NCBI RefSeq assembly: GCF_000374045.1 | Contig: NZ_KB893320.1 | Coordinates: 5,537 to 69,536 of the forward strand | Direction of reading: 5' to 3' | Origin: Segetibacter koreensis DSM 18137 | GTDB taxonomy: Bacteria; Bacteroidota; Bacteroidia; Chitinophagales; Chitinophagaceae | DNA length: 64,000 nt | Shown: positions 1-64,000 of the stretch, piece after piece | Position numbering within the stretch: position 1 is the stretch's first letter | How the letters are laid out: each line of letters opens with the position of its first letter | The notes under the pieces: model-generated | Database searches by the model: none | Told to the model about the DNA's origin: nothing | The model's input: only the letters and a program-made list of their open reading frames with translations | Translations under genes and position numbers: made by a program

Positions 1-239
1 AGAAGAAAACTAAGATGATTATAAACCAGTAAACTTATTATTTTTGATAACTGCTTTTACAGCAAACTATACAACTCTTCGCCAGCAAAACAGGTGGTCA
101 ATTTGCCACGAAATCAACTGGTGAACTTCAACGAAATATCCACAAAAACAGACCTTTTGGTACCACTTTAAAGTTTTAGATTAGAAAGACGATCTTCAGC
201 GACTTCTATTTCAGCTTACTCTTTTCCTGCTCGATCTGT

Positions 240-430
240 CTCATGTAAGAATAGAATGCCTTGGGCGTTAAGATCATTCACTTAATTAACTCTTATACAT
301 GGCCTTCAAGCCGATCCAATTTCCATACAACAAGTGTATCGCCTTTAGTAAGAGTATTTAATAATTTTATCAATTCAGGTCTTTCACAATTTGCTCGGGA
401 ATTTTCCGAAAAGATCTTATCACATCATGC
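240..430 (-). pseudogene. Decayed serine recombinase (resolvase/invertase) fragment
   Basis: Read on the minus strand, 385 down to 293 gives ERPELIKLLNTLTKGDTLVV followed by WKLDRL. This is the conserved stretch of the Hin/resolvase catalytic domain just before its helical region. A stop follows at 293-295, and beyond it VNDLNAQGILFL in another frame resembles the next part of the same domain. No start codon, catalytic serine region or C-terminal helix-turn-helix survives. The family assignment rests on the KGDTLVVWKLDRL block and is fairly safe; the gene is clearly not functional. It lies about 270 bp outside the left copy of the long direct repeat, so it may be the remains of the enzyme that once moved DNA here (inference). 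Confidence 0.72.
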
Positions 431-845
431 AATTGTCAATGCATCCAAATGCAAATTGTCATTCTGATCCTGCTTTTTGAATCTTATATCACCGTATTTC
501 ATATATTTTAAGATTTTGAAAGCATATTAATAGTTCTATTAAGACAGTCTCTATAAGAAGGCTTTTTAGAAAAAGGTATGCACCATATATTTTTTATAAT
601 TAGATTAATTAAAATAGTTTTTTATAAAGTTTTAGTAGCTTAGTTTTTAAGTAGGAGAGGAGTTTATAGAAAAACGACCGTTTTATTATAACTGCTACGG
701 AACGGTAAAAAATTTAGCGAAAGGTCGATAAGTGCACGAGATAATGTAAGTCGAATTAAACGGTCAGTCTAGCTGTGCTACCGTCAGGGTTCGGGAGGAG
801 ATAGGTACAAATACCACGTATAAAATAATGACCCTATTCACACGT
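431..845. other. Gene-free stretch containing the left direct repeat
   Basis: AT-rich sequence between the recombinase remnant and the end of kup. Apart from the 33-bp repeat at 661-693 I see no supported gene or RNA. A plus-strand open frame from 828 is the shadow of kup and is not counted. Confidence 0.6.
661..693 (+). repeat. Left copy of 33-bp direct repeat flanking the K+ block
   Basis: This 33-base stretch recurs at 13634-13666 in the same orientation with a single mismatch (G versus A at position 9 of the repeat). Its core is AAAACGACCGTTTT (671-684), a 6-bp inverted repeat around AC, followed by ATTATAACT. It lies about 150 bp beyond the 3' end of kup. It could be an attachment or recombination site bounding a mobile unit, or a shared operator for a TetR-type or similar regulator. 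The sequence does not decide between these. Confidence 0.85.
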
Positions 846-2825
846 TTAACTCTCGCGGGAAACGCCTTTATAATAAGCTCTTTTAAGCGATATGTTTGTT
901 ACCGGAGCTACTACCAGTGGCACCTTTTCGAATACAGCCTGGTCAAGGTCTATACCGTAAGCCTCACTATCGGACCTGGCGAGTCTAAGTATATTGAAAT
1001 AGCTGTTCAAAACAAATTTTTCACGGGGGGAAAATTCGTTGTCGTATGACAGGAACCTTTCAAGGATAATAAACTTGAAATCTTTGAGCCCATCTTTATG
1101 TATGTCAATGATACCGTTTGGTATCACTATCTCGTTATTGTTTATCATTTCTTCAACCACCTTTTTTAGCATTATGCCAATCCTGGGCTGTATCCGGAAA
1201 CCCAAATGAAAATCTACCCGTATTACCTTATCCTTAACCAATTCCTCCACTCCATAGTTCATGGTATAAGGGTCATCGGCTCTTTCGAAGTTGATAAACC
1301 AGTACGCATCGGCGCGTTTTACGGGATTACTGAAAATAGAATCCACGATCCTTTTTTCTATCTGTTTGTGGCTCTGCATTTTTGTTAGGTAGACCAAGTG
1401 GGTCGAATATTTTGGAATAGTGCTATCGTTAGATAGGCGCTCGAGTGCAGGCAGAACGTTATTTAAATTTACAAAAGTTAACAGCCGCAAGGTGATCTTC
1501 CGAGCATTATACCACACATACATGGTTGTAATGAGCCCAATTTCGAATACAAGGAAGAACAACCTTTTCAGCAGCTTGACGGCGTTGGCTGCAAAAAAAC
1601 ACGTTTCGACACAAACAAAAGCGGTAATGATAGCACCGACTATCCAGAACGGATAACGTTTTATATAACGTAGAAAGTAATACATAAGGCAAGTGGTCAT
1701 GAGCATGGCAACTGTTATTGAGAAACCGTAAGCTGCCGTCATAGACTCACTGGTTTTGAAATAAAGTACTACCAGCAGGCAACCGGTAAACAGTATCCAA
1801 TTTATGCTGGGAATATAGATCTGTCCCCTGATATTGGTGGGATATTTTACTTTAATACGCGGCCAGAAACCTAAACTGATCGCTTCGCTGATTAGTGTAA
1901 ATGAACCACTGATGAGAGCCTGGCTGGCAATAATGGATGCCAAAGTAGCGATCAGCACGGCGGGCAATAAAAATGAGGTAGGTACTATGGCAAAAAAAGG
2001 ATTAATGCCGCTAAGATTCTGTTTTTGCTGCAACAGCACCCATGCTCCCTGTCCGAGGTAATTGAGAACTAACGTACCCTTTACATAGATCCAGCTTAGC
2101 TGGATGTTCTGCCTTCCGCAATGCCCGAGATCGCTGTACAAAGCTTCGGCACCGGTTGTGCAAAGAAACACCGCACCAAGTAACCAAAATCCGCGTGGAT
2201 GCCCGACTAAAAGTTCAAAGCCGTAGACAGGGTTCAATGCTGCAAAAATCTGTGGATAGTGAATGATCTGGCTGATACCAAGTACTCCCATCATGGTAAA
2301 CCAGATAAACATAATCGGACCGAAAGAAGCCCCAACTACCTTGGTGCCGAACCGTTGAAAAAGAAAAAGCAACAAAATAATAACCAATACAATTTCTATA
2401 ACAAGGGCGTTGCCGGGTACAATATGCTCATGAAGTCCCTTTACCATATTTAACCCTTCTATGGCTGAAGTAACGGTAATTGGAGGTGTTATAATACCAT
2501 CGGCAAGCAAAGTGCCAGCCCCAATAATTGAGGGATAGACTAGGTTCTTTCCATATCTTCTTACCAGCGCATATAAAGAAAATACTCCACCTTCACCATG
2601 GTTATCAGCCTGCAGAGTTATTAAAACGTATTTGAAAGTAGTCTGCAGGGTAAGTGTCCAGAAGATACACGATATAGCCCCATAGACAAGGTCGGTATTT
2701 ATTCCGCCACCTTCTGTAAGAATTGTTTGAAAAGTATACAGCGGAGAAGTTCCAATATCTCCGTAAATAATACCTAATGCAACTAATAAGCCACCAACCG
2801 ATGCCCGTTTAGAGTGAGATGACAT
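846..2825 (-). CDS. kup: Kup-family potassium uptake permease
   Basis: Low-affinity K+ importer of the inner membrane, a proton-coupled carrier of the Kup/HAK/KT family. The 659-residue length fits the family. The N-terminus carries GDIGTSPLY (residues 22-30), the family signature, followed by GEGGVFSLYALVRR; about twelve hydrophobic helices fill the first 430 residues and a soluble C-terminal domain follows. The ATG at 2823-2825 starts right at the first helix, so the start is well placed. It is transcribed away from the kdp genes, with the 300-bp gap before the sigma-54 regulator lying between the two divergent units. Together they give a constitutive-type and an inducible high-affinity route for K+. 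Confidence 0.97.
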   Translation of the reverse strand: MSSHSKRASVGGLLVALGIIYGDIGTSPLYTFQTILTEGGGINTDLVYGAISCIFWTLTLQTTFKYVLITLQADNHGEGGVFSLYALVRRYGKNLVYPSIIGAGTLLADGIITPPITVTSAIEGLNMVKGLHEHIVPGNALVIEIVLVIILLLFLFQRFGTKVVGASFGPIMFIWFTMMGVLGISQIIHYPQIFAALNPVYGFELLVGHPRGFWLLGAVFLCTTGAEALYSDLGHCGRQNIQLSWIYVKGTLVLNYLGQGAWVLLQQKQNLSGINPFFAIVPTSFLLPAVLIATLASIIASQALISGSFTLISEAISLGFWPRIKVKYPTNIRGQIYIPSINWILFTGCLLVVLYFKTSESMTAAYGFSITVAMLMTTCLMYYFLRYIKRYPFWIVGAIITAFVCVETCFFAANAVKLLKRLFFLVFEIGLITTMYVWYNARKITLRLLTFVNLNNVLPALERLSNDSTIPKYSTHLVYLTKMQSHKQIEKRIVDSIFSNPVKRADAYWFINFERADDPYTMNYGVEELVKDKVIRVDFHLGFRIQPRIGIMLKKVVEEMINNNEIVIPNGIIDIHKDGLKDFKFIILERFLSYDNEFSPREKFVLNSYFNILRLARSDSEAYGIDLDQAVFEKVPLVVAPVTNISLKRAYYKGVSRES

Positions 2826-3123
2826 ATGCTGATAAATCTTACACTAAATATACAAACAATAGATAGTATTTAATGTTATTTAAGAATACTTGCTATTGCT
2901 ATTGTCTTCACATTGAGCGATATTAGCTTTTCCAGTGGATCATTATGTGTTACTTGACATCGTTGTCATAAGTTCCCGTAAATCGTTTAACCTGGATTAG
3001 GTCAGCGATCGCAAGGGTACTAATTATTACGGCCATTTCCCTTCTAAGCGTTTCGGCTTTTTTGTGACCTTACCAAAGCCTGATAGAAATTTTCACGCCA
3101 GAAATTACCATCTTTGTTCCTGG

Positions 3124-4461
3124 ATGACAGGAAAAATCCTGCTTATAGACGATGAAGAAAAGCTAAGAAGCCTTTTAGCACGACTGCTGAAACTGGAGGG
3201 TTATGCCATAACCGAAGCAGGCAACTTAAAAGTTGCTCATAAGGCTATAGATACAGAAGAACCGGATGTAGTGCTTTGCGATGTGAAATTACCTGATGGT
3301 AATGGTGTGGACTTTATCACTGAAATAAAGAAGAAACACCCACTTATCGAACTTATCATGCTTACCGCTTACGGCAATATACCTGATGGCATTCAGGCAA
3401 TGAAAAATGGTGCTTTCGATTACATAACAAAAGGAGATGATAACAACAAGGTAATTCCATTGTTAAGCAAAGCAATGGAAAAAGTACAATTGCAAAAAAG
3501 AGTGCTGCAGTTGGAAAGCCTTGTCGGAAGGAAATACAGTTTTGAAAGTATTGTCGGAAGCTCTCAACCAATCAGGTCAGCTATTGAGTTGGCGAAAAGA
3601 GTAGCCCCAACTGAAGCAACCGTCTTATTGTTGGGAGAAACAGGAACGGGTAAAGAAATTTTTGCCCAGGCAATACACAATGCAAGTTCAAAAGTGGCTA
3701 AGCCATTTATTGCTCTCAATTGTGCAGCTTTCTCAAAAGAGTTGTTGGAGAGCGAACTGTTTGGACATAAGGCAGGTGCATTCACCGGCGCAGTAAAAGA
3801 CAAGAAGGGATTAATTGAAGAAGCCAACGGAGGTACATTGTTTTTGGATGAAATTGGGGAGATGCCGGTTGATTTGCAAAGCAAGTTGTTACGGGTATTA
3901 GAAACAGGTGAGTTTATAAAAGTAGGTGATACCAAATCGTCAAAGGTCAGCGTTCGCATCATTGTAGCTACAAACCGAAACTTACTCGAAGAAGTGAAGG
4001 AAAGTAAATTTCGTGAAGACCTTTATTACAGATTGAACGTTTTCACCATTGACCTGCCATCGTTGCGGGAAAGAAAAGAAGATATTGCACTGTTAGCTGA
4101 CTACTACACAAAATTCTTTGCCGCTAAAACAAACAGAAAGATCAAAGGAATTACAAAAGAAGCGTTGAAATTATTGGAAGCACATTCATGGAAAGGCAAC
4201 ATCCGTGAATTAAAAAACATTGTAGAAAGAGCAGTAATATTAGAAGACAGTGAATACCTCACGACAAGTGTATTGCCATTCGACATTCAGAACGATACAG
4301 AAATTGCAGCCAATTCCTTTGACCTGTCTGCAATGGAAAAACAACACATTCAAAAGGTGTTAGCCTTCTCAAAAGGTAACAAAGCAGAAGCCGCCCGTTT
4401 GCTAAATATTGGTCTGACAACACTCTACAGGAAGCTGGAAGAATACGGCATAGCCAAATAG
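3124..4461 (+). CDS. Sigma-54-dependent response regulator of the kdp operon
   Basis: NtrC-family activator of 445 residues. Order: receiver domain with the acidic pair at D9/D10 and phospho-acceptor D53 in VVLCDVKLPDG; AAA+ domain with Walker A GETGTGKE, the GAFTGA loop that contacts sigma-54 and a Walker B LFLDEIGE; C-terminal Fis-type helix-turn-helix (NKAEAARLLNIGLTTLYRKL). The frame is open from 3064, but the ATG at 3124 places MTGKILLIDDEE where receiver domains begin, so I chose it. Being first in the kdp cluster and facing the same way, it very likely replaces KdpE here and activates a sigma-54 promoter for the downstream genes (inference). Its partner kinase would be the product of 11763-13493. 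Confidence 0.93.
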   Translation: MTGKILLIDDEEKLRSLLARLLKLEGYAITEAGNLKVAHKAIDTEEPDVVLCDVKLPDGNGVDFITEIKKKHPLIELIMLTAYGNIPDGIQAMKNGAFDYITKGDDNNKVIPLLSKAMEKVQLQKRVLQLESLVGRKYSFESIVGSSQPIRSAIELAKRVAPTEATVLLLGETGTGKEIFAQAIHNASSKVAKPFIALNCAAFSKELLESELFGHKAGAFTGAVKDKKGLIEEANGGTLFLDEIGEMPVDLQSKLLRVLETGEFIKVGDTKSSKVSVRIIVATNRNLLEEVKESKFREDLYYRLNVFTIDLPSLRERKEDIALLADYYTKFFAAKTNRKIKGITKEALKLLEAHSWKGNIRELKNIVERAVILEDSEYLTTSVLPFDIQNDTEIAANSFDLSAMEKQHIQKVLAFSKGNKAEAARLLNIGLTTLYRKLEEYGIAK

Positions 4462-4472
4462 CCAAACTCTTC

Positions 4473-4504
4473 CATTTTGAAAATGCACCCTTTCATTTTG
4501 AAAG
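4473..4504. promoter_or_regulatory. Paired CATTTTGAAA palindromic motifs, possible activator sites
   Basis: CATTTTGAAAATG (4473-4485) is a perfect palindrome around a G, and CATTTTGAAAG (4494-4504) repeats most of it 21 bp later, two helical turns apart. NtrC-type activators usually bind such paired sites 100-200 bp upstream of their promoter, and the first micropeptide of the kdp operon starts about 150 bp downstream. The second copy overlaps a terminator hairpin, so one of the two roles may be incidental. Confidence 0.4.
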
Positions 4505-4513
4505 GGTTTTTTG
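4488..4513 (+). terminator. Terminator after the sigma-54 regulator
   Basis: CCCTTTC and GAAAGGG form a 7-bp stem around ATTTT, followed by a run of T. It sits 27 bp after the regulator stop codon and separates that gene from the kdp structural genes, which therefore need their own promoter. Confidence 0.75.
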
Positions 4514-4647
4514 TTGCCCGAACCTCGTTCAATTTCCTTCCAATTTCGGCAAAGCCTCACTGGTTAAGCCTTTCATGCCTTTGCTCTTTACTTCATAATA
4601 AGGAGGCATCCCTTTTGGCATTATAGTCTGAAGAAAAAAGATTTGAG

Positions 4648-4791
4648 ATGAAAAGAGAAAAAAACATACAAACAAATTACTACGGGGATGAAGCAGCTAG
4701 TGGCAAAGATTTCCTGATGGTAATAATGGGTTTCCTGGTACTAATTGCATTGTCCTGGATTGCCTATTTCAAGCTAGGCTGGCTGCATTAA
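4648..4791 (+). CDS. Small single-helix membrane protein, first of kdp micropeptides
   Basis: A 47-residue frame beginning ATG AAA AGA. The first 20 residues are charged and polar (MKREKNIQTNYYGDE), the rest is one hydrophobic helix (DFLMVIMGFLVLIALSWIAY) ending FKLGWLH. An A/G-rich stretch 5-15 bp upstream could serve as ribosome site. It has the composition of a real small membrane protein and sits first in the kdp transcript. I do not recognise the family; a role with the Kdp pump is inferred only from position. Confidence 0.6.
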   Translation: MKREKNIQTNYYGDEAASGKDFLMVIMGFLVLIALSWIAYFKLGWLH

Positions 4792-4876
4792 ACGAAAAAG
4801 AAAGATGACCAGTGTCACCTTTGCCACCTACGCTGGTCATTGCAGTTACAAACTTGAACATGTAACATTATATCAC

Positions 4877-4987
4877 ATGCAAAAAGGAAACAAAATATCA
4901 AATGCTGCTTTGATTGTTTTAGCCTCGTTGATAGCTATAAGTCTCCTTTTCATTGTTTTTATTAAAACCAAAATATTCATTCACTAA
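4877..4987 (+). CDS. Small single-helix membrane protein, second of kdp micropeptides
   Basis: A 36-residue frame beginning MQKGNKISNAAL with one strongly hydrophobic helix of about 22 residues (LIVLASLIAISLLFIVF) and a basic tail KTKIFIH. A longer reading from 4805 exists, but its extra residues do not look like protein, so I chose the ATG at 4877. No clear ribosome site. It lies between the 47-residue frame and the 27-residue frame, in the same direction as kdpFABC. Family unknown. Confidence 0.45.
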   Translation: MQKGNKISNAALIVLASLIAISLLFIVFIKTKIFIH

Positions 4988-5000
4988 TAAATAATAAATC

Positions 5001-5084
5001 ATGCTAACGCTGATACTGATTGTTGCCGGCCTCGTCGGCTTCTGGCTTTTTTTCAAATTCATTGACTGGTTCGAAAAAATATAA
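5001..5084 (+). CDS. 27-residue membrane micropeptide before kdpF
   Basis: MLTLILIVAGLVGFWLFF followed by KFIDWFEKI: one helix and a short amphipathic, charged tail. The stop codon is 3 bp before the kdpF ATG, so the two are almost certainly translated together. Size and shape are KdpF-like, but it lacks the KPEKF ending. It could be a second regulatory or stabilising micropeptide of the pump (inference). Confidence 0.6.
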   Translation: MLTLILIVAGLVGFWLFFKFIDWFEKI

Positions 5085-5087
5085 ACT

Positions 5088-5165
5088 ATGACACTACTAT
5101 TCATTATCGCCATCATGGTCTTTATCTATTTATGTTATGTATTGATAAAGCCCGAAAAATTCTAA
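5088..5165 (+). CDS. kdpF: KdpF, small stabilising subunit of the K+-ATPase
   Basis: A 25-residue peptide, MTLLFIIAIMVFIYLCYVLI then KPEKF. KdpF proteins are single-helix peptides of 25-30 residues ending in a (R/K)PE(R/K)F motif, and this one matches both length and ending. It stabilises the KdpABC complex in the inner membrane. It lies 17 bp before the kdpA start, the position usual for the gene. Confidence 0.88.
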   Translation: MTLLFIIAIMVFIYLCYVLIKPEKF

Positions 5166-5182
5166 ACCAATCACAAGTAATC

Positions 5183-6883
5183 ATGACAACAGAAATTGCA
5201 GGCATCATCTTCATGTATGTACTTACCGTTGCGTTGGCTATTCCGCTGGGACGCTATATTGGTAGAGTGTACGAAGGCGATAAGACCTGGCTCGATAAAA
5301 TCTTGCATCCATTAGACAAAATTTTCTTCAAACTCAGCGGTATCAATCCTGCTAAAGAAATGAACTGGAAGCAACACCTAATGGCATTGCTTACCATTAA
5401 CCTGGTATGGTTCATTTTATCAATGCTCATACTGATGAATATGAGCTGGCTACCCCTCAATCCTGATGGTAATCCATCTATGCCGGCAGATCTTGCTTTC
5501 AATACCACCGTAAGCTTTGTCAGCAACACCAACCTGCAGCACTATTCGGGCGAAACAGGGGTTTCGTATTTAGGACAACTAACGCTGATGCTTTTTCAAT
5601 TCATCAGTGCTGCAACGGGTATGGCCGCATGTGTAGCGGTGTTTATGGCAATGAAAGAAAGAACGACAGAAAACCTGGGCAACTTTTACAACTTCTTCGT
5701 TAAATCGTGTACGAGAATATTATTGCCGCTGGCCATTGTAGTTGCATTGATACTTGCGTTCAACGGAACTCCAATGAATTTTGAAGGCAAGGCGCAATAC
5801 ATTTCCATGCAGGGCGATACCGTCCATGTAAGCCGTGGACCGGCAGCCGCTATGATCGCCATAAAACAACTGGGAACGAACGGAGGTGGCTACTATGGCC
5901 CCAACTCTGCGCATCCTTTAGAGAACCCCAATTATTTAACCAACATAGTAGAAAATATCAGTATTATTCTTATCCCGATTGCAATGGTGTTTGCTTTAGG
6001 ATACATTATCAAAAGGCGAAGGTTTGCATGGATGGTGTTTGGTGTAATGACGCTTGGATTCTTTTTATTACTGTTTAATGCGGTTTATAATGAAATGCAT
6101 GGAAACCCGATGATCGGCCAGATGGGTATTTCGCAACCATTGGGGAGCATGGAAGGAAAAGAAGTGCGTTTTGGGCCGGCCGCATCGGCATATTGGGAAG
6201 TAACAACCACTGTTACCTCAAACGGTTCCGTAAATGCCATGCACGACAGCTTTACCCCGCTCGCCGGCATGAGCGCTTTGCTGGGAATGATGGTTAACTC
6301 CTTCTATGGTGGTGTGGGCGTGGGTTACCTGAACTTTTACATCTTCATTATTATTGCTGTATTCATCAGCGGGTTGATGGTAGGACGAACACCAGAGTTC
6401 CTCGGCAAGAAAATAGAAGCAAAAGAGATGAAGATCGCTGCCCTCATTGCACTGCTGCATCCGTTGTTAATTCTTGCGGGAACTGCATTAGCATCGTACC
6501 TGTTTGCGCACAATCCCAGTGCCTATGCGGACTGGTTAAATAACCCGGGGAACCACGGCTTCAGCGAAATGCTCTACGAGTTCACTTCTTCATCTGCCAA
6601 CAACGGAAGTGGTTTTGAGGGCTTGGGTGACAACACCCCGTTTTGGAACATCGCCTGCGGAACAGTGATGTTGCTTGCACGGTTTTTACCCATCATCGGG
6701 CCCGTTGCTATTGCCGGCATTTTGGCAAAGAAAAAATACATTCCTGAAAGTGCCGGTACCTTAAAAACAGATACAAACACATTTGGTGTTATGGTATTTG
6801 CCGTAATATTTATTGTGGCTGCTTTATCATTTTTCCCTGCATTAACTCTCGGACCAATTGCAGAATTTTTTGGAATGAAATAA
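5183..6883 (+). CDS. kdpA: KdpA, K+-translocating subunit of the Kdp ATPase
   Basis: Channel-like membrane subunit that binds and passes K+ through the KdpFABC pump. The four selectivity-filter segments are present: SFVSNTNLQHYSGE, TNGGGYYGPNSAHP, FTPLAGMSALLGMM and FTSSSANNGSGFEG. The length, 566 residues, is typical. The frame is open from 5132 but the ATG at 5183 (MTTEIAGIIFMYV) gives the usual N-terminus and follows kdpF directly. kdpB starts 12 bp after the stop. Confidence 0.97.
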   Translation: MTTEIAGIIFMYVLTVALAIPLGRYIGRVYEGDKTWLDKILHPLDKIFFKLSGINPAKEMNWKQHLMALLTINLVWFILSMLILMNMSWLPLNPDGNPSMPADLAFNTTVSFVSNTNLQHYSGETGVSYLGQLTLMLFQFISAATGMAACVAVFMAMKERTTENLGNFYNFFVKSCTRILLPLAIVVALILAFNGTPMNFEGKAQYISMQGDTVHVSRGPAAAMIAIKQLGTNGGGYYGPNSAHPLENPNYLTNIVENISIILIPIAMVFALGYIIKRRRFAWMVFGVMTLGFFLLLFNAVYNEMHGNPMIGQMGISQPLGSMEGKEVRFGPAASAYWEVTTTVTSNGSVNAMHDSFTPLAGMSALLGMMVNSFYGGVGVGYLNFYIFIIIAVFISGLMVGRTPEFLGKKIEAKEMKIAALIALLHPLLILAGTALASYLFAHNPSAYADWLNNPGNHGFSEMLYEFTSSSANNGSGFEGLGDNTPFWNIACGTVMLLARFLPIIGPVAIAGILAKKKYIPESAGTLKTDTNTFGVMVFAVIFIVAALSFFPALTLGPIAEFFGMK

Positions 6884-6895
6884 AACGAACTAATC

Positions 6896-8947
6896 ATGTC
6901 AGTACATAGAAGAAAAAATAACTTATTTGAACCTAAACAGGTAAAAGAAGCGGTTACTCAATCGTTCAAAAAACTGAACCCGGTTATCCAGTTCCGCAAC
7001 CCGGTAATGTTTACCGTATGGATCGGAACATTGGTGATGGCGTTTGTGAGCGTCTGGATCGCCGCCGGTGAGACCAGCCAGGGAAGCCTGGCCTATAACA
7101 TGGTTATTACGGCCATCCTTTTTATTACATTGTTGTTTGCCAATTTCGCCGAGGCAATTGCAGAAGCAAGAGGAAAAGCACAGGCAGACAGCCTGCGAAA
7201 AGCAAGAGAAGACACGCCTGCTAAAAAAGTATTTTCTGTTGGAGAAATATATGTGGACGAAATAAAAGTCATTCCTTCATCGCAATTGCGGAAAGGTGAC
7301 CTGTTTGTTTGCGAAGCCGGCGATGTGATCGCAATGGATGGCGAGATCGTTCAAGGAATCGCCACTATAGACGAGTCGGCAATCACTGGTGAATCGGCTC
7401 CCGTTATTCGGGAAGCAGGCGGCGATAAATCATCCGTAACAGGCGGAACAAAAGTGTTATCGGATAGGATAAAAGTAAAAGTCACCACAGAGCCAGGTGA
7501 AACATTTTTAGATAAAATGATCGCATTGGTCGAAGGTGCTTCCAGGCAAAAAACGCCCAACGAAATTGCCCTCACCATTTTATTAGCTTCGTTCACATTG
7601 GTGTTCGTTATTGTTTGCGTTACGCTAAAACCATTCGGTGATTATGCCAACACGCCCATTACCATTGGTGCATTCATTTCGTTGTTTGTCTGTCTTATTC
7701 CAACTACCATCGGCGGCCTGTTATCGGCCATCGGTATTGCCGGGATGGACAGGGCGTTAAGAGCGAACGTAATTACCAAAAGCGGCAAAGCGGTTGAAAC
7801 TGCCGGTGACCTTGACACTATCCTTCTCGATAAAACAGGAACCATCACTATTGGCAATCGTAGGGCGACAAACTTTTGGTCTACCGACGGTATTACCGAA
7901 AATGAGTTTATCGAACTCGCCACTTGGGGGTCATTGGCTGATGAAACACCGGAAGGAAAATCAATCGTGGAATTGGCTGCATCGAAGGGTGTTTCTAAAA
8001 CGAAGGAAGCAGGAATGACCTTCATCGAATTTACTGCAGAAACAAGGAGCAGTGGTGTAAACTTAGGCAACGGTACAAATATCCGCAAGGGCGCATTCGA
8101 TGCTATCAGGAAGCTGGTGGAAAAAGCCGGAAATAGAGTGCCGGAAGAAGCATCAGACCGTGTTAAGCTGATTGCAGAGAATGGTGGTACCCCGCTGGTT
8201 GTTTCAAAAAACGGCGAAGTAAAAGGGGTAATCGAACTGCAGGACATCGTAAAGCCGGGAATACAGGAACGGTTTGAACGGCTTCGCAAGATGGGTGTAA
8301 AAACGGTTATGGTAACGGGCGATAACCCGTTAACAGCAAAATACATTGCTGAAAAAGCTGGGGTAGATGATTTTATTGCAGAAGCAAAACCGGAAGACAA
8401 AATGAATTACATCCGCAAAGAGCAACAAGGCGGAAAACTGGTGGCTATGATGGGCGATGGAACAAACGATGCTCCAGCCCTTGCACAGGCAGATGTGGGC
8501 GTTGCTATGAACAGCGGCACACAGGCAGCAAAAGAAGCGGGCAACATGGTAGACCTAGACAATGATCCGACAAAGCTGATAGAAATTGTTGAAATTGGCA
8601 AGCAGCTATTAATGACCCGCGGCACCCTGACCACCTTTTCTATTGCCAATGACGTAGCAAAATACTTTGCCATTGTGCCGGCGCTATTCATAGCGTCAAT
8701 TCCTGCATTGCAAGGCTTAAATATCATGGGCTTGCACAGTCCTGAAAGTGCTATTCTTTCTGCCGTCATTTTCAATGCCATTATTATTCCCTTATTAATT
8801 CCATTGGCATTAAAAGGCGTTGCGTATAAGCCAATAGGGGCAAGTGCATTGCTACGTAGAAACTTATTGATCTATGGCTTCGGCGGCGTGATAGTGCCTT
8901 TCATCGGAATTAAACTGATTGACCTGTTGGTATCTAACTGGTTTTAA
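6896..8947 (+). CDS. kdpB: KdpB, ATP-hydrolysing subunit of the Kdp ATPase
   Basis: P-type ATPase subunit (683 residues) that drives K+ import. Visible motifs: ITGESAPVI in the actuator domain, LLDKTGTIT with phosphorylated Asp 312, [14 protein letters not shown], and the hinge [20 protein letters not shown]. The N-terminal hydrophobic pair and C-terminal helices are in place. Intact and normal in length. It lies between kdpA and kdpC, whose start is only 19 bp after the kdpB stop. Confidence 0.98.
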
Positions 8948-8966
8948 AGTAAAAATCAAAAAAACA

Positions 8967-9530
8967 ATGAAACAAAATATTTTACCGGCAATACGATTGA
9001 CAATCGTGTGTATGGTGTTTTTTATGGGTGTCTATACTTTAATCATCTGGTTGCCGGCACAGGCAGCGCCGGGTAAGGGGAAAGGTGAAACGGTAATGGC
9101 AAACAACAGGATTGTTGGCTGGAAACTTTTAGGACAAAAGTTTACTGATGACCAATACTTCTGGAGCCGGCCTTCAGTAGTCGATTATCATGCTGACGGT
9201 TCTGGCGGAAGTAATAAAGGGCCAACCAATCCTGATTATTTAAAACAGGTGCAGGACAGGATCGATACATTTTTGGTTCATAATCCCGGTATTCAAAAAA
9301 CCGATATTCCCTCTGACCTGGTGACTGCATCGGGAGCCGGGCTTGATCCGCATATTTCGGTACAAGGTGCGTATGTGCAGGTGAAAAGAGTCGCATCCGC
9401 AAGAAGTATTTCTGAAGCAAAGGTGAAAGCGCTGGTAGATCAACATATAGAGAAGCCACTGCTTGGCTTGTTTGGAACAGAAAGAGTGAATGTGCTGCAA
9501 TTGAATATTGATTTAGAGAGTTTGAAATAA
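8967..9530 (+). CDS. kdpC: KdpC, chaperone-like subunit of the Kdp ATPase
   Basis: A 187-residue subunit with one N-terminal membrane helix and a periplasmic domain. Signature stretches QKFTDDQYFWSRPSVVDYHA, GGSNKGPTNPDYL and SGAGLDPHISVQGA are present, including the DPHIS block near the end. The ATG at 8967 is chosen over an earlier in-frame codon at 8919 that overlaps kdpB. It completes kdpFABC. Confidence 0.96.
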   Translation: MKQNILPAIRLTIVCMVFFMGVYTLIIWLPAQAAPGKGKGETVMANNRIVGWKLLGQKFTDDQYFWSRPSVVDYHADGSGGSNKGPTNPDYLKQVQDRIDTFLVHNPGIQKTDIPSDLVTASGAGLDPHISVQGAYVQVKRVASARSISEAKVKALVDQHIEKPLLGLFGTERVNVLQLNIDLESLK

Positions 9531-9533
9531 AAA

Positions 9534-10625
9534 ATGACGATGAAAAGGATTTTTATAGGCATTGCCCTTGTTTGTGGAATGAATGCAAAAGCACAAGATT
9601 CCAGTAAGCAACGGAGTAATCCTTTGACATTTAGTGGTTATATCGAACCTTATTATGGCTATGACTTTAATAAGCCGGTGGATAATAATCGCCCGGCTTT
9701 CGTTTATAGCTATAACAGGCATAATGAATTCAATGTAAATCTCGCATACGTGAAAGCAAGCTATAATGAAGACAGGGTTCGTGGCAATTTTGCAATCGGT
9801 GCAGGAACTTACATGAATGCCAATTATTCAGCAGAAGCTGGAGTTCTAAAAAATATTTTTGAGGCGGATGCAGGTTTTAAAATATCCAAGAAGAAAAACC
9901 TTTGGATGGATGCCGGTATAATGCCATCGCATATTGGCTTTGAAAGTGCTGTTGGAAAAAATTGCTGGACCCTGACAAGGAGTATCGTTGCCGACAACAC
10001 TCCTTTCTTTGAAAGTGGGGCAAAAATTAGTTACACTACTGATGACACTAAGTGGTTTTTTAGCGCAATGGGTTTGAACGGATGGCAAAGAATTACACGT
10101 GTAGCCGGAAATTCATTAATGAGCTGGGGCACCCAAATAACGTTTACTCCATCTTCTAAAGTGAGCATAAACTATAGTACCTTTTTTGGGACTGATTTGC
10201 CCGATACTGTAAGAGCATGGCGCTACTATCATAACTTATATGGAATTTTCCAGTTCACCGGCAAAGTAGGGTTGATACTTGATCTTGACCTTGGACAACA
10301 ACAGTTAAGCAAAGGAAGTTCTAAACTATATACATGGTACTCACCTGTCGCTATTCTTCGCTTTACACCTAATGCACAATGGGCATTTGCTGTAAGAGGA
10401 GAATATTACAGCGATGAACATGGAGTTATGATCGGTACAAAGACGCACGATGGATTTAAAACTTTCGGAGCTTCGTTCAAGATTGACAGAAATATAGGCG
10501 ACCACTTTGTTTGGAGAACCGAAATAAAAACTTTAAGCAGTAAAGATGCGGTTTTCGTAAAACCAAATACAACCCCAACTACTGGTAATACTGTATTAAC
10601 AACATCATTTGCTATTAGTTTTTAG
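9534..10625 (+). CDS. Outer-membrane beta-barrel porin of the kdp operon (BBP2/OmpL-like)
   Basis: 363 residues with a signal peptide ending at MNAKAQD, then alternating aromatic beta-strands (LTFSGYIEPYYGYDF, WMDAGIMPSHIGFES, WAFAVRGEYYSDEH) typical of the putative beta-barrel porin-2 family, finishing in the aromatic terminus SFAISF. It lies between kdpC (3 bp) and kdpD (no gap), so it is co-transcribed. A plausible role is letting K+ cross the outer membrane when the pump is induced; this is inference from position. Confidence 0.85.
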   Translation: MTMKRIFIGIALVCGMNAKAQDSSKQRSNPLTFSGYIEPYYGYDFNKPVDNNRPAFVYSYNRHNEFNVNLAYVKASYNEDRVRGNFAIGAGTYMNANYSAEAGVLKNIFEADAGFKISKKKNLWMDAGIMPSHIGFESAVGKNCWTLTRSIVADNTPFFESGAKISYTTDDTKWFFSAMGLNGWQRITRVAGNSLMSWGTQITFTPSSKVSINYSTFFGTDLPDTVRAWRYYHNLYGIFQFTGKVGLILDLDLGQQQLSKGSSKLYTWYSPVAILRFTPNAQWAFAVRGEYYSDEHGVMIGTKTHDGFKTFGASFKIDRNIGDHFVWRTEIKTLSSKDAVFVKPNTTPTTGNTVLTTSFAISF

Positions 10626-11762
10626 ATGAATGAAACAGACGATAGGGAAAAAAGGGCTAGCGGATTTTTGAAGCTGACGCAGAGCGACAATCGTGGCAAG
10701 CTTAAGATATATATTGGCATGAGCGCCGGCGTGGGAAAAACTTATCGGATGTTGCAAGAGGCGCATGCATTGATACAGAACGGTGTGAATGTGAAGATCG
10801 GTTACATCGAAACGCACAGCAGAAAGGAAACGCAGGCGTTAACCGCAGGTTTGCCAATTATTCCACGGCGCGAGGTTTTTTACAAAGGCAAACGGCTGGA
10901 AGAATTAGACGTACAAGCTATCCTGTTGCTTCATCCGCAAGTAGTGATTATTGATGAATTGGCACACACAAATATCCCTGGCAGTAAGAATGAAAAAAGA
11001 TGGCAGGATGTATTGGATATTTTAGATGCAGGTATTGATGTAATATCAGCCGTTAACATCCAGCACATTGAAAGCATTAATGAAGACGTAAAAGAAATTA
11101 CGGGAATTGAAGTAAAGGAACGGATACCGGATAAGATGCTGCAAATAGCAGACGAAGTGGTAAATATTGATTTAACAGCAGACGAACTTATATCACGTCT
11201 GAAAGAAGGTAAGATTTATGATCACGCAAAAGTGCAACAAGCCCTGGCAAATTTTTTCCAGCCTAACCAGATTTTACAACTGCGTGAACTGGCATTGAAG
11301 GAGGTTGCTGGCCAGGTAGAAAGAAAAGTTGACTACCAGATAACAGCAAAGCAAACGACTTTCCGACATGAACGTTTTTTGGCTTGTGTGTCGTCCAACG
11401 AGGAAGTAGCGCAGCGAATAATCCGTAAGACGGCAAGGCTTGCCTCGTACTACAACAGCAAGTGGTACGTGTTGTATGTGCAAACGGCAAAAGAATCAGC
11501 CGATAAGATACCTTTAGCAGCTCAACGGCATTTAATAAACAACTTTAAGAATGCGACGGAACTAGGTGCGGAGGTCATCCAGAAAAAAGGGGATAATGTA
11601 GCAAAGGTTATTATTGAAACAGTAAACGAAAAATCAATAACCACCCTATGCTTAGGGAAACCGCACCTCAACCTCTTCCAGGTTATTTTACGAACCAGCG
11701 TGTTTAACCAGTTGTTAAAGACCCTTTCTAAAAATAATATCGATATTGTTATTTTCTCATAA
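10626..11762 (+). CDS. kdpD: KdpD N-terminal sensor half with universal-stress domain
   Basis: 378 residues that match only the cytoplasmic N-terminus of classical KdpD. Walker A-like GMSAGVGKTY is at residues 31-40 and DELAHTN at 110-116, followed by the rest of the KdpD domain and a UspA-like domain to the end. There are no membrane helices and no kinase core, which a full KdpD of about 900 residues would have. The kinase is encoded by the next gene, which starts directly after this stop. So K+ sensing and phosphorylation sit on two polypeptides here. Confidence 0.92.
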   Translation: MNETDDREKRASGFLKLTQSDNRGKLKIYIGMSAGVGKTYRMLQEAHALIQNGVNVKIGYIETHSRKETQALTAGLPIIPRREVFYKGKRLEELDVQAILLLHPQVVIIDELAHTNIPGSKNEKRWQDVLDILDAGIDVISAVNIQHIESINEDVKEITGIEVKERIPDKMLQIADEVVNIDLTADELISRLKEGKIYDHAKVQQALANFFQPNQILQLRELALKEVAGQVERKVDYQITAKQTTFRHERFLACVSSNEEVAQRIIRKTARLASYYNSKWYVLYVQTAKESADKIPLAAQRHLINNFKNATELGAEVIQKKGDNVAKVIIETVNEKSITTLCLGKPHLNLFQVILRTSVFNQLLKTLSKNNIDIVIFS

Positions 11763-13493
11763 ATGGCAGTAAGTGTAAAAAAGAAAATATGGCTGGGTAC
11801 ATTGTTCCTGTTTCTTCTGTTATTGTTGACAGGTGGTGTAGGTATTTATTACATGGCAAAATTGAAAAATGATGGGAAAAATGTGCTAAAAGCAAACTAT
11901 GAAAGTTTGTCTTACTGCCATAACATGCAACAGCAATTGGGTAATATCGACAGGCAGTACATTCAGTCGGTGCACAATTTTGAAGATGCTCTAAAAAGGC
12001 AGGAAAGCAACATTACCGAACCGGGGGAAAACAAAGTGACAAACGATTTGAGAAACGATTTTAATAAACTCCAAGCTGGTGATACAAGCAGGCAAAATCT
12101 ACATGCGATCGAGAGTGGTATACAAACTATTCTTTCTCTGAATATGGAAGCCATTCAAAGGAAAAGTAAAGCAGCAGAGGAAACTGCTGACAATGCGCTC
12201 ACAATAATCATTGCACTGGGCGTAGTTGTTTTCCTGATCGCTTTTACATTTATTGTCAACTTCCCTTCTGTAGTTACCAATCCTATTAATCGTTTAGCAG
12301 AAGCTATAAAGGAAATTGCAAATAAGAATTATACTCACCGCATTCATATCGACAATAAGGACGAATTTGGCAAACTGGCTGATGCTTTTAACGAGATGGC
12401 CGAACGACTTCAGTATTTTGAAAGCAGCAATTTAAATAAATTAATGTTTGAGAAAAGCCGTGCAGAAGCAGTTATTAATAGTTTAAAAGATGCAAGCATA
12501 GGGATCGATAAAAACAACATGGTGCTCTTTTCCAACTACCAGGCATTACAACTTTTAGGTTTACGGGCAGAAGATGTAGTAGGCAAGCCTGTTGATGATG
12601 TAAAAAACAAGAATGACCTGTTTCGTTTTTTGATTGAGAAGGAAACGACCACACCTTTTAAAATTGTAGTGGACAACAGGGAGAATTACTTTGTAAAAGA
12701 GATAATTGAAGTAGCGCAGGGAGAAGCTAAAAACAAAGTCATAGTTTTAAAAAACATCACTTCTTTTAAAGAATTAGATGTAGCGAAGACAAACTTCATA
12801 GCAACTATATCTCATGAATTAAAAACACCTTTGGCGTCTTCAGACTTAAGTTTGAAATTATTGGAAGATCAGCGTATCGGTCAATTAACGTCGGAACAAA
12901 AAGAGTTAATTGAAAGCCTGAAACATGACAACCAACGAATGCTTAAAATTCTAAGTGAATTATTGAACATGTCACAGGTGGAAGCCGGCCGGATACAACT
13001 AAACGTTAATACAGTAAGTCCCAATGAAATTGTTGAAAATGCAATTGAGTCGGTGTCCGGCAATGCAAAAGAAAAGGATATAGAAATTAAGTACATCTCC
13101 GATAAAAATTTGCCTTCAATCCAGGCAGATGCAGATAAAACAACATGGGTTTTAAATAACTTTTTGGCGAACGCAATAAAATATTCTTTCAACAATAGTT
13201 CTATTGAAGTAGAAGCATCACAGCAAAATGGCTCTGTAGTTTTCTCTGTTAAAGATTATGGGCCGGGAATAGCTAAAGAATATTTGCCAAGATTATTTGA
13301 AAGATATTTCCAGGTTCCGGGTTCAAAAGAAAAGGGTACAGGTCTAGGTTTAGCCATTTCAAAGGAGTTTGTCGAAGCTCAGCAAGGAAAGATTTGGGTA
13401 GAAAGTGAAATAGGGAAAGGATCTGTGTTTTACTTCCAACTACCCGCAAATAGCTTAAGCTTATTAGGAACAACTACTTTAAAGCTACCATGA
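11763..13493 (+). CDS. Membrane histidine kinase, partner of the split KdpD
   Basis: 576 residues. Two membrane helices (about 10-30 and 148-168) bracket a helical extracytoplasmic region; then HAMP (VTNPINRLAEAIKEIA), a PAS-like domain (about 235-330), HisKA with His 351 in ISHELKTPLASS, and an ATPase core with GTGLGLAISKEFVEA near the end. It begins at the base after the kdpD stop, so the two are translationally coupled. It probably phosphorylates the NtrC-type regulator at 3124-4461 in response to signals relayed by the KdpD half (inference). Confidence 0.9.
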   Translation: MAVSVKKKIWLGTLFLFLLLLLTGGVGIYYMAKLKNDGKNVLKANYESLSYCHNMQQQLGNIDRQYIQSVHNFEDALKRQESNITEPGENKVTNDLRNDFNKLQAGDTSRQNLHAIESGIQTILSLNMEAIQRKSKAAEETADNALTIIIALGVVVFLIAFTFIVNFPSVVTNPINRLAEAIKEIANKNYTHRIHIDNKDEFGKLADAFNEMAERLQYFESSNLNKLMFEKSRAEAVINSLKDASIGIDKNNMVLFSNYQALQLLGLRAEDVVGKPVDDVKNKNDLFRFLIEKETTTPFKIVVDNRENYFVKEIIEVAQGEAKNKVIVLKNITSFKELDVAKTNFIATISHELKTPLASSDLSLKLLEDQRIGQLTSEQKELIESLKHDNQRMLKILSELLNMSQVEAGRIQLNVNTVSPNEIVENAIESVSGNAKEKDIEIKYISDKNLPSIQADADKTTWVLNNFLANAIKYSFNNSSIEVEASQQNGSVVFSVKDYGPGIAKEYLPRLFERYFQVPGSKEKGTGLGLAISKEFVEAQQGKIWVESEIGKGSVFYFQLPANSLSLLGTTTLKLP

Positions 13494-14575
13494 GCTCCGA
13501 ATCGGGAAATCCGCTAAAGTTAAATGATATTTCGGCGAGCAATGCTTATCAAATCTTTATTCACAATTTTACGGTCTAACCCTTATAATAAGATACTCCG
13601 ATTTCTAACTGTTTACATCCCATTCTGCGATGCAGTTTATAAAAAAACGACCGTTTTATTATAACTTACTAGAATATAGTCCCAGTTTAACCTTTATTCC
13701 ACCATTAACTATTCTTCCTTCCAAAGGATCGTAAACATCTTTGAACATCACCTCCATCCAATCCACAAAGACATCCAATACTGGCCTTTGTGATACTCCA
13801 GTATTACGCTTTTTACCTGCTACAAAGCTGTGAATGAGAAACGGGATAAAAAGATTAAGATCGATTTGTTTGAGGAATTGAGTTATGAGGAAGCAAAGAC
13901 TAATTAGAAATTTTTAAAAAGAGAATTCGAGTCCTACACATTTTGTTTCCCGTATTTGTTTTACAATCGTCCAAGTTAAAGTTGCAATTAGGTAAAAAAA
14001 TGCGAAATAAGTATATCTATTCACAAATAAAGCTTGCATCCATACCCTTCCGCGATCTACATCTGATATTATTGCTATAACCAGTGTCGACACAGCCATA
14101 ATTGATAGCCAGAACTAGCATATGCCATAAATGAATTTTAGGATTAGCTCTAACGGAGAATATTTCACGCGTTCCATTTACAAATAGAATACAAAGTTGC
14201 ACTTATAGAACGGCTTTGAAACTGTTTAAACGGGAAAACTAACCTAAGTAGTAAAATAAGTTGAAATGTTTTTGAACCAGAGAAGCGTTTGGATCCTTTT
14301 TTACCCTTTGTATAACGATTAACTGTTAAATAAGAGGCTAGTACAGTATTGATTTTTTTACTACCAGTAATTGAATGTGGACGACCGGTTAAAGGGTCAA
14401 TTTTAAAATAAGTGAATAAATCTTCCGACCTACCATATTCGAAATAAAAACCCGTTGACCATTGCTAGAATTTTTTTTCTAAGGCACCATACAGCATCTT
14501 CATAAGGTGCTTGTGCGTCTGTTGATTTATGAGGATAATTGACTTTTGAATTCTTCCTTTAATATATCTACCTTA
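13494..14575. other. Decayed coding sequence between kdp and the phytochrome gene
   Basis: Besides the right direct repeat, the stretch holds only fragments. On the minus strand about 13668-13790 reads VYDPLEGRIVNGGIKVKLGL up to a stop, resembling a C-terminal beta-strand region; 13914-14099 reads a two-helix membrane peptide beginning MAVSTLVIAIISDVDRGR; and 14160-14500 reads FYFEYGRSEDLFTYFKIDPL then TGRPHSITGSKK, with a stop and a frame change just before it. None has a believable start and I recognise none. On the plus strand about 13818-13907 ends KIDLFEELSYEEAKTN. I take it as the graveyard of several genes. Confidence 0.5.
13634..13666 (+). repeat. Right copy of 33-bp direct repeat flanking the K+ block
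   Basis: Same orientation as 661-693 with one mismatch. The palindrome AAAACGACCGTTTT is at 13644-13657. It lies 141 bp after the stop of the last kdp gene, mirroring the left copy just beyond kup, so the pair encloses the whole potassium block of about 13 kb and nothing else. Confidence 0.85.
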
Positions 14576-16852
14576 TCAATTATATGGCAGATAAAGCGTA
14601 AATGTTGCCCCTTGGTCGTTATTTCGCTGTGCAGTAATGGCACCTTTATGATTTTCCATAATCTTTTTAGAGATTGCGAGGCCTATTCCTGTCCCTTTAA
14701 ATTGAGGATCGTTGTGGCCCCGATAAAAAATATTAAAAAGCAGTTGGTGAAGCCGTGGATCAAATCCAATTCCGTTGTCTACTACAGCTATTTTATAATA
14801 GCTAACCCGAGGCAACAGAACAGCGTCAACCACATCTATTCCCTTAGTTTTATTGCAGGTGATTGATAGGTGAAGCTTACGATCAGGAGAAGAAAATTTT
14901 AATGCATTGCCAATTAGATTTGTAAATAATTGCTGAATTTGATGTGGTATTACGTCAACATTTTGCGGTAAAAGAGATGCACTAATAATTGCACCGTTTT
15001 CTAAAATTTCTTCCTCAAAGCTCTTCAACACTTCTTCTAAAATTACATTTAAATCGGATTTTGTAAAATCACTCTTTCTTCCCTCAGTAAGCGAATAAGT
15101 AAGAATATCATTGACAAGATCTGTCATTCGTTTGGTTGACTTTTGAATTCGGTCAACTGACTGCTTGATTTCTTCCGAGATAGACTGATCTTTGGTTCCG
15201 GCAATTCTTGAAGAAAAAATTTGGATCTTCCTTAAGGGCTCTTTTAGATCGTGAGAGGTTATCCAATTGATGTTAGAAAGTTCTTGGTTGGCTTTTTGCA
15301 ATTTGTCGTTAAGAATACGTAGCCTGAAGTCTTCACTTTTCAAATGTAGAAGATGGAAGTGGTTTTGTAAAGCGGTGGCAAAACGACTGGCTGCATTAAC
15401 CTCGGCAATGCACCACTCTTTGCTTTGGTTACGGACTCTTTCCTTCCAAAGAGCAAAGGAAGTACGTGGGGTAAGCATATTTGAAATACCATCTCTTTGC
15501 ACCGCCTTGTTAGGATTGCCTGCCCAATTAATCGTTTTTTCTACTTCTTCCCGAAACCAAATGATACAATCTTCCTTCGGTCGTCCCAGTGAATGATAAA
15601 CAATGCCGGATGCATATTGACTAATGTCTTCGGCACCAGGGTAGCGAGTATGCAATGCAGATGTTGCAAAGTTGATTCCAGTGATATTGTTATCAATCCA
15701 ACCCAACAACTTTGTTATCTCTTCTCGTGATGGCACCAACCCTTTTTCAAAAAATTCTCCCCGGTGTAAAATGATTACACCAGAGGCTCCACACACCGCT
15801 AGTAAAGAACTGAATTGTTCAAACTTCAAACTAAAATCCTCCTCAGCGTTTATTTTACTCAGAAGTTGCTGCAGATGAGCCTCTACTTGAATGTTTACTT
15901 CATGCTCTTCTGCTACCTGTCGCACCTTTATTTGCGAAGAAAGAAAATGTGCTTGCAATAAAGCTCGCTGCCTGATAACGAAAGAAATTGTCTTGGCCTG
16001 CATGTGATGACAGGCAATAAGGCCCCAGAGCTTTCCATCTTGTATAAGTGAAATGGTTAATGTTGCCATTACACCCATATTTTTTAAATATTGTATGTGG
16101 ATCGGGGAGACGCTACGCAAGCCCACATCACTCAAATCCAGTGTTTTTTCAGTTCCCTCGTCAATTGTTAATAGGGGGACTGGTTTATAATCTACATTAG
16201 CAATAATGCGCAACTGTTGACGCATATATAATGCTCTTGCCTGTGCGGGGATGTCGGTATGCGGATAATGAAGCCCAAAAAAAGGTTCCAAGCCTTCCCG
16301 CTTGCTTTCTGCATATACTTCACCGTTGTACTCTCTGTCAAACCGGTAAATCATAACGCGGTCATACCCTGTTATTTTTCTAGTTTCATCGGCAATGTTT
16401 TGACATAACTGTTGTAGTGATCTTGCTCTTTCAATAAGTAGAACAAATTCTCTGGTTTGTTCAAATAGCTCACTATCCTCTTGACGATCGTTGTTAGATG
16501 CTTCAAATTCAATAATACGTAGGTGATTAACTGTATGACTAATTATATCGTATGAACCTCCTCTTATTTTAAGTGAGAAGGGCTTAAAAGCCGAATTCGG
16601 GCTTAGAAGATAGCTTTCCAGTTCAAACCACTCTTTTTGAAGTACGGAGGAAAGAGAATGTCCAAGTAGATCAGCCGGAACTTCGTCAAAAAGCAATTCA
16701 GAGTTCGCACTGCAAAATTCAATAGTATTTGTTTTTTTATTCACCCCAAGTAGAAACCCATGGGGCTGAATGCTGCCGGGAATGTGGATTGGCTCACTCT
16801 CACAAGTATTAATTTTTGCTACTCCACGATTTACAATGTCCTTGATTTTCAT
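14576..16852 (-). CDS. Bacteriophytochrome histidine kinase
   Basis: Red/far-red light sensor kinase of 758 residues with the PAS-GAF-PHY-kinase layout. Cys 17 in NTCESEPIHIPG is where bacteriophytochromes attach biliverdin; IPGSIQPHGFLLG follows. The GAF domain has YPHTDIPAQAR (Asp 200) and CHHMQ, both chromophore-pocket motifs, and the PHY tongue has PRTSF (462-466). The kinase has His 534 in TSHDLKEPLRKI and an ATPase domain ending GTGIGLAISKKI. No response regulator or haem oxygenase lies beside it, so it is an orphan in this window and signals to something elsewhere. Confidence 0.93.
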   Translation of the reverse strand: MKIKDIVNRGVAKINTCESEPIHIPGSIQPHGFLLGVNKKTNTIEFCSANSELLFDEVPADLLGHSLSSVLQKEWFELESYLLSPNSAFKPFSLKIRGGSYDIISHTVNHLRIIEFEASNNDRQEDSELFEQTREFVLLIERARSLQQLCQNIADETRKITGYDRVMIYRFDREYNGEVYAESKREGLEPFFGLHYPHTDIPAQARALYMRQQLRIIANVDYKPVPLLTIDEGTEKTLDLSDVGLRSVSPIHIQYLKNMGVMATLTISLIQDGKLWGLIACHHMQAKTISFVIRQRALLQAHFLSSQIKVRQVAEEHEVNIQVEAHLQQLLSKINAEEDFSLKFEQFSSLLAVCGASGVIILHRGEFFEKGLVPSREEITKLLGWIDNNITGINFATSALHTRYPGAEDISQYASGIVYHSLGRPKEDCIIWFREEVEKTINWAGNPNKAVQRDGISNMLTPRTSFALWKERVRNQSKEWCIAEVNAASRFATALQNHFHLLHLKSEDFRLRILNDKLQKANQELSNINWITSHDLKEPLRKIQIFSSRIAGTKDQSISEEIKQSVDRIQKSTKRMTDLVNDILTYSLTEGRKSDFTKSDLNVILEEVLKSFEEEILENGAIISASLLPQNVDVIPHQIQQLFTNLIGNALKFSSPDRKLHLSITCNKTKGIDVVDAVLLPRVSYYKIAVVDNGIGFDPRLHQLLFNIFYRGHNDPQFKGTGIGLAISKKIMENHKGAITAQRNNDQGATFTLYLPYN

Positions 16853-17059
16853 AGAATGGATAGTAATTAAACTTTTAACTGTGCGATATTACAGGAATAG
16901 CTCCAATATTAAGAAGATATTTTGTTTGAGTAAGAAACGGCCACCAGAGGGAGTTTTATTGGAAGCAGGGGCGGTACTTATTCAGAGACAGGATGATCAT
17001 TGCTAAAGACGTGTTTTAAGTACAAAGGACAGGAATTGGAAGCAGAGCTTTGAAGGGCG

Positions 17060-17241
17060 ATGTCTGGTGGTCTTAATTACGCAATCTATGAAATTTGGAT
17101 GGATGGAGATATCTTTTCACGATTAGTCCTTACGAAGATGAATGTGATAAGTTTTGTTGGATAGCGAAAGAATCAGGTATTGATCTGGAATTTGTCAGTG
17201 TAATTGGTGCTGCTATTGAAAAAAATTATTTAGGTAGCTAA
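17060..17241 (+). pseudogene. Frameshifted small hypothetical gene
   Basis: An ATG at 17060 opens MSGGLNYAIYEIWMDGD, but the continuing protein-like sequence is in another frame: WRYLFTISPYEDECDKF then CWIAKESGIDLEFVS, ending GAAIEKNYLGS at the stop 17239-17241. Joining them needs one slip near 17105. Together they give about 60 residues. I do not recognise the family; the second half has good amino-acid composition, so a recently broken small gene is more likely than chance. Confidence 0.4.
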
Positions 17242-17394
17242 CCTGTGTGCCGCTTAAAAGATAAATATCAAGAAACGATATATTTTTTTATGCCCTTTTT
17301 AAAAGATCTTAAAATAATTTAAGCATTAGTATTGATACTTGCTCCTAACTTCATTGCTTAATCAAAACTAGCTGCATAATTTATTTAATTTAAT

Positions 17395-17541
17395 ATGCAG
17401 CAAACATTTATTCAAACAGTTCAGGCTTACACTTTGAAATTTAACCGCCTTCTTTATCCTATCAGGTATACGATTTTATCCCAAGACCCATTACACTTTG
17501 GAATAGTAATATTAGCCGAAAAAGATTCGGAAGGAATTTGA
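17395..17541 (+). CDS. Possible 48-residue hypothetical protein
   Basis: Open frame MQQTFIQTVQAYTLKFNRLL to EKDSEGI. The composition is plausible, but there is no clear ribosome site, no recognised family and no neighbour that would explain it. It could equally be the N-terminal stub of a longer lost gene. Confidence 0.3.
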   Translation: MQQTFIQTVQAYTLKFNRLLYPIRYTILSQDPLHFGIVILAEKDSEGI

Positions 17542-17755
17542 TTTATAAAATCTTTAAATACATTGCTAAACTGGGTCGGCCTAATTAACTCACATATTCT
17601 AGACGTTATTGGCAAAAACGAAAGTGTCTCTTAGTTTGCAAAGCGCTAATTTTTTTTCCTAAATTGTTTATATGAGATAACCTGTGATAACACATCATTA
17701 TAAGTATAAGCTGCATAAGCCTTAATAGACTTATTAATGTGAGTAAAGTTGTATC

Positions 17756-18805
17756 CTAGTAGATCTGGTTCTGTTTTTTTCGAAGTGTAAAAATGAAATG
17801 AGAGCCTTGATTAGGGATACTCGTAGCATATATAGAGCCCGCATGGGCCTCTAATACCTTCTTACAAATAGCCAATCCAATTCCACTGCCGTCATAATTT
17901 GCGCTATGTAACCGCGAAAATGGTTGAAATATCTTGTCTGCAAACTTATTATCGAACCCGATACCATTATCACTTACACCAATTTCTATAACGTCATCTT
18001 GATCTTTCAGCAACTTGATTTTTATACGTGGATTAGTCCCATTGCTACAATACTTAATTGAATTGGATATGAGATTCGAAAAAAGCTGGTACATCTGTAC
18101 AGGGTTTGCCTCTATTTCGGGCAAAATATCTACTTCAATTAATGCACTTGTTTCCTGTATTCGCAGTTCTAGGTCTGTGCATACGTGGTCAACTATATCT
18201 TGTAAACTTGTTTTTATATAGTCAATTTTATTTCCGGAAAATTGCGAAAATTCGGCAATTCCCTTAAGAAGGTTCATCATTCGCTTTCCGGAAGCCTCTA
18301 TTTTCTCAATATACCCATTTGATAGATCATCCAATATACCTTCGGTTCTCTTCCTTAGCAGATCTATATAAATTCTTATTTTCCGTATTGGTTCTTTTAA
18401 ATCATGAGAAGCTAGTGAAGCATACTGATAATTTTCAAAGCTTGCCACTTCAAGCCTCTTACGCTCGTTTTCAAGTTCAGCTTCTGCGTGTTTTTGCCTG
18501 GTTATATCTCGTAGTGAAAGAAGAAAAGCTATTTCGCTTTGCCATTCTATTGTTGTAGCCAGCATCTGAACAGTCAAAAGATTATTCTGCTGCAACACCT
18601 GGATTTCCTGCACTTCATGAGGATACACAGGAAAGCCAAAATCATGATTAAGAAGTTGAGCAATCGGCTTATTAAATAAATTTTCGGTTGCCTTATTAGC
18701 ATAGATTATTGCTCCCGCTGAGTTAACAATCAGAACAGCATCTAACAGGTTTGCAAGAATAACATTCATTAGATCACTTGGTGCGGATTTAGGGAGTTCT
18801 AACAT
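17756..18805 (-). CDS. PAS-domain cytoplasmic histidine kinase
   Basis: 349 residues: PAS domain (about 12-105) ending in LRDITRQKHAEAE, HisKA with His 134 in LASHDLKEPIRKI, and an ATPase domain with NLISNSIKYC, DNGIGFD and GSGIGLAICKKVLEAHAG. No membrane helix. Its kinase core closely resembles that of the bacteriophytochrome upstream. The KaiC-like remnant just before it on the same strand suggests that it once formed a KaiC-kinase pair, an arrangement common in environmental bacteria (inference). Confidence 0.9.
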   Translation of the reverse strand: MLELPKSAPSDLMNVILANLLDAVLIVNSAGAIIYANKATENLFNKPIAQLLNHDFGFPVYPHEVQEIQVLQQNNLLTVQMLATTIEWQSEIAFLLSLRDITRQKHAEAELENERKRLEVASFENYQYASLASHDLKEPIRKIRIYIDLLRKRTEGILDDLSNGYIEKIEASGKRMMNLLKGIAEFSQFSGNKIDYIKTSLQDIVDHVCTDLELRIQETSALIEVDILPEIEANPVQMYQLFSNLISNSIKYCSNGTNPRIKIKLLKDQDDVIEIGVSDNGIGFDNKFADKIFQPFSRLHSANYDGSGIGLAICKKVLEAHAGSIYATSIPNQGSHFIFTLRKKQNQIY

Positions 18806-18869
18806 TTTTTAATTAGTTTCCTTTAAGTTTCTTACGATATAGATCAATCTAATTTTGCAGACTGGCTGT

Positions 18870-19049
18870 TCATTCGCCTGTTACTAGCGGCATTCCTCCC
18901 AGTATACCACTCATTTTCTTAAACTGTTTACTACTTATCGACATACCGTTCTCAGTAATGTCGAACTCGCAGATATCTTTTGTATGTAGCGATCCACGCA
19001 TTTTCAATACAGTAATTACCCGATGAATATTTCCTAGTAATACTTCACT
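18870..19049 (-). pseudogene. C-terminal stub of a KaiC-like ATPase
   Basis: The minus-strand frame closing at 18870-18872 reads GNIHRVITVLKMRGSLHTKD, then FDITENGMSISSKQF and GILGG near the end. KaiC-family ATPases end their second domain with HR-ITV-KMRGS-H----REF-I---G and G-L-G, so this matches the last 55-60 residues. The N-terminal domains and both Walker motifs are absent because the reading ends where the restriction-modification gene begins at 19070. It marks a junction: an old kaiC-kinase operon cut by incoming defence DNA. Confidence 0.72.
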
Positions 19050-19069
19050 TTTTTTCTGAAAACCACCTA

Positions 19070-22000
19070 ATGACGTTAGACCAATACATCGCTAGCCTAA
19101 ATAAAAGGTATAGACTGGGCAATGCAACTGAACATACCTTTCGTGGCGACCTTCAGCAACTGATAGAAAGCCTTGTTCCTGAAATAAGAGCAACCAACGA
19201 ACCTAAAAGACAAACCTGCGGCGCTCCCGATTACATCATTACAAAAAATGATATTCCACTGGGCTTTATTGAAGCAAAAGATATTGGGGATAAAGATCTT
19301 GACGGCGCAAAGAAAACAGGAAACAAAGAGCAGTTCGACCGCTATAAAGCATCTTTGAGTAACCTCATTTTTACCGACTATTTACACTTTCACCTGTATA
19401 GGGATGGACAATTTGTTACCAAAATAGCGATTGGCGAAATACAGAATGGTTCGATTGTTCCTGTTCCGGCCAACTTTGCCTCTTTTACCAACCTGGTAAA
19501 AGATTTTTGCACCCATATTGGACAAACCATTAAAAGCCCAAAAAAACTGGCTGAGATGATGGCCGGAAAAGCACGCCTGCTATCTGAAGTGATAGAAAAG
19601 GCATTAAGCAGCGATCAGGCTAACGAGGAAGACAGCAGTCTTAGGGATCAGATGCTTGCTTTTAAAGACATTCTCATACACGACATTACCGCCAAAGGTT
19701 TTGCAGATGTATATGCCCAAACGATTGCATATGGTATGTTTGCTGCTCGTCTTCACGATCCTACTCTGCCCACATTCAGCAGGCAGGAAGCGGCAGAACT
19801 GATACCAAAATCCAATCCCTTTTTACGGAAACTGTTTGGCTACATTGCAGGCCACGATATTGACGACCGTATCAAATGGATCGTGGATAGCCTTGTTGAA
19901 ATCTTTCTCGCATGTAACGTAGAAGAGATTTTGAAGAATTATGGCAAGACCACCAAAACGGAAGATCCTATCATTCATTTTTATGAAACCTTTTTAAGTG
20001 AGTACGACCCGCAATTGCGTAAAGCCCGTGGGGTTTGGTATACACCTGCCCCTGTGGTAAACTTTATTGTTCGTGCCGTTGATGATATTTTAAAAACAGA
20101 ATTTAACCTGCCGCAAGGTCTTGCAGATACCAGCAAAACCAAAATAAAAGTAAACCTTCAGGCGACCGATAAACGGTACAAACAAAACATTAAAACCGTA
20201 GAAGAAGAAGTACACCGCGTACAGATACTTGACCCAGCTACAGGCACATGAACCTTTTTGGCAGAAGTGATAAAGCAAATACATAAGAAGTTTGCCGGGC
20301 AGCAAGGCATTTGGAGCAATTATGTAAAAAGACATTTACTCCCTCGCCTCAACGGTTTCGAACTTTTAATGGCAAGTTATGCAATGGCTCATTTGCAACT
20401 CGATTTGCTATTAACAGAGACAGGCTACAAGCCAACAAAAGACCAGCGCTTTAAAGTGTTTCTTACCAACAGTCTCGAAGAAAGTCACCCTGATACAGGA
20501 ACGCTGTTTGCCAACTGGTTGAGTACCGAAGCGAATGAGGCGAACCGGATAATAAGAGATACGCCAGTGATGTGTGTAATTGGGAATCCACCATACGCTG
20601 TTAGCAGTAGTAATAAAAGCATAGATAGTGAAGGAAAGAAAACCTGGATTGGAAAATTAATAGATGATTATAAAAAGGATTTGAATGAACGAAAGATAAA
20701 TTTGGATGATGATTATATAAAGTTCATTCGGTACGGGCAGCATTTTATTGATAAAAATGGCAGTGGTATTTTAGCTTACATTTCTAATAACAGTTTTATT
20801 GATGGCATTACTCATCGACAGATGAGAAAACATTTATTAGAAAGCTTTGATAAGATTTATATTTTAGACTTGCATGGCAGTGCAAAAAAGAATGAAGCTG
20901 CTGTAGATGGAAGTAAAGATGAGAATGTTTTTGATATACAACAGGGGGTAAGTATCAATATTTTTATAAGAAGTGATTTAAATAAAAAGGGAAGGTTGAC
21001 GGAAGTAAATCATTTTGATTTTTATGGACGAAGACTTGACAAATATCATACGCTTAGTGAAAACACCCTGAATTCTATAAATTGGAACAAAATAGATATT
21101 AAAGAGCCTAATTTCTTTTTTGTGCCTAAAGATTTTTCAGGTGATAAAATATACAATGTTTCATTTTCTCTGTCTGATATTTTTCTTGAAAATGGTAGTG
21201 GAGTAAAAAATGAAAGGGACGACATTTGCAAGCAATTTACACGTAGTGAGATGGTTAATGTAATTAATGATTTCCGAAATTTATCGGAAGGGGAAATCAA
21301 AAGCAAATATCACGTAAAGGACACGCGTGATTGGAAAGTTCTAAACGCAAAAAAAGACGTACTTCAAAATAATAATGATAATTTTTATGTCCTTAATCTT
21401 TATAGGCCTTTTGATGAACGATATACATATTATACTGGGACAACTCGCGGTTTTATTGGTACTCCGGGTTCAAAACGGATGTATCATCTAATTAATAAAA
21501 ATAACATTGGATTGCTGACGTGCCGACAGCAAAGCACTTTTGATTTTCAGCATGTCTTTGTTACAAAACATATCTCAGACATTTGTTCTTTATCTTCACA
21601 AACTAAAGAGACAGGTTATGTTTTACCTCTTTATGTCTATCCAAATACGCCACTTTATAAAGCAACTGCAAGAATACCGAATTTAGATGTTTCAATAGTT
21701 GAATTGATTGGCGATAGTGTAAGTTTAACATTCACTAACGAAAAAGAGACAACGCCCAACACATTTGCACCGATCGACATTTTAGACTACATCTATGCTG
21801 TCCTGCATAGCCCTGCCTATAGAGAAAAGTACAAGGAATTTTTTAAAATAGACTTTCCAAGAGTGCCGTACCCAAAAGATGCAACTACCTTTTGGCAACT
21901 GGTAAAATTAGGCGGAGAGATCAGGCAAATACATCTGCTCGAAAGCCCGGTAGTAGAGCAATACATAACACAATACCCGATAGACGGAGACAATACTGTG

Positions 22001-22240
22001 CGCAAAGTAAAATACCAGGACGGCAAAGTGTACATCAACGAAATTCAGTATTTCGCCAACGTACCCGAGCTAGCCTGGAACTTCTATATAGGCGGCTACC
22101 AGCCCGCACAAAAATGGCTCAAAGACCGGAAAGACCGCAAATTAGAGTTCGACGACATTCTGCACTATCAAAAGATCATTGTTGCTTTGGCAGAAACAGA
22201 GAGGTTGATGAGGGAGATCGATAAGGTGGGTGTGGAGTGA
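19070..22240 (+). pseudogene. Single-polypeptide restriction-modification enzyme broken by TGA in motif I
   Basis: In one frame this would be a 1056-residue nuclease-methyltransferase of the type IIG kind. The N-terminus holds a PD-(E)xK nuclease (PDYIITKNDIPLGFIEAKD; P53, D54, E68, K70); a helical connector follows; then VQILDPATGT, the start of the SAM-binding motif, is cut by TGA at 20249-20251, where GGA (Gly) would give DPATGTGTFLAEVI. The same frame continues with NPPY (residues 506-509), marking an N6-adenine methyltransferase, and a long C-terminal target-recognition region. One G-to-T change explains the lesion. The two halves (19070-20251 and about 20258-22240) are otherwise intact, so it is recent, a reading error, or selected silencing. 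Confidence 0.88.
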
Positions 22241-22344
22241 ATGCCAGGATTCCTTGGCCATGTCTTAATTACCACCCCTTGAATTTTTTCAAGTCAGAGC
22301 AATACTGCAGAAACATCAACTATTCAAGTAAAAAAGCTAACTAA

Positions 22345-24959
22345 ATGAAGATCATAAAAGATCAATTTAAACTTCTTATATTGTATTTTATCTTGCCGGT
22401 CTGTTTGTTTGTTATATTTAAAAAACCGATAGAATCATTCTTAACAACTTTTTTAATCAATCCTGTTTTCTCTAAGATTTATCCGGCAAATTGGTCTTAT
22501 GATATTGCTATCTTTATATTGTTTTTAATTACATTAAAACAAATACTTCCCAGAACATTAAATGGTGTAATTATTCCTTTTAAGTGGTCTTGTATCACCC
22601 TCACGTACGGATGCATTTACGTCTTTTACAGAAAATACAATAGTGCATTTTTTTTACTCCATTTAGCTTTTATGATAAACTCAAACTTCTAGACTTATTT
22701 AGTATTACTCCCTTTATTGTTTTATGCAGTAATTATCTTTCCCATAAAAAAACAAAAGATTCAGTTAATTCAAATATAAATGGATGTACTACCGACAAGC
22801 CTATTGTCATCGATAAAAATGCAGACATACTTCGTCGCTATAAATTCATAGAAGAAATAGCAATCAAAATAAAGAATACAAGCTCAAAGGAGAGCTCGTT
22901 TCCTATTGGTATTGTCGCCGCCTGGGGAAACGGGAAAACCACATTCCTAAATACGTTAAAATTGGAATTTGCTAATCCTGATTTTATCGTTATTGATCTT
23001 AATGTTTGGAAATGTAGTAACACAAGCCAAATAATTGAAATCCTTTTTAACGTTTTAAAGGAGAAATTAAAACGTTATAGTTTGAATATTGGCAGTGAAA
23101 TTCAAAATTATATTGATACCCTATTAAAAGGCACAACAAATGAAAATTTCAATCGAGTAAAGAACTTAACGGAGATGTTTTTTTCTAATCCAAGTATTGA
23201 AAAGCAATATGATTCAATCAATAAAGAAATAAAAAAAATTAATAAAAAGATTATAATTCTTATTGATGATATTGATCGATTGGATAAACACGAAATTTAC
23301 GAAGTTCTGAGACTAATAAGGAACACAGCAAATTTTTCAAACACTTTCTTTATTGTCGCCTATGACAGAAATTACATTTTAAATGCTATTGAAGACATCA
23401 ATTCCTACCAGTCGCATGTATTCCTAGAGAAGATTTTTCAAGTAGAGTTTATACTGCCACCCATTAAAGATAAAGTTTTGCAGGATGCAATTACTAATGA
23501 GTTCGATGGTTTTTTAAGTAGTGAAAGTAAAAAAGCTTACCAGGAAATTCTTGACGCGGACTTACTACCATTTAATCAAACCAAAATTAACTTGGGGTCA
23601 CAATTTGTATTTAATCTTCGAGACGTAATACGGTTTGTAAACTCTTTAAAGTTGTCTTATGAATTTGTAAAAGAGGAAATATGCTTTCATGATTTTTATA
23701 ATTTAGAATTCATTAGGTTTAAACATCCAGAAATATTTGCTCAAGTTTACAAAAATTCTGCTACTTTCTTTACAACAGAAGCCACAAGAAATAACAATAT
23801 TATTGATGCCTACTCCTATTCATTAAGCCTCATAAAAGATGAAAATCTAATTGATACAAGAATTTTCAGGTTAGAAGAATATCTAAAAAACCACAGAACA
23901 GTTTATAAATTATCTAATGCAGATATTCTTTCCATAGTAAGTGCATATAATGCTTTATTTCCTCGACCAAATGGTATATCTCAAGGAGCAAATAAAGTTA
24001 TGAATTCACATTTATCAGTTACAAGACCGTCAATGTATGACAGATATTTTATTCTAGGAATTGAAGGTAAGCTGTCAGAAATTCATTTCAGTAAAATTCG
24101 GCAATTACCTTTTAGTGAGTTTAGCAGTGAGATAGCAGAACTAGCAAAAAACGAAGACTTATTGATAGAAATATCTGAACGGTTTCAGGAGATAAAAGAC
24201 TTTGATAATAAAGATGATTTTGAAAAGATTATAAAGACTATTTTTTACTTTGCTAACTTGCCTCATCCCGATAAAATAAAAAATTATGGATTTGATTCTA
24301 TTAGGTATGAAGGACAAAAGTTAGCTGAATTGTTAGGAGGCAAAAAAGTTTTAAAGTTTTACAATAGTACCGACGATTACAAGAATTTTCTCAACAAACT
24401 GTTTATAACAAATAATAATCACTACACATACACTAATGAATTTGTGAGCTCTCTATTGCACGAAAACTATTATTACATTCAAACAATAATGGTGCAGGAG
24501 GAAATAAGTGAAATATTACTTACAAATTTCATAAATGCTCTGAACAAAAGTGATAAATTATCAATTGGATTATGGCATCATTACTTGCGTTGTGAAGAAA
24601 GACGCGAAGTGCAAAATGTTGATTATACATACACGGTTAGTTATACAATAATTGAAGCGGCAAAGCCGTTGTTGAGGAAATTTATCCTTGAAAAGGATAT
24701 AGACAACTTTATTCGTATTACTATCCGACAAGACTCGCCTTTCAATGAAACGTATTTCCTTAATTCAAATATTCAAAACTTATTTAACCGAGATGAAATT
24801 TTTATCTGGTTACTTCGGAGAAGTCATAAACCGTCTAAGTATAAAGAAGAGTTTCTATGTTCATATGATTTGCTAACAACAAATAATGAGCATAAACAAG
24901 CTGGGGTGCCATTGAGTTTTTTTAAGGTGATACCTGTAAAGGAACCTTTCACAGAATAA
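22345..24959 (+). pseudogene. KAP-family P-loop NTPase split by a T8 frameshift
   Basis: Codons from 22345 give a membrane N-terminus (three or four helices) that stops at 22690-22692. The continuing frame is open from before 22700: KLLDLFSITPFIVL, then Walker A GIVAAWGNGKTTF (about 22910-22950), Walker B IILIDDIDRLDKHE (about 23255-23290) and a long helical C-terminus to 24959. Membrane helices placed before the Walker A, then the DDIDRL block, are the KAP NTPase layout. Adding one T to the T8 run at 22648-22655 joins both parts into 871 residues. KAP NTPases include phage-exclusion proteins such as PifA, so a defence role fits the neighbours (family knowledge plus inference). Confidence 0.82.
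22648..22655 (+). repeat. T8 homopolymer at the KAP NTPase frameshift
   Basis: Eight consecutive T in codons for AFF. The reading frame of the membrane domain and that of the ATPase differ by one base exactly here, and T9 would restore a single protein. Runs of this length can slip during replication. Confidence 0.7.
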
Positions 24960-25141
24960 ATTTTTGCTACCTAGGAGGCACCTTTCGTTCGAATTCCATA
25001 TTTCTCTACTAAAATGTCACTAAAATTCTGGGAGCTTATCCTTCCCTGCTAATGAGTGAATTTAAGATAAGTACGAAAAAAGTATTTTAAAGTAACATTT
25101 TATATGCTGAGCAAACATTAAAGAACTTGATTACTTATTCT

Positions 25142-26155
25142 TTATTCATCCACATCCTGCTCCAATTCCTGCTCCAATTCTTCTATGGTAGGAAGGCTAC
25201 CTTTCAAATCTTCAGGAATTGCGTGTGTCAGTTGATATTCAGATATTCCTATAGGCTTATTTATATCCTTCAAAGCATATTCCGCTACTATTTTGTTTTT
25301 GTCCTGGCATATCAGTAACCCAATCGTTGCCTGGTCATTTGGGTGCCTTAGCATGTCATCTACTACAGAAAGATAAAAATTAAGCTTGCCGGCATACTCG
25401 GGTTTAAATTCACCTTTCTTGAGTTCTATTACAATGAAGGCACGTAGCTTCAAATGGTAAAATAAAAGATCCAAGTAATAATCTTTTTGCCCCACTTCGA
25501 TGTGATATTGCTTTCCTACGTATGCAAATCCAGCTCCTAGCTCTACAAGAAATTTAGTTATGTGTTCTATCAGGCTCCTCTCGATGTCTTTTTCCTGGTA
25601 ATCATCAGCCATCGTCAGGAAATCAAAAATATAAGGATCTTTAAATACCTGTCGGGCTAGATCAGATTGTGGTGAGGGCAAAGTAGCTTCAAAATTTGTG
25701 ATTACGTTACCTTGCCTTATATGCAAACTGCTTTTGATCTGCAGGCTAAGAATATCTCTTGACCAGCCATTTTCAATGGCTTTTTTCATATAAAAAAGCC
25801 TTTGATTTTCGTCTTTAACCTTATCTAATATCACTACGTGATGCGCCCATGGTAATTGGGCAACGACCGGTTGCCCAATTTGAAAGGATGGGTAGGTCGA
25901 AGCAAACTGCCGCATATATTTTATGTTCCGGTGCGAGAATCCTTTCATATCAGGAAATTCGCGCCTCAAATCATCTGACAGCCGTTCTGTTAGTTTATCA
26001 CCCCAATTGGCCTGCTGTTGTTGTTCTAGTATAGTGTTACCTATTTGCCAATACAAAGAAAGCAGGTGTGCATTTGCACTCAAAGCAGCCTTTAGTCTAG
26101 CCTGCCGAATTTCAATTTTAATGCCTTCTAAAATTTTAGGATACACTTCTACCAT
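25142..26155 (-). CDS. DUF1016 (YhcG-like) PD-(D/E)XK nuclease-domain protein
   Basis: 337 residues. The N-terminal DUF1016 part has ALSANAHLLSLYWQIGNTIL and FPDMKGFSHRNIKYMRQFA with LPWAHHVVIL, all typical. The C-terminal nuclease fold shows DYYLDLLFYH and AFIVIELKKGEFKPEYAGKL, giving the D...E-x-K active-site set. Normal length, no lesion. This family is often found in restriction loci and other accessory regions. The acidic tail (EELEQELEQDVDE) is unusual. It is the only large gene of this defence cluster that appears intact. Confidence 0.9.
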   Translation of the reverse strand: MVEVYPKILEGIKIEIRQARLKAALSANAHLLSLYWQIGNTILEQQQQANWGDKLTERLSDDLRREFPDMKGFSHRNIKYMRQFASTYPSFQIGQPVVAQLPWAHHVVILDKVKDENQRLFYMKKAIENGWSRDILSLQIKSSLHIRQGNVITNFEATLPSPQSDLARQVFKDPYIFDFLTMADDYQEKDIERSLIEHITKFLVELGAGFAYVGKQYHIEVGQKDYYLDLLFYHLKLRAFIVIELKKGEFKPEYAGKLNFYLSVVDDMLRHPNDQATIGLLICQDKNKIVAEYALKDINKPIGISEYQLTHAIPEDLKGSLPTIEELEQELEQDVDE

Positions 26156-26471
26156 AGACCAAAAATAAAAGTATTTATCGAGTGCTACCAGTTAGCTAAA
26201 CTAACGAATCGCATATACCTAAAAATTAAAATAAAACAGTTTGTTAATTGTTTGTTGCGAGACTTATTTTAAGGCTTTTCGCGTATTTATACGCGCATTT
26301 TTAAATATTTTGATAGGATATTAGCAATCTCATAAATACTGGTAAAAGAGTTAACTGCCTGTGAGGTGTTAAAATAGTCTTTGAAAGGAAATAAGTGAAA
26401 ATTGGAAGGTAATTAAGGTCTTTATGAATTATTTACGTTAGTCAATAATTAAATTATAAAACCGAAATACC
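26156..26471. other. Intergenic region with a CGCGTA hairpin
   Basis: AT-rich gap between the divergent DUF1016 gene and the receptor gene. It contains CGCGTATTTATACGCG (26280-26295), a perfect 6-bp inverted repeat around four bases, in otherwise featureless sequence. It could be an operator for either gene; it lacks a T-run, so it is not an obvious terminator. Confidence 0.45.
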
Positions 26472-29264
26472 TTGCAAAGACTTGCTACCCTCGTTATCAC
26501 GTGCATTTTATTTTCTTTAGTCACCTTCGCACAACACACAACAATTAGCGGTTCAATAGAAGATACCATAAATAAGCAAACACTTCCCCGTACCGGTATT
26601 TCCCTCCTAAGAGATAAGGATTCTGTTCTAGTTAATTTTGAAAGAAGCGATAGCAAGGGAAATTTCAGTCTTAGAAATGTAAATGAAGGAAAGTATATTA
26701 TTCTTTTCAGCTATCCTTCCTATGCAGATTACATAGATACAATAAGTGTAAAAGCAAATGAGAACAAGTTATTGGGGAGGATAATGCTTACGCTCAAATC
26801 GAAAATTCTGCAGGACGTTTTAGTAAAATCTAAAGTTGCGGCCATAAGAATAAAGGGAGATACGACGGAATATACTGCCGATAGTTTTAAAGTGCGTGAA
26901 GGAGCCTCTGTAGAAGAAATGTTGCGCAAACTACCAGGATTGCAGGTTGACAAAGATGGTAAAATTACCGCACAGGGAGAGGAGGTCAAAAAAGTACTTG
27001 TTGATGGGGAAGAATTTTTTGGAAATGATCCTACAATGGCTACTAAAAACCTCCCTGCAGATGCAATAAATAAAGTTCAGGTTTTTGATAAAAAAAGTGA
27101 CCAGGCTGTTTTTTCCGGCATTGATGATGGCAAAAAAACAAAGACCATTAATCTGACGATGAAGGATGATAAAAAGAAAGGATATTTCGGAAAATTGGAA
27201 TTGGCCGGCGGTTTAAATGATAAATGGAATAATACATTAATGCTAAATTCCTTTAGGGCAAAAAGAAAATTCTCCGTGTATGGCATTATGAGCAGCACCG
27301 GTAAAACAGGGCTCGATTGGGGCGAGCAGGAAAAGTTTGGCGAAGGCATAGATTTGCAAACGAGCGACGACGGTGGTTTATATTTAAACAGCGGGGGCAA
27401 TGATGAATTTAGTCAATCTAATTTTTCTGGACAGGGTATACCAAAGAGTTGGAGCACCGGTTTAAACTACAGTAACAAGTTTAACAACGATAAACAAATC
27501 GTAAATGGCAACTACCGGTACAACAAACTCTTAACGCAAGGAGGGGCGAATACTTACTCTCAATTTATTCTTCCGGACACCGTCTTCTATCAACGCGACA
27601 ATAATACCTTTAATAGCAGCAGGCAAAGAAATTCTGTAAACGGCACTTACGAAGTGCAGTTGGACAGCTTTACTTCAATTAAAATAAAAGCTAACGCATA
27701 CAAGGGAACTGAAAGTTCTATTAGCAATTATGTTGCTCAATCCATAGACAAGGCAGGCAGCCGGGTAAACAGCAGCTCCAGATCTATCGCAACCAACGGC
27801 GACAATAGCAGCTTGAACAGCAACTTTGTCTTTAGAAAGCGCTTTAGGAAAATAGGAAGAACATTGTCGTTAAACTTCACCCAGGAATATCTTCAAACCA
27901 ATACAAATGGTTTTCTTAATTCAATTAATGATTTCTACGGAACAAATGATCAGATTATCAATACAAGCCGGATAGATCAAATGAAGCTGTATGATCTGAC
28001 AACCCGAAGTGTTTCTTCCAGGCTTGTATATACAGAACCGGTTGTTAAAAATGTTTTTGTTGAATTAAATTATGGCTTGGGAGTAAATAACAGCGATTCG
28101 AAAAAATTATCCTATGATAACACGGGCGATGGCAAATATGACGCTTTAAATGATACTTTCAGTAACAATTACAATTATCATATAGTTACTAACAGTGGCG
28201 GAATGGGGTGGAGATATAATAGTAAGAAAGTTAATGTCAGTCTCGGAAGTGATATTGCTCAAACTAACTATAGGCAAAAGGACATTTTCAAAGACACCTT
28301 ATCCACTTACAGCTATACCAATCTTTTTCCTAAATCAACCTTTACTTACAAGTTCAACAGCAATAGCAACTTCAATTTTTCCTATAATGGCAATACTCAA
28401 CAACCAACCATACAGCAAATACAACCCGTAAGAGACAACAGTAATACACTTAACATTTTCGTCGGAAATCCTAATCTTAAGCAGCAGTTCAGGCAGAGTT
28501 TTAATTTAGGTTATAACTCTTACAAGGTGCTGTCGCAGCAAAATATCTATACCTATTTTAATTTCAATACAATAAGGAATGCCATATCTTCTAATCAATA
28601 TACGGCGACGTCAGGAGATAGCATAGGAAAGACAATATATCAGTATGTGAATGTAAACGGAAATTATAATGGCTATGGAGGCGGAGGCTTTTCCTTTAAA
28701 TGGACAAAGCCTGATATACGTATTAGTCCAGGCTTGGGTATAAACATAAACAGGTCTAATAATATTGTAAATAATTTAAACAATGTTACAAACAATGAAA
28801 GCTATGAAATGCGCTTAGGATTAAGCAAATACAAAGAGAAAAAGTTTACTGTTTTTTTGAGCGCGAATGTGGCTTATAATCATTCCAGATCTTCTATAAG
28901 GCAAGATGTGAAGACAAAGTACTTCACACACACTGAAGAGTTCTATCTAAACTACACTCTTCCCTGGAAGTTTGAATTTAACACCAACGTTAATGCAGAA
29001 TTTAGACAAAAGACAAGCGCTTTTGATAGAAATAATAACGTTATTGTCTGGAACGCTTATATCGGAAGAAAGCTTTTCAAAAACGATAAAGGACTTATCA
29101 GTCTGAGAGGCAACGACCTGCTTGATCAGAATAAAGGTTTTTCCCGGTATATCGGATCAAACGTTGTCACCGAAAATTCCTACACGACGCTAAGAAGATT
29201 TTTCCAAATAAACTTTACATGGAATTTTTCCAAAACACCCGGCGGTGTTTCACCTTCTAATTAA
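26472..29264 (+). CDS. TonB-type outer-membrane receptor-like protein (OMP_b-brl_3)
   Basis: 930 residues. A signal peptide (LATLVITCILFSLVTFAQ) precedes a carboxypeptidase-regulatory-like beta domain (TISGSIEDTINKQTLPRTG), then a plug-like domain with GASVEEMLRKLPGLQVDKDG and VLVDGEEFFGNDP, and a long beta-barrel. No ATG is available upstream, because stops close the frame just before, so TTG at 26472 is the most likely start. Members of this family are outer-membrane proteins of unclear ligand in Bacteroidota. The GLPGLI gene starts 5 bp after the stop, the common pairing for this type. Confidence 0.88.
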   Translation: MQRLATLVITCILFSLVTFAQHTTISGSIEDTINKQTLPRTGISLLRDKDSVLVNFERSDSKGNFSLRNVNEGKYIILFSYPSYADYIDTISVKANENKLLGRIMLTLKSKILQDVLVKSKVAAIRIKGDTTEYTADSFKVREGASVEEMLRKLPGLQVDKDGKITAQGEEVKKVLVDGEEFFGNDPTMATKNLPADAINKVQVFDKKSDQAVFSGIDDGKKTKTINLTMKDDKKKGYFGKLELAGGLNDKWNNTLMLNSFRAKRKFSVYGIMSSTGKTGLDWGEQEKFGEGIDLQTSDDGGLYLNSGGNDEFSQSNFSGQGIPKSWSTGLNYSNKFNNDKQIVNGNYRYNKLLTQGGANTYSQFILPDTVFYQRDNNTFNSSRQRNSVNGTYEVQLDSFTSIKIKANAYKGTESSISNYVAQSIDKAGSRVNSSSRSIATNGDNSSLNSNFVFRKRFRKIGRTLSLNFTQEYLQTNTNGFLNSINDFYGTNDQIINTSRIDQMKLYDLTTRSVSSRLVYTEPVVKNVFVELNYGLGVNNSDSKKLSYDNTGDGKYDALNDTFSNNYNYHIVTNSGGMGWRYNSKKVNVSLGSDIAQTNYRQKDIFKDTLSTYSYTNLFPKSTFTYKFNSNSNFNFSYNGNTQQPTIQQIQPVRDNSNTLNIFVGNPNLKQQFRQSFNLGYNSYKVLSQQNIYTYFNFNTIRNAISSNQYTATSGDSIGKTIYQYVNVNGNYNGYGGGGFSFKWTKPDIRISPGLGININRSNNIVNNLNNVTNNESYEMRLGLSKYKEKKFTVFLSANVAYNHSRSSIRQDVKTKYFTHTEEFYLNYTLPWKFEFNTNVNAEFRQKTSAFDRNNNVIVWNAYIGRKLFKNDKGLISLRGNDLLDQNKGFSRYIGSNVVTENSYTTLRRFFQINFTWNFSKTPGGVSPSN

Positions 29265-29269
29265 ACTGT

Positions 29270-30028
29270 ATGAAAATAACTTATTTTATCATTACTTTTT
29301 TATTTTTTCGACTGAGTGTAAACGCACAACAACAAGAATTTATTGATAAAGGGAAAATAGAATTTGAACGCACGACTAACTTGTATAAACGATTGGAACA
29401 AGATGACGAAGATGGCAATTCAAGTATAATTGAGGCCTTAAAAAAAGAACTCCCTGAATACAAGACCTCTTATTTTAATTTATATTTTGATGGGAATAAA
29501 ACACTATATCAACCTGGACGGGTTGTAGAAACAGTTAAGAAAGTGCCGGAATGGATGCAAGGCCCTGCAGAAGATAATATTGTTTATTCTGATCTTTCGT
29601 CTAATACTTTCAGCAGCCAAAAAAGTGTCTTTGAAACTACTTACAATATTCAGGACAGCCTCAGAAATGCTCAATGGAAAATTACTTCAGACAAAAGGAC
29701 AATTGCGGGTTTTGAGTGTCGTAAAGCAACCACTACCATCATGGATTCTGTTTATGTGTTTGCTTTTTATACCGATCAGATTGTTCCCCGCGGAGGACCT
29801 GAGTCTTTTGCAGGTTTACCGGGTATGATACTGGGAATCGCGATTCCCCGTATGCATACTACATGGTTTGCAACCAAGCTCGAAGTGACAGAGCCGAACA
29901 CTAACGTAATCCTTCCACCAAAAAAAGGCAAAAAAACAAATGTAAGTTCCCTTAAAACTACCTTACAAAATTCTCTTAAACAATGGGGTAAATACGGGCA
30001 ACGGTATACTTGGACTATAATGATTTGA
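29270..30028 (+). CDS. GLPGLI family secreted protein
   Basis: 252 residues with signal peptide MKITYFIITFLFFRLSVNAQ. The family hallmark is present as FAGLPGMILGIAIPR, preceded by GFECRKATT and YVFAFYTDQIVPRGGPESF. It ends KQWGKYGQRYTWTIMI, which resembles family C-termini, so it looks complete. Known only as a Bacteroidota periplasmic or exported family, frequently encoded beside TonB-type receptors as here. Function unknown. Confidence 0.93.
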   Translation: MKITYFIITFLFFRLSVNAQQQEFIDKGKIEFERTTNLYKRLEQDDEDGNSSIIEALKKELPEYKTSYFNLYFDGNKTLYQPGRVVETVKKVPEWMQGPAEDNIVYSDLSSNTFSSQKSVFETTYNIQDSLRNAQWKITSDKRTIAGFECRKATTTIMDSVYVFAFYTDQIVPRGGPESFAGLPGMILGIAIPRMHTTWFATKLEVTEPNTNVILPPKKGKKTNVSSLKTTLQNSLKQWGKYGQRYTWTIMI

Positions 30029-30071
30029 TATTTTAGGTACTCATTTATACTTCTACCATAACAATTACGAA

Positions 30072-30335
30072 CTATTGCAAAAACGCTTTATCAATACAAA
30101 TACTTAAAAGATAAGGCTCCAGATTATCTACAGAAGAAAAAGACAAGAGCCTCAATATCTCATTACGTTTTTTTTGATAAAATACCTCTACGTAAAACTT
30201 AGGGAGCTGGTATAAAAGTATTGTAACATCAGAGTGTAAAGGAGATTCGCGGGTTGCAATACAAACTCCATGCTCCCATACAGCCTCTGCTTTAAGCTGG
30301 TTGTTGTCTAACAAATTAAACTCGTATAAGGTCAT
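30072..30335 (-). CDS. Small unknown protein, copy 1 of the MTLYEF family
   Basis: 87 residues beginning MTLYEFNLLDNNQ with ILLYQLPKFYVEVFY in the middle and SFSSVDNLEPYL near the end. These blocks recur in the genes at 32225-32473 and 41047-41297, so it is a real protein family in this genome. No membrane segment or known domain. This copy is the most divergent and lacks the small membrane-protein partner seen beside the other two. Confidence 0.75.
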   Translation of the reverse strand: MTLYEFNLLDNNQLKAEAVWEHGVCIATRESPLHSDVTILLYQLPKFYVEVFYQKKRNEILRLLSFSSVDNLEPYLLSICIDKAFLQ

Positions 30336-30402
30336 AAGAGCTGGTTTACCACTTAACGTGAGGCAAAACTACAACCAATAACAAAAGTGAAAAGAAAATG
30401 GC

Positions 30403-30921
30403 TTATATTTTTCTGCGATGATAAACCGCCTTTTTATTTTCACTTTGCTGGCCTTTGTTCTTTAAATTCAAATCATTATTAAAGTCTTTGTTTTGTGCCT
30501 TCTCCAATTTGAACTTATGATGAATGTTTAAAACGGTTAAAAGTTCACTATTAAAAAATGAAATCGCTTGATAAGAGTTGGGAATTCTAATATTGACAAT
30601 ACTATTTGCTTGGGATTGTTGAAACAGAATCATATCGTTTTTTTTCTCTGCGTTTTCGACTCCCTTTGCCTGTTCCTCATATGGTTTATTATAACGCTCT
30701 AATCCCGCCTCAATACTTTTAGCTGCGCTTTCGACCTCTTTTGACAGTAACGGAATCTCAACATTAAGGAAAGCTTTAGACATACGCACTGAGGCTGCCG
30801 GAAATAGGTCTTTATTGTTCTCTATTAAAAACCGCAGATCGTATTTAGCACCCTCTTTGTCCTGATCAAATGCAAGAACTATCTTAGCATTCTTCCCGCC
30901 TTCAAGGCTTTCTATGTACAT
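30403..30921 (-). CDS. Toprim-domain fragment of a mobile-element primase-like protein
   Basis: The ATG at 30919-30921 gives MYIESLEGGKNAKIVLAFDQ then DKEGAKYDLRFL. The AFDQDKEG block is the acidic D-x-D-x-x-x-G pattern of Toprim domains in plasmid or conjugative-element primases and relaxase-linked proteins. The upstream zinc-finger and catalytic parts are missing, so it is likely the C-terminal remnant of a longer gene (such proteins are normally over 300 residues). The rest is helical and charged. The frame extends to a TTG at 30942 but no further useful sequence. Confidence 0.6.
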   Translation of the reverse strand: MYIESLEGGKNAKIVLAFDQDKEGAKYDLRFLIENNKDLFPAASVRMSKAFLNVEIPLLSKEVESAAKSIEAGLERYNKPYEEQAKGVENAEKKNDMILFQQSQANSIVNIRIPNSYQAISFFNSELLTVLNIHHKFKLEKAQNKDFNNDLNLKNKGQQSENKKAVYHRRKI

Positions 30922-30931
30922 TAATGAGGTC

Positions 30932-31207
30932 TTAATCTGCAAAATCCTCCTTTCCTACTTTATTGTAGTTATTAGTTTGTACTGCTTCATTTGGATTGAT
31001 AGTAATAACTGTAGTCTCTCCTGAATTATTATTGCCTAAAGTCATTTTATATGCAATGACAAATTGCTCTGTTACTACCGTTACCTGAAAGTTATCGCCC
31101 GGTTTACATATGGTTGCATCTGGCTTAAAACGAAAATATATTTTTTTCCGGCAATACCACCAGCCGTAAAAGCTATAAATGATTTTTGAAAACCAATTAG
31201 AGTTCGG
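30932..31207 (-). pseudogene. Unrecognised open frame without a start, upstream of the Toprim fragment
   Basis: A 91-codon open stretch between stops reads IIYSFYGWWYCRKKIYFRFK, then PGDNFQVTVVTEQFVIAYKM and ends NNYNKVGKEDFAD at 30932-30934. It overlaps the start of the Toprim frame, suggesting a former operon. No ATG exists before the middle of the frame, so the 5' end is lost or lies in another frame. Family not recognised. Confidence 0.4.
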
Positions 31208-31606
31208 TTAAAAATATACGCGGAAAAGTAATTGTATTTTTCCTGACATTAAGTGTTTCAAGAAAATTCAACTTTTTAACATACTAAAAACCCTATTGCA
31301 TTTCCAATTTATGTTCCATACCTTTCTTGAGAATCAAAGTGTAGACATTGAAATAATCAGGGAGCAACGAGATGCTTGGCAACTTGACCCCCCGACAAAT
31401 TGTTAAGTATTGCTCCCTAATTTTATATAAATATAGGTTTATTTTAATAGAACTTATTAATTTACTATGAAACAATTTTTGCGACACTTTTACAATTCCG
31501 TTAATTTCTGCCTTAAAGAGTTCCCATCAAGCCTTATATAAAGTTCTGTAACAATTTTTTCTGGTAAATACCAATCCTATTAATTAAGTAAAAAGATTAT
31601 TCGTAT
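31208..31606. other. Gene-free stretch carrying repeat copy A
   Basis: Besides the structured repeat I see no protein-like frame. The open frame crossing the repeat on the minus strand is an accident of it. Confidence 0.55.
31270..31420 (+). repeat. Structured dispersed repeat, copy A
   Basis: About 150 bp shared with 33834-33986. The first 64 bases from AACTTTTTAACATACTAAAA onward are identical, then a one-base indel, a further near-identical 23 bases, and then a divergent segment that keeps its fold. AGGGAGCAA (31359-31367) pairs with TTGCTCCCT (31410-31418); inside, ATGCTT pairs with AAGTAT; the apical loop is ACCCCCC. The + strand gives a G-U pair in the middle helix where the - strand would have A-C, but the top helix in this copy favours the other strand, so orientation is unsettled. 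Confidence 0.7.
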
Positions 31607-32035
31607 TTATTCTACTTTCCGTAATTGCGGTACTTTACTTTTCTGCCAATATTCAACTATTGTTATGAATGTTTCCTTCAGTTCTGCAATGCTTCCGTTT
31701 TTAACAAAAAAACCGTTACTCCCTAACTCATAAGACTTTTGGATTTGTTCATTCGATGCAACACCGGAAAAGAACACAAAAGGAATACTTTTGTAATTTA
31801 GGGCGGTATCCCCCAGCAACTTCCTTTTAAATTCAAATCCACTCATTGTGGGGAGATTTATATCACTAATAATTAAAAATGGGATAATTTGCTCATCTTT
31901 CAACAATATTAGCACATCTTGAGGATGTGTAAAAAACATCAGTTCATTTAAGTACGGCAACTCTTTCCATACCTCCTGAATAAATTCCTTATCATCTAAA
32001 TCATCATCTATGATTAATATCGGCTGCGTGTTCAT
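31607..32035 (-). CDS. Stand-alone response-regulator receiver protein
   Basis: 142 residues forming one CheY-like domain: LIIDDDLDDKEF at the N-terminus, phospho-acceptor Asp in ISDINLPTMSGFEF, the Ser/Thr switch in FVFFSGVA and the conserved Lys in FFVKNGS. The DDDLDDKEF acidic cluster and the SDINLPTMSG block are typical of the Rcp1-like single-domain regulators paired with phytochrome kinases. No output domain, so it probably acts as a phospho-relay or by protein contact. Its partner is not adjacent. Confidence 0.9.
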   Translation of the reverse strand: MNTQPILIIDDDLDDKEFIQEVWKELPYLNELMFFTHPQDVLILLKDEQIIPFLIISDINLPTMSGFEFKRKLLGDTALNYKSIPFVFFSGVASNEQIQKSYELGSNGFFVKNGSIAELKETFITIVEYWQKSKVPQLRKVE

Positions 32036-32224
32036 AATGTTCGGGCTGTCTTATCAAACCTCAAATACTGATGCAAAAACAGTTCCCCTATATTCTTTAA
32101 AACAGCAGTCGTAGGCTTAGCAGCAACTATTTTTTATCAGAGGCTTTCAACTATTATTTTTTTTGATGTTATTGTTATCAATGATTAGGTCGATTTCACA
32201 ATACCTTTAAAATCCCTATTATTT

Positions 32225-32473
32225 TTAGATGAATAATCCGGAGATATCAATCTCCTTCAGATAAGGTGCTAATTGGTCTATACTACTGAAAGAACGACAA
32301 ACTTGAAATTTATTTTCACTCCCAGCATGAGCCACTTCCACATAAAAAGAATATAGCTGATAAAGTAAGATACAATGATCCTCTTCTTGCCTATCCGCTA
32401 CAAAATCACCTTCACTCCATACAAGTTCAGTTTGTTGGTTCTTTGGCAGTGATTTAAACTCGTATAATGTCAT
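32225..32473 (-). CDS. Small unknown protein, copy 2 of the MTLYEF family
   Basis: 82 residues, MTLYEFKSLPKNQQTELVW then GDFVADRQEEDHCILLYQLY, SFYVEVAH and RSFSSIDQLAPYLKEIDISG. It is intact and strongly similar to the broken copy at 41047-41297. The gene is divergent from a 47-residue membrane protein starting 40 bp away, and the same divergent arrangement occurs beside the third copy. Function unknown; the conserved acidic-aromatic core suggests a folded soluble protein. Confidence 0.8.
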   Translation of the reverse strand: MTLYEFKSLPKNQQTELVWSEGDFVADRQEEDHCILLYQLYSFYVEVAHAGSENKFQVCRSFSSIDQLAPYLKEIDISGLFI

Positions 32474-32513
32474 AGAATCCGGATTTGCAGAAAGATATAT
32501 AATTTTAACACAG

Positions 32514-32657
32514 ATGGCACTAAACCTAAAAATAATCTTTTACCTATATTGTGTATGGTCATTCCTTTTTATTCTGTCTATGGTGCTTACAATGGCAATT
32601 ATAGGTATTGAATATAATGTGGATGGAAGGAAAAGTACTTTGATAACTTTGCAATGA
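32514..32657 (+). CDS. Small membrane protein, divergent partner of MTLYEF copy 2
   Basis: 47 residues, MALNLKIIFYLYCVWSFLFI then LSMVLTMAIIGIEYN and a hydrophilic tail DGRKSTLITLQ. One or two helices. The protein at 41338-41547 starts with a related sequence (LKIIFNLSCGWLFIMVLS and TVIAMAVAGM), so the pair is paralogous. Its TGA overlaps the ATG of the next gene, showing translational coupling. Confidence 0.65.
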   Translation: MALNLKIIFYLYCVWSFLFILSMVLTMAIIGIEYNVDGRKSTLITLQ

Positions 32658-32899
32658 ATGAAACTTTTAATTTGTCTGTAACTTATAAAGGGAAGGAGGT
32701 CACATTTTCTGCTAAGCTATTAGTGTATAGATATAGTTACAAGATACAAGTTGATGTAAATAGTAATGAAGTATTATTTGAACCGGATGAAGAAAGAAAT
32801 TACAGGGCAACTATAGATCCTGAAAAGGTCGAAGGTAAAAAAATTGATATGGAATTATTAACAGCTATTGCAGGAGCTATTGAAGCGATAGTCAGGTAA
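32654..32899 (+). CDS. 81-residue protein coupled to the small membrane protein
   Basis: MNETFNLSVTYKGKEVTFSA then KIQVDVNSNEVLFEPDEERN and MELLTAIAGAIEAIVR. A beta-rich small protein with a C-terminal helix and no signal or membrane segment. It starts inside the stop codon of the preceding gene (ATGA overlap). I cannot name the family. Clean composition and coupling make it a confident gene of unknown role. Confidence 0.7.
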   Translation: MNETFNLSVTYKGKEVTFSAKLLVYRYSYKIQVDVNSNEVLFEPDEERNYRATIDPEKVEGKKIDMELLTAIAGAIEAIVR

Positions 32900-32946
32900 T
32901 GTTTAGGGAAAGGACATTCAGTTATTACCTTTGGTAAACTCTGTAA

Positions 32947-33072
32947 AAAGAGAAAAATGCAAAAGCACTTGAGTACTTGAAGAAAGGTTATAAGGCTGTA
33001 GAAATATCAAAGTTGTTGGATATTAACATAAACACTATTACCAAGATTAAGAAATTAGGAATAGCTGCATGA
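32947..33072 (+). pseudogene. C-terminal helix-turn-helix stub, recombinase or transposase-like
   Basis: The frame reads KEKNAKALEYLKKGYKAVEI then SKLLDININTITKIKKLGI to a stop at 33070-33072. This looks like the C-terminal DNA-binding end of serine recombinases and similar helix-turn-helix proteins, with the upstream catalytic domain missing. A stop immediately before and no start show it is a fragment. Not the same frame or position as the recombinase remnant at 240-430. Confidence 0.5.
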
Positions 33073-33160
33073 GTTTTGATAAACGGCTGGTATAAAAATT
33101 GATGCAATAAATTTATCCTAAGAAAAACCCGTCTTCCAATATCATATCCCCCACGTGGAA

Positions 33161-33187
33161 AAACCTTCTATTTTTAGGAGGTTTTTT
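33161..33187 (+). terminator. Rho-independent terminator
   Basis: AAACCTTC and GGAGGTTT form an 8-bp stem with one mismatch around TATTTTTA, followed by TTTTG. It could end transcription from the 32514-32899 gene pair or the stub after it. Confidence 0.65.
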
Positions 33188-33392
33188 GTTTACTTCATTT
33201 ACATATTAGGTATTTAAGGGTTTAAAATTGGTTGCAGAATAAAGATAAATAACCTCTACAGGTTTTTGAAACTACATTTTTTATTAAGCATTTTATAAAA
33301 CTACCTGATTTTGCAGATGGTTTTCTAATGGGAGTCGGAATAGGTTTAGTTGGCCTTTCTCTGTGGTATAACAAGGTTAATTCTGCTTCGTA

Positions 33393-33796
33393 TTAATAAT
33401 CTCTTACCTGCATACCTTTTTCACTGTCCTCTACCATAGCTATGTGTTTTGCACAATCCATTGAAAGGATGTAATTAGTTCTTTTCTTTCCACCCCTACC
33501 ATCAACCCTATTTAATAAGTTTATTAAATAGCTTCTACCATTGAAATCTCTTTTGCAGTATCCATTGTAAGTACATAATCCTTACTTGGTCTGCCTCCGG
33601 TACTTTTTAATAAGTTTATTAAAAAGTCTTGTCCTTCTCTAAAACCATACTTATCAATACGATCATTAATCCAGTTACCAAACTGTTGTTTACTTTTTAA
33701 ATAGGAATGTAAACCTTTTGCTGATACTGCTGGTTCACCATTACTTTCAATAATTGCTGGAAATTGCTGTTGTGTTGTTTGCGTTTGTACAAACTT
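33393..33796 (-). pseudogene. Chimeric phage antirepressor (AntA/AntB-type) remnant
   Basis: On the minus strand the first part reads EPAVSAKGLHSYLKSKQQFG then NWINDRIDKYGFREGQDF, and GGRPSKDYVLTMDTAKEISM followed by VEAI and a stop. This is the conserved core of phage antirepressors. Right after the stop, in another frame, comes LINLLNRVDGRGGKKRTNYI then LSMDCAKHIAMVEDSEKGMQ, a second diverged copy of the same segment, ending RDY. So two related antirepressor genes were joined with a duplicated middle. Both ends are missing. It shows that prophage-type DNA once lay here. Confidence 0.78.
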
Positions 33797-33833
33797 TTAA
33801 ATCATTGTAGTAGAATCTATACAATTACTGGAG

Positions 33834-33986
33834 AACTTTTTAACATACTAAAAACCCTATTGCATTTCCAATTTATGTTCCATACCTTTCTTGAAGAATC
33901 AAAGTGTAGACATTAAAAATAATTTAGGGAGCAATTATGTGCTTGCCAGCTTGTACCCCCACAAGAGTAAAGTACTGCTCCCTATT
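33834..33986 (+). repeat. Structured dispersed repeat, copy B
   Basis: Second copy of the element at 31270. TAGGGAGCA (33925-33933) pairs with TGCTCCCTA (33976-33984); GTGCTT pairs with AAGTAC; CTTGT pairs with ACAAG around an ACCCCC loop (33950-33965). Compared with copy A, the first base pair of the middle helix changes from A-U to G-C with pairing kept, and the C-rich loop is conserved. Sequence flanking the copies is unrelated, so the element itself was copied. It lies next to the truncated 5' end of the antirepressor remnant. Confidence 0.7.
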
Positions 33987-34104
33987 CTTTTATCAATTGA
34001 TTTTACATCCAGAACTCAATTATAACTAATTAATTTAATGAATTATTTATAATGTTAATATAAAAGGTATTACTTTTAAGTAAGTAAAATTTTTCTTTTT
34101 CATG

Positions 34105-34137
34105 AAGGCTGGATTTCTATCCGGCTTTCTTTTTTTA
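34105..34137 (+). terminator. Rho-independent terminator
   Basis: AAGGCTGGAT and ATCCGGCTTT form a 10-bp stem including two G-U pairs around TTCT, followed by CTTTTTTT. No gene ends just before it, so it probably served a lost gene or the structured repeat upstream. Confidence 0.65.
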
Positions 34138-34217
34138 TAGCAATTGCAACCATTTATAAAATGTTAACATCTTAAAGGGAGGAATAAAGTCTCCGTTTTT
34201 TAAAATCCTCCTAACAG

Positions 34218-34246
34218 AAGCCTTTACTTAACTGTGAAGGCTTTTT
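34218..34246 (+). terminator. Rho-independent terminator
   Basis: AAGCCTT and AAGGCTT form a 7-bp stem around a 12-base loop, followed by a short run of T. It is the second terminator in 120 bp of otherwise empty sequence. Confidence 0.5.
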
Positions 34247-34453
34247 GATGTGACAGATAATGCAGCTTTCACCGTTAAACTTCAAGGTAGAAAACGGAAC
34301 ATCCATTTTGATAACCTCTGCTCTCCCACTTTTGCCTTTTGTAACCACAATTATTAAAAAATTTTAATAGTTATGGCAGGGATAAAAAATTACTTTTATC
34401 CCTCATCCAAATACTATTTGGTAATACCAGCCTTGTAAAGTAAAAAATATCCT

Positions 34454-34861
34454 GTGCTTTCTAAATTTAAACATATTTTGATTGTAGATGATGATCCTGA
34501 AGATATAGAAATGCTGAAAGAATCTCTTACAAAAACTTGTTCCGATTTGAATTTTATACTTGTAAATAATGGCTCTAACTTACTGGATATTTTGCAAACA
34601 ACTACTCCACCCGATTTAATAATCCTTGATATTAACATGCCTGTCATGGATGGTAAGGAGTGTTTAAAAGTTATCAAAAGCAATCCACTAATGAAAGCAG
34701 TACCGATAATGATGTATTCCACTTCAACCAATAAAAAGGATATTGAAGCATGTTATTTATTAGAAGCTGATTATTATGTAATAAAACCACGCTGTATGGA
34801 AGAATTAAATCAACTTAGTAAACAAATATGTGCCGGAAAGATAACATCTTTTATAAAGTAG
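34454..34861 (+). CDS. Stand-alone response-regulator receiver protein
   Basis: 135 residues, one receiver domain: ILIVDDDPEDIEML, phospho-acceptor Asp in IILDINMPVMDGKE, MMYSTSTNKKD with the Thr/Ser switch, and conserved Lys in YYVIKPR. The start is GTG at 34454; no ATG precedes the first strand. It faces the next receiver gene tail to tail with a 31-bp gap. The DDDPED cluster resembles the Rcp type. Confidence 0.9.
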   Translation: MLSKFKHILIVDDDPEDIEMLKESLTKTCSDLNFILVNNGSNLLDILQTTTPPDLIILDINMPVMDGKECLKVIKSNPLMKAVPIMMYSTSTNKKDIEACYLLEADYYVIKPRCMEELNQLSKQICAGKITSFIK

Positions 34862-34892
34862 AAAGTTCATTAAAGGATGTAATCTTACTCAG

Positions 34893-35324
34893 CTAACTAC
34901 TTTTGTTAAAAAACTCCTCTGCTGTTAATACTGGTTTATTGTTCCAGTCTGCATTATATAACCTGCTAAAGATATTTATAGTTTCATCTATTGAGTCAGG
35001 CTTAGTCAAATATAAGTTTACTCCAGCATCATAATAGTTTTTCACATTTTCGTTTATAGTTGCACCTGACAGCACTATCAACGGAATTTCATTAAGTTCT
35101 CTTGCAGAACGTATTGCAGAAACGCACTCATCAATAGTTTTGAAAGGCATATTTCCATCAATAATCACCAAATCAGGTGTTCCCATTAATTTGATAACTT
35201 CCAAAATTTCATCACAAGTACCAGCAGGCGTAATGGTTACAGGTAATTTAGATAAGAATACAGCCTCCATGTATAGCTCCATGTCATCCATATCGTCATC
35301 AGCTATAAGTATATTTTTATGCAT
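34893..35324 (-). CDS. Stand-alone response-regulator receiver protein
   Basis: 143 residues: ILIADDDMDDMELYMEAV, phospho-acceptor Asp in VIIDGNMPFKTIDE, LIVLSGATINE and conserved Lys in LYLTKPDS. Single domain without output. Convergent with the receiver gene at 34454-34861, but the two are not close copies. A conserved Gly/Asp pattern after the phosphorylation site is altered (PFKTID rather than P-x-MDG), so phospho-signal handling may differ. Confidence 0.88.
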   Translation of the reverse strand: MHKNILIADDDMDDMELYMEAVFLSKLPVTITPAGTCDEILEVIKLMGTPDLVIIDGNMPFKTIDECVSAIRSARELNEIPLIVLSGATINENVKNYYDAGVNLYLTKPDSIDETINIFSRLYNADWNNKPVLTAEEFFNKSS

Positions 35325-35414
35325 GTTGGATTACTTAGATCAAATAAGATATTTCAAAGAACCAAAATATGAATTTAGTTTCAAGAAAAATAAAATGAAC
35401 AAAAAAAGGAATGC

Positions 35415-35654
35415 TTACAACGGCACTTCCGGTAAAAAGTCTCTTGGTGAACAATCAAACACCTTAGCAAGCTCGTTAATATGATTTAAATTATACTTTG
35501 CCCTGTAATTAGGGTTTTCAATATCACCAATAAATCCAATTGATTTCTCCAGCAAGTATGCCAGTTCTTTTTGTGAATATCCCTTCTCTATCCTCTTCTT
35601 TTTTACTACATCAATCACATACTGCTCTATTGGAGAATGAAGTGATTTTGCCAT
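35415..35654 (-). CDS. XRE-family helix-turn-helix regulator
   Basis: 79 residues from MAKSLHSPIEQYVI. The helix-turn-helix is KKRIEKGYSQKELAYLLEKS followed by FIGDIENP and INELAKVFDCSPRDFL, the usual Cro/CI-type order. The frame is open up to 35777, but the first 41 codons read as non-coding sequence, so the ATG at 35654 is chosen. The divergent lipoprotein gene starts 114 bp away, and the gap holds a palindrome-like CACACGTACACGTATGTG near 35700 that could be its operator. Such regulators are common in mobile elements. Confidence 0.85.
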   Translation of the reverse strand: MAKSLHSPIEQYVIDVVKKKRIEKGYSQKELAYLLEKSIGFIGDIENPNYRAKYNLNHINELAKVFDCSPRDFLPEVPL

Positions 35655-35695
35655 TGTATTTGTGCTTCCACAAATAATCATCTCCGTATAATTTA

Positions 35696-35720
35696 TTTCA
35701 CACGTACACGTATGTGTATT
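35696..35720. promoter_or_regulatory. Imperfect palindrome between XRE gene and lipoprotein gene
   Basis: CACACGTACACGTATGTG lies between two divergent starts, with complementary halves of the CAC-GTA/TAC-GTG type. Cro-like regulators often bind such sites in their own promoter. Function is inferred from position alone. Confidence 0.4.
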
Positions 35721-35767
35721 ATATTTGAGCGGGTCATAATTAATTAATTTATACATTCTCACACAAC

Positions 35768-36067
35768 ATGAAATCAAAATTTACCACTTTTTGTTTAACC
35801 GTTTTCCTCCTCACCTCTTGTTCCAGCAATCACTACCATGATGGTACATATCATGCTCATGTAATGATTTATGACGTAACTGTTAAGATTGATGGTAATG
35901 ATGTAGAAACTAATAATTCAGTGACCGGAATAAAAAAAATAAAATGCAAGCAGTACAAGGATAGGATTGAATATGATGAAGGCAATGGTACTACTACAGT
36001 CTTAACAGCTTTGGCAGACGGATCTCTGAAAGTAAATGATTTGATAACATTTAAAAAAATTAATTAA
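35768..36067 (+). CDS. Small exported lipoprotein
   Basis: 99 residues with signal sequence MKSKFTTFCLTVFLLTSCSS; the lipobox is LLTSC, giving lipidation at Cys 18. The mature part is a small beta-rich domain (YHAHVMIYDVTVKIDGNDVE, DRIEYDEGNGTTTVLTALAD). No known family. Divergent from the XRE regulator. Confidence 0.8.
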   Translation: MKSKFTTFCLTVFLLTSCSSNHYHDGTYHAHVMIYDVTVKIDGNDVETNNSVTGIKKIKCKQYKDRIEYDEGNGTTTVLTALADGSLKVNDLITFKKIN

Positions 36068-36136
36068 ACACAATAACATGTGATTTAATTAATTATTGGT
36101 GTGTTTACTTTTGACCTTTAACTTATTTTAAAGAGT

Positions 36137-36547
36137 ATGGCAGTAACACAATCAGACATAGAACTATTTCTTAACCCATCTTCTTTATTAAATATTTTTA
36201 CAAATTCCCTTACTAATCATGTTACAAAGAAAATATTCAGGATAAAGGGTATTTACGCTATAGGAAATGGTATTAATTATCGAGGATTTTATTATGATAA
36301 TTTGAAGGAGGAAACTTCCGATACCTGTATCACTTTAGTAGTTCCTGCTATAATAAGAAGCCAATTAGCACCAGAACAAATTATTGAATGCACTGCATAC
36401 CTGACAAAAAAGGTACAATTAAACGGAGGCAGAATAGATCTTCAGGTAAACGTAGTTGAATTACTTTCACAAAAGCAATCTTCCTTTACAGATGATCAAT
36501 TAAAAGCATTTGAAATACTCCAGAAGAAAGCACCAGTATATTTATGA
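36137..36547 (+). pseudogene. N-terminal fragment of an XseA-like (exonuclease VII large subunit) gene
   Basis: 136 codons. FRIKGIYAIGNGINYRGFYY, LVVPAIIRSQLAPEQIIECT then AYLTKKVQLNGGRIDLQVNV form the OB-fold nucleic-acid-binding domain found at the start of XseA-like proteins, and EILQKKA marks the step toward the catalytic domain. The frame then runs into APVYL and a stop exactly where it meets the HsdR remainder, so the catalytic part is gone. Confidence 0.7.
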
Positions 36548-39005
36548 CAGAGATCCAAGAGAACTAATCTTCCAGTTTAAAAAAAGAACACTAATACACT
36601 TTACAGTAGATGCTGATGAAGTGTATATGACTACTAAACTGGATAAGGAAAGTACAAGATACTTACCCTTTAATAAAGGCTTTAATAACGGTAAAAGTAA
36701 TCCTCCTAACCCTTTCGGATATAAAACAGAATACTTATGGAAAGAAGTATTATCTAAAGATAGTTGGATGGATATTATTGGCAAGTTCATTCATGTTCAA
36801 TCCGAAGAAATAGAAGATAAAACAACAGGTAAAAAGCATACTAAAGAATCTATCGTTTTTCCACGTTATCATCAGTTGGATGTTGTGAGAAAATTAGCTA
36901 CAGATGCTAAAAAAAGAGGTGCAGGTAAAAACTATTTAATTCAACATAGTGCAGGTTCAGGTAAAAGTAATAGTATCTCTTGGTTGGCTTACAGGTTATC
37001 TTCCCTCCATAGTGATGAGGATAAAAGGGTGTTTAACTCTGTTATTGTCGTTACTGATAGAAAAGTACTGGATCAGCAGCTTCAGAACAATATTTATCAG
37101 TTTGAGCATAAAACTGGAGTTGTTCAAAAAATTGATAGGGATTCAGACCAATTGGCTAAAGCTATTGAATCAGGAACAAACATCATAATAACTACCCTTC
37201 AGAAATTTCCTTTTATTATTAATAAAGTAGGTGTATTACCGGATAGAAAATATGCAGTTATTGTAGATGAAGCTCACAGTTCACAAGGTGGAGAGGCTTC
37301 TAAGAAAATGAAAGAGATATTAGCTGTGAAAACGTTAGAAGAAGCAGAACAGGAAGAAGAAGCAGAGGATTACAATGGAGAAGATTATGTCAGGGAGAGC
37401 ATGAATGCAAGGGGAAAGCAGACTAACCTTTCCTTTTTTGCATTTACCGCTACCCCAAAGGCTAAAACTTTAGAAGTATTCGGAGAAGTTGATACGGATG
37501 GAAAGCCAGTTCCTTTTCACCTTTATTCTATGAAACAGGCTATAGAAGAAGAGTTCATTTTAGATGTGCTGAGAAATTATACTACTTATAGCCTGTACTT
37601 CAAATTATCCAAACAAATTGAAGATGATCCTGAACTGAATAAAAAGAAAGCAGCTATAGCTATTGGAAGGTTTGTTTCCCTTCACCCTCATAATATTGCT
37701 CAAAAGACAGAAATTATAGTCGAACACTTCCGACAAGTAACCCTGAAAAAAATAGGGGGTAAAGCAAAAGCAATGGTGGTAACCTCATCAAGATTACATG
37801 CTTTACGCTATTATCTTGAATTTAAAAAGTACATCCAGCAAAAAGGTTATGGTTATATTAAGCCACTTGTAGCTTTTTCAGGGAAGGTAGTAGATACAGC
37901 TTATCCTGATGGTGTTACAGAAGTAGAGCTAAATGGTTTTAAAGAAAAAGAACTACCAGAAAAATTTGGTACAGAGGAATACCAATTATTATTAGTAGCA
38001 AATAAATACCAGACAGGATTTGATCAACCTCTTTTACATACCATGTATGTAGATAAAAAGCTATCAGGAGTACTGGCAGTACAAACCCTATCAAGGTTAA
38101 ATCGGACAGCAGCAGGGAAAGAGGATACTTTTGTCCTCGATTTTTCAAATGACAGGGAGGTAATTTTAAGTTCCTTTCAACCGTATTATGAAAGTACTAC
38201 CCTATCAGAAACTACTGATCCCAATCTCTTATATGATTTAAAACACAAGCTGGATGCAACCCAAGTTTATCAGTTTAGTGAAATAGATAATTTATGCAAG
38301 ATATTTTTTGACAAAAATGCTACTGAAAAAGATCAGAAAGGATTATACTCATTAGTAGAACCTGCTGTTCAGAGGTATAACCAGTTAGAAGAAGAAAAAC
38401 AGGAGGAATTTAAAAGGCAGTTAACACAGTGGATAAGGCTTTATTCCTTCCTATCTCAAATTATTCCCTTTCAAGATGTAGAACTGGAGAAGTTTTATGC
38501 TTACGGAAGATTGCTTCTTGACAAGCTACCAAAGAAAGACGTTACAGAGCGTTTAAAGCTCACTGATGAGGTATCCTTGAAATACTACCGTTTACAAAAA
38601 ATAGCAGAAGGAAGCATTGTTTTAGAGGCAAATGGAGGTAATGAATTAAAAGGTGCTGCTGAAACTGGAATGAAAAGGGATAAAGAAGAAAAAGCAAGGC
38701 TTTCAGAAATCGTGGAGGTATTGAACGACAGGTTTGCTACAGATTTTACTGAAGGGGATCAATTGTTCTTTGATCAAATTGAAGCGGAGTTAGTAGCGGA
38801 TGAAAAATTAATACAACAGGCACAAAACAATACAATAGATAACTTTAAATATGGTTTTGATGAACGATTTATAGAAAAGTTGATAGATAGGATGGATCAA
38901 AATCAGGATATTTTTAGCAAAATACTTAATGAGAAGGAGTTTGGAGACGTAGTAAAAGCCTATATGCGTAACAAAGTTTTTTCTTCTATACGTGCAGCTA
39001 TTTAA
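36510..39005 (+). pseudogene. hsdR: N-terminally deleted type I restriction subunit HsdR
   Basis: 831 codons of the motor subunit. From QYIYDRDPRELIFQF onward it follows HsdR: Walker A QHSAGSGKSNS, DEAH box VIVDEAHSSQGG, FFAFTATPKAKTLEVFG, VVTSSRLHALRYYLEFKKY and QTLSRLNR, then the helical C-terminus. About 200-250 residues carrying the PD-(D/E)XK nuclease are missing compared with normal proteins of about 1000. The only start in frame is a TTG inside the XseA-like fragment. No hsdM or hsdS is near, so it cannot act as a normal restriction enzyme; it might remain as a truncated translocase (inference). Confidence 0.85.
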
Positions 39006-39098
39006 ATTTCACCAGCGTAAAAGAGAACCTAAACGCTCTCCTATACCAGCAAGAGTTCGTTATGGATATTAAAAAGCAAACTTTCTTGAAACAAATTT

Positions 39099-39548
39099 AT
39101 GAATGAGTTACCTTTTATTGATGATCCAATTCATTTTCACCAAGAGCTAAAAAGAATTGCTGCTTTAAGAAAACATGGGAAAGTAAAGAAGGATAGAATA
39201 TATAGATTGACTAAAGAAGAGAGAAAAATAATACATGCAAAAACAGGAGGTAAGTGCCATGTGTGTGGCAAGGATGTTTTGGTAGATAAATTTGAAGCAG
39301 ATCATGTTAAATCCCATTCGAGTGGAGGAACAAGTTTAACAGACAACTTTTTACCCACCTGTAGAACTTGTAATAATTATAGATGGCATTACTTACCTGA
39401 AGAATTTCAGTGGATTCTAAAGTTAGGTATTTGGGCAAGAACACAGATTGCAAACGATACTGCATTAGGAAAACAAATGAGTAGCACCTTTATAGAACGC
39501 GAAAAAATAAGAGAAGCACGAAGAAGAAACCCAAGAAATAAAGGTTAG
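39099..39548 (+). CDS. HNH endonuclease
   Basis: 149 residues. The HNH core is present with its zinc ribbon: GGKCHVCGKDVLVDKFEADH, VKSHSSGGTSLTDNFLPTCR then TCNNYRWHYLPE, giving two CxxC pairs and the DH...N...H set. Basic tail (REARRRNPRNKG). Follows the HsdR remainder on the same strand by 93 bp; small HNH genes commonly trail type I loci. Appears intact. Confidence 0.9.
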   Translation: MNELPFIDDPIHFHQELKRIAALRKHGKVKKDRIYRLTKEERKIIHAKTGGKCHVCGKDVLVDKFEADHVKSHSSGGTSLTDNFLPTCRTCNNYRWHYLPEEFQWILKLGIWARTQIANDTALGKQMSSTFIEREKIREARRRNPRNKG

Positions 39549-39883
39549 GAGTTACAGAGGAGCTTTGAGAAAATCAATTTTCTAAAGCGATATGATAACA
39601 ATATTAAAAGGAGTTTCATGATTTAATTTATCCCTCCTTAATATATTTTTATTATAATTAATAATGGCGGAAGCTTTTAGCCAATCTTGCAGGATAAGCT
39701 GCTCCCCTGAAAAAGATACTCCTTTTTGTTTATAATAAATTGCCTTTTCATTTAGCTTACTTTGGGCATTTAAAATTAATATTGTGAAGTGGTAATGTCA
39801 ATAGTTGATTATTATAAAACAATCTTGCGTTATAGCACTACATCTAAAAAAACCTAATCGTGATATGAATGAGAAATTCAAAC
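39549..39883. other. Gene-free stretch with a minus-strand coding remnant
   Basis: On the minus strand about 39585-39805 reads ILNAQSKLNEKAIYYKQKGV then SFSGEQLILQDWLKASAIIN, with good protein-like composition but no start codon. Family unknown. No terminator or RNA is evident. Confidence 0.35.
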
Positions 39884-40030
39884 ATGAAAAACATGGATGA
39901 TTTAAAAGATTGCCTTTTTAAGAAGAATGATAAAATTGACATAAATCATAAAATTGATAGTGCTGAAATTCGGGTTATAGGAGTAATTATTGCGGTAGTA
40001 GGTATTATTTTAACTATCAGTAACCTCTGA
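39884..40030 (+). CDS. Small tail-anchored membrane protein, hypothetical
   Basis: 48 residues: a charged N-terminus MKNMDDLKDCLFKKNDKIDI and a single C-terminal helix VIGVIIAVVGIILTIS. Tail-anchor shape. No ribosome site stands out and the family is unknown; composition makes it plausible. Confidence 0.5.
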   Translation: MKNMDDLKDCLFKKNDKIDINHKIDSAEIRVIGVIIAVVGIILTISNL

Positions 40031-40076
40031 TTTCTGACAAACGCCTCTAATATAAATTCTTATTTTCCTTTTTTAT

Positions 40077-40364
40077 ATGAAACAATTGCTTTTTTCGATT
40101 AACATTCGGTCTAACAAGTATGAAGAACATATTCCTGCATTAAAACATATTGCTTTTGAGATAGCACAATACAATGCAGGAACGTACGGCCTACACATGC
40201 CTGAAGGTTTTATTAAAAGCTTATCGGAGGATGCTGAATGTAGAATGCTAACTTTCTTACCACTAAGAGATGATAATTTTCGGATAGGACATAACAAATT
40301 AGAAGGATATGTAAACTATGGAACAATTACAATAACTGCAACGGATTATAAAATATATCTATGA
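40077..40364 (+). CDS. Hypothetical 95-residue protein
   Basis: MKQLLFSINIRSNKYEEHIP, YNAGTYGLHMPEGFIKSLSE then MLTFLPLRDDNFRIGHNKLE and a beta-rich end GTITITATDYKIYL. No membrane segment or motif that I recognise. The plus-strand frame has good composition; the minus-strand open frame here is its shadow. Confidence 0.6.
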   Translation: MKQLLFSINIRSNKYEEHIPALKHIAFEIAQYNAGTYGLHMPEGFIKSLSEDAECRMLTFLPLRDDNFRIGHNKLEGYVNYGTITITATDYKIYL

Positions 40365-40537
40365 AAATAACAATTGAACTTAACTGAAGCTGCAATAAAA
40401 GATATTATGAAATTACGTTAAAGAAACTGAAGATAAATTTAGACCAACTAAGGAAGTATATAAAGAAACAACGGAACAACTGTAAAATTTAAAGGCGAAA
40501 CTCGTAGATCCTGTTAAAAAGTAATTGAAAGCTGGAA

Positions 40538-40942
40538 ATGGACAGGAATTACAAAATCTTATCAGAAGCTGTTAAGTATCGACGAGCTAAATATTTAAAA
40601 GGAATGGAACAAATGAAAGCCAGAGCATTTGAACCCTTAGAATTGAATTATGAAAGGTATGATGAGGTTGAAACTTATGTAAAATCGAATTTGACTTCAG
40701 AGCAGAAGCAACGGTTGGAAAATTTATTTAAAGTAATTGAAGGCTTCGAAACCCCTCTCTCATTAGAAATACTCTCATCAACACATTCTATAATTAATGA
40801 AAAACCTGAACTAACTGAAATAGAAGTTTTTGAAAGAATCCAAGATTGGAATGAAAGGAAAAAGAATTTAATTAAACCTGAGCATATTTCCATCGCTGTA
40901 GACCATCTTCCAGAATATGGGAGTAAACTTCATTTTGGGTAA
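40538..40942 (+). CDS. Hypothetical helical protein
   Basis: 134 residues. Mostly helical and charged; conserved-looking end ERIQDWNERKKNLIKPEHIS then VDHLPEYG. The W-x-x-RK-x-L-x-x-PEHI pattern suggests a real domain tail, but I cannot name it. It could be the C-terminal part of a larger lost protein, although an ATG at 40538 with a purine-rich upstream stretch is present. Confidence 0.6.
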   Translation: MDRNYKILSEAVKYRRAKYLKGMEQMKARAFEPLELNYERYDEVETYVKSNLTSEQKQRLENLFKVIEGFETPLSLEILSSTHSIINEKPELTEIEVFERIQDWNERKKNLIKPEHISIAVDHLPEYGSKLHFG

Positions 40943-41046
40943 ATAGCTTAAACTATGGAAAGAGTTAGAAATAGTAGATAAGCTGAAGTTTAAAGATTAG
41001 CAACTATTCCTGTTATTATCTCTCAAGGTATTACATGATGTTTTTA

Positions 41047-41297
41047 TTAATGCATCATTAATCCGGAAATATCAATCTGCTCCAAATAGGGCTCTAACTG
41101 ATCTGTACTACTAAAGGAGCGTTGTATTTTAAATCTATTTACGCTGGCTGAATAAGCAACTTCAACATAAAAAGCATATATCTATACAATAAGATACAAT
41201 GATCTTCTTTCTGCCTATCAGCTACAAAATCACCTTCATTCCATATTAGTTCAGTTTGCTCATCTTCCGTTAGTGATTTAAATGCATATAAAGTCAT
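41047..41297 (-). pseudogene. Frameshifted copy 3 of the MTLYEF family
   Basis: The frame starts MTLYAFKSLTEDEQTELIW then GDFVADRQKEDHCILLY as in copy 2, then slips. In the next frame the rest is intact: IYAFYVEVAYSASVNRFKIQ and RSFSSTDQLEPYLEQIDISG to a stop at 41047-41049. One missing base near 41180 (a codon equivalent to CAG in copy 2 has lost its C) explains it. The divergent partner at 41338 is still open. Confidence 0.82.
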
Positions 41298-41337
41298 ACA
41301 AACCGGATTTACTGTAAAGGTTATAAATTTACCAACT

Positions 41338-41547
41338 ATGATAATAACTCTAAAAATTATCTTTAACCTATCCTGTGGGTGGTTATTCATTATGGTTCTA
41401 TCAACCGTGATTGCAATGGCAGTAGCAGGTATGAATATGGCAAAGCATCGAACACCACTGACTTCAATAACTTGTACACATATTTTGCATTTGGATTTGC
41501 AGCAATCCGGTTGGTGGGAAGTATGTTCGTTAAGGGTAAAGATGTGA
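41338..41547 (+). CDS. Small membrane protein, divergent partner of MTLYEF copy 3
   Basis: 69 residues: MIITLKIIFNLSCGWLFIMV then LSTVIAMAVAGMNMAK, followed by a tail not shared with its paralogue (HILHLDLQQSGWWEVCSLR). The first 40 residues parallel the protein at 32514-32657, including LKIIF and two helical turns. The tail may be out of frame, because homology to the other copy ends at the helix. Confidence 0.5.
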   Translation: MIITLKIIFNLSCGWLFIMVLSTVIAMAVAGMNMAKHRTPLTSITCTHILHLDLQQSGWWEVCSLRVKM

Positions 41548-41578
41548 ACTGATGTAAAATTTTTAATTAATTTAAATT

Positions 41579-41779
41579 ATGAATAAACTATCACAATATA
41601 AAATCATAACGGGAGAGAGTGTAATTGAAATTGAACAAAATGTAAATGAAAACATTAATAATGGATGGGAAGTGCAAGGTGGAGTTTCAGTCATGTTTCA
41701 GCAATCTACAAAATCCTATACTTTTTGTCAGGCTATGGTTAAGGCAAAAGCAATGATAGGTGCAAAAGAATTAGATTAG
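41579..41779 (+). CDS. DUF1737 domain protein
   Basis: 66 residues. YKIITGESVIEIEQNVNENI then NNGWEVQGGVSVMFQ and FCQAMVK follow the DUF1737 pattern (Y-x-(I/V)-x-TG...V--(L/I)---V-----GW---GG--V...QAM). Small soluble protein of unknown role, often near phage or accessory genes. ATG at 41579 follows an AT-rich leader. Confidence 0.85.
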   Translation: MNKLSQYKIITGESVIEIEQNVNENINNGWEVQGGVSVMFQQSTKSYTFCQAMVKAKAMIGAKELD

Positions 41780-41900
41780 TTAGAGCCTTCTTTAAAAGTT
41801 GAAGGTTAACAAGTATCTAACGCAATAGCGACTATAAAGGATGTTTGACAACATCAAAAAGAAGTCCAATGTGTCGGAAATGTGTCGGAGCAAAAAATAA

Positions 41901-41928
41901 GAAGGAGCTACTTTTCTTGTAACTCCTT
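41901..41928. terminator. Hairpin beside tRNA-Asn, possible terminator
   Basis: AAGGAGCTAC and GTAACTCCTT form a nearly complete 10-bp stem (one C-A mismatch) around TTTTCTT, 11 bp beyond the 3' end of the tRNA gene. On the minus strand it could end tRNA transcription, although the T-run after it is weak. Confidence 0.5.
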
Positions 41929-41938
41929 GTCTTTCAAG

Positions 41939-42012
41939 CTCCCCCTTCAGGACTTGAACCTGAGACCCTCTGATTAACAGTCAGATGCTCTAACCAACTG
42001 AGCTAAGGAGGA
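41939..42012 (-). tRNA. tRNA-Asn (GTT anticodon)
   Basis: On the minus strand the 74 bases fold as a cloverleaf: acceptor TCCTCCT pairs with AGGGGGA (one T-G), D arm TAGCTCAGTTGGTTAGAGCA, anticodon stem-loop CTGACTGTTAATCAG with GTT, T arm CAGGTTCAAGTCCTG, and G as discriminator. CCA is not encoded. It forms the right-hand edge of the accessory region with its 3' end facing it, the usual geometry for islands integrated at tRNA genes, but I found no second copy of its 3' end. Confidence 0.95.
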
Positions 42013-42175
42013 ATTTTTTAATTCTTATGTCAGAATTGGGTTGCAAAAATAGGGGATAAAACATACCAGCAAAAATTATTTTTAATAAAAATTCTATCTC
42101 CTACACTTCTGCTTATTATTCCAATTAATTTCTAACAAAAGGATATAATTATCCCTGTTTTATCAAAAATACCCG

Positions 42176-42538
42176 TCATTTAAATATATTAAGCCAACTG
42201 CTCTCTTCAAAACCTATAAATATACCGGCCTCTCTTTCCTCTACAGCAAAAACCTTTAAATAATAACCCTCGCCGCTAATATTTCGTCCGGTTAAAAGAT
42301 TGAACTTGTACCGATGTAGAGGACAAACTATGTTACCTGTTGCATCAATAAATCCATCTGCGAGTATACCACTTGCATGTGGACACTTATAGGCACAGGC
42401 AAATAATAATTCATCCCCAATTTTTGCAAGAGTTATTTTTTTGCCGCCTGCTTCTATAACTGCTAAGTTATTTTGCTGCCAGTTAATCTCATTTTTATTA
42501 TCAGCGACTTTATACCATTTAATATTTTTATTGCCCAT
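42176..42538 (-). CDS. Rieske 2Fe-2S ferredoxin-like protein
   Basis: 120 residues of one Rieske domain. Cluster ligands are CPH in YKCPHASG and CPLH in NIVCPLHRYKF, giving the C-x-H ... C-x2-H set. No membrane anchor, so it is a soluble electron carrier similar to NirD-type and dioxygenase ferredoxins. It overlaps hflX by 11 bp on the same strand, indicating joint transcription. Confidence 0.9.
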   Translation of the reverse strand: MGNKNIKWYKVADNKNEINWQQNNLAVIEAGGKKITLAKIGDELLFACAYKCPHASGILADGFIDATGNIVCPLHRYKFNLLTGRNISGEGYYLKVFAVEEREAGIFIGFEESSWLNIFK

Positions 42539-43730
42539 TACCAGAAAAAAAATCAGTTTTATATGGAAAGCGTATCTCGTATAATTCTCTAACTTTTCTC
42601 ATAATCGTTTCACGCAATTCATCAATGTTTTTTCTTTGAGTTGCCGAAATAAAAACACAGTTACCTTGGGTAACGTTTTCCCATTTTTTCTTCAGGTCTC
42701 TTAAAATCTCCTGCTTCACATCGTCTTCAAGCCATTTATCAAAAGTATTTTGTTCGTATAAATCCATCTTATTGAAAATGGTGAGGATCGGCTTTTCGAA
42801 AGCTCCTAACTCCTGCAGGGTTTTATTTACGACTCCGATCTGCTCTTCGTACTGGGAATGAGAAATATCAACAACATGCAATAAAATATCAGCTTCTCTC
42901 ACTTCGTCAAGCGTGCTCTTAAAACTTTCTACAAGATGATGAGGAAGCTTTCTAATGAAACCAACAGTATCACTCAACAAAAAAGGAGTATTTTCATACA
43001 CTACCTTGCGGGTGGTAGTGTCAAGCGTTGCAAACAATTTATTTTCAGCAAAAACTTCGCTCTTGCTTAAAATGTTCATAATGGTGCTTTTGCCTACATT
43101 CGTATAGCCAACCAATGCAACACGAATAAATTCGCCACGGTCTTTTCTCTGCGTGAAAGCTTGCTTATCTATCTCGACAAGTCGTTTACGAAGCAAACTA
43201 ATTTTGTCCTTAACAATACGACGGTCAGTTTCTATTTCCGTTTCACCGGGTCCTCTTGAGCCAATACCACCTCCTTGTCTTTCAAGGTGACTCCACATTC
43301 CCCGTAGGCGGGGTAAAATGTATTGGTATTGCGCCAACTCTACCTGCACTTTTGCTTGTGCCGTACGGGCGCGACTGGCAAAAATGTCAAGAATAAGATC
43401 GCTCCGATCAATTGTTTTTATCCCAAGTTCTTTTTGAATGTTGGAAATCTGCGATCCTGTTAGTTCGTCATCAAATATGGCAAGCTGTATCTCTTTTTCC
43501 CATACGTAATCTTTTATTTCACCCAGCTTACCTTTTCCAATAAAGGTCTTACTGTCAGGATGAGAAAGTTTTTGGTAAAACGTTTTAACGGCAATAGCAC
43601 CGGCGGTCTCTGCTAAAAAAGCGAGCTCATCAAGGTATTCTTTTACCTGTGCTTCATTTTGTTCTTTAGTTACTAAACCAACAAGAATGGCTTTTTCCTC
43701 CTCGGCTATTTTATTTTTTTTATCGATCAA
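42528..43730 (-). CDS. hflX: HflX ribosome-associated GTPase
   Basis: 400 residues. The N-terminal HflX domain has SHPDSKTFIGKGKLGEI and the conserved glycine-rich RQGGGIGSRGPGETEIETDR; the G domain has P-loop LVGYTNVGKSTIMN, switch DTTTRKV, LSDTVGFIRKLPHHLVESF and NKMDL. HflX binds 50S subunits and splits stalled ribosomes. Length normal. It precedes the Rieske gene on the minus strand. Confidence 0.97.
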   Translation of the reverse strand: MIDKKNKIAEEEKAILVGLVTKEQNEAQVKEYLDELAFLAETAGAIAVKTFYQKLSHPDSKTFIGKGKLGEIKDYVWEKEIQLAIFDDELTGSQISNIQKELGIKTIDRSDLILDIFASRARTAQAKVQVELAQYQYILPRLRGMWSHLERQGGGIGSRGPGETEIETDRRIVKDKISLLRKRLVEIDKQAFTQRKDRGEFIRVALVGYTNVGKSTIMNILSKSEVFAENKLFATLDTTTRKVVYENTPFLLSDTVGFIRKLPHHLVESFKSTLDEVREADILLHVVDISHSQYEEQIGVVNKTLQELGAFEKPILTIFNKMDLYEQNTFDKWLEDDVKQEILRDLKKKWENVTQGNCVFISATQRKNIDELRETIMRKVRELYEIRFPYKTDFFSGNGQ

Positions 43731-43754
43731 TTGCTACTTTTTTTAAAGATAATA

Positions 43755-43790
43755 TTAAAAAAGAAAAGCCACCGGCTTGTAACCGGTGGC
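43755..43790 (-). terminator. Strong terminator after the beta-barrel gene
   Basis: GCCACCGG and CCGGTGGC (43768-43790) form a perfect 8-bp GC-rich stem around 7 bases. Read on the minus strand it is followed by TTTTCTTTTTT, ending the gene at 43813-44589 before hflX starts. Confidence 0.9.
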
Positions 43791-43812
43791 CAGCCAAAAA
43801 ATATATTTCAAA

Positions 43813-44589
43813 TTATAAGCCACTAATATAAATTCCGATTGAGTACGGTCTAATTGCATCAGGACCGGCCCCGGTTTTCAACAGCGAAGTGACCTGGTAA
43901 GCGCCATAGATGCCGAAAATACCATAACCAATCCTTGCAGTGGCAGCTAACCTTGTAGAGTTAAAAAATTTCTTACTGCTTTCCTTTTCAATATAATTAT
44001 TTATTGTACCACCACTTTTGTTTTCAAGTGTTTTTCCTTTTGTATATGCCTTTAACAACGTACCTACTTTAACTCCTAAAGCTATTTTTACTGCTTTATT
44101 TGCATTTTCCGGGTTAGAAGAATATCTTAGTTCTACAGGAGCTTCAAGAAAAATAGTGGTGAGTTTAAATTTTTTGAAATGATTGAGTGAGTCAACATTA
44201 GTAAATGGAAGTGTTGAAGAAGCTGACTTAACATCAACATAAGTTTTATCAAAAAAGATATTACTGCTTCCAATACCCAGGCCTAAACCTACGCTAAACT
44301 TTGGATTGGTTTTAAATGGTTTATCAAGCATTACATAAGCATTGAAAAAACGTGAAAAACCTTTTGGGCTTATACTATCATTTGTACCTGACCAGTTATC
44401 AAAACCATATTGAAACATAAAATGATCATTGGAGCGGTTGCTCAGATCAATTTTCTTTGGGTTCTTTTTTTCAGTTGCAGGCTGTGATGATATGATCGTA
44501 CTATCGGTTGTTGGGTTTGCAGGAATGGTTTGTGAATTAACGGCCAGCAGGCTGAAAATACAAACCATAGTAAAGAAAAATTTCTTCAT
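43813..44589 (-). CDS. Exported outer-membrane beta-barrel protein
   Basis: 258 residues with signal peptide MKKFFFTMVCIFSLLAVNSQ. After a Thr/Ser-rich linker come beta-strands typical of small PorT-like barrels: FSVGLGLGIGSSNIFFD, LTTIFLEAPVELRYSS, VKIALGVKVGTLLKAYTKG and the end YSIGIYISGL. The FLEAPVELRY element is common in Bacteroidota barrels of this group. Function unknown. Monocistronic, with a strong terminator behind it. Confidence 0.85.
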   Translation of the reverse strand: MKKFFFTMVCIFSLLAVNSQTIPANPTTDSTIISSQPATEKKNPKKIDLSNRSNDHFMFQYGFDNWSGTNDSISPKGFSRFFNAYVMLDKPFKTNPKFSVGLGLGIGSSNIFFDKTYVDVKSASSTLPFTNVDSLNHFKKFKLTTIFLEAPVELRYSSNPENANKAVKIALGVKVGTLLKAYTKGKTLENKSGGTINNYIEKESSKKFFNSTRLAATARIGYGIFGIYGAYQVTSLLKTGAGPDAIRPYSIGIYISGL

Positions 44590-44944
44590 AAAGTGTTTTC
44601 TAAAAAAATAAAGTTTTGATGCAGAAGTATTAGCTTTCTGCAGGCAGTTGTTAAGAAAGTGGCAAAAATAACTGAATTGAGTTCATGTAATTGGTTAAAA
44701 TAAAGTCAAAAGAAAAGGAAGTGGATATTTGTAAAAGGGTTTTTTATATTATTTGTAATAATGCCAACAATAAAAGGAGGGTAGGGAAATTTTAGAAACG
44801 TTTTACCTTACGGAAAAAATAATAAAACATCATTAAATAAAATGTTTTATTATTAAAATTAATATTCTTAGAGCTGTAAAATTATAAGGTAAATTTTTCG
44901 TTATTAATGAATTAAATCATTTAGATACTTTAATTTAAATATTG
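44590..44944. other. Intergenic region between divergent genes
   Basis: About 350 bp of AT-rich sequence between the barrel gene and the Hpt gene, which are divergent, so both promoters should lie here. I see no clear motif, RNA or repeat. Confidence 0.6.
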
Positions 44945-45361
44945 ATGATTACTGTTGAACCAAATGAAAAGTCTACCTCTGTGATAAATAATCTTCCGCA
45001 TATTATTGCCAGTGAAAATGTTTCGATTGATATTAGTATGTTGTACGAGATCTCAGGTAATGATGAAAGCTTTATCATTACAATGTTGCAAACATTTCTA
45101 AGAACAATGCCGGGAACAATAAAAAAAATGGAAGAAGCTCTGGATAACCAGGATTGGGAAAATGTGTACAGATCTGCACATTTTGCAAAGTCTTCACTTT
45201 CGATTATTAAAATAGGTGAAATGTTTGATACGGTAGTGCAAGCAGAACTAATTGCAAAAAACGAAACAGATTTGGATCTGTTACCTGGGCTGATAAAAGA
45301 AATAAAAGAAAAATATTTCTTTGCAGAAGTAATTCTTAATGAAAGAATTCTGTCGAAATAA
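44945..45361 (+). CDS. Hpt-domain phosphotransfer protein
   Basis: 138 residues forming a helical bundle. YRSAHFAKSSLSIIKI carries the phospho-accepting His in the H-x-x-KSS pattern of Hpt domains, preceded by FLRTMPGTIKKMEEALDNQD. It starts at ATG 44945; a TTG just before is less likely. It probably passes phosphate from a hybrid kinase to a receiver, perhaps the one encoded 87 bp downstream on the same strand (inference). Confidence 0.88.
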   Translation: MITVEPNEKSTSVINNLPHIIASENVSIDISMLYEISGNDESFIITMLQTFLRTMPGTIKKMEEALDNQDWENVYRSAHFAKSSLSIIKIGEMFDTVVQAELIAKNETDLDLLPGLIKEIKEKYFFAEVILNERILSK

Positions 45362-45448
45362 TACTTTTGGCAAGGTTGTAAAGAAAGGTTTTATTGTTTG
45401 TAAATTAGCAGGAGATTACAGAGACAACTCTGCAATAATCAGATAAAT

Positions 45449-45832
45449 ATGAAAATTTTAGTTGCTGAAGATGAACCGCTTATGTTAATGGCTATCGAAG
45501 CCAAGCTGCGCAATGAAGGGTTTGAAGTAGTGGGGGTTTCCGACGGTCGGGAAGCACTTAAGGCTTTGGAAAGCTTTGTACCTGATATTATCATTACCGA
45601 CATTTTAATGCCTTATACATCGGGTCTTGAATTTATTAGTATAGTGAAATCAAATGAATACAAAAAAGTTCCTATCATCGTTCTATCGGGCCTTGGCCAG
45701 GAAAATACGGTGATGGAAGCGTTTCAGTTAGGAGCTGATGACTTTTTAACAAAGCCATTTAACCCGACAGAATTAGCGGTAAGGGTTAAGCGATTACTAA
45801 AAATGCCCAACGGTTCTGCTAAACGCAGTTAG
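45449..45832 (+). CDS. Single-domain response regulator
   Basis: 127 residues: ILVAEDEPLMLMAIEAKL, phospho-acceptor Asp in IIITDILMPYTSGLEF, PIIVLSGLGQENTV and conserved Lys in DDFLTKPFNPTELAVRVKRL. Full receiver domain and no output domain. Sits after the Hpt gene, suggesting a small relay module. Confidence 0.92.
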   Translation: MKILVAEDEPLMLMAIEAKLRNEGFEVVGVSDGREALKALESFVPDIIITDILMPYTSGLEFISIVKSNEYKKVPIIVLSGLGQENTVMEAFQLGADDFLTKPFNPTELAVRVKRLLKMPNGSAKRS

Positions 45833-45866
45833 ACGAGAAATAGTTGATACATAAAGTAAATAGCAC

Positions 45867-45910
45867 AAAAAAAGCGAACGCCTTAATTTTTTTAAGGCGT
45901 TCGCTTTTTT
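45867..45910. terminator. Strong bidirectional terminator
   Basis: AAAAAAGCGAACGCCTTAA pairs perfectly with TTAAGGCGTTCGCTTTTTT around a short T loop. It lies between the convergent response-regulator and Nfu-type genes and serves both. Confidence 0.95.
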
Positions 45911-45932
45911 TAATTATAGTAGTATTTAATCA

Positions 45933-46532
45933 CTATTCTGCTTCAGCTACCACTTCTTTTACTTCCGGAATCATCCGTTTCATCATTCCTTCAATTCCTG
46001 CTTTAAGCGTAATCATGCTTGACGGACATCCGCTGCAGCTACCTTGAAGCATCAGGTTTACTACACCATCATCATAGCTTCTGAACTGTATGGCACCACC
46101 GTCCATTTCCACTGCAGGCTTAACGTAGTTCTCTAAAAGTTCTTTTATCCGTTTTACAACATCATCATCGTCTGCACTTATAAAGTTTGTTGCGTCAGAT
46201 TTTGTTACAACAATATCCTCTTCATTAACTACCGGGCCGCCATTTTCAAGATAGTCCTTTAAAAATTGTTTTATAGTAGGTATTACATCCTGCCAATCAT
46301 CTGTATCGACAGTTTTAGTAAGTGTTACAAAATTGCTGGCGATAAATACACTCTTAATAAAAGGAAAACTAAAAAGTTCCTTCGCCAATGGAGAGGGCCC
46401 TGCAGTATTTTCATCAGGAAAATCAATACTCTTTCCGGGATACAAGAGTTTATTGGCAACAAATTTCATTGTTTCCGGATTCGGTGTCATCTCTGTATAT
46501 ATACTGATAACGGGATTGCCTGTTTTTATCAT
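45933..46532 (-). CDS. Nfu-type Fe-S cluster scaffold/carrier protein
   Basis: 199 residues: an Nfu N-terminal domain (TPNPETMKFVANKLL, SPLAKELFSFPFIKSVFIAS) followed by the NifU-like domain VKPAVEMDGGAIQFRSYDDG with cluster-binding CSGCPSS. This is the mitochondrial-NFU1 layout used by many Bacteroidota, holding 4Fe-4S clusters for delivery to target enzymes. Length typical; intact. Confidence 0.94.
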   Translation of the reverse strand: MIKTGNPVISIYTEMTPNPETMKFVANKLLYPGKSIDFPDENTAGPSPLAKELFSFPFIKSVFIASNFVTLTKTVDTDDWQDVIPTIKQFLKDYLENGGPVVNEEDIVVTKSDATNFISADDDDVVKRIKELLENYVKPAVEMDGGAIQFRSYDDGVVNLMLQGSCSGCPSSMITLKAGIEGMMKRMIPEVKEVVAEAE

Positions 46533-46801
46533 AATCTTAAATTTAAAAGCCTAACAAAGGTAAGAAACACAGATTTAAAATAATAATAATTATCGCCTGC
46601 CGGTCGGCTCAATACCCATTTTGCGCAAATCATAAGTCACTGTTAATAACGTTTTACAGTAGAAAAAGAGGTCTGAATCAAATGAGACCCGAAAGAAATA
46701 AGATAACGTTTCTACAACTTTTTATAATCTTACTGCGACCGCCCATTTGTAGTTTTCAACAGTTTTCAATTGTTTTTAAACTTTTCCCTATTTTGCTCAG
46801 C

Positions 46802-47899
46802 ATGACCAACGATTTGCTTTACCAGGTTGCACTTACTCTTGTTCCTAACATTGGCCCTGTACAAGCTAAAATACTTACTGAGCAATTTGGGAATGCAGAA
46901 AATATATTTAAAGCATCAAAAAAAGAGCTTGGAAATATAGAAGGTATCGGAGAAGTACGAGCTAAAAGTATAAAACTGTTCGATAATTTTTTAAGCGCTG
47001 AAAAAGAAATTGAGTTTGTTGAAAAACATAGAATTCAACCGCTTTTTCTTACTAATGAAAACTATCCGAAGCGCTTGCTCAATTGCTATGACTCTCCAAC
47101 TCTATTGTACTATCGTGGAAATGCAGATGTAAATGTTTCGAAAGTAATAAACATAATCGGTACAAGAAATAATACCGATTATGGACGGCAGGTAACAGAA
47201 CAATTAATTAATGAGTTACAAAATCTGCAGGTTTTAATCGTGAGTGGACTTGCTTATGGTATTGATGCGATCGCCCACAAAGCTGCTGTTCAAAACAATC
47301 TTCCAACCATTGGCGTACTTGCTCATGGCCTCGACACTATTTATCCCTCTGCGCACGCTACTCTTGCAAAACAAATGTTGTACAACGGAGGGTTGCTTAC
47401 AGAATTTAGAAAAGAAACACTTCCCGACAGGCATAATTTTCCAAGACGTAACCGGATAGTGGCAGGAATGGCGGATGCAACAATAGTGATTGAAACAGCC
47501 GTAAAGGGTGGGAGCATGATAACCGCGGAACTTGCAAATGGTTATAACCGCGATGTATTTGCCTTTCCCGGGAAAGTGACTGACAGCAAGAGTGCCGGCT
47601 GTAATCATCTTATTAAAAATAACAAAGCCATTTTACTTACCGACGCCACACACCTAGTAGAAATACTTGGCTGGACGACAAAAAAATCAAAACCTAAAAA
47701 ACAAAAAGAATTGTTTATTTCCCTCAGCAATGATGAGCAGGCACTAGTAGATGTTTTGAAACAGAAAGAAGCCGTGCATATAGACGAAATTTTTTTGAAA
47801 AGTGGTTTAACAAGCAGTACAGTGGCAGCCGCAATGCTTAATCTAGAATTTCAAAACGTAGTTGCCTCTTTGCCCGGAAAGATGTACAAATTGTTATAG
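46802..47899 (+). CDS. dprA: DprA (Smf), DNA-processing protein for natural transformation
   Basis: 365 residues from MTNDLLYQVALTLVPNIGPV. N-terminal helix-hairpin-helix, then the Rossmann-like core with INIIGTRNNTDYGRQV, IVSGLAYGIDAIAHKAA, GVLAHGLDTIYPSAH, DRHNFPRRNRIVAGM and GGSMITAELA, and a C-terminal winged-helix domain. DprA loads RecA on incoming single-stranded DNA. The frame is open from 46682, but the first 40 codons look non-coding, so ATG 46802 is chosen. Fits with the uptake of foreign DNA seen elsewhere in the window. Confidence 0.96.
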   Translation: MTNDLLYQVALTLVPNIGPVQAKILTEQFGNAENIFKASKKELGNIEGIGEVRAKSIKLFDNFLSAEKEIEFVEKHRIQPLFLTNENYPKRLLNCYDSPTLLYYRGNADVNVSKVINIIGTRNNTDYGRQVTEQLINELQNLQVLIVSGLAYGIDAIAHKAAVQNNLPTIGVLAHGLDTIYPSAHATLAKQMLYNGGLLTEFRKETLPDRHNFPRRNRIVAGMADATIVIETAVKGGSMITAELANGYNRDVFAFPGKVTDSKSAGCNHLIKNNKAILLTDATHLVEILGWTTKKSKPKKQKELFISLSNDEQALVDVLKQKEAVHIDEIFLKSGLTSSTVAAAMLNLEFQNVVASLPGKMYKLL

Positions 47900-48091
47900 T
47901 GAGAGAGCTATTATATGGAATAACGGTTGAATTAAATAAGTTTTTTATTTGGCAGGATCTGTGGTTGCCAAAGCAGACGCACTGGATATAGAGACTTACT
48001 TACTGGCTAGCGATTGTGCAGAAATTAAATGAGAGAAAAGCCTGCAAGAGTTATTGCTGCCGGCTCTTCTCTTGTTGATACAATTTGCATT

Positions 48092-48256
48092 TTACCGTTT
48101 ATCTAATGTCGTAGAGCTTTGATCTTTTTCAATGTCAGTTTTTTTATCAGAAGCACCAGGTAGGACTGGCGAGCCGTTGGCACCTACTTCTATAAAAGCA
48201 TTATCAGTATTTTTTTCAGGAGCTTCCTGTTCAATAAATTCCCTATCGTTATTCAT
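48092..48256 (-). CDS. Small acidic hydrophilic protein, hypothetical
   Basis: 54 residues: MNNDREFIEQEAPEKNTDNA, then FIEVGANGSPVLPGASDKKT and DIEKDQSSTTLDKR. No domain. It resembles in style the disordered acidic proteins encoded at 48395-48667 and 52314-52607, a kind common in Chitinophagaceae. Moderate confidence because it is short. Confidence 0.5.
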   Translation of the reverse strand: MNNDREFIEQEAPEKNTDNAFIEVGANGSPVLPGASDKKTDIEKDQSSTTLDKR

Positions 48257-48394
48257 ACATTTATAAGTTTTTTACTAAAATTTTATTTCTGTAACATAGC
48301 CTTTATGACCATGGTCGTCTCTCTGTAGTCAGTTTAACTTATTACTATATATTCTTTATAACACCCTTGGTATGTTTCGTAAGAGACAGACTTT

Positions 48395-48667
48395 TTAATC
48401 CTTATGTCCTTTCTTTTCAGCTTCTCTTACATTTTTTTTAATCGGGTCAAACGTTGTATCCTCATCTTTTTCATCTCCTGCGGCATTCCCGGTTTTTTTT
48501 CCTCCGGTTGTTGTTAAGTCTCCTTTTGCCTTATCGTCATCACTGTCACTTCCCATGCCGCCTTCAGAAGCACTGGATCCACCAGTATTTGTAACCCTGA
48601 TTTCACCCGTGCCAGTTACCTCGAGTCTATCCGTTTCTATCTCAAAATCTTCAATAACGGTTAACAT
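48395..48667 (-). CDS. Small low-complexity acidic protein, hypothetical
   Basis: 90 residues. A beta-like start MLTVIEDFEIETDRLEVTGT is followed by a disordered Gly/Ser/Asp/Lys region (SASEGGMGSDSDDDKAKGD) and a charged helix end. The upstream AGGAGGTTGAT-like sequence before the ATG is a good ribosome site. No known family. Confidence 0.65.
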   Translation of the reverse strand: MLTVIEDFEIETDRLEVTGTGEIRVTNTGGSSASEGGMGSDSDDDKAKGDLTTTGGKKTGNAAGDEKDEDTTFDPIKKNVREAEKKGHKD

Positions 48668-48954
48668 ATCAACCTCCTGTTTTTAATGTTTATAATAAAA
48701 GAATACTAATTGTAGAGATTGAAATTATCATGCCATTTTAAATAACCTGGCGGTAGGAAAAAATTAGCTAATGCAGTCCCTATTCTTCATCTTGAAGTGG
48801 AAATGCCTTCGCAAGTGATAAGAGGAAACAGTTTGTATTAATTATTTTAGGAAAGAAAGAAATTATCAACCTTTTTCTAAAGTATTAATAAAAGGAATAG
48901 TAAGAAAAAAATTAATTATTCGTTAGGAGTAAACAGAGAGTAAAAGCCGTTAAT

Positions 48955-49004
48955 AAAACAAGTGGCACGTCAGCTTCGGCGCAATTGTAAGTACCACTTG
49001 TTTT
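48955..49004. other. Inverted repeat with 11-bp arms
   Basis: AAAACAAGTGG and CCACTTGTTTT are perfect reverse complements around a 28-base loop. It ends in TTTT, so it might be a terminator, yet no gene ends close by on either strand. Could be the remnant of an insertion sequence or a small RNA. Confidence 0.6.
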
Positions 49005-49097
49005 CATCTGGTTCGCAAGAAGCGTTCCCTGGTCTTAACGGTTCATCTTGATTTAAAAACCTACTGCATTCCTTCGGGTAGAAGTGGATAAGGGCAA

Positions 49098-49137
49098 AAC
49101 ATAGTCAGAATAAGATTTAATCTTTACTGACTATGTT
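49098..49137. other. Inverted repeat with 11-bp arms and nested stem
   Basis: AACATAGTCAG and CTGACTATGTT are perfect reverse complements; the loop itself contains AAGAT-TTA-ATCTT. Long arms without a following T-run argue against a plain terminator. About 95 bp from the end of the lipoprotein gene at 49234. Confidence 0.6.
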
Positions 49138-49233
49138 CGATTTATCTATTGATATTGAATACAAGGGCCCTGATCTTACTATATTGGATTTTCCATCTTA
49201 AATTAAAAATTCGGCTCGCAAAAGGACATTGTA

Positions 49234-49857
49234 CTAATTCCTTCCATCTTTTTTATCCTTACTATGGCCTATTATATAACCACCTGCACCACCTATGATA
49301 CCACCTATAATAGCTCCTTTACCTTTTTTCTTACTAAAGATTGCTCCTGCAGCTGCACCTGTTCCGGCGCCAATTACAGCTCCTTTAGCAGCTTTACTCC
49401 AGCCTTTCTTCTTGGTCTCTGTCGTTGTAGTGGTCGTGGTTCCTGTATCGCTTGTGCCAGTTCCGGATGTTCCATGGGTACCATTAGAAACTGTACTGTT
49501 TCCTGAGCCAGATGTACTTGTATCTGTAGCAGGTCCGGATGTGCCTGTTCTATGGGTATGAGTGCGGGTATGATGAACAGTAGATTTTTCTTTAGTTACA
49601 GTTGTAGCTGGTTTTGCTGAAGCACTTTCTTCCTCTTTAGGTTGCACCTTTACATACTTGCTACCATCGTTTGAGACAATTGTGTCATTAACTCCGTTAA
49701 CCTGTACCTCAGTAGCTTTATCTGTAAAAGCGTTATGAGTTGTAGTTGCTGTGTCTGTAGTGGTTACAGATGTAGCTGTATCAGTTCCTGTTTTAGGATT
49801 GCTGTTGCAAGCTGCAAAAACTGCAGTTATTGCAAAAATGGATAATATTCTTTTCAT
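49234..49857 (-). CDS. Lipoprotein with Thr-rich linker and glycine-zipper domain
   Basis: 207 residues. Signal sequence MKRILSIFAITAVFAACNSN with lipobox FAAC. A long disordered Thr/Ser/Gly-rich linker (residues 20-150) leads to GAVIGAGTGAAAGAIFSKKK then GKGAIIGGIIGGAGGYIIGH, a YMGG-like glycine zipper that packs in or on membranes. Repeated (GT) and (ST) codons make the linker repetitive at DNA level. Role unknown; glycine-zipper lipoproteins are often linked to envelope stress. Confidence 0.85.
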   Translation of the reverse strand: MKRILSIFAITAVFAACNSNPKTGTDTATSVTTTDTATTTHNAFTDKATEVQVNGVNDTIVSNDGSKYVKVQPKEEESASAKPATTVTKEKSTVHHTRTHTHRTGTSGPATDTSTSGSGNSTVSNGTHGTSGTGTSDTGTTTTTTTETKKKGWSKAAKGAVIGAGTGAAAGAIFSKKKGKGAIIGGIIGGAGGYIIGHSKDKKDGRN

Positions 49858-50209
49858 AATTTTCTTTTTAACGGTGATTTTATTTCTGCCTTTTACATGA
49901 AAGTATAGGCAGTTGTAAGTTGTTTTATACTAAACGAATAATGATAGTGTTTATGCGAATTTGTTGGTTTTGCTGGTAGATACCATTCAGTTTACACCTA
50001 TTGCATTTCACTATAAAATTGTCACAAACACCTCTTTAGAGAAAACTATGCCACAATGCGAATTATAGTAAAAAGTATTTTGTTAATAATGGGTAAAAAG
50101 CTTATGAGAAATTATCCGGCGTCAACGTATTCTTGTGGTTGTTTGTACAAATTATCCTAAACTTGTTTCTTGCCTGTCAGCCTGAACGTGTTGCGCCTTG
50201 TAAAATACC
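49858..50209. other. Intergenic, no feature seen
   Basis: About 350 bp of AT-rich sequence upstream of the glycine-zipper lipoprotein; it should hold that gene's promoter, but no motif is convincing. Confidence 0.6.
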
Positions 50210-50476
50210 TTACAATATCCCTAATTTGCGCTCATCTTCTGCCCATTCGTGAATTAAATTACCTGTCACGCCGTTTTCTGTCGTTTGAAAAGGTGTTGTT
50301 GATGACGTACAAGCATGAATTTGATTATAATAGTGGTGTGATGATGATGGAATTTTAGCAAAGCACCTCAGCTCTGTAATGGTATCTTTTTTTAAGGCAA
50401 GAGTATCAGTATTCCGTTCGTAGTTAGAATTACACGAACCAACAAACATAGAAGCGACAAGAATAACAAAGCTCAT
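50210..50476 (-). CDS. Possible small lipoprotein
   Basis: 88 residues. MSFVILVASMFVGSCNSN is a short lipoprotein-like start with Cys in VGSC, and KKDTITELRCFAK looks protein-like; the second half (HHYYNQIHACTSSTTPFQTT) is less convincing and may be out of frame. A true lipoprotein, possibly damaged. Confidence 0.35.
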   Translation of the reverse strand: MSFVILVASMFVGSCNSNYERNTDTLALKKDTITELRCFAKIPSSSHHYYNQIHACTSSTTPFQTTENGVTGNLIHEWAEDERKLGIL

Positions 50477-50602
50477 AGTAGTTTTTAAAGAGCGCGAAGT
50501 TAAGGATATCGCATCTTTTATATATCACCGGCAATGTTTCCAGTATCTCTTGCCATGCTGAACTTGTTTCACACGTCATCCTGCACTTGTTTCAGGACAA
50601 CC

Positions 50603-51034
50603 CTATTTTACCGTGTAGTTAATAATGACAACAAGACTGTCTGTGCCCGTTTGTTGCAGACCATGCGAACTGCCCGGACGGGTAAGAATACCATCACCGG
50701 CTTTAACAGCAAAGCTATCACTATTCATTTTCATGATGCCTGTGCCTGAAAGAATGTAATAAATCTCATCTCCTTTTTGTAAGTGATAACCAATGGCTGA
50801 ACCGGGTTTTAAAACGCGTTTACGAAAAGCGAGTTTAAGGCCAGGCGCTTTAGAAAAGAAAGAATAAGCGGTAGACATGCCAACTCCGTCATGCGGAGCA
50901 GGTTCCTCTTTTGCTAAATCTTTTTCATGCTCCAGTATATACTCATGTTGGTACCGCCTGCCTAGAACAAACGAAATCGCCGAAATCAAAATAACCAGTA
51001 AAAAACTTATTGTAAACAGCGCAACCTTTTTCAT
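50603..51034 (-). CDS. Membrane-anchored cupin-domain protein
   Basis: 143 residues. An N-terminal helix (VALFTISFLLVILISAISFV) anchors a periplasmic cupin: GSAIGYHLQKGDEIYYILSG then TGIMKMNSDSFAVKAGDGIL and PGSSHGLQQTG. The metal-binding pattern is G(x)H...E and a late H, close to cupin_2. The substrate cannot be told. Single gene. Confidence 0.85.
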   Translation of the reverse strand: MKKVALFTISFLLVILISAISFVLGRRYQHEYILEHEKDLAKEEPAPHDGVGMSTAYSFFSKAPGLKLAFRKRVLKPGSAIGYHLQKGDEIYYILSGTGIMKMNSDSFAVKAGDGILTRPGSSHGLQQTGTDSLVVIINYTVK

Positions 51035-51247
51035 TATAAGATAATATTAGAGAAGATTGAGATAAAGTTATTTGATTATTTCATTTATTTACATTGTCTT
51101 TTTTATTGCCAATAATGGCATTACTAAATGATGCCTTCCAAGCGATCATTATTTTCAAAACGGCTAATATCGTTTTAGAGCATTTGGAACTTTATACTAT
51201 TTCTAAAGTTAAAAGGTAACACAATTGTTGTATTATAAGCGGATAAC

Positions 51248-52018
51248 ATGTCAATAAGGGCTTGGACAAGAGATGAATTAATACTTGCTTTGAATCTTTA
51301 TTTAAAATTACCATTTGGAAAACTTCATTCAAGAACGCCTGAAATTATACATCTTGCTCGCATTATTGAAAGAACGCCAGGTTCAGTTGCAATGCGATTA
51401 AATAATTTTGCTAGTGTTGATCCTTATCATATAGGAAGAGGTGTTAAAGGTTTATCAGGTGGAAAGAAGCAAGTAGACCCAATTTGGAATGAATTTATAA
51501 ATAGCAAAGACGAATTACTTTTTGAAAGTGAAAGGATATTAGCTGAAAAAGAACAGCAAACAATAGAAAGTAAATATGAAGACATTCTTACAGGAACTGA
51601 AAATTTAAAGGGAGAAACAAAAATTAGAGAAGTAAAAACAAGGGTTAATCAAAATGTTTTTAGACAAATTGTAATAGCAAACTATTCTGGAAGATGTGCT
51701 GTTACCGGAATTGATATTCCTGATTTACTCGTCGCTAGTCATATAATTCCCTGGTCGAAAAACGAAGAACAAAGATTGAATCCTGAAAACGGTATTTGCC
51801 TTTCTGCTTTGTATGACAAGGCATACGATAAAGGTTATATTGGAATTAATGAAAATTTTGAAATGCTTCTTTCAACTTCTCTACATACAAAGCAAAAGGA
51901 AATTTTCTATCATCAATATTTCAAACCCTTGATTGGAAAAAAAATAATACTGCCCACGAAATATTATCCTAATAAAAATTTTTTGCAATTTCACCTTGAT
52001 GTAATTTTCAAGGGATAA
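51248..52018 (+). CDS. HNH endonuclease with N-terminal DNA-binding-like region
   Basis: 256 residues. The N-terminus (WTRDELILALNLYLKLPFGK, RTPGSVAMRLNNFASVDP) resembles a helix-turn-helix region seen in HNH restriction proteins. The C-terminal HNH_2-type domain has GRCAVTGIDIPDLLVASHII then PWSKNEEQRLNPENGICLSA and LYDKAYDKGYIGI. It belongs to the putative restriction HNH nuclease group. No methyltransferase is adjacent, so it may act as a solitary defence or selfish nuclease (inference). Confidence 0.9.
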   Translation: MSIRAWTRDELILALNLYLKLPFGKLHSRTPEIIHLARIIERTPGSVAMRLNNFASVDPYHIGRGVKGLSGGKKQVDPIWNEFINSKDELLFESERILAEKEQQTIESKYEDILTGTENLKGETKIREVKTRVNQNVFRQIVIANYSGRCAVTGIDIPDLLVASHIIPWSKNEEQRLNPENGICLSALYDKAYDKGYIGINENFEMLLSTSLHTKQKEIFYHQYFKPLIGKKIILPTKYYPNKNFLQFHLDVIFKG

Positions 52019-52044
52019 TAGATTTAGATAAATAAATATTTACC

Positions 52045-52224
52045 ATGCGACCTGACAATCTTCTCGGCAATATCCTTTGGCTAATCTTTGGTGGCTTCGA
52101 AGCTGCGTTAGGTTATTTTATAGGTGGCTTCATGCTTTGCTTAACAGTTGTTGGCATTCATTTTGGGTTGCAATGTTTTAAAATAGTGTATTCGTTTTGG
52201 GGCTCTGTGGGTTGCAGCCAGTAA
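52045..52224 (+). pseudogene. Broken duplicate of the YccF gene
   Basis: 59 codons, MRPDNLLGNILWLIFGGFEA then ALGYFIGGFMLCLTVVGIHF, nearly the same as the start of the intact copy at 52843. After GLQCFKI a one-base slip leaves a stop; in the next frame VFVLGLCGLQPVSTDS still matches the intact copy (VFVLRPFGLQAVSTGS). The second half of the gene is missing. A local duplication that decayed. Confidence 0.85.
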
Positions 52225-52313
52225 GTACCGATAGTCTTTCGGAAACAATCAATCTTTTAAAACCGCTATCAACTAATTTTAGTACCTTATAGAAATTTTA
52301 AAACTTTATAGTA

Positions 52314-52607
52314 ATGAACGAAGAACAAATCATACCCGGAAAAGCTGAAGAAGCAGCGCAAGATACAAGCAGGGTATTCCTAAATGATAGCAGTTTGCAG
52401 TCGGGAAAAGAGTTTGAAAGCGATAAGGTTAATGATGACTACTATGCAGTAGATAATCCTAAAAAGGAACTGTTAACAAATATTGGTGATGGTGAAATGC
52501 GGGATGAAGGAACTGTTGGAGAAGGTAATATTACTGAAGAAAATATATTTTCATCAGAAGGAATGGCAGACCAGCAGGATACATCATTGCAGGAGTCCGG
52601 GAATTAA
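52314..52607 (+). CDS. Acidic low-complexity protein between the YccF copies
   Basis: 97 residues, rich in Glu, Asp, Gly and Ser: MNEEQIIPGKAEEAAQDTSR, VNDDYYAVDNPKKELLTNIG, EGNITEENIFSSEG. No domain; probably disordered. It resembles the short proteins at 48092-48667 in style. A good terminator follows at 52625. Confidence 0.65.
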   Translation: MNEEQIIPGKAEEAAQDTSRVFLNDSSLQSGKEFESDKVNDDYYAVDNPKKELLTNIGDGEMRDEGTVGEGNITEENIFSSEGMADQQDTSLQESGN

Positions 52608-52624
52608 AAACGAAAATATCTTGC

Positions 52625-52655
52625 AAAAAAAGCACCACTAAGTGGTGCTTTTTTT
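52625..52655 (+). terminator. Rho-independent terminator
   Basis: GCACCAC and GTGGTGC form a perfect 7-bp stem around TAA, with A6 before and T7 after, so it works in both directions. Ends the 97-residue gene. Confidence 0.92.
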
Positions 52656-52842
52656 GTTTATGCGGACTGGTTAAATCACAACATGGCTGCAAATACTTCC
52701 GTTTATAAATCGCGCTCCGGCTATGGAAATATCATAAAAAAAGAGCTTACCTACGACAAGCAAAATGGGCACATACACTCGAAATGACAACGAACTAAAA
52801 CGCTTCGTATATTTAGCTATTTTAGATTTATTTTTTACCTCT

Positions 52843-53226
52843 ATGCGTCCCGATAATCTTCTCGGCAATCTCATTTGGCTCATCTTTGGTGGCTTTATAG
52901 CTGCGTTAGGTTATTTTATAGGTGGCTTCGTGCTTTGCCTAACAGTTGTTGGTATTCCTTTTGGCTTGCAATGTTTTAAAATAGGAGTCTTTGTTTTAAG
53001 ACCTTTTGGACTACAGGCTGTTAGTACCGGAAGTTCTTCTGGTTGTCTTTCATTACTACTTAATGTTATCTGGATTGTTTGCGGTGGCTTCGCTGCAGCA
53101 GTTGCACATCTTACTTTTGGCGCTTTGTTGTGCCTCACAATTATAGGTATCCCTTTTGGTTTACAGCATTTTAAACTGATAGAAGTTTCTTTAATGCCAT
53201 TTGGGAAAAGAATAGTTGCGAAGTAA
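52843..53226 (+). CDS. yccF: YccF domain membrane protein
   Basis: 127 residues from MRPDNLLGNLIWLIFGGFIA. Two repeats of the YccF motif: LCLTVVGIPFGLQCFKIGVF and LCLTIIGIPFGLQHFKLIEV, each followed by a short loop, with four hydrophobic segments. A small inner-membrane protein of unknown role. The frame is open from 52765, but homology with the duplicate at 52045 starts at the Met here, which fixes the start. Confidence 0.92.
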   Translation: MRPDNLLGNLIWLIFGGFIAALGYFIGGFVLCLTVVGIPFGLQCFKIGVFVLRPFGLQAVSTGSSSGCLSLLLNVIWIVCGGFAAAVAHLTFGALLCLTIIGIPFGLQHFKLIEVSLMPFGKRIVAK

Positions 53227-53338
53227 GAATTGGGAGATTTATATAGAAGAAAACTCTCAGGGGATATTTTAAAATAAGCTGGAAATGGAGTTATCACCGA
53301 TAGTTGTGATGATAGTACGAGAACCAGGATTAATGTAA

Positions 53339-54997
53339 TTATTCGGGTTGGCGAAATTCTATGTTGCTGTCTTCTCCTTTTTGTATCATGGCTTGCAGGC
53401 GCAGCTCTTCTATATCCAGTTCCCGCTCTGCTTTTGAAATAGTTTCATCATTGTAAGTTCCTTCTTTGTGAAACTTTATGAGTAGTTCACGCCGGTATTT
53501 TATTAACTCAAGCCTTGCAGAAAGCAGTTGACTTATAAAGGTTACATGCTCAGAATTCTGTTGGGTTTCTGGCTTCTCCTCTGATAATTCTTTAGAAAGT
53601 AAATTAAAATTAGCTTCATAGGGCTTCCTGATTTGTGCCAATACCTTTTCATCGAGCTTAAAAGGAAATTCTTTGTCTATAAACCGAAGAACATCTTCTG
53701 TCATTGTTAGCTGCAGGTCTTTTTCTTCGTGTTTTTGCAAATCATCCTGGGGTTTAATTTTTAGTAGCTTTATTAGCAAGGGCAGGGTTAGTCCCTGTAC
53801 TACTAAGGTGACAAGTATTACAATAAAAGCCAGAAGCAGTATCGTATGTCTTTTTGGAAAAAGCTCGTTATTACCTATCGTTAAGGGTAAGGCAAGTGCG
53901 GTGGCTAAGCTCACTACACCTCTTGTTCCGGTCCATGCTACTATCAACACATTTTTCCACGAAGTGTCATCGCTTTTGGTTTCAGATGGGCTGCTGCTCC
54001 TTCGCTTAAAAATAGTTTGATGGTAGGCACCTGCAAATACCCATAATATGCGAATGATAATTGTAACTAAACTTATAATAAGACCATAACCTACAATTTC
54101 AAATACAGTTCCGGTTTTAAGGTTTTGAACTATGGCCGGCATCTGCAGGCCGATAAGAATAAATACCATTCCGTTTAATAGAAAAATTACAGTGTCCCAG
54201 ATGGTTTTTGTTTGCAGCCTTGTTTCTGACGAAAATACCTCGCGAGAACGCCATGATATAAATAATCCGGCAGTAACTACAGACAGAACTCCCGATGTAT
54301 GAAATTCCTCTGCCAGCAAGTAAGCCATAAATGGCGTTAACAGGCTTAAGCTGTTTTCTACAACGGTATTATCTTTAATTTTCTTATGCGCAAAAACCAT
54401 TATAAAACCAATAAATAATCCTGCTAATATGCCACCGGTCGACACGATTAAAAATTGTACGCCCGCTTTCCAAAACACAAATGTTCCGCTTATAGCTGCT
54501 GCCACTGCATACCTGTAAGCAATAAGCGCAGAAGCATCATTTACCAGGCTTTCCCCTTCGATAATGGTAATTACCCTGCGGTTTAGTCCAAGCCCCCTGG
54601 TAATGCTTGTAGCCGCTACTGCATCTGGCGGAGAAATAATAGCGCCTAATACAAAAGCCAAAGGCCAGCTAAAGCCGGGAATAAGATAGTGTGCGGCAAC
54701 GGCTACGGTAAGGGTGGTAAAGAAAACAAGCGTAATGGCAAGGGTAGATATGGGTCGTATATTGTTTTTGAAGTCGTGCCAGGAAGTTTTAGAAGCGGCA
54801 TCGTACAGCAGGGGCGGTAAAAAAACAAGGAAAACAATTTCCGGGTTCAGTTCCAGGTCGGGCAATACTGGCACAAAGCCAATAATTAGTCCAACTACTA
54901 CCAGCAGGATGGGATAAGGTAATTTTATCCTATCAGCAAATGCTGACAGAACGATAAGAATGGTGAGTATAAAAATGACGATTTGGAAATTTTCCAT
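53339..54997 (-). CDS. CPA1-family Na+/H+ (cation/proton) antiporter
   Basis: 552 residues with about 12 helices. Family motifs: LPPLLYDAASKTSW, AIISPPDAVAATSI and IEGESLVNDASALIAYR, with the paired Asp/Asn of the transport site in the last, and WTGTRGVVSLATALALP. The C-terminal 150 residues are soluble and helical, usual for the NhaP/YjcE-type group. Exchanges Na+ or K+ for H+ across the inner membrane. Intact. Confidence 0.95.
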   Translation of the reverse strand: MENFQIVIFILTILIVLSAFADRIKLPYPILLVVVGLIIGFVPVLPDLELNPEIVFLVFLPPLLYDAASKTSWHDFKNNIRPISTLAITLVFFTTLTVAVAAHYLIPGFSWPLAFVLGAIISPPDAVAATSITRGLGLNRRVITIIEGESLVNDASALIAYRYAVAAAISGTFVFWKAGVQFLIVSTGGILAGLFIGFIMVFAHKKIKDNTVVENSLSLLTPFMAYLLAEEFHTSGVLSVVTAGLFISWRSREVFSSETRLQTKTIWDTVIFLLNGMVFILIGLQMPAIVQNLKTGTVFEIVGYGLIISLVTIIIRILWVFAGAYHQTIFKRRSSSPSETKSDDTSWKNVLIVAWTGTRGVVSLATALALPLTIGNNELFPKRHTILLLAFIVILVTLVVQGLTLPLLIKLLKIKPQDDLQKHEEKDLQLTMTEDVLRFIDKEFPFKLDEKVLAQIRKPYEANFNLLSKELSEEKPETQQNSEHVTFISQLLSARLELIKYRRELLIKFHKEGTYNDETISKAERELDIEELRLQAMIQKGEDSNIEFRQPE

Positions 54998-55118
54998 GTG
55001 TAAATATAGGAAGGGAGAATATTTTATTACTATTCACGCAAAGTAGTGTAAAGGCGACCACATTAATACTTTACCTGTTTTCTGTTTTTCTTTTTAGCGT
55101 CGAACAAAAGAAAAAAAA

Positions 55119-55964
55119 TCACCTTCTATTTTTCATATAGTCGTTGTGTAATTGTAATGCTACAGAAGGAGAGTTAAACCGGCACTCGCCCAATTGCTTT
55201 ACCCATTTTATGCCTGCAATAGCATTGGTTAAAAACACTTCAGATGCGTTCAATACATCTTGCGCAGAAATGGTTGTTTCCATTATAGCTATATCGTCTT
55301 TTTTGCAGCATTCAATCAGGTAGGCTCGTGCTACACCATTTATACAACCTTCAGCAACTGCCGGGGTTTTTATGATGTTGTTTTCGACAATGAAAATATT
55401 CGCAACGGTAGAGTCGCAGATGTCGTCGTATGCGTTTAAAAGAAGACAATCGTTTAGCTTGTTCTTTTTGGCCCATAACGCAGCCATCGCATAGCCTAAG
55501 TAATTGTTGCTTTTTACCATCGAAAAAGAATCGGAGGTTTTTCTCGCTTCGGTATAAATATCTATATTAAGGCCGTTTGTATTTAACTCTTTACTTGTCT
55601 TCTCTAATGGCCAGCTTTGAATAACAAAATTGGGGTGAAGATTTTCAGGATCGTATAAACCCCCGTTACCGCGGTACACCATCAATCGTACACGTGCAAA
55701 AGATGAATGTTTGTTTTTAATCACCAGGTTTTGCACCTGGGAAGTTATATATTCAGGAGTAAAAAGCGCAGGTACGTCGAATGAGAGCAGTTGCAGTGAG
55801 GAAAAAAAACGTGTAATGTGGAAAGCCGCAAGCAGTATGTTTCCATCAACTACTTTCATGGTTTCAAAAAAGCCATCTCCGTAGCGGAATGACCTGTTAT
55901 CAGGTGAAATATGAAAGACGTCTTTCTCCACAATTTTGCCGTTCCAGTTTATATATTCGGTCAT
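55119..55964 (-). CDS. pabC: Class IV aminotransferase, probable aminodeoxychorismate lyase
   Basis: 281 residues of the PLP fold-type IV family: FRYGDGFFETMKVVDG, VRLMVYRGNGGLY, MVKSNNYLGYAMAALWAKKN with the likely PLP Lys in this stretch, and EVFLTNAIAGIKWVKQLG. Branched-chain aminotransferases share this fold, but the pabB gene upstream on the same strand makes aminodeoxychorismate lyase (p-aminobenzoate for folate) the better choice. Intact. Confidence 0.85.
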   Translation of the reverse strand: MTEYINWNGKIVEKDVFHISPDNRSFRYGDGFFETMKVVDGNILLAAFHITRFFSSLQLLSFDVPALFTPEYITSQVQNLVIKNKHSSFARVRLMVYRGNGGLYDPENLHPNFVIQSWPLEKTSKELNTNGLNIDIYTEARKTSDSFSMVKSNNYLGYAMAALWAKKNKLNDCLLLNAYDDICDSTVANIFIVENNIIKTPAVAEGCINGVARAYLIECCKKDDIAIMETTISAQDVLNASEVFLTNAIAGIKWVKQLGECRFNSPSVALQLHNDYMKNRR

Positions 55965-56126
55965 AGCATGATGTTTTATGTAATCCCGCCTATTATTGTT
56001 CTTTTCGGTGAAACAAAGGAAACAAAAATCTGAGACTGTATAAAAAAAGCTTAAAACTGTATGCAGTCTGCAATAAAATCAGGTACAGCTTTTAAATAAA
56101 TTGAGACCATAGCGCGGAGCATTTTT

Positions 56127-57422
56127 TTACGTGTTTTTTTCTAATTTGCCAGAAAGTATTTGTGTAATAGCTGCAGCTTTTACAATGCATTCTTCGTATT
56201 CGCTTTCCGGGTCGCTTTCAAAAGTAATAGCTCCACCCACCTGGTAACTTACATACTTTTTTTCGTCGTTGTACATTATGCTGCGGATAACGACATTAAA
56301 ATCGAAATCTTTAGCGGGAGTGATGTAGCCTACAGTACCTGAGTAAATGCCTCTTTTTGTTTGCTCATATTCTTCTATCAGTTGCATTACTCTCTTCTTT
56401 GGCGCCCCGGTCATGCTTCCCATTGGGAAAGTGCTTTTAATAATATCTCCAAATCCTGCATCGGCCCGCAATTTTCCTTTTACTGTAGATATCAGCTGGT
56501 GCACTCCGGGAAAAGTATACACTGCGCACAATTCTTCCACATGTACAGAGCCTTTTTCACATATCCTGCTGAGGTCGTTCCTCACCAGGTCAACTACAAT
56601 TATATTTTCTTTCCGGTCTTTTTTACTGTTAAGTAATGCTTGTTTAATTTGTCGGTCTTCTTCGTCATTTACGCCTCTTTTTGCGGTCCCTTTTATAGGT
56701 TGTGAAAGTATGTTTTCACCTTCTTTTTTAATGTATCGTTCGGGACTTGCACACAGTAAGTATTTATTATTTAGCCTGTAAAAAGAGCAAAAAGGATTCG
56801 GCGAAACCCGGGTGAGAAGGCGATATAAAACCACAGGAGAAATATGAGCGTTTTCTGCATAAAATTCCTGGGCATAATTGATTTCGTAGCATTCTCCTCT
56901 TAAAATGGGGTGTTTCAGGTGTTGAATGTTCTGAATGTATTCTTCTTTACTTATACGCGGTGCTACATTTACTGGTTGAAGGTGCTCTTCGCGTATTTGT
57001 TGCTGGTTGATCTCATTAAAAATAACATCTGCATTAGAAGCCATCAGGCCAATAGTAAGTGTGCTTTGCTTAATGATTAAAACAATTTCTGGTACAAATA
57101 AAAAAACATCAGGGAAGTTAATGTTATCGATATTATTTGAATAAAGATTTTCAATATGATTTTTTATGTCATAATTCAAGTGACCAAAAATCCAATCATT
57201 GGTATTATTTACAAAAGAGGATAGTGAAGAAAAAAGATCTTCTTTTAAATCAAATCTTTTAATGCATCCTGCTGCTGCAAGACACTCGTATGCTGAATAA
57301 TGTGAATCGTATTGATGATTGTCTAAAAAGCAAGCAATCTTATACTTTGCCGCCCACTGCAGTAGTTTTTGTTTAAAGAGATGAATATCTTTTATTAAAA
57401 AAGTATGATATTTTCGTTCCAA
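56127..57422 (-). CDS. pabB: Aminodeoxychorismate synthase component I
   Basis: 431 residues of the chorismate-binding family. Key stretches: EINYAQEFYAEN, SPERYIKKEGENILSQ then PIKGTAKRG, VDLVRNDLSRICEKGSVHVE, STVKGKLRADAGF, FPMGSMTGAPKKRVMQLIEE and GGAITFESDPESEYEE. PIKGTAKR (with Lys rather than the Thr of anthranilate synthase) marks PabB and related enzymes. Converts chorismate to aminodeoxychorismate for folate. With pabC it forms the p-aminobenzoate pair. Confidence 0.93.
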   Translation of the reverse strand: MERKYHTFLIKDIHLFKQKLLQWAAKYKIACFLDNHQYDSHYSAYECLAAAGCIKRFDLKEDLFSSLSSFVNNTNDWIFGHLNYDIKNHIENLYSNNIDNINFPDVFLFVPEIVLIIKQSTLTIGLMASNADVIFNEINQQQIREEHLQPVNVAPRISKEEYIQNIQHLKHPILRGECYEINYAQEFYAENAHISPVVLYRLLTRVSPNPFCSFYRLNNKYLLCASPERYIKKEGENILSQPIKGTAKRGVNDEEDRQIKQALLNSKKDRKENIIVVDLVRNDLSRICEKGSVHVEELCAVYTFPGVHQLISTVKGKLRADAGFGDIIKSTFPMGSMTGAPKKRVMQLIEEYEQTKRGIYSGTVGYITPAKDFDFNVVIRSIMYNDEKKYVSYQVGGAITFESDPESEYEECIVKAAAITQILSGKLEKNT

Positions 57423-57638
57423 TGTTTTTATAGAAGCTTGAATGCAAGCTATATTATATCCATATTTTCAAAAGTAATTCAGCGAACGCTTTTTTATAGT
57501 GCACGTATTGTTACGCCTTTCAAATTTAACCTGGTTGCTACGCATTGCTTCTTTTATAATCAATACAAGGATGATTGGAATTTGCGGTGCTTTTAAACCA
57601 TAGTATACAATTATTTATCGAAGTTTTAAACCGCTTTT

Positions 57639-59051
57639 TTATTTCGGTGCATTGATGCCCAAATCCCAATCATCTGTTCTAAAAGGTGCTACTGGTAACC
57701 CGCTTTTTGCAAATAAATTTCCAATTGCAGCATTGCTAAATCCAAAACGAACGGCAACAGGTTGTTTTACTTTATCAGTCCATACTACCAGTTTGTTGCC
57801 ATTTATTTTTCCTTCAGCAGGATAGAATACCTTATCATTTCCGGCAACATACAATTGTGATATCGTATTTCCTTTTACCATTAATCCATCTTCTGCATTG
57901 TTAAAAGTAATGATTGCTTTGCCACCTTCCACGCTCATACTTTTGTAGAGGGGGCTTGCATAGGGCTTGCATGCTTTATTATATGTTTTAGCTAAAGCTA
58001 ATGCAGCCAGCCTTTCACCTACAGCACGTTTAAGTGGCGGATGTATATCAGTGGTATCTGGTACAAGGTCTGTAGTTACTACCAGGCCCGTATTTTCCAA
58101 ATCCAGCACTTTAACCTGCTGCTCCTGTATCGCACTGCCAGAATATCTCGTACCGTAAGTGAAAGGAGCTATTTGTACCAGATAAAAAGGAAAATTTTTG
58201 TTCCAGGCATTTCTCCATGATTTTATCATTGAAGTAAGCAACTTTGCATAGGTACTAGGTGCCGCAGTATTGCTTTCGCCCTGGTACCAAAGCGCACCCG
58301 CTATTTTGTAATTCGTTATTGGCGCTATCATCGCGTTGTAGGCATAGCCCGGCCAATAAGGCCAACCGTTTGATGGGGTTTGCTTGTGTGCAGCCTCTTT
58401 CAATTCCTCATCTGTATTTACAACCGGTGCAGGTGTCCACGTTTCGGCTGGAGTGCCACCCCAGGCAGCTTGTATTAAACCTATAGGTACATTCATTTCA
58501 CTATTCAGCTTCTTACCAAAAAAATAGCCCGCCTGGCTAAAAAACTTCAAGCTATTGGAATCTGCTATTGTCCACTCTCCCTTACAGTCGTCCTGTGGAT
58601 ACATAGCGGTGTAGCGTGGTTCACGGAACAAATGAATATTGTTGTTGGGCGCATTTTTTAATTCTGGTTGTATATCTGTTGAGTCTTTGTACGAGGAGTT
58701 ATATTCCATATTAGACTGGCCTGAGCAAACCCATACTTCGCCAACAAATACATTGTTTAGAACAGCTTCATCATTACCTGCCTTAATTGTAACGGTATAT
58801 GGCCCACCCGCAGCAGGAGTTTGTACCATCATTTTCCATTTTGCGTCGCGCGTTGCAGAGACAGAATCGGTTTTATTATTCCACGAAGTAGTGATTTTTA
58901 TTTTTTCTGAAGGGTTGCTCCATCCCCACAGCGCAACAGAAGATTTTTGCTGCAATACCATATTATTGCCAATAACCGATGGTAAGCGAAATTGGGCAAA
59001 AGTTAAACTAACATAAATCAGCAAAGCAAAAGACAGAAGAGTTTTTTTCAT
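57639..59051 (-). CDS. Sialate O-acetylesterase-like secreted esterase
   Basis: 470 residues from MKKTLLSFALLIYVSLTFAQ, a signal peptide; the frame is open for 15 more codons but this Met fits the secretion signal. SGNH-type hydrolase: GEVWVCSGQSNMEYN holds the nucleophilic Ser, IGLIQAAWGGTPAETW, ALWYQGESNT and TTDLVPDTTDIHPPLKRAVG hold the remaining sites, with the Asp-x-x-His near the last. Removes acetyl groups from glycans in the periplasm, usual in Bacteroidota glycan-degrading repertoires. Confidence 0.92.
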   Translation of the reverse strand: MKKTLLSFALLIYVSLTFAQFRLPSVIGNNMVLQQKSSVALWGWSNPSEKIKITTSWNNKTDSVSATRDAKWKMMVQTPAAGGPYTVTIKAGNDEAVLNNVFVGEVWVCSGQSNMEYNSSYKDSTDIQPELKNAPNNNIHLFREPRYTAMYPQDDCKGEWTIADSNSLKFFSQAGYFFGKKLNSEMNVPIGLIQAAWGGTPAETWTPAPVVNTDEELKEAAHKQTPSNGWPYWPGYAYNAMIAPITNYKIAGALWYQGESNTAAPSTYAKLLTSMIKSWRNAWNKNFPFYLVQIAPFTYGTRYSGSAIQEQQVKVLDLENTGLVVTTDLVPDTTDIHPPLKRAVGERLAALALAKTYNKACKPYASPLYKSMSVEGGKAIITFNNAEDGLMVKGNTISQLYVAGNDKVFYPAEGKINGNKLVVWTDKVKQPVAVRFGFSNAAIGNLFAKSGLPVAPFRTDDWDLGINAPK

Positions 59052-59375
59052 ATATAGTTTTGTAAAAAGTATTTTGAATAAAGTTAGGGGAAGCAATTAT
59101 TATGGGCGAACAAAAATATTCCTGTTTGTAATGGATTGACAGAAATCTGTAATTGGAAATAATAAGGAGGCGAATATTTCAGACTTTTTGATTAAAGAGC
59201 GCAGGAAAACTCACTTTTTATAAATGCTTCAATAAAAAGGTTGTAAATAAGGAGATCCGTGGTAATTGAAGACTTTTGCAAGTGTCAGACCGCAGTATCG
59301 TATGGCTTATATTCGTACAAATTGCGCGGATATTTATAAACGTTTGTAGAATAGTTTAAAAGAAATAGAATTAAA
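59052..59375. other. Intergenic between divergent genes
   Basis: About 320 bp separating the esterase from the M61 peptidase gene. Promoters for both must lie here, but I can point to no clear element. Confidence 0.6.
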
Positions 59376-61373
59376 ATGAAGGTTTTTATGAGCAAGGAAA
59401 AAAGATTTAGAGCGTTATTATTGGTTGGCCTACTGGCTTTCTCATCAGTCATATACTGTCAACGTGAATACCGCTATAAAGTAGATTTGATTAAGGTGGA
59501 GAATGATACGGTAAATGTTGAATTACAAGTGCCTAAATTGCAAAAGAGCCATGTTACTTTTTGCTTTCCTAAAATTATTCCCGGCACATATGCTGTCAGC
59601 GACTATGGAAAATTTATAAGCCAGGTAAAAGCTTTTGATAATACAGGAAAACGATTGCCTGTGTCTAAACTTTCTGAAGATAAGTGGAAGATAACACATG
59701 CTAATTCTTTAACCAGGTTGACTTATAAGGTTTCTGATATTTTTGATACAAAGATCAAGCACAATATTTACCCCATGGCTGCTACTAATTTCGAAGTAGG
59801 GAAAGATTTTGTGATCAATACTCCTGGTTTTTTTGGTTTTTTTGACGGATATGCTCAACTGCCTTTTACAATTAGTATAGCTAAACCTGCAAGCCTCTAT
59901 GGTTCCACCAGCCTTATCGCTGCCCAACAAACTCCCGAAAAAGATGTTTTTAAAGTAAACAACGTTGATGCCTTATATGACTCGCCTATCATGTATTCTG
60001 TGCCTGACACTACTACGGTAACTGTAGGTAATTGTCATGTATTAGTATCTGTTTACTCACCAAATAAACTGCTTACATCAGAAGAAATAGCAAAATGGAT
60101 GAGTGACATACTCGACGCTGCAAAGCAATACCTTGGAGGAAAACTTCCTGCAGATAAATATGCTTTCTTATATTACTTCAAAGGAAATAAGGTAAAACAT
60201 TCATTTCCGGCAGGGCTTGGCGGAGCTTTGGAACATACTACTTCTTCGTTTTATTACCTTCCTGAGATGCCTGCCGACCTGATAAAAAGCACCATTGTAA
60301 ATGCTTCCACACATGAGTTTTTTCATATTATAACACCCCTGACTATTGCGTCAAAAGAAGTAAAGGAGTTTAATTATAACAAACCCGTTTTATCAAAACA
60401 CTTGTGGCTGTATGAAGGTGTAACAGAGTATACTGCTCACTATGTACAGGTAAAATATGGATTAACAAGTGTTCAGGAATTTTTGGATAAGCTATCTGAA
60501 AAAATAACAAACTCACGAACAACTTACGACGATACACTTCCTTTTACAAAATTAAGTAAGGGAAGCGCGGGCAAGTACGCCAGGCAATATGGTAATGTGT
60601 ATGAAAAAGGAGCGTTGATTGCGGCTTGCCTTGATATATATCTTCTCCATTTGTCTAATGGAACCTATGGCTTAAAAAATCTTACCCATGATTTAGGAAT
60701 CAGGTATGGGAAAAAAAGATATTTTAATGATGATGAATTATTCGGTGCAATTGAAGAATTAACCTACCCCGAAGTTGAAGATTTTTTGAATAAGTATGTT
60801 GCCGGCTCTTCACCTATTCCTTATGAATATTTCTTTGGACTGGCAGGAATACAATTTTCTCCCAGGGCAGAAACAAAAATATTTTCTATGGGTGGAATAG
60901 TTCCTTCAATATCGGAAAAAGGGATCGTGGTTATAGCTCCGGGGCCGCCGATGAATGAGTTTGGTAAAAAAGTGGGCTATAAGGTTGGAGATGAATTATA
61001 TGCAATTGATGGAGTAAAAGTTAGTCCATTAAACCTGGTGCATGTCATAGACAGCATTAAAAGTACGATGAAAGAAGGTGATAATTATGAAGTGCGGGTT
61101 GGACGTAAGAATAAAGCCGGCGATGTAGACACTGTTTTATTAAAAGCCAATGTGTTTAAAGTGACTAAAACTGAGCTGAACAAACTCGCGCCAATGGATA
61201 ATGCAACACCTCAACAAAAATTCATCCGGCAAAAATGGCTAACAGCGCCAGAAAATGTTTCAACGCTTCAGCCGCCTGCAAACCCTGCCGATGTAAATAG
61301 TATTGATGCTATTACGAAAGCTACCTATAGTGTAATTTCCGGAGCGGCAGTCCGGTTATTGGGAGCGATTTAG
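59376..61373 (+). CDS. M61-family metallopeptidase with PDZ domain
   Basis: 665 residues with an N-terminal signal/anchor (FRALLLVGLLAFSSVIYC). N-terminal beta domain with FPKIIPGTYAVSDYGKFI, then the zinc site: THEFFHIITPL (HExxH) and HLWLYEGVTEYTAHYV with the third ligand Glu. A PDZ domain follows (about 510-610; VGYKVGDELYAIDGVKV). This is the glycyl aminopeptidase group of M61, secreted or periplasmic. Complete. MKVFMSK offers two starts, 59376 or 59388, and the signal works with either. Confidence 0.93.
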   Translation: MKVFMSKEKRFRALLLVGLLAFSSVIYCQREYRYKVDLIKVENDTVNVELQVPKLQKSHVTFCFPKIIPGTYAVSDYGKFISQVKAFDNTGKRLPVSKLSEDKWKITHANSLTRLTYKVSDIFDTKIKHNIYPMAATNFEVGKDFVINTPGFFGFFDGYAQLPFTISIAKPASLYGSTSLIAAQQTPEKDVFKVNNVDALYDSPIMYSVPDTTTVTVGNCHVLVSVYSPNKLLTSEEIAKWMSDILDAAKQYLGGKLPADKYAFLYYFKGNKVKHSFPAGLGGALEHTTSSFYYLPEMPADLIKSTIVNASTHEFFHIITPLTIASKEVKEFNYNKPVLSKHLWLYEGVTEYTAHYVQVKYGLTSVQEFLDKLSEKITNSRTTYDDTLPFTKLSKGSAGKYARQYGNVYEKGALIAACLDIYLLHLSNGTYGLKNLTHDLGIRYGKKRYFNDDELFGAIEELTYPEVEDFLNKYVAGSSPIPYEYFFGLAGIQFSPRAETKIFSMGGIVPSISEKGIVVIAPGPPMNEFGKKVGYKVGDELYAIDGVKVSPLNLVHVIDSIKSTMKEGDNYEVRVGRKNKAGDVDTVLLKANVFKVTKTELNKLAPMDNATPQQKFIRQKWLTAPENVSTLQPPANPADVNSIDAITKATYSVISGAAVRLLGAI

Positions 61374-61579
61374 TACCTTGCATATCAACCTACCTTTTTG
61401 CATGCGACTTTTGAGGCCCCAATGGAAAGTCGCGCTTAGATTGTGTCAGCAAATTCTTTCAGCGCCGAGTTTTAAACTTCTATCTAATACCTGCAATTTC
61501 ATGGCGCTCTAACCTTTTGTTTAAGCCTTTTTCCCGCTTGGCATAAGTTTGTTACACTGTAATTACTAATGCCATAGTA

Positions 61580-63628
61580 ATGAAAACGAAAGAGCCGATA
61601 GCAGATTCAACATTAAAGAATAAAAAAAATAACGTAAAAGGAAAAAAAGCACCATTTCCTTCTGATATTATGCCAATGCTGGCAACTCTTGTGGATAAGC
61701 CTTTCGATGAACCCGGTTGGATGTATGAGGTGAAGTGGGATGGATACCGTGCTATTGGTTATGTAAATGAAGGGCAGGCAGAGTTGCGGTCCAGAAATAA
61801 TAAATCATTTAATGAAAAGTTTTACCCCGTTTTTGAAGCATTAAAGAAATCAGGATTGAATGCTGTAGTAGACGGAGAGATAGTTGTGTTAAATAGTAAA
61901 GGAGTACCGGATTTCGGCGGTCTGCAAGCGTGGAGAAGTGAAGCAGATGGAAAATTGGTTTTTTATGTCTTCGATATATTGTGGTTAAATGGTATGGATC
62001 TGATGAATGTACCCTTGAAAGAACGACGTGAAATTTTAAGATCTGTTGTACCGAAAGAAGGCATAATAAAGCTGAGTGAGAACTTTGAAGCAACAGGTAA
62101 TGAATTTTTTGCTTTGGCAGAAAAAATGGGCCTTGAAGGAATAATGGCTAAAAAAGCCGACAGTTTCTATACTCCCGATTCACGTTCGAAAGAATGGCTG
62201 AAGATAAAAACGGAAAAACACCAGGAATTGATCATTGGTGGTTATACTTGCAATGAAGGTTCACCAAAACCATTCAGTGCCTTGTTGTTGGGTTTATTTG
62301 AAAATGGGGCATTTCATCATGTTACTCCTGTTGGTACCGGGTTTACTGTAAAAATGCAAAAGGAGATTGTAGAAAAACTAAAGCCATTGGTAATACAAAA
62401 CTGTCCATTTATAGATGTTCCCGCTTTTAATAAACCATCCAGGTTTAGGCCAAATCCGCCTAACGCTACAGTAACGTGGGTAAAGCCTGAAATGGTTTGC
62501 GAGATTAGCTATCGTGAAATGACTAAAGACGGAGCTATTCGTCATCCATCGTTCAAAGGCTTGCGCGAGGATAAAGATGCAAAAGATGTGGTTAGGGAAA
62601 AGCCCGCTCCGGTTACAGAAATAGTGAATGAAGAAAATTCATTAGTTAGGAAAAAAGTTCTCGCAACCCCCGGAAAAGAAGAACGGAAAACATTATTAAA
62701 CCCGGCAGAAGAATCACAGGTTAGAAACATTTGCGGGCATGATTTGAAGTTTACCAACCTAAGCAAGGTTTTTTGGCCGAAGGAAAATGTGACTAAAAGG
62801 GACATGCTTAATTATTATTACCAGGTTGCTCCGTATATGCTTCCCTATGTGAAGGACAAACCGCAGACATTGAACAGGTATCCGAATGGAATTGAAGGGA
62901 AAACTTTTTATCAGAAAGATGTAAAAGGTAAAGCGCCAGAATGGGTTAAGACCTTTCCTTATCACAGCTATACTGATGGCCGCGATAAAGAGTTTGCTGT
63001 AATAACTGATGAGGCTAGTTTGCTGTATGTTGCGGGGCTGGGTTGTATAGAAATTAACCCCTGGAGTAGCCGTACCGATAAGCCCGATAACCCTGACTGG
63101 TGCATTATAGATCTTGACCCGGATAAAAATACTTTTGAACAGGTGATAGAAACTGCATGTGTAACGAAACAGATTTTAGATGCTATTGAAGTTACTGCAT
63201 ATTGTAAAACTTCCGGCTCAACAGGATTGCATATTTATATTCCTTTTGGAGCAAAATACATATATGAAGATTCGAAAGAATTTGGACGATCTTTGGCAAA
63301 ACTGATACACGGACAATTGCCTGATTTTACAAGCATTGAGCGGAAAATTTCTGACAGGAAAGGCAAGATGTACATTGATTTTCTACAAAATCGTCCACAA
63401 GCTACTGTTGCTGGTCCTTATTCCTTGAGGCCAAAGCCTGGCGCCCCTGTTTCAATGCCTTTGCACTGGGAAGAAGTGAAGAAAGGCATGACTATTCAAA
63501 GCTTCAATATATTTAATGCAATCGACAAGATAAAAGAACAGGGAGATATTTTTAAAGGCGTGCTGGGCGAAGGAATTGATTTGCCAAAAGCATTAGAAAA
63601 CATTGAAACAAATTTTGGTGGCGGGTGA
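61580..63628 (+). CDS. ligD: LigD-type fused ATP-dependent ligase and polymerase
   Basis: 682 residues for non-homologous end joining. Ligase domain first (about 27-340): EVKWDGYRAIGY with adenylated Lys 52, VVDGEIVVLNSKG, FYVFDILWLNG, GLEGIMAKKADSFY and EWLKIK; then a linker and the primase-polymerase domain (about 395-670): LNRYPNGIEGKTFYQKDV, IEINPWSSR, WCIIDLDPDKN (metal-binding Asp pair), SGSTGLHIYIPFG and TVAGPYSLRPKPGAPVSMPL. The 3'-phosphoesterase domain of mycobacterial LigD is absent and the domains are in ligase-polymerase order, a common variant. Ku is not in the window. Confidence 0.96.
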   Translation: MKTKEPIADSTLKNKKNNVKGKKAPFPSDIMPMLATLVDKPFDEPGWMYEVKWDGYRAIGYVNEGQAELRSRNNKSFNEKFYPVFEALKKSGLNAVVDGEIVVLNSKGVPDFGGLQAWRSEADGKLVFYVFDILWLNGMDLMNVPLKERREILRSVVPKEGIIKLSENFEATGNEFFALAEKMGLEGIMAKKADSFYTPDSRSKEWLKIKTEKHQELIIGGYTCNEGSPKPFSALLLGLFENGAFHHVTPVGTGFTVKMQKEIVEKLKPLVIQNCPFIDVPAFNKPSRFRPNPPNATVTWVKPEMVCEISYREMTKDGAIRHPSFKGLREDKDAKDVVREKPAPVTEIVNEENSLVRKKVLATPGKEERKTLLNPAEESQVRNICGHDLKFTNLSKVFWPKENVTKRDMLNYYYQVAPYMLPYVKDKPQTLNRYPNGIEGKTFYQKDVKGKAPEWVKTFPYHSYTDGRDKEFAVITDEASLLYVAGLGCIEINPWSSRTDKPDNPDWCIIDLDPDKNTFEQVIETACVTKQILDAIEVTAYCKTSGSTGLHIYIPFGAKYIYEDSKEFGRSLAKLIHGQLPDFTSIERKISDRKGKMYIDFLQNRPQATVAGPYSLRPKPGAPVSMPLHWEEVKKGMTIQSFNIFNAIDKIKEQGDIFKGVLGEGIDLPKALENIETNFGGG

Positions 63629-63741
63629 TCAAGAGCAATTAATAATTAACAATGATGGATTAACGACACTAAGTGGAAATCTGTTGTTTTTCATTCTTCT
63701 TATTATTCACTGTTCCCTTTTCATTGTTACGTGTTCATTAT

Positions 63742-64000
63742 TTAAATTTTTAAAGAAAATAATTCAATTCCCTGGTTTTTTCCTTTTAGCTCTATAATGC
63801 CAAGGCTTTCGCTTTGCCATTCTTTAAGATCTGCATTATCAAGAAAGTCTTTTGATACAATAAATTTTTGATTGAGCTCGCTGCAAGCGGTGCGTATACG
63901 TGCAGTGGTATTCATAGTATCCCCGCTCATAGCGATGTCTTTTTTTATGACTCCTATTTCTCCTACAGTCACATCGCCGGCATGTATGCCTACTCTAAAC
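63742..64000 (-). CDS. Partial class III adenylate/guanylate cyclase C-terminus
   Basis: 86 codons run off the right end. FRVGIHAGDVTVGEIG, DIAMSGDTMNTTARI and the SELNQKFIVSKDFLDN end match the second half of the class III nucleotide cyclase catalytic domain, including the GD-x-x-N-T-x-ARI block at the nucleotide site. Stop at 63742. The N-terminal domains lie outside the window. Confidence 0.88.
   Translation of the reverse strand, partial: FRVGIHAGDVTVGEIGVIKKDIAMSGDTMNTTARIRTACSELNQKFIVSKDFLDNADLKEWQSESLGIIELKGKNQGIELFSLKI

Follow-up and report, generated by a model that had tools for sequence, protein, structure and literature searches.

How did a block of potassium-transport genes in Segetibacter koreensis DSM 18137 come to lie between two copies of a short direct repeat, and can it still move? 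In the window, that is, the whole stretch of 64,000 nucleotides analysed here, the original prediction saw a mobile unit carrying two K+ systems, with a shared operator of one regulator as the alternative. The features on which the answer draws are listed below in window coordinates.

278..502, complement strand: small serine resolvase relic, approximately the first 75 codons, with several stops (PF00239)
598..624, complement strand: accessory motif, putative res site II, between the left site I and the resolvase relic
661..693, forward strand: left repeat copy, probable site I of a decayed res site (repeat search, homologue comparison)
846..2825, complement strand: kup, K+ transporter (PF02705, 1.1e-144)
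3124..4461, forward strand: sigma-54-dependent response regulator (PF00158, PF00072)
5183..6883, forward strand: kdpA (matches records annotated kdpA)
6896..8947, forward strand: kdpB (named from sequence)
8967..9530, forward strand: kdpC (PF02669, 6e-68)
9534..10625, forward strand: outer-membrane porin, BBP2 (PF07642, 7.9e-97)
10626..11762, forward strand: KdpD sensor part without the kinase (PF02702, 3.1e-92; KdpD_non_kinase model below cut-off)
11763..13493, forward strand: separate histidine kinase (PF00512, PF02518)
13634..13666, forward strand: right repeat copy, probable bare site I (repeat search)

Between the repeat copies, kup diverges from a row formed by the regulator, kdpABC, the porin, KdpD and the kinase. 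The regulator-kdpABC-kdpD-kinase order is ordinary and was found whole in 16 of the 20 kdp loci of relatives (of the other four, three are truncated by a stretch or contig boundary and one lacks a match to the regulator), with the porin also present in four of the 16. The location of kup beside the regulator is unusual: the two loci among the 20 that contain kup come from a single genus and have it at the opposite end, facing the kinase gene, and in none of the 20 does it lie upstream of the kdp regulator, so that the original prediction was not contradicted by the same kup-kdp order lacking the repeat in relatives. KdpA is encoded in 103 of the 195 genomes of the family and twice in the genome under study, and was not found in nine genus mates, two of which are less than 90% complete. 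The second kdp operon of this genome is complete (contig C24:1183-11565, L005) and starts approximately 1.2 kb from the contig end; its KdpA is 92% identical to that of the block, DNA identity is 78-79%, and the 18 kb fetched contain neither kup nor a copy of the 33-bp repeat. On plasmids, kdpA is represented by 464 records; the one examined, from Bacteroides, has 10 annotated features and no kup.

The repeat pair itself is real and exceeds chance. The copies, which have the same orientation and 32 of 33 positions identical, as originally predicted, lie 152 bp beyond the 3' end of kup and 140 bp beyond the kinase stop codon, close to the estimated 150 bp outside the outermost genes and, as had also been noted, downstream rather than upstream of the genes. 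In inverted orientation, at most 23 positions agree, and the copies are therefore direct repeats. Sequence likeness breaks off sharply at either edge, the flanks having one 16-bp match (BLAST, E 0.35) and nothing further in common. A search of the genome (6,104,304 bases in 73 contigs) with up to three mismatches recovered these two copies only, compared to none for the reversed control, so that the genome-wide search proposed earlier did not reveal a sequence recurring at many promoters; furthermore, no copies were detected across 98 relatives, nine of them from the same genus. The next best sites in the window, setting aside the complements of the copies themselves, are 12 mismatches away. 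The 33-bp repeat is an imperfect palindrome with arms of 16 and 15 nt, AGTTTATARAAAAACG and, complemented, AGTTATAATAAAACG, about a central AC, and the edges of the repeat coincide with those of the palindrome. The core AAAACGACCGTTTT had been described as a palindrome, which is inexact: its arms, AAAACG and CGTTTT, are symmetric, but the central AC is not, leaving two mismatches to its own complement. Site I of small serine resolvases is an imperfect palindrome of approximately 28-34 bp with a central dinucleotide, and the repeat has this form.

A resolvase does adjoin the left copy, in ruins. The decayed serine recombinase that the original prediction placed outside this copy matches the Pfam Resolvase model (PF00239) with 34.7 bits against a cut-off of 23.3 and contains three internal stops within window positions 278-484; at the residue where this family has its catalytic serine, the sequence seems, by eye, to have been altered. 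A distance of 158 bp separates the left copy from the ATG of the relic (502, complement strand), which puts the copy upstream, within what would be the resolvase control region, whereas no resolvase adjoins the right copy. A search of 396 genomes from the order with the relic fragment yielded 30 loci, which are distributed over 21 genomes; 29 of the loci lie outside the genome under study. Leaving out the locus itself (L041) and two with short upstream sequence (L057 and L070), the core AAAACGNNCGTTTT was found, with up to two mismatches and between -320 and -60, upstream of 19 of 27 resolvase loci, against 0.6 expected from the remainder of the same loci, and was missing at this stringency in eight. 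The 19 loci are not independent: they come from 15 genomes, with 16 belonging to one family (f18) and one each to three others, and the only one from the family of the genome under study, L061, has a broken resolvase gene too. A second motif, roughly CAAAAAACTGGTNTACNNAATCNAAGT, accompanies the core in 14 loci, in 12 of which (L046, L047, L049, L052, L056, L058, L059, L060, L063, L065, L068 and L069), 11 of these again from f18, the two are spaced by 67-68 bp, the motif pattern having been drawn from the same loci in which the spacing was counted. The left copy is separated by 60 bp from its putative accessory motif, which has five mismatches to the 27-nt pattern derived from the homologues. 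In this layout, one accessory part appears to accompany the crossover part of a res site, as in Sin. Because the related resolvases have sites of this kind in front of their own genes, the 33-bp repeat is very probably the site I, or crossover site, of a small serine resolvase. The result also describes, at the sequence level, a res site common to many related resolvases. As a separate observation, L058 and L066 have similar site arms but not the same central dinucleotide: on the gene strand, one has AC and the other GT.

The core by itself is a poor guide. The exact 15-mer occurs 21 times in 17 of the 396 genomes, compared to 40 occurrences of the reversed 15-mer as counted from the list of matches, although the latter has GC where the core has CG and is not a matched control. 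These counts indicate that the core alone is not diagnostic, whereas its location upstream of resolvases is. Among the 19 places outside the genome under study, three have a resolvase within the 3-kb locus (L117, L119 and L126), and a fourth, L129, is an orphan site in genome G398. A relaxed 22-nt pattern matched 16 contigs of the genome collection, but none of the 16 stretches fetched (3.2-8 kb) contained a resolvase in tblastn searches with nine homologues, and these matches were accordingly set aside as due to chance; viral contigs yielded no match to either of two patterns of the repeat. Pairs comparable to that around the block were sought as well. Neither 18 stretches around homologues nor two more of one plasmid contained a matching second site; L091 and L098 have two cores each, but the arms differ, so neither forms a matching pair. 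Across the 20 kdp loci of relatives (342,163 bases), 13 core matches with up to two mismatches were found, none of them forming, by eye, a matching pair around the operon. In five genomes of one genus, all three sites found adjoin their own resolvase, with no orphan.

G398 is the one other genome in which an orphan site was found. It carries two identical 30-bp sites, in inverted rather than direct orientation, 26.8 kb apart (C3:77926-104718, L148 and L149). Downstream of one site, beyond the interval between the two, come a PIN-domain gene and a resolvase gene that is intact, and the genes between the sites encode a TrwC-type relaxase, a ParA-like protein and an SSB. Orphan sites at the edge of plasmid-like genes thus occur elsewhere, but the support from a single inverted case is weak.

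Searching the genome with the left unit uncovered two more decayed resolvase-res relics, at C22:3053-3472 and C2:74735-75082; a tRNA-Ser gene and a tyrosine integrase are found near the latter. All three relics have site I, the spacer and gene remains in common, and in each of the three pairwise comparisons no more than 2 bp separate the end of the homology from the outer edge of site I. The common stretches differ by 22-27%, and the left res site is some 8-9 bp shorter between its two parts than the sister relics. The C2 and C22 relics have in common a gap, and after it a stretch, that set them apart from the left relic and might reflect the spread of a defective copy. A weight matrix found one site each in the C22 (15,000 bases) and C2 (19,901 bases) stretches and only the two known sites in C7:1-69536; there are thus three relics with one site each and one orphan at the far end of the block. 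The two copies bounding the block differ at one of 33 positions, compared to 4 to 10 of 33, ungapped, for the five other pairs of site copies in the genome.

That orphan is bare. No accessory motif was found within 13301-14300, nor any resolvase match, and the DNA on both sides of the right copy is unrelated to the left res unit. As for the wrecked genes reported outside this copy, 13667-14576 contains only short open stretches, the longest of 99 residues, which may be gene remains. The comparison with related genomes for an empty site, also proposed originally, came to nothing, with no syntenic place for the right flank (13667-18900) in nine genus mates and partial or short matches only. Beyond the right copy, window positions 14576-18805 encode a phytochrome-type kinase and a second PAS histidine kinase. 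Further along, 19070-26155 and 36510-39005 form a possible defence region, with a methylase-like gene in two adjoining frames (19070-20251, scanned, and 20258-22240), a KAP NTPase, a YhcG-type nuclease and a type I restriction-like helicase.

The simplest event yielding this arrangement is recombination at site I that placed the block between two sites. Judging from the sequence, we put the probability that the kup-kdp block was joined at this site by site-specific recombination and is now frozen there at approximately 60%. The resolvase would once have worked in this genome, probably as part of an integrative or plasmid-like element, and its strand exchange at site I would be expected to fall on the central AC. 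The K+ genes would have arrived on a DNA circle with one such site, which the resolvase joined to the resident site, leaving the block between a full, though decayed, left res site and a bare right site I in direct repeat. While the resolvase was active, the same reaction could have deleted the block as a circle; once its gene broke, the block would have been stuck in place. The failure to find kdpA in nine genus mates and the unusual place of kup speak for this history. Against it count the failure to find an empty site, a donor or a circle, the missing accessory part of the right copy, the five genomes of one genus with no orphan site, the inverted pair of G398, the eight homologue loci in which the core was not found, their concentration in one family, and the second kdp operon, which has no such repeat.

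The strongest competing explanation is that two resolvase-res elements inserted separately on either side of the K+ genes, the right one decaying to site I, with no joining recombination. The presence of three such relics in the genome indicates that copies have spread, and the gap and stretch common to C2 and C22 are what would be expected of copies of one defective element. Furthermore, the orphan of G398 retains a short stretch that by eye resembles the res site of another genome, consistent with a truncated copy. However, the right copy has retained no spacer or gene at all, and yet matches site I at 32 of 33 positions. Given that the pair differs at 1 of 33 positions and the relics by 22-27%, one event making both copies is favoured over two old insertions: under even, unselected drift, the probability of no more than one change in 33 is 0.003 at 22% divergence and 0.012 at 18%. 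We therefore regard two insertions as conceivable but unlikely.

Alternatively, the repeats could be the attL and attR sites of an integrative element whose integrase, of the tyrosine or large serine type, has been lost. A block with direct repeats at its ends would fit, as would the genes to the left of the resolvase relic on the same contig, where remnants of an SSB, an IS21 IstB and a MobC/NikA-like protein (the last below the Pfam cut-off) suggest that this region may be what is left of an integrative or plasmid-like element. The same core, however, precedes many small resolvases and accompanies three relics in this very genome, and no integrase was detected among the block genes scanned. 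Integrative elements usually target tRNA genes, and neither tRNA nor tmRNA genes were found in window positions 1-20000 or in C7:1-5600. This possibility appears improbable. Still less credit is due to the idea of a shared operator or a two-way terminator located 3' of both kup and the kinase gene, to which the short distance of the copies from the last stop codons (140-152 bp) and the potential for hairpin pairing (-5 to -8.7 kcal/mol, z -1.5 to -2.2) might point. These hairpins are A-T-rich and of modest stability, only two copies exist in 6.1 Mb, none of them at the second kdp operon, and one of the two sits in the control region of a resolvase relic; the original prediction had likewise doubted the operator on account of the downstream location of both copies. 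Finally, although the draft assembly consists of 73 contigs, chance or an assembly artefact can practically be dismissed, considering the extent of identity against the next best sites in the window, and the fact that the two copies differ, have unrelated flanks and lie within one contig of 158.8 kb.

Joining of the block by site-specific recombination followed by freezing retains one part of the mobile unit originally proposed, namely, the link to a serine recombinase and a unit bounded by recombination sites. Its present-day mobility is unsupported, because the relic is broken, the left res site is 8-9 bp short and the right copy has no accessory part. What we infer beyond the observed arrangement is the past mobility of the block, including its integration as a unit, the direction of that event and earlier excision, as well as its present inertness. 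The broken relic is the single PF00239 match in the genome at E <= 0.001, and since the assembly is 99.97% complete (73 contigs), the block probably has no means of movement of its own now. In principle, the pair could be a substrate for a resolvase brought in by a plasmid.

How does this arrangement compare with known systems? A full-text search with the 11-nt cores AACGACCGTTT and AACGGTCGTTT returned three papers, none of them on a recombination site as judged by title, sequences broken by spaces or given only in figures escaping such a search, and nothing close to resolvase-bounded cargo or to kup/kdp islands appeared among the titles of the matches listed. The finding is a variant of known resolvase biology. 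Sin is described as a small serine recombinase that uses a crossover site I and one accessory site II (resH), acts selectively on directly repeated sites and, in its wild-type form, requires two full sites, with recombination between two sites I being confined to activated mutants (PMC2764113). Joining at a bare site I would therefore need a less controlled reaction. The likeness to Sin/resH consists in a small serine recombinase, a site I with a putative accessory part, and direct repetition, the layout here being predicted from sequence; the site sequences differ, and here one of the two partners is bare, consisting of site I, and is separated from the other by 13 kb of K+ genes.

The Tn3-derived miniature elements known as TIMEs end in Tn3 inverted repeats, whereas the unit common to the relics described here ends at site I itself. 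TIMEs are similarly small relics and reportedly can mobilise cargo as mosaic non-autonomous transposons (PMC4133298). The Mpi invertase of Bacteroides fragilis is reported to recognise repeats of the form ARACGTTCGTN (PMC8375218) and to flip promoters (PMC4747536). Although the half-site AAACG/CGTTT is common to these repeats, as given there, and the 33-bp repeat, the latter forms direct repeats 13 kb apart with an accessory motif beside one of them and AC at its centre. Membership of the Mpi family is not supported: two homologues scored 76 and 84.7 against an NCBIfam cut-off of 272, and the relic fragment gave no match to the Mpi model at E <= 0.01. When two homologues were tested, the model of XisF, the serine recombinase that excises the fdxN element, gave the highest scores, 102 and 116 bits, but these are far below its cut-off of 375, and XisF is much longer (465 positions).

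In pdif modules, the cargo lies between short recombinase sites and depends for its movement on a recombinase encoded elsewhere. Those of Acinetobacter plasmids are reported to use Xer recombination (PMC11705084); the block resembles them as site-bounded cargo and would differ in the recombinase involved. It is a speculative and rather doubtful extension that there might be a serine-resolvase counterpart of pdif modules, in which circles with a bare site I and adaptive genes would enter a resident res site and freeze once the resolvase dies. If so, small resolvases, which are usually seen as housekeeping functions of plasmids and transposons, would, in addition, deposit site-bounded cargo in chromosomes, and such cargo would come to light in a search for orphan sites I.
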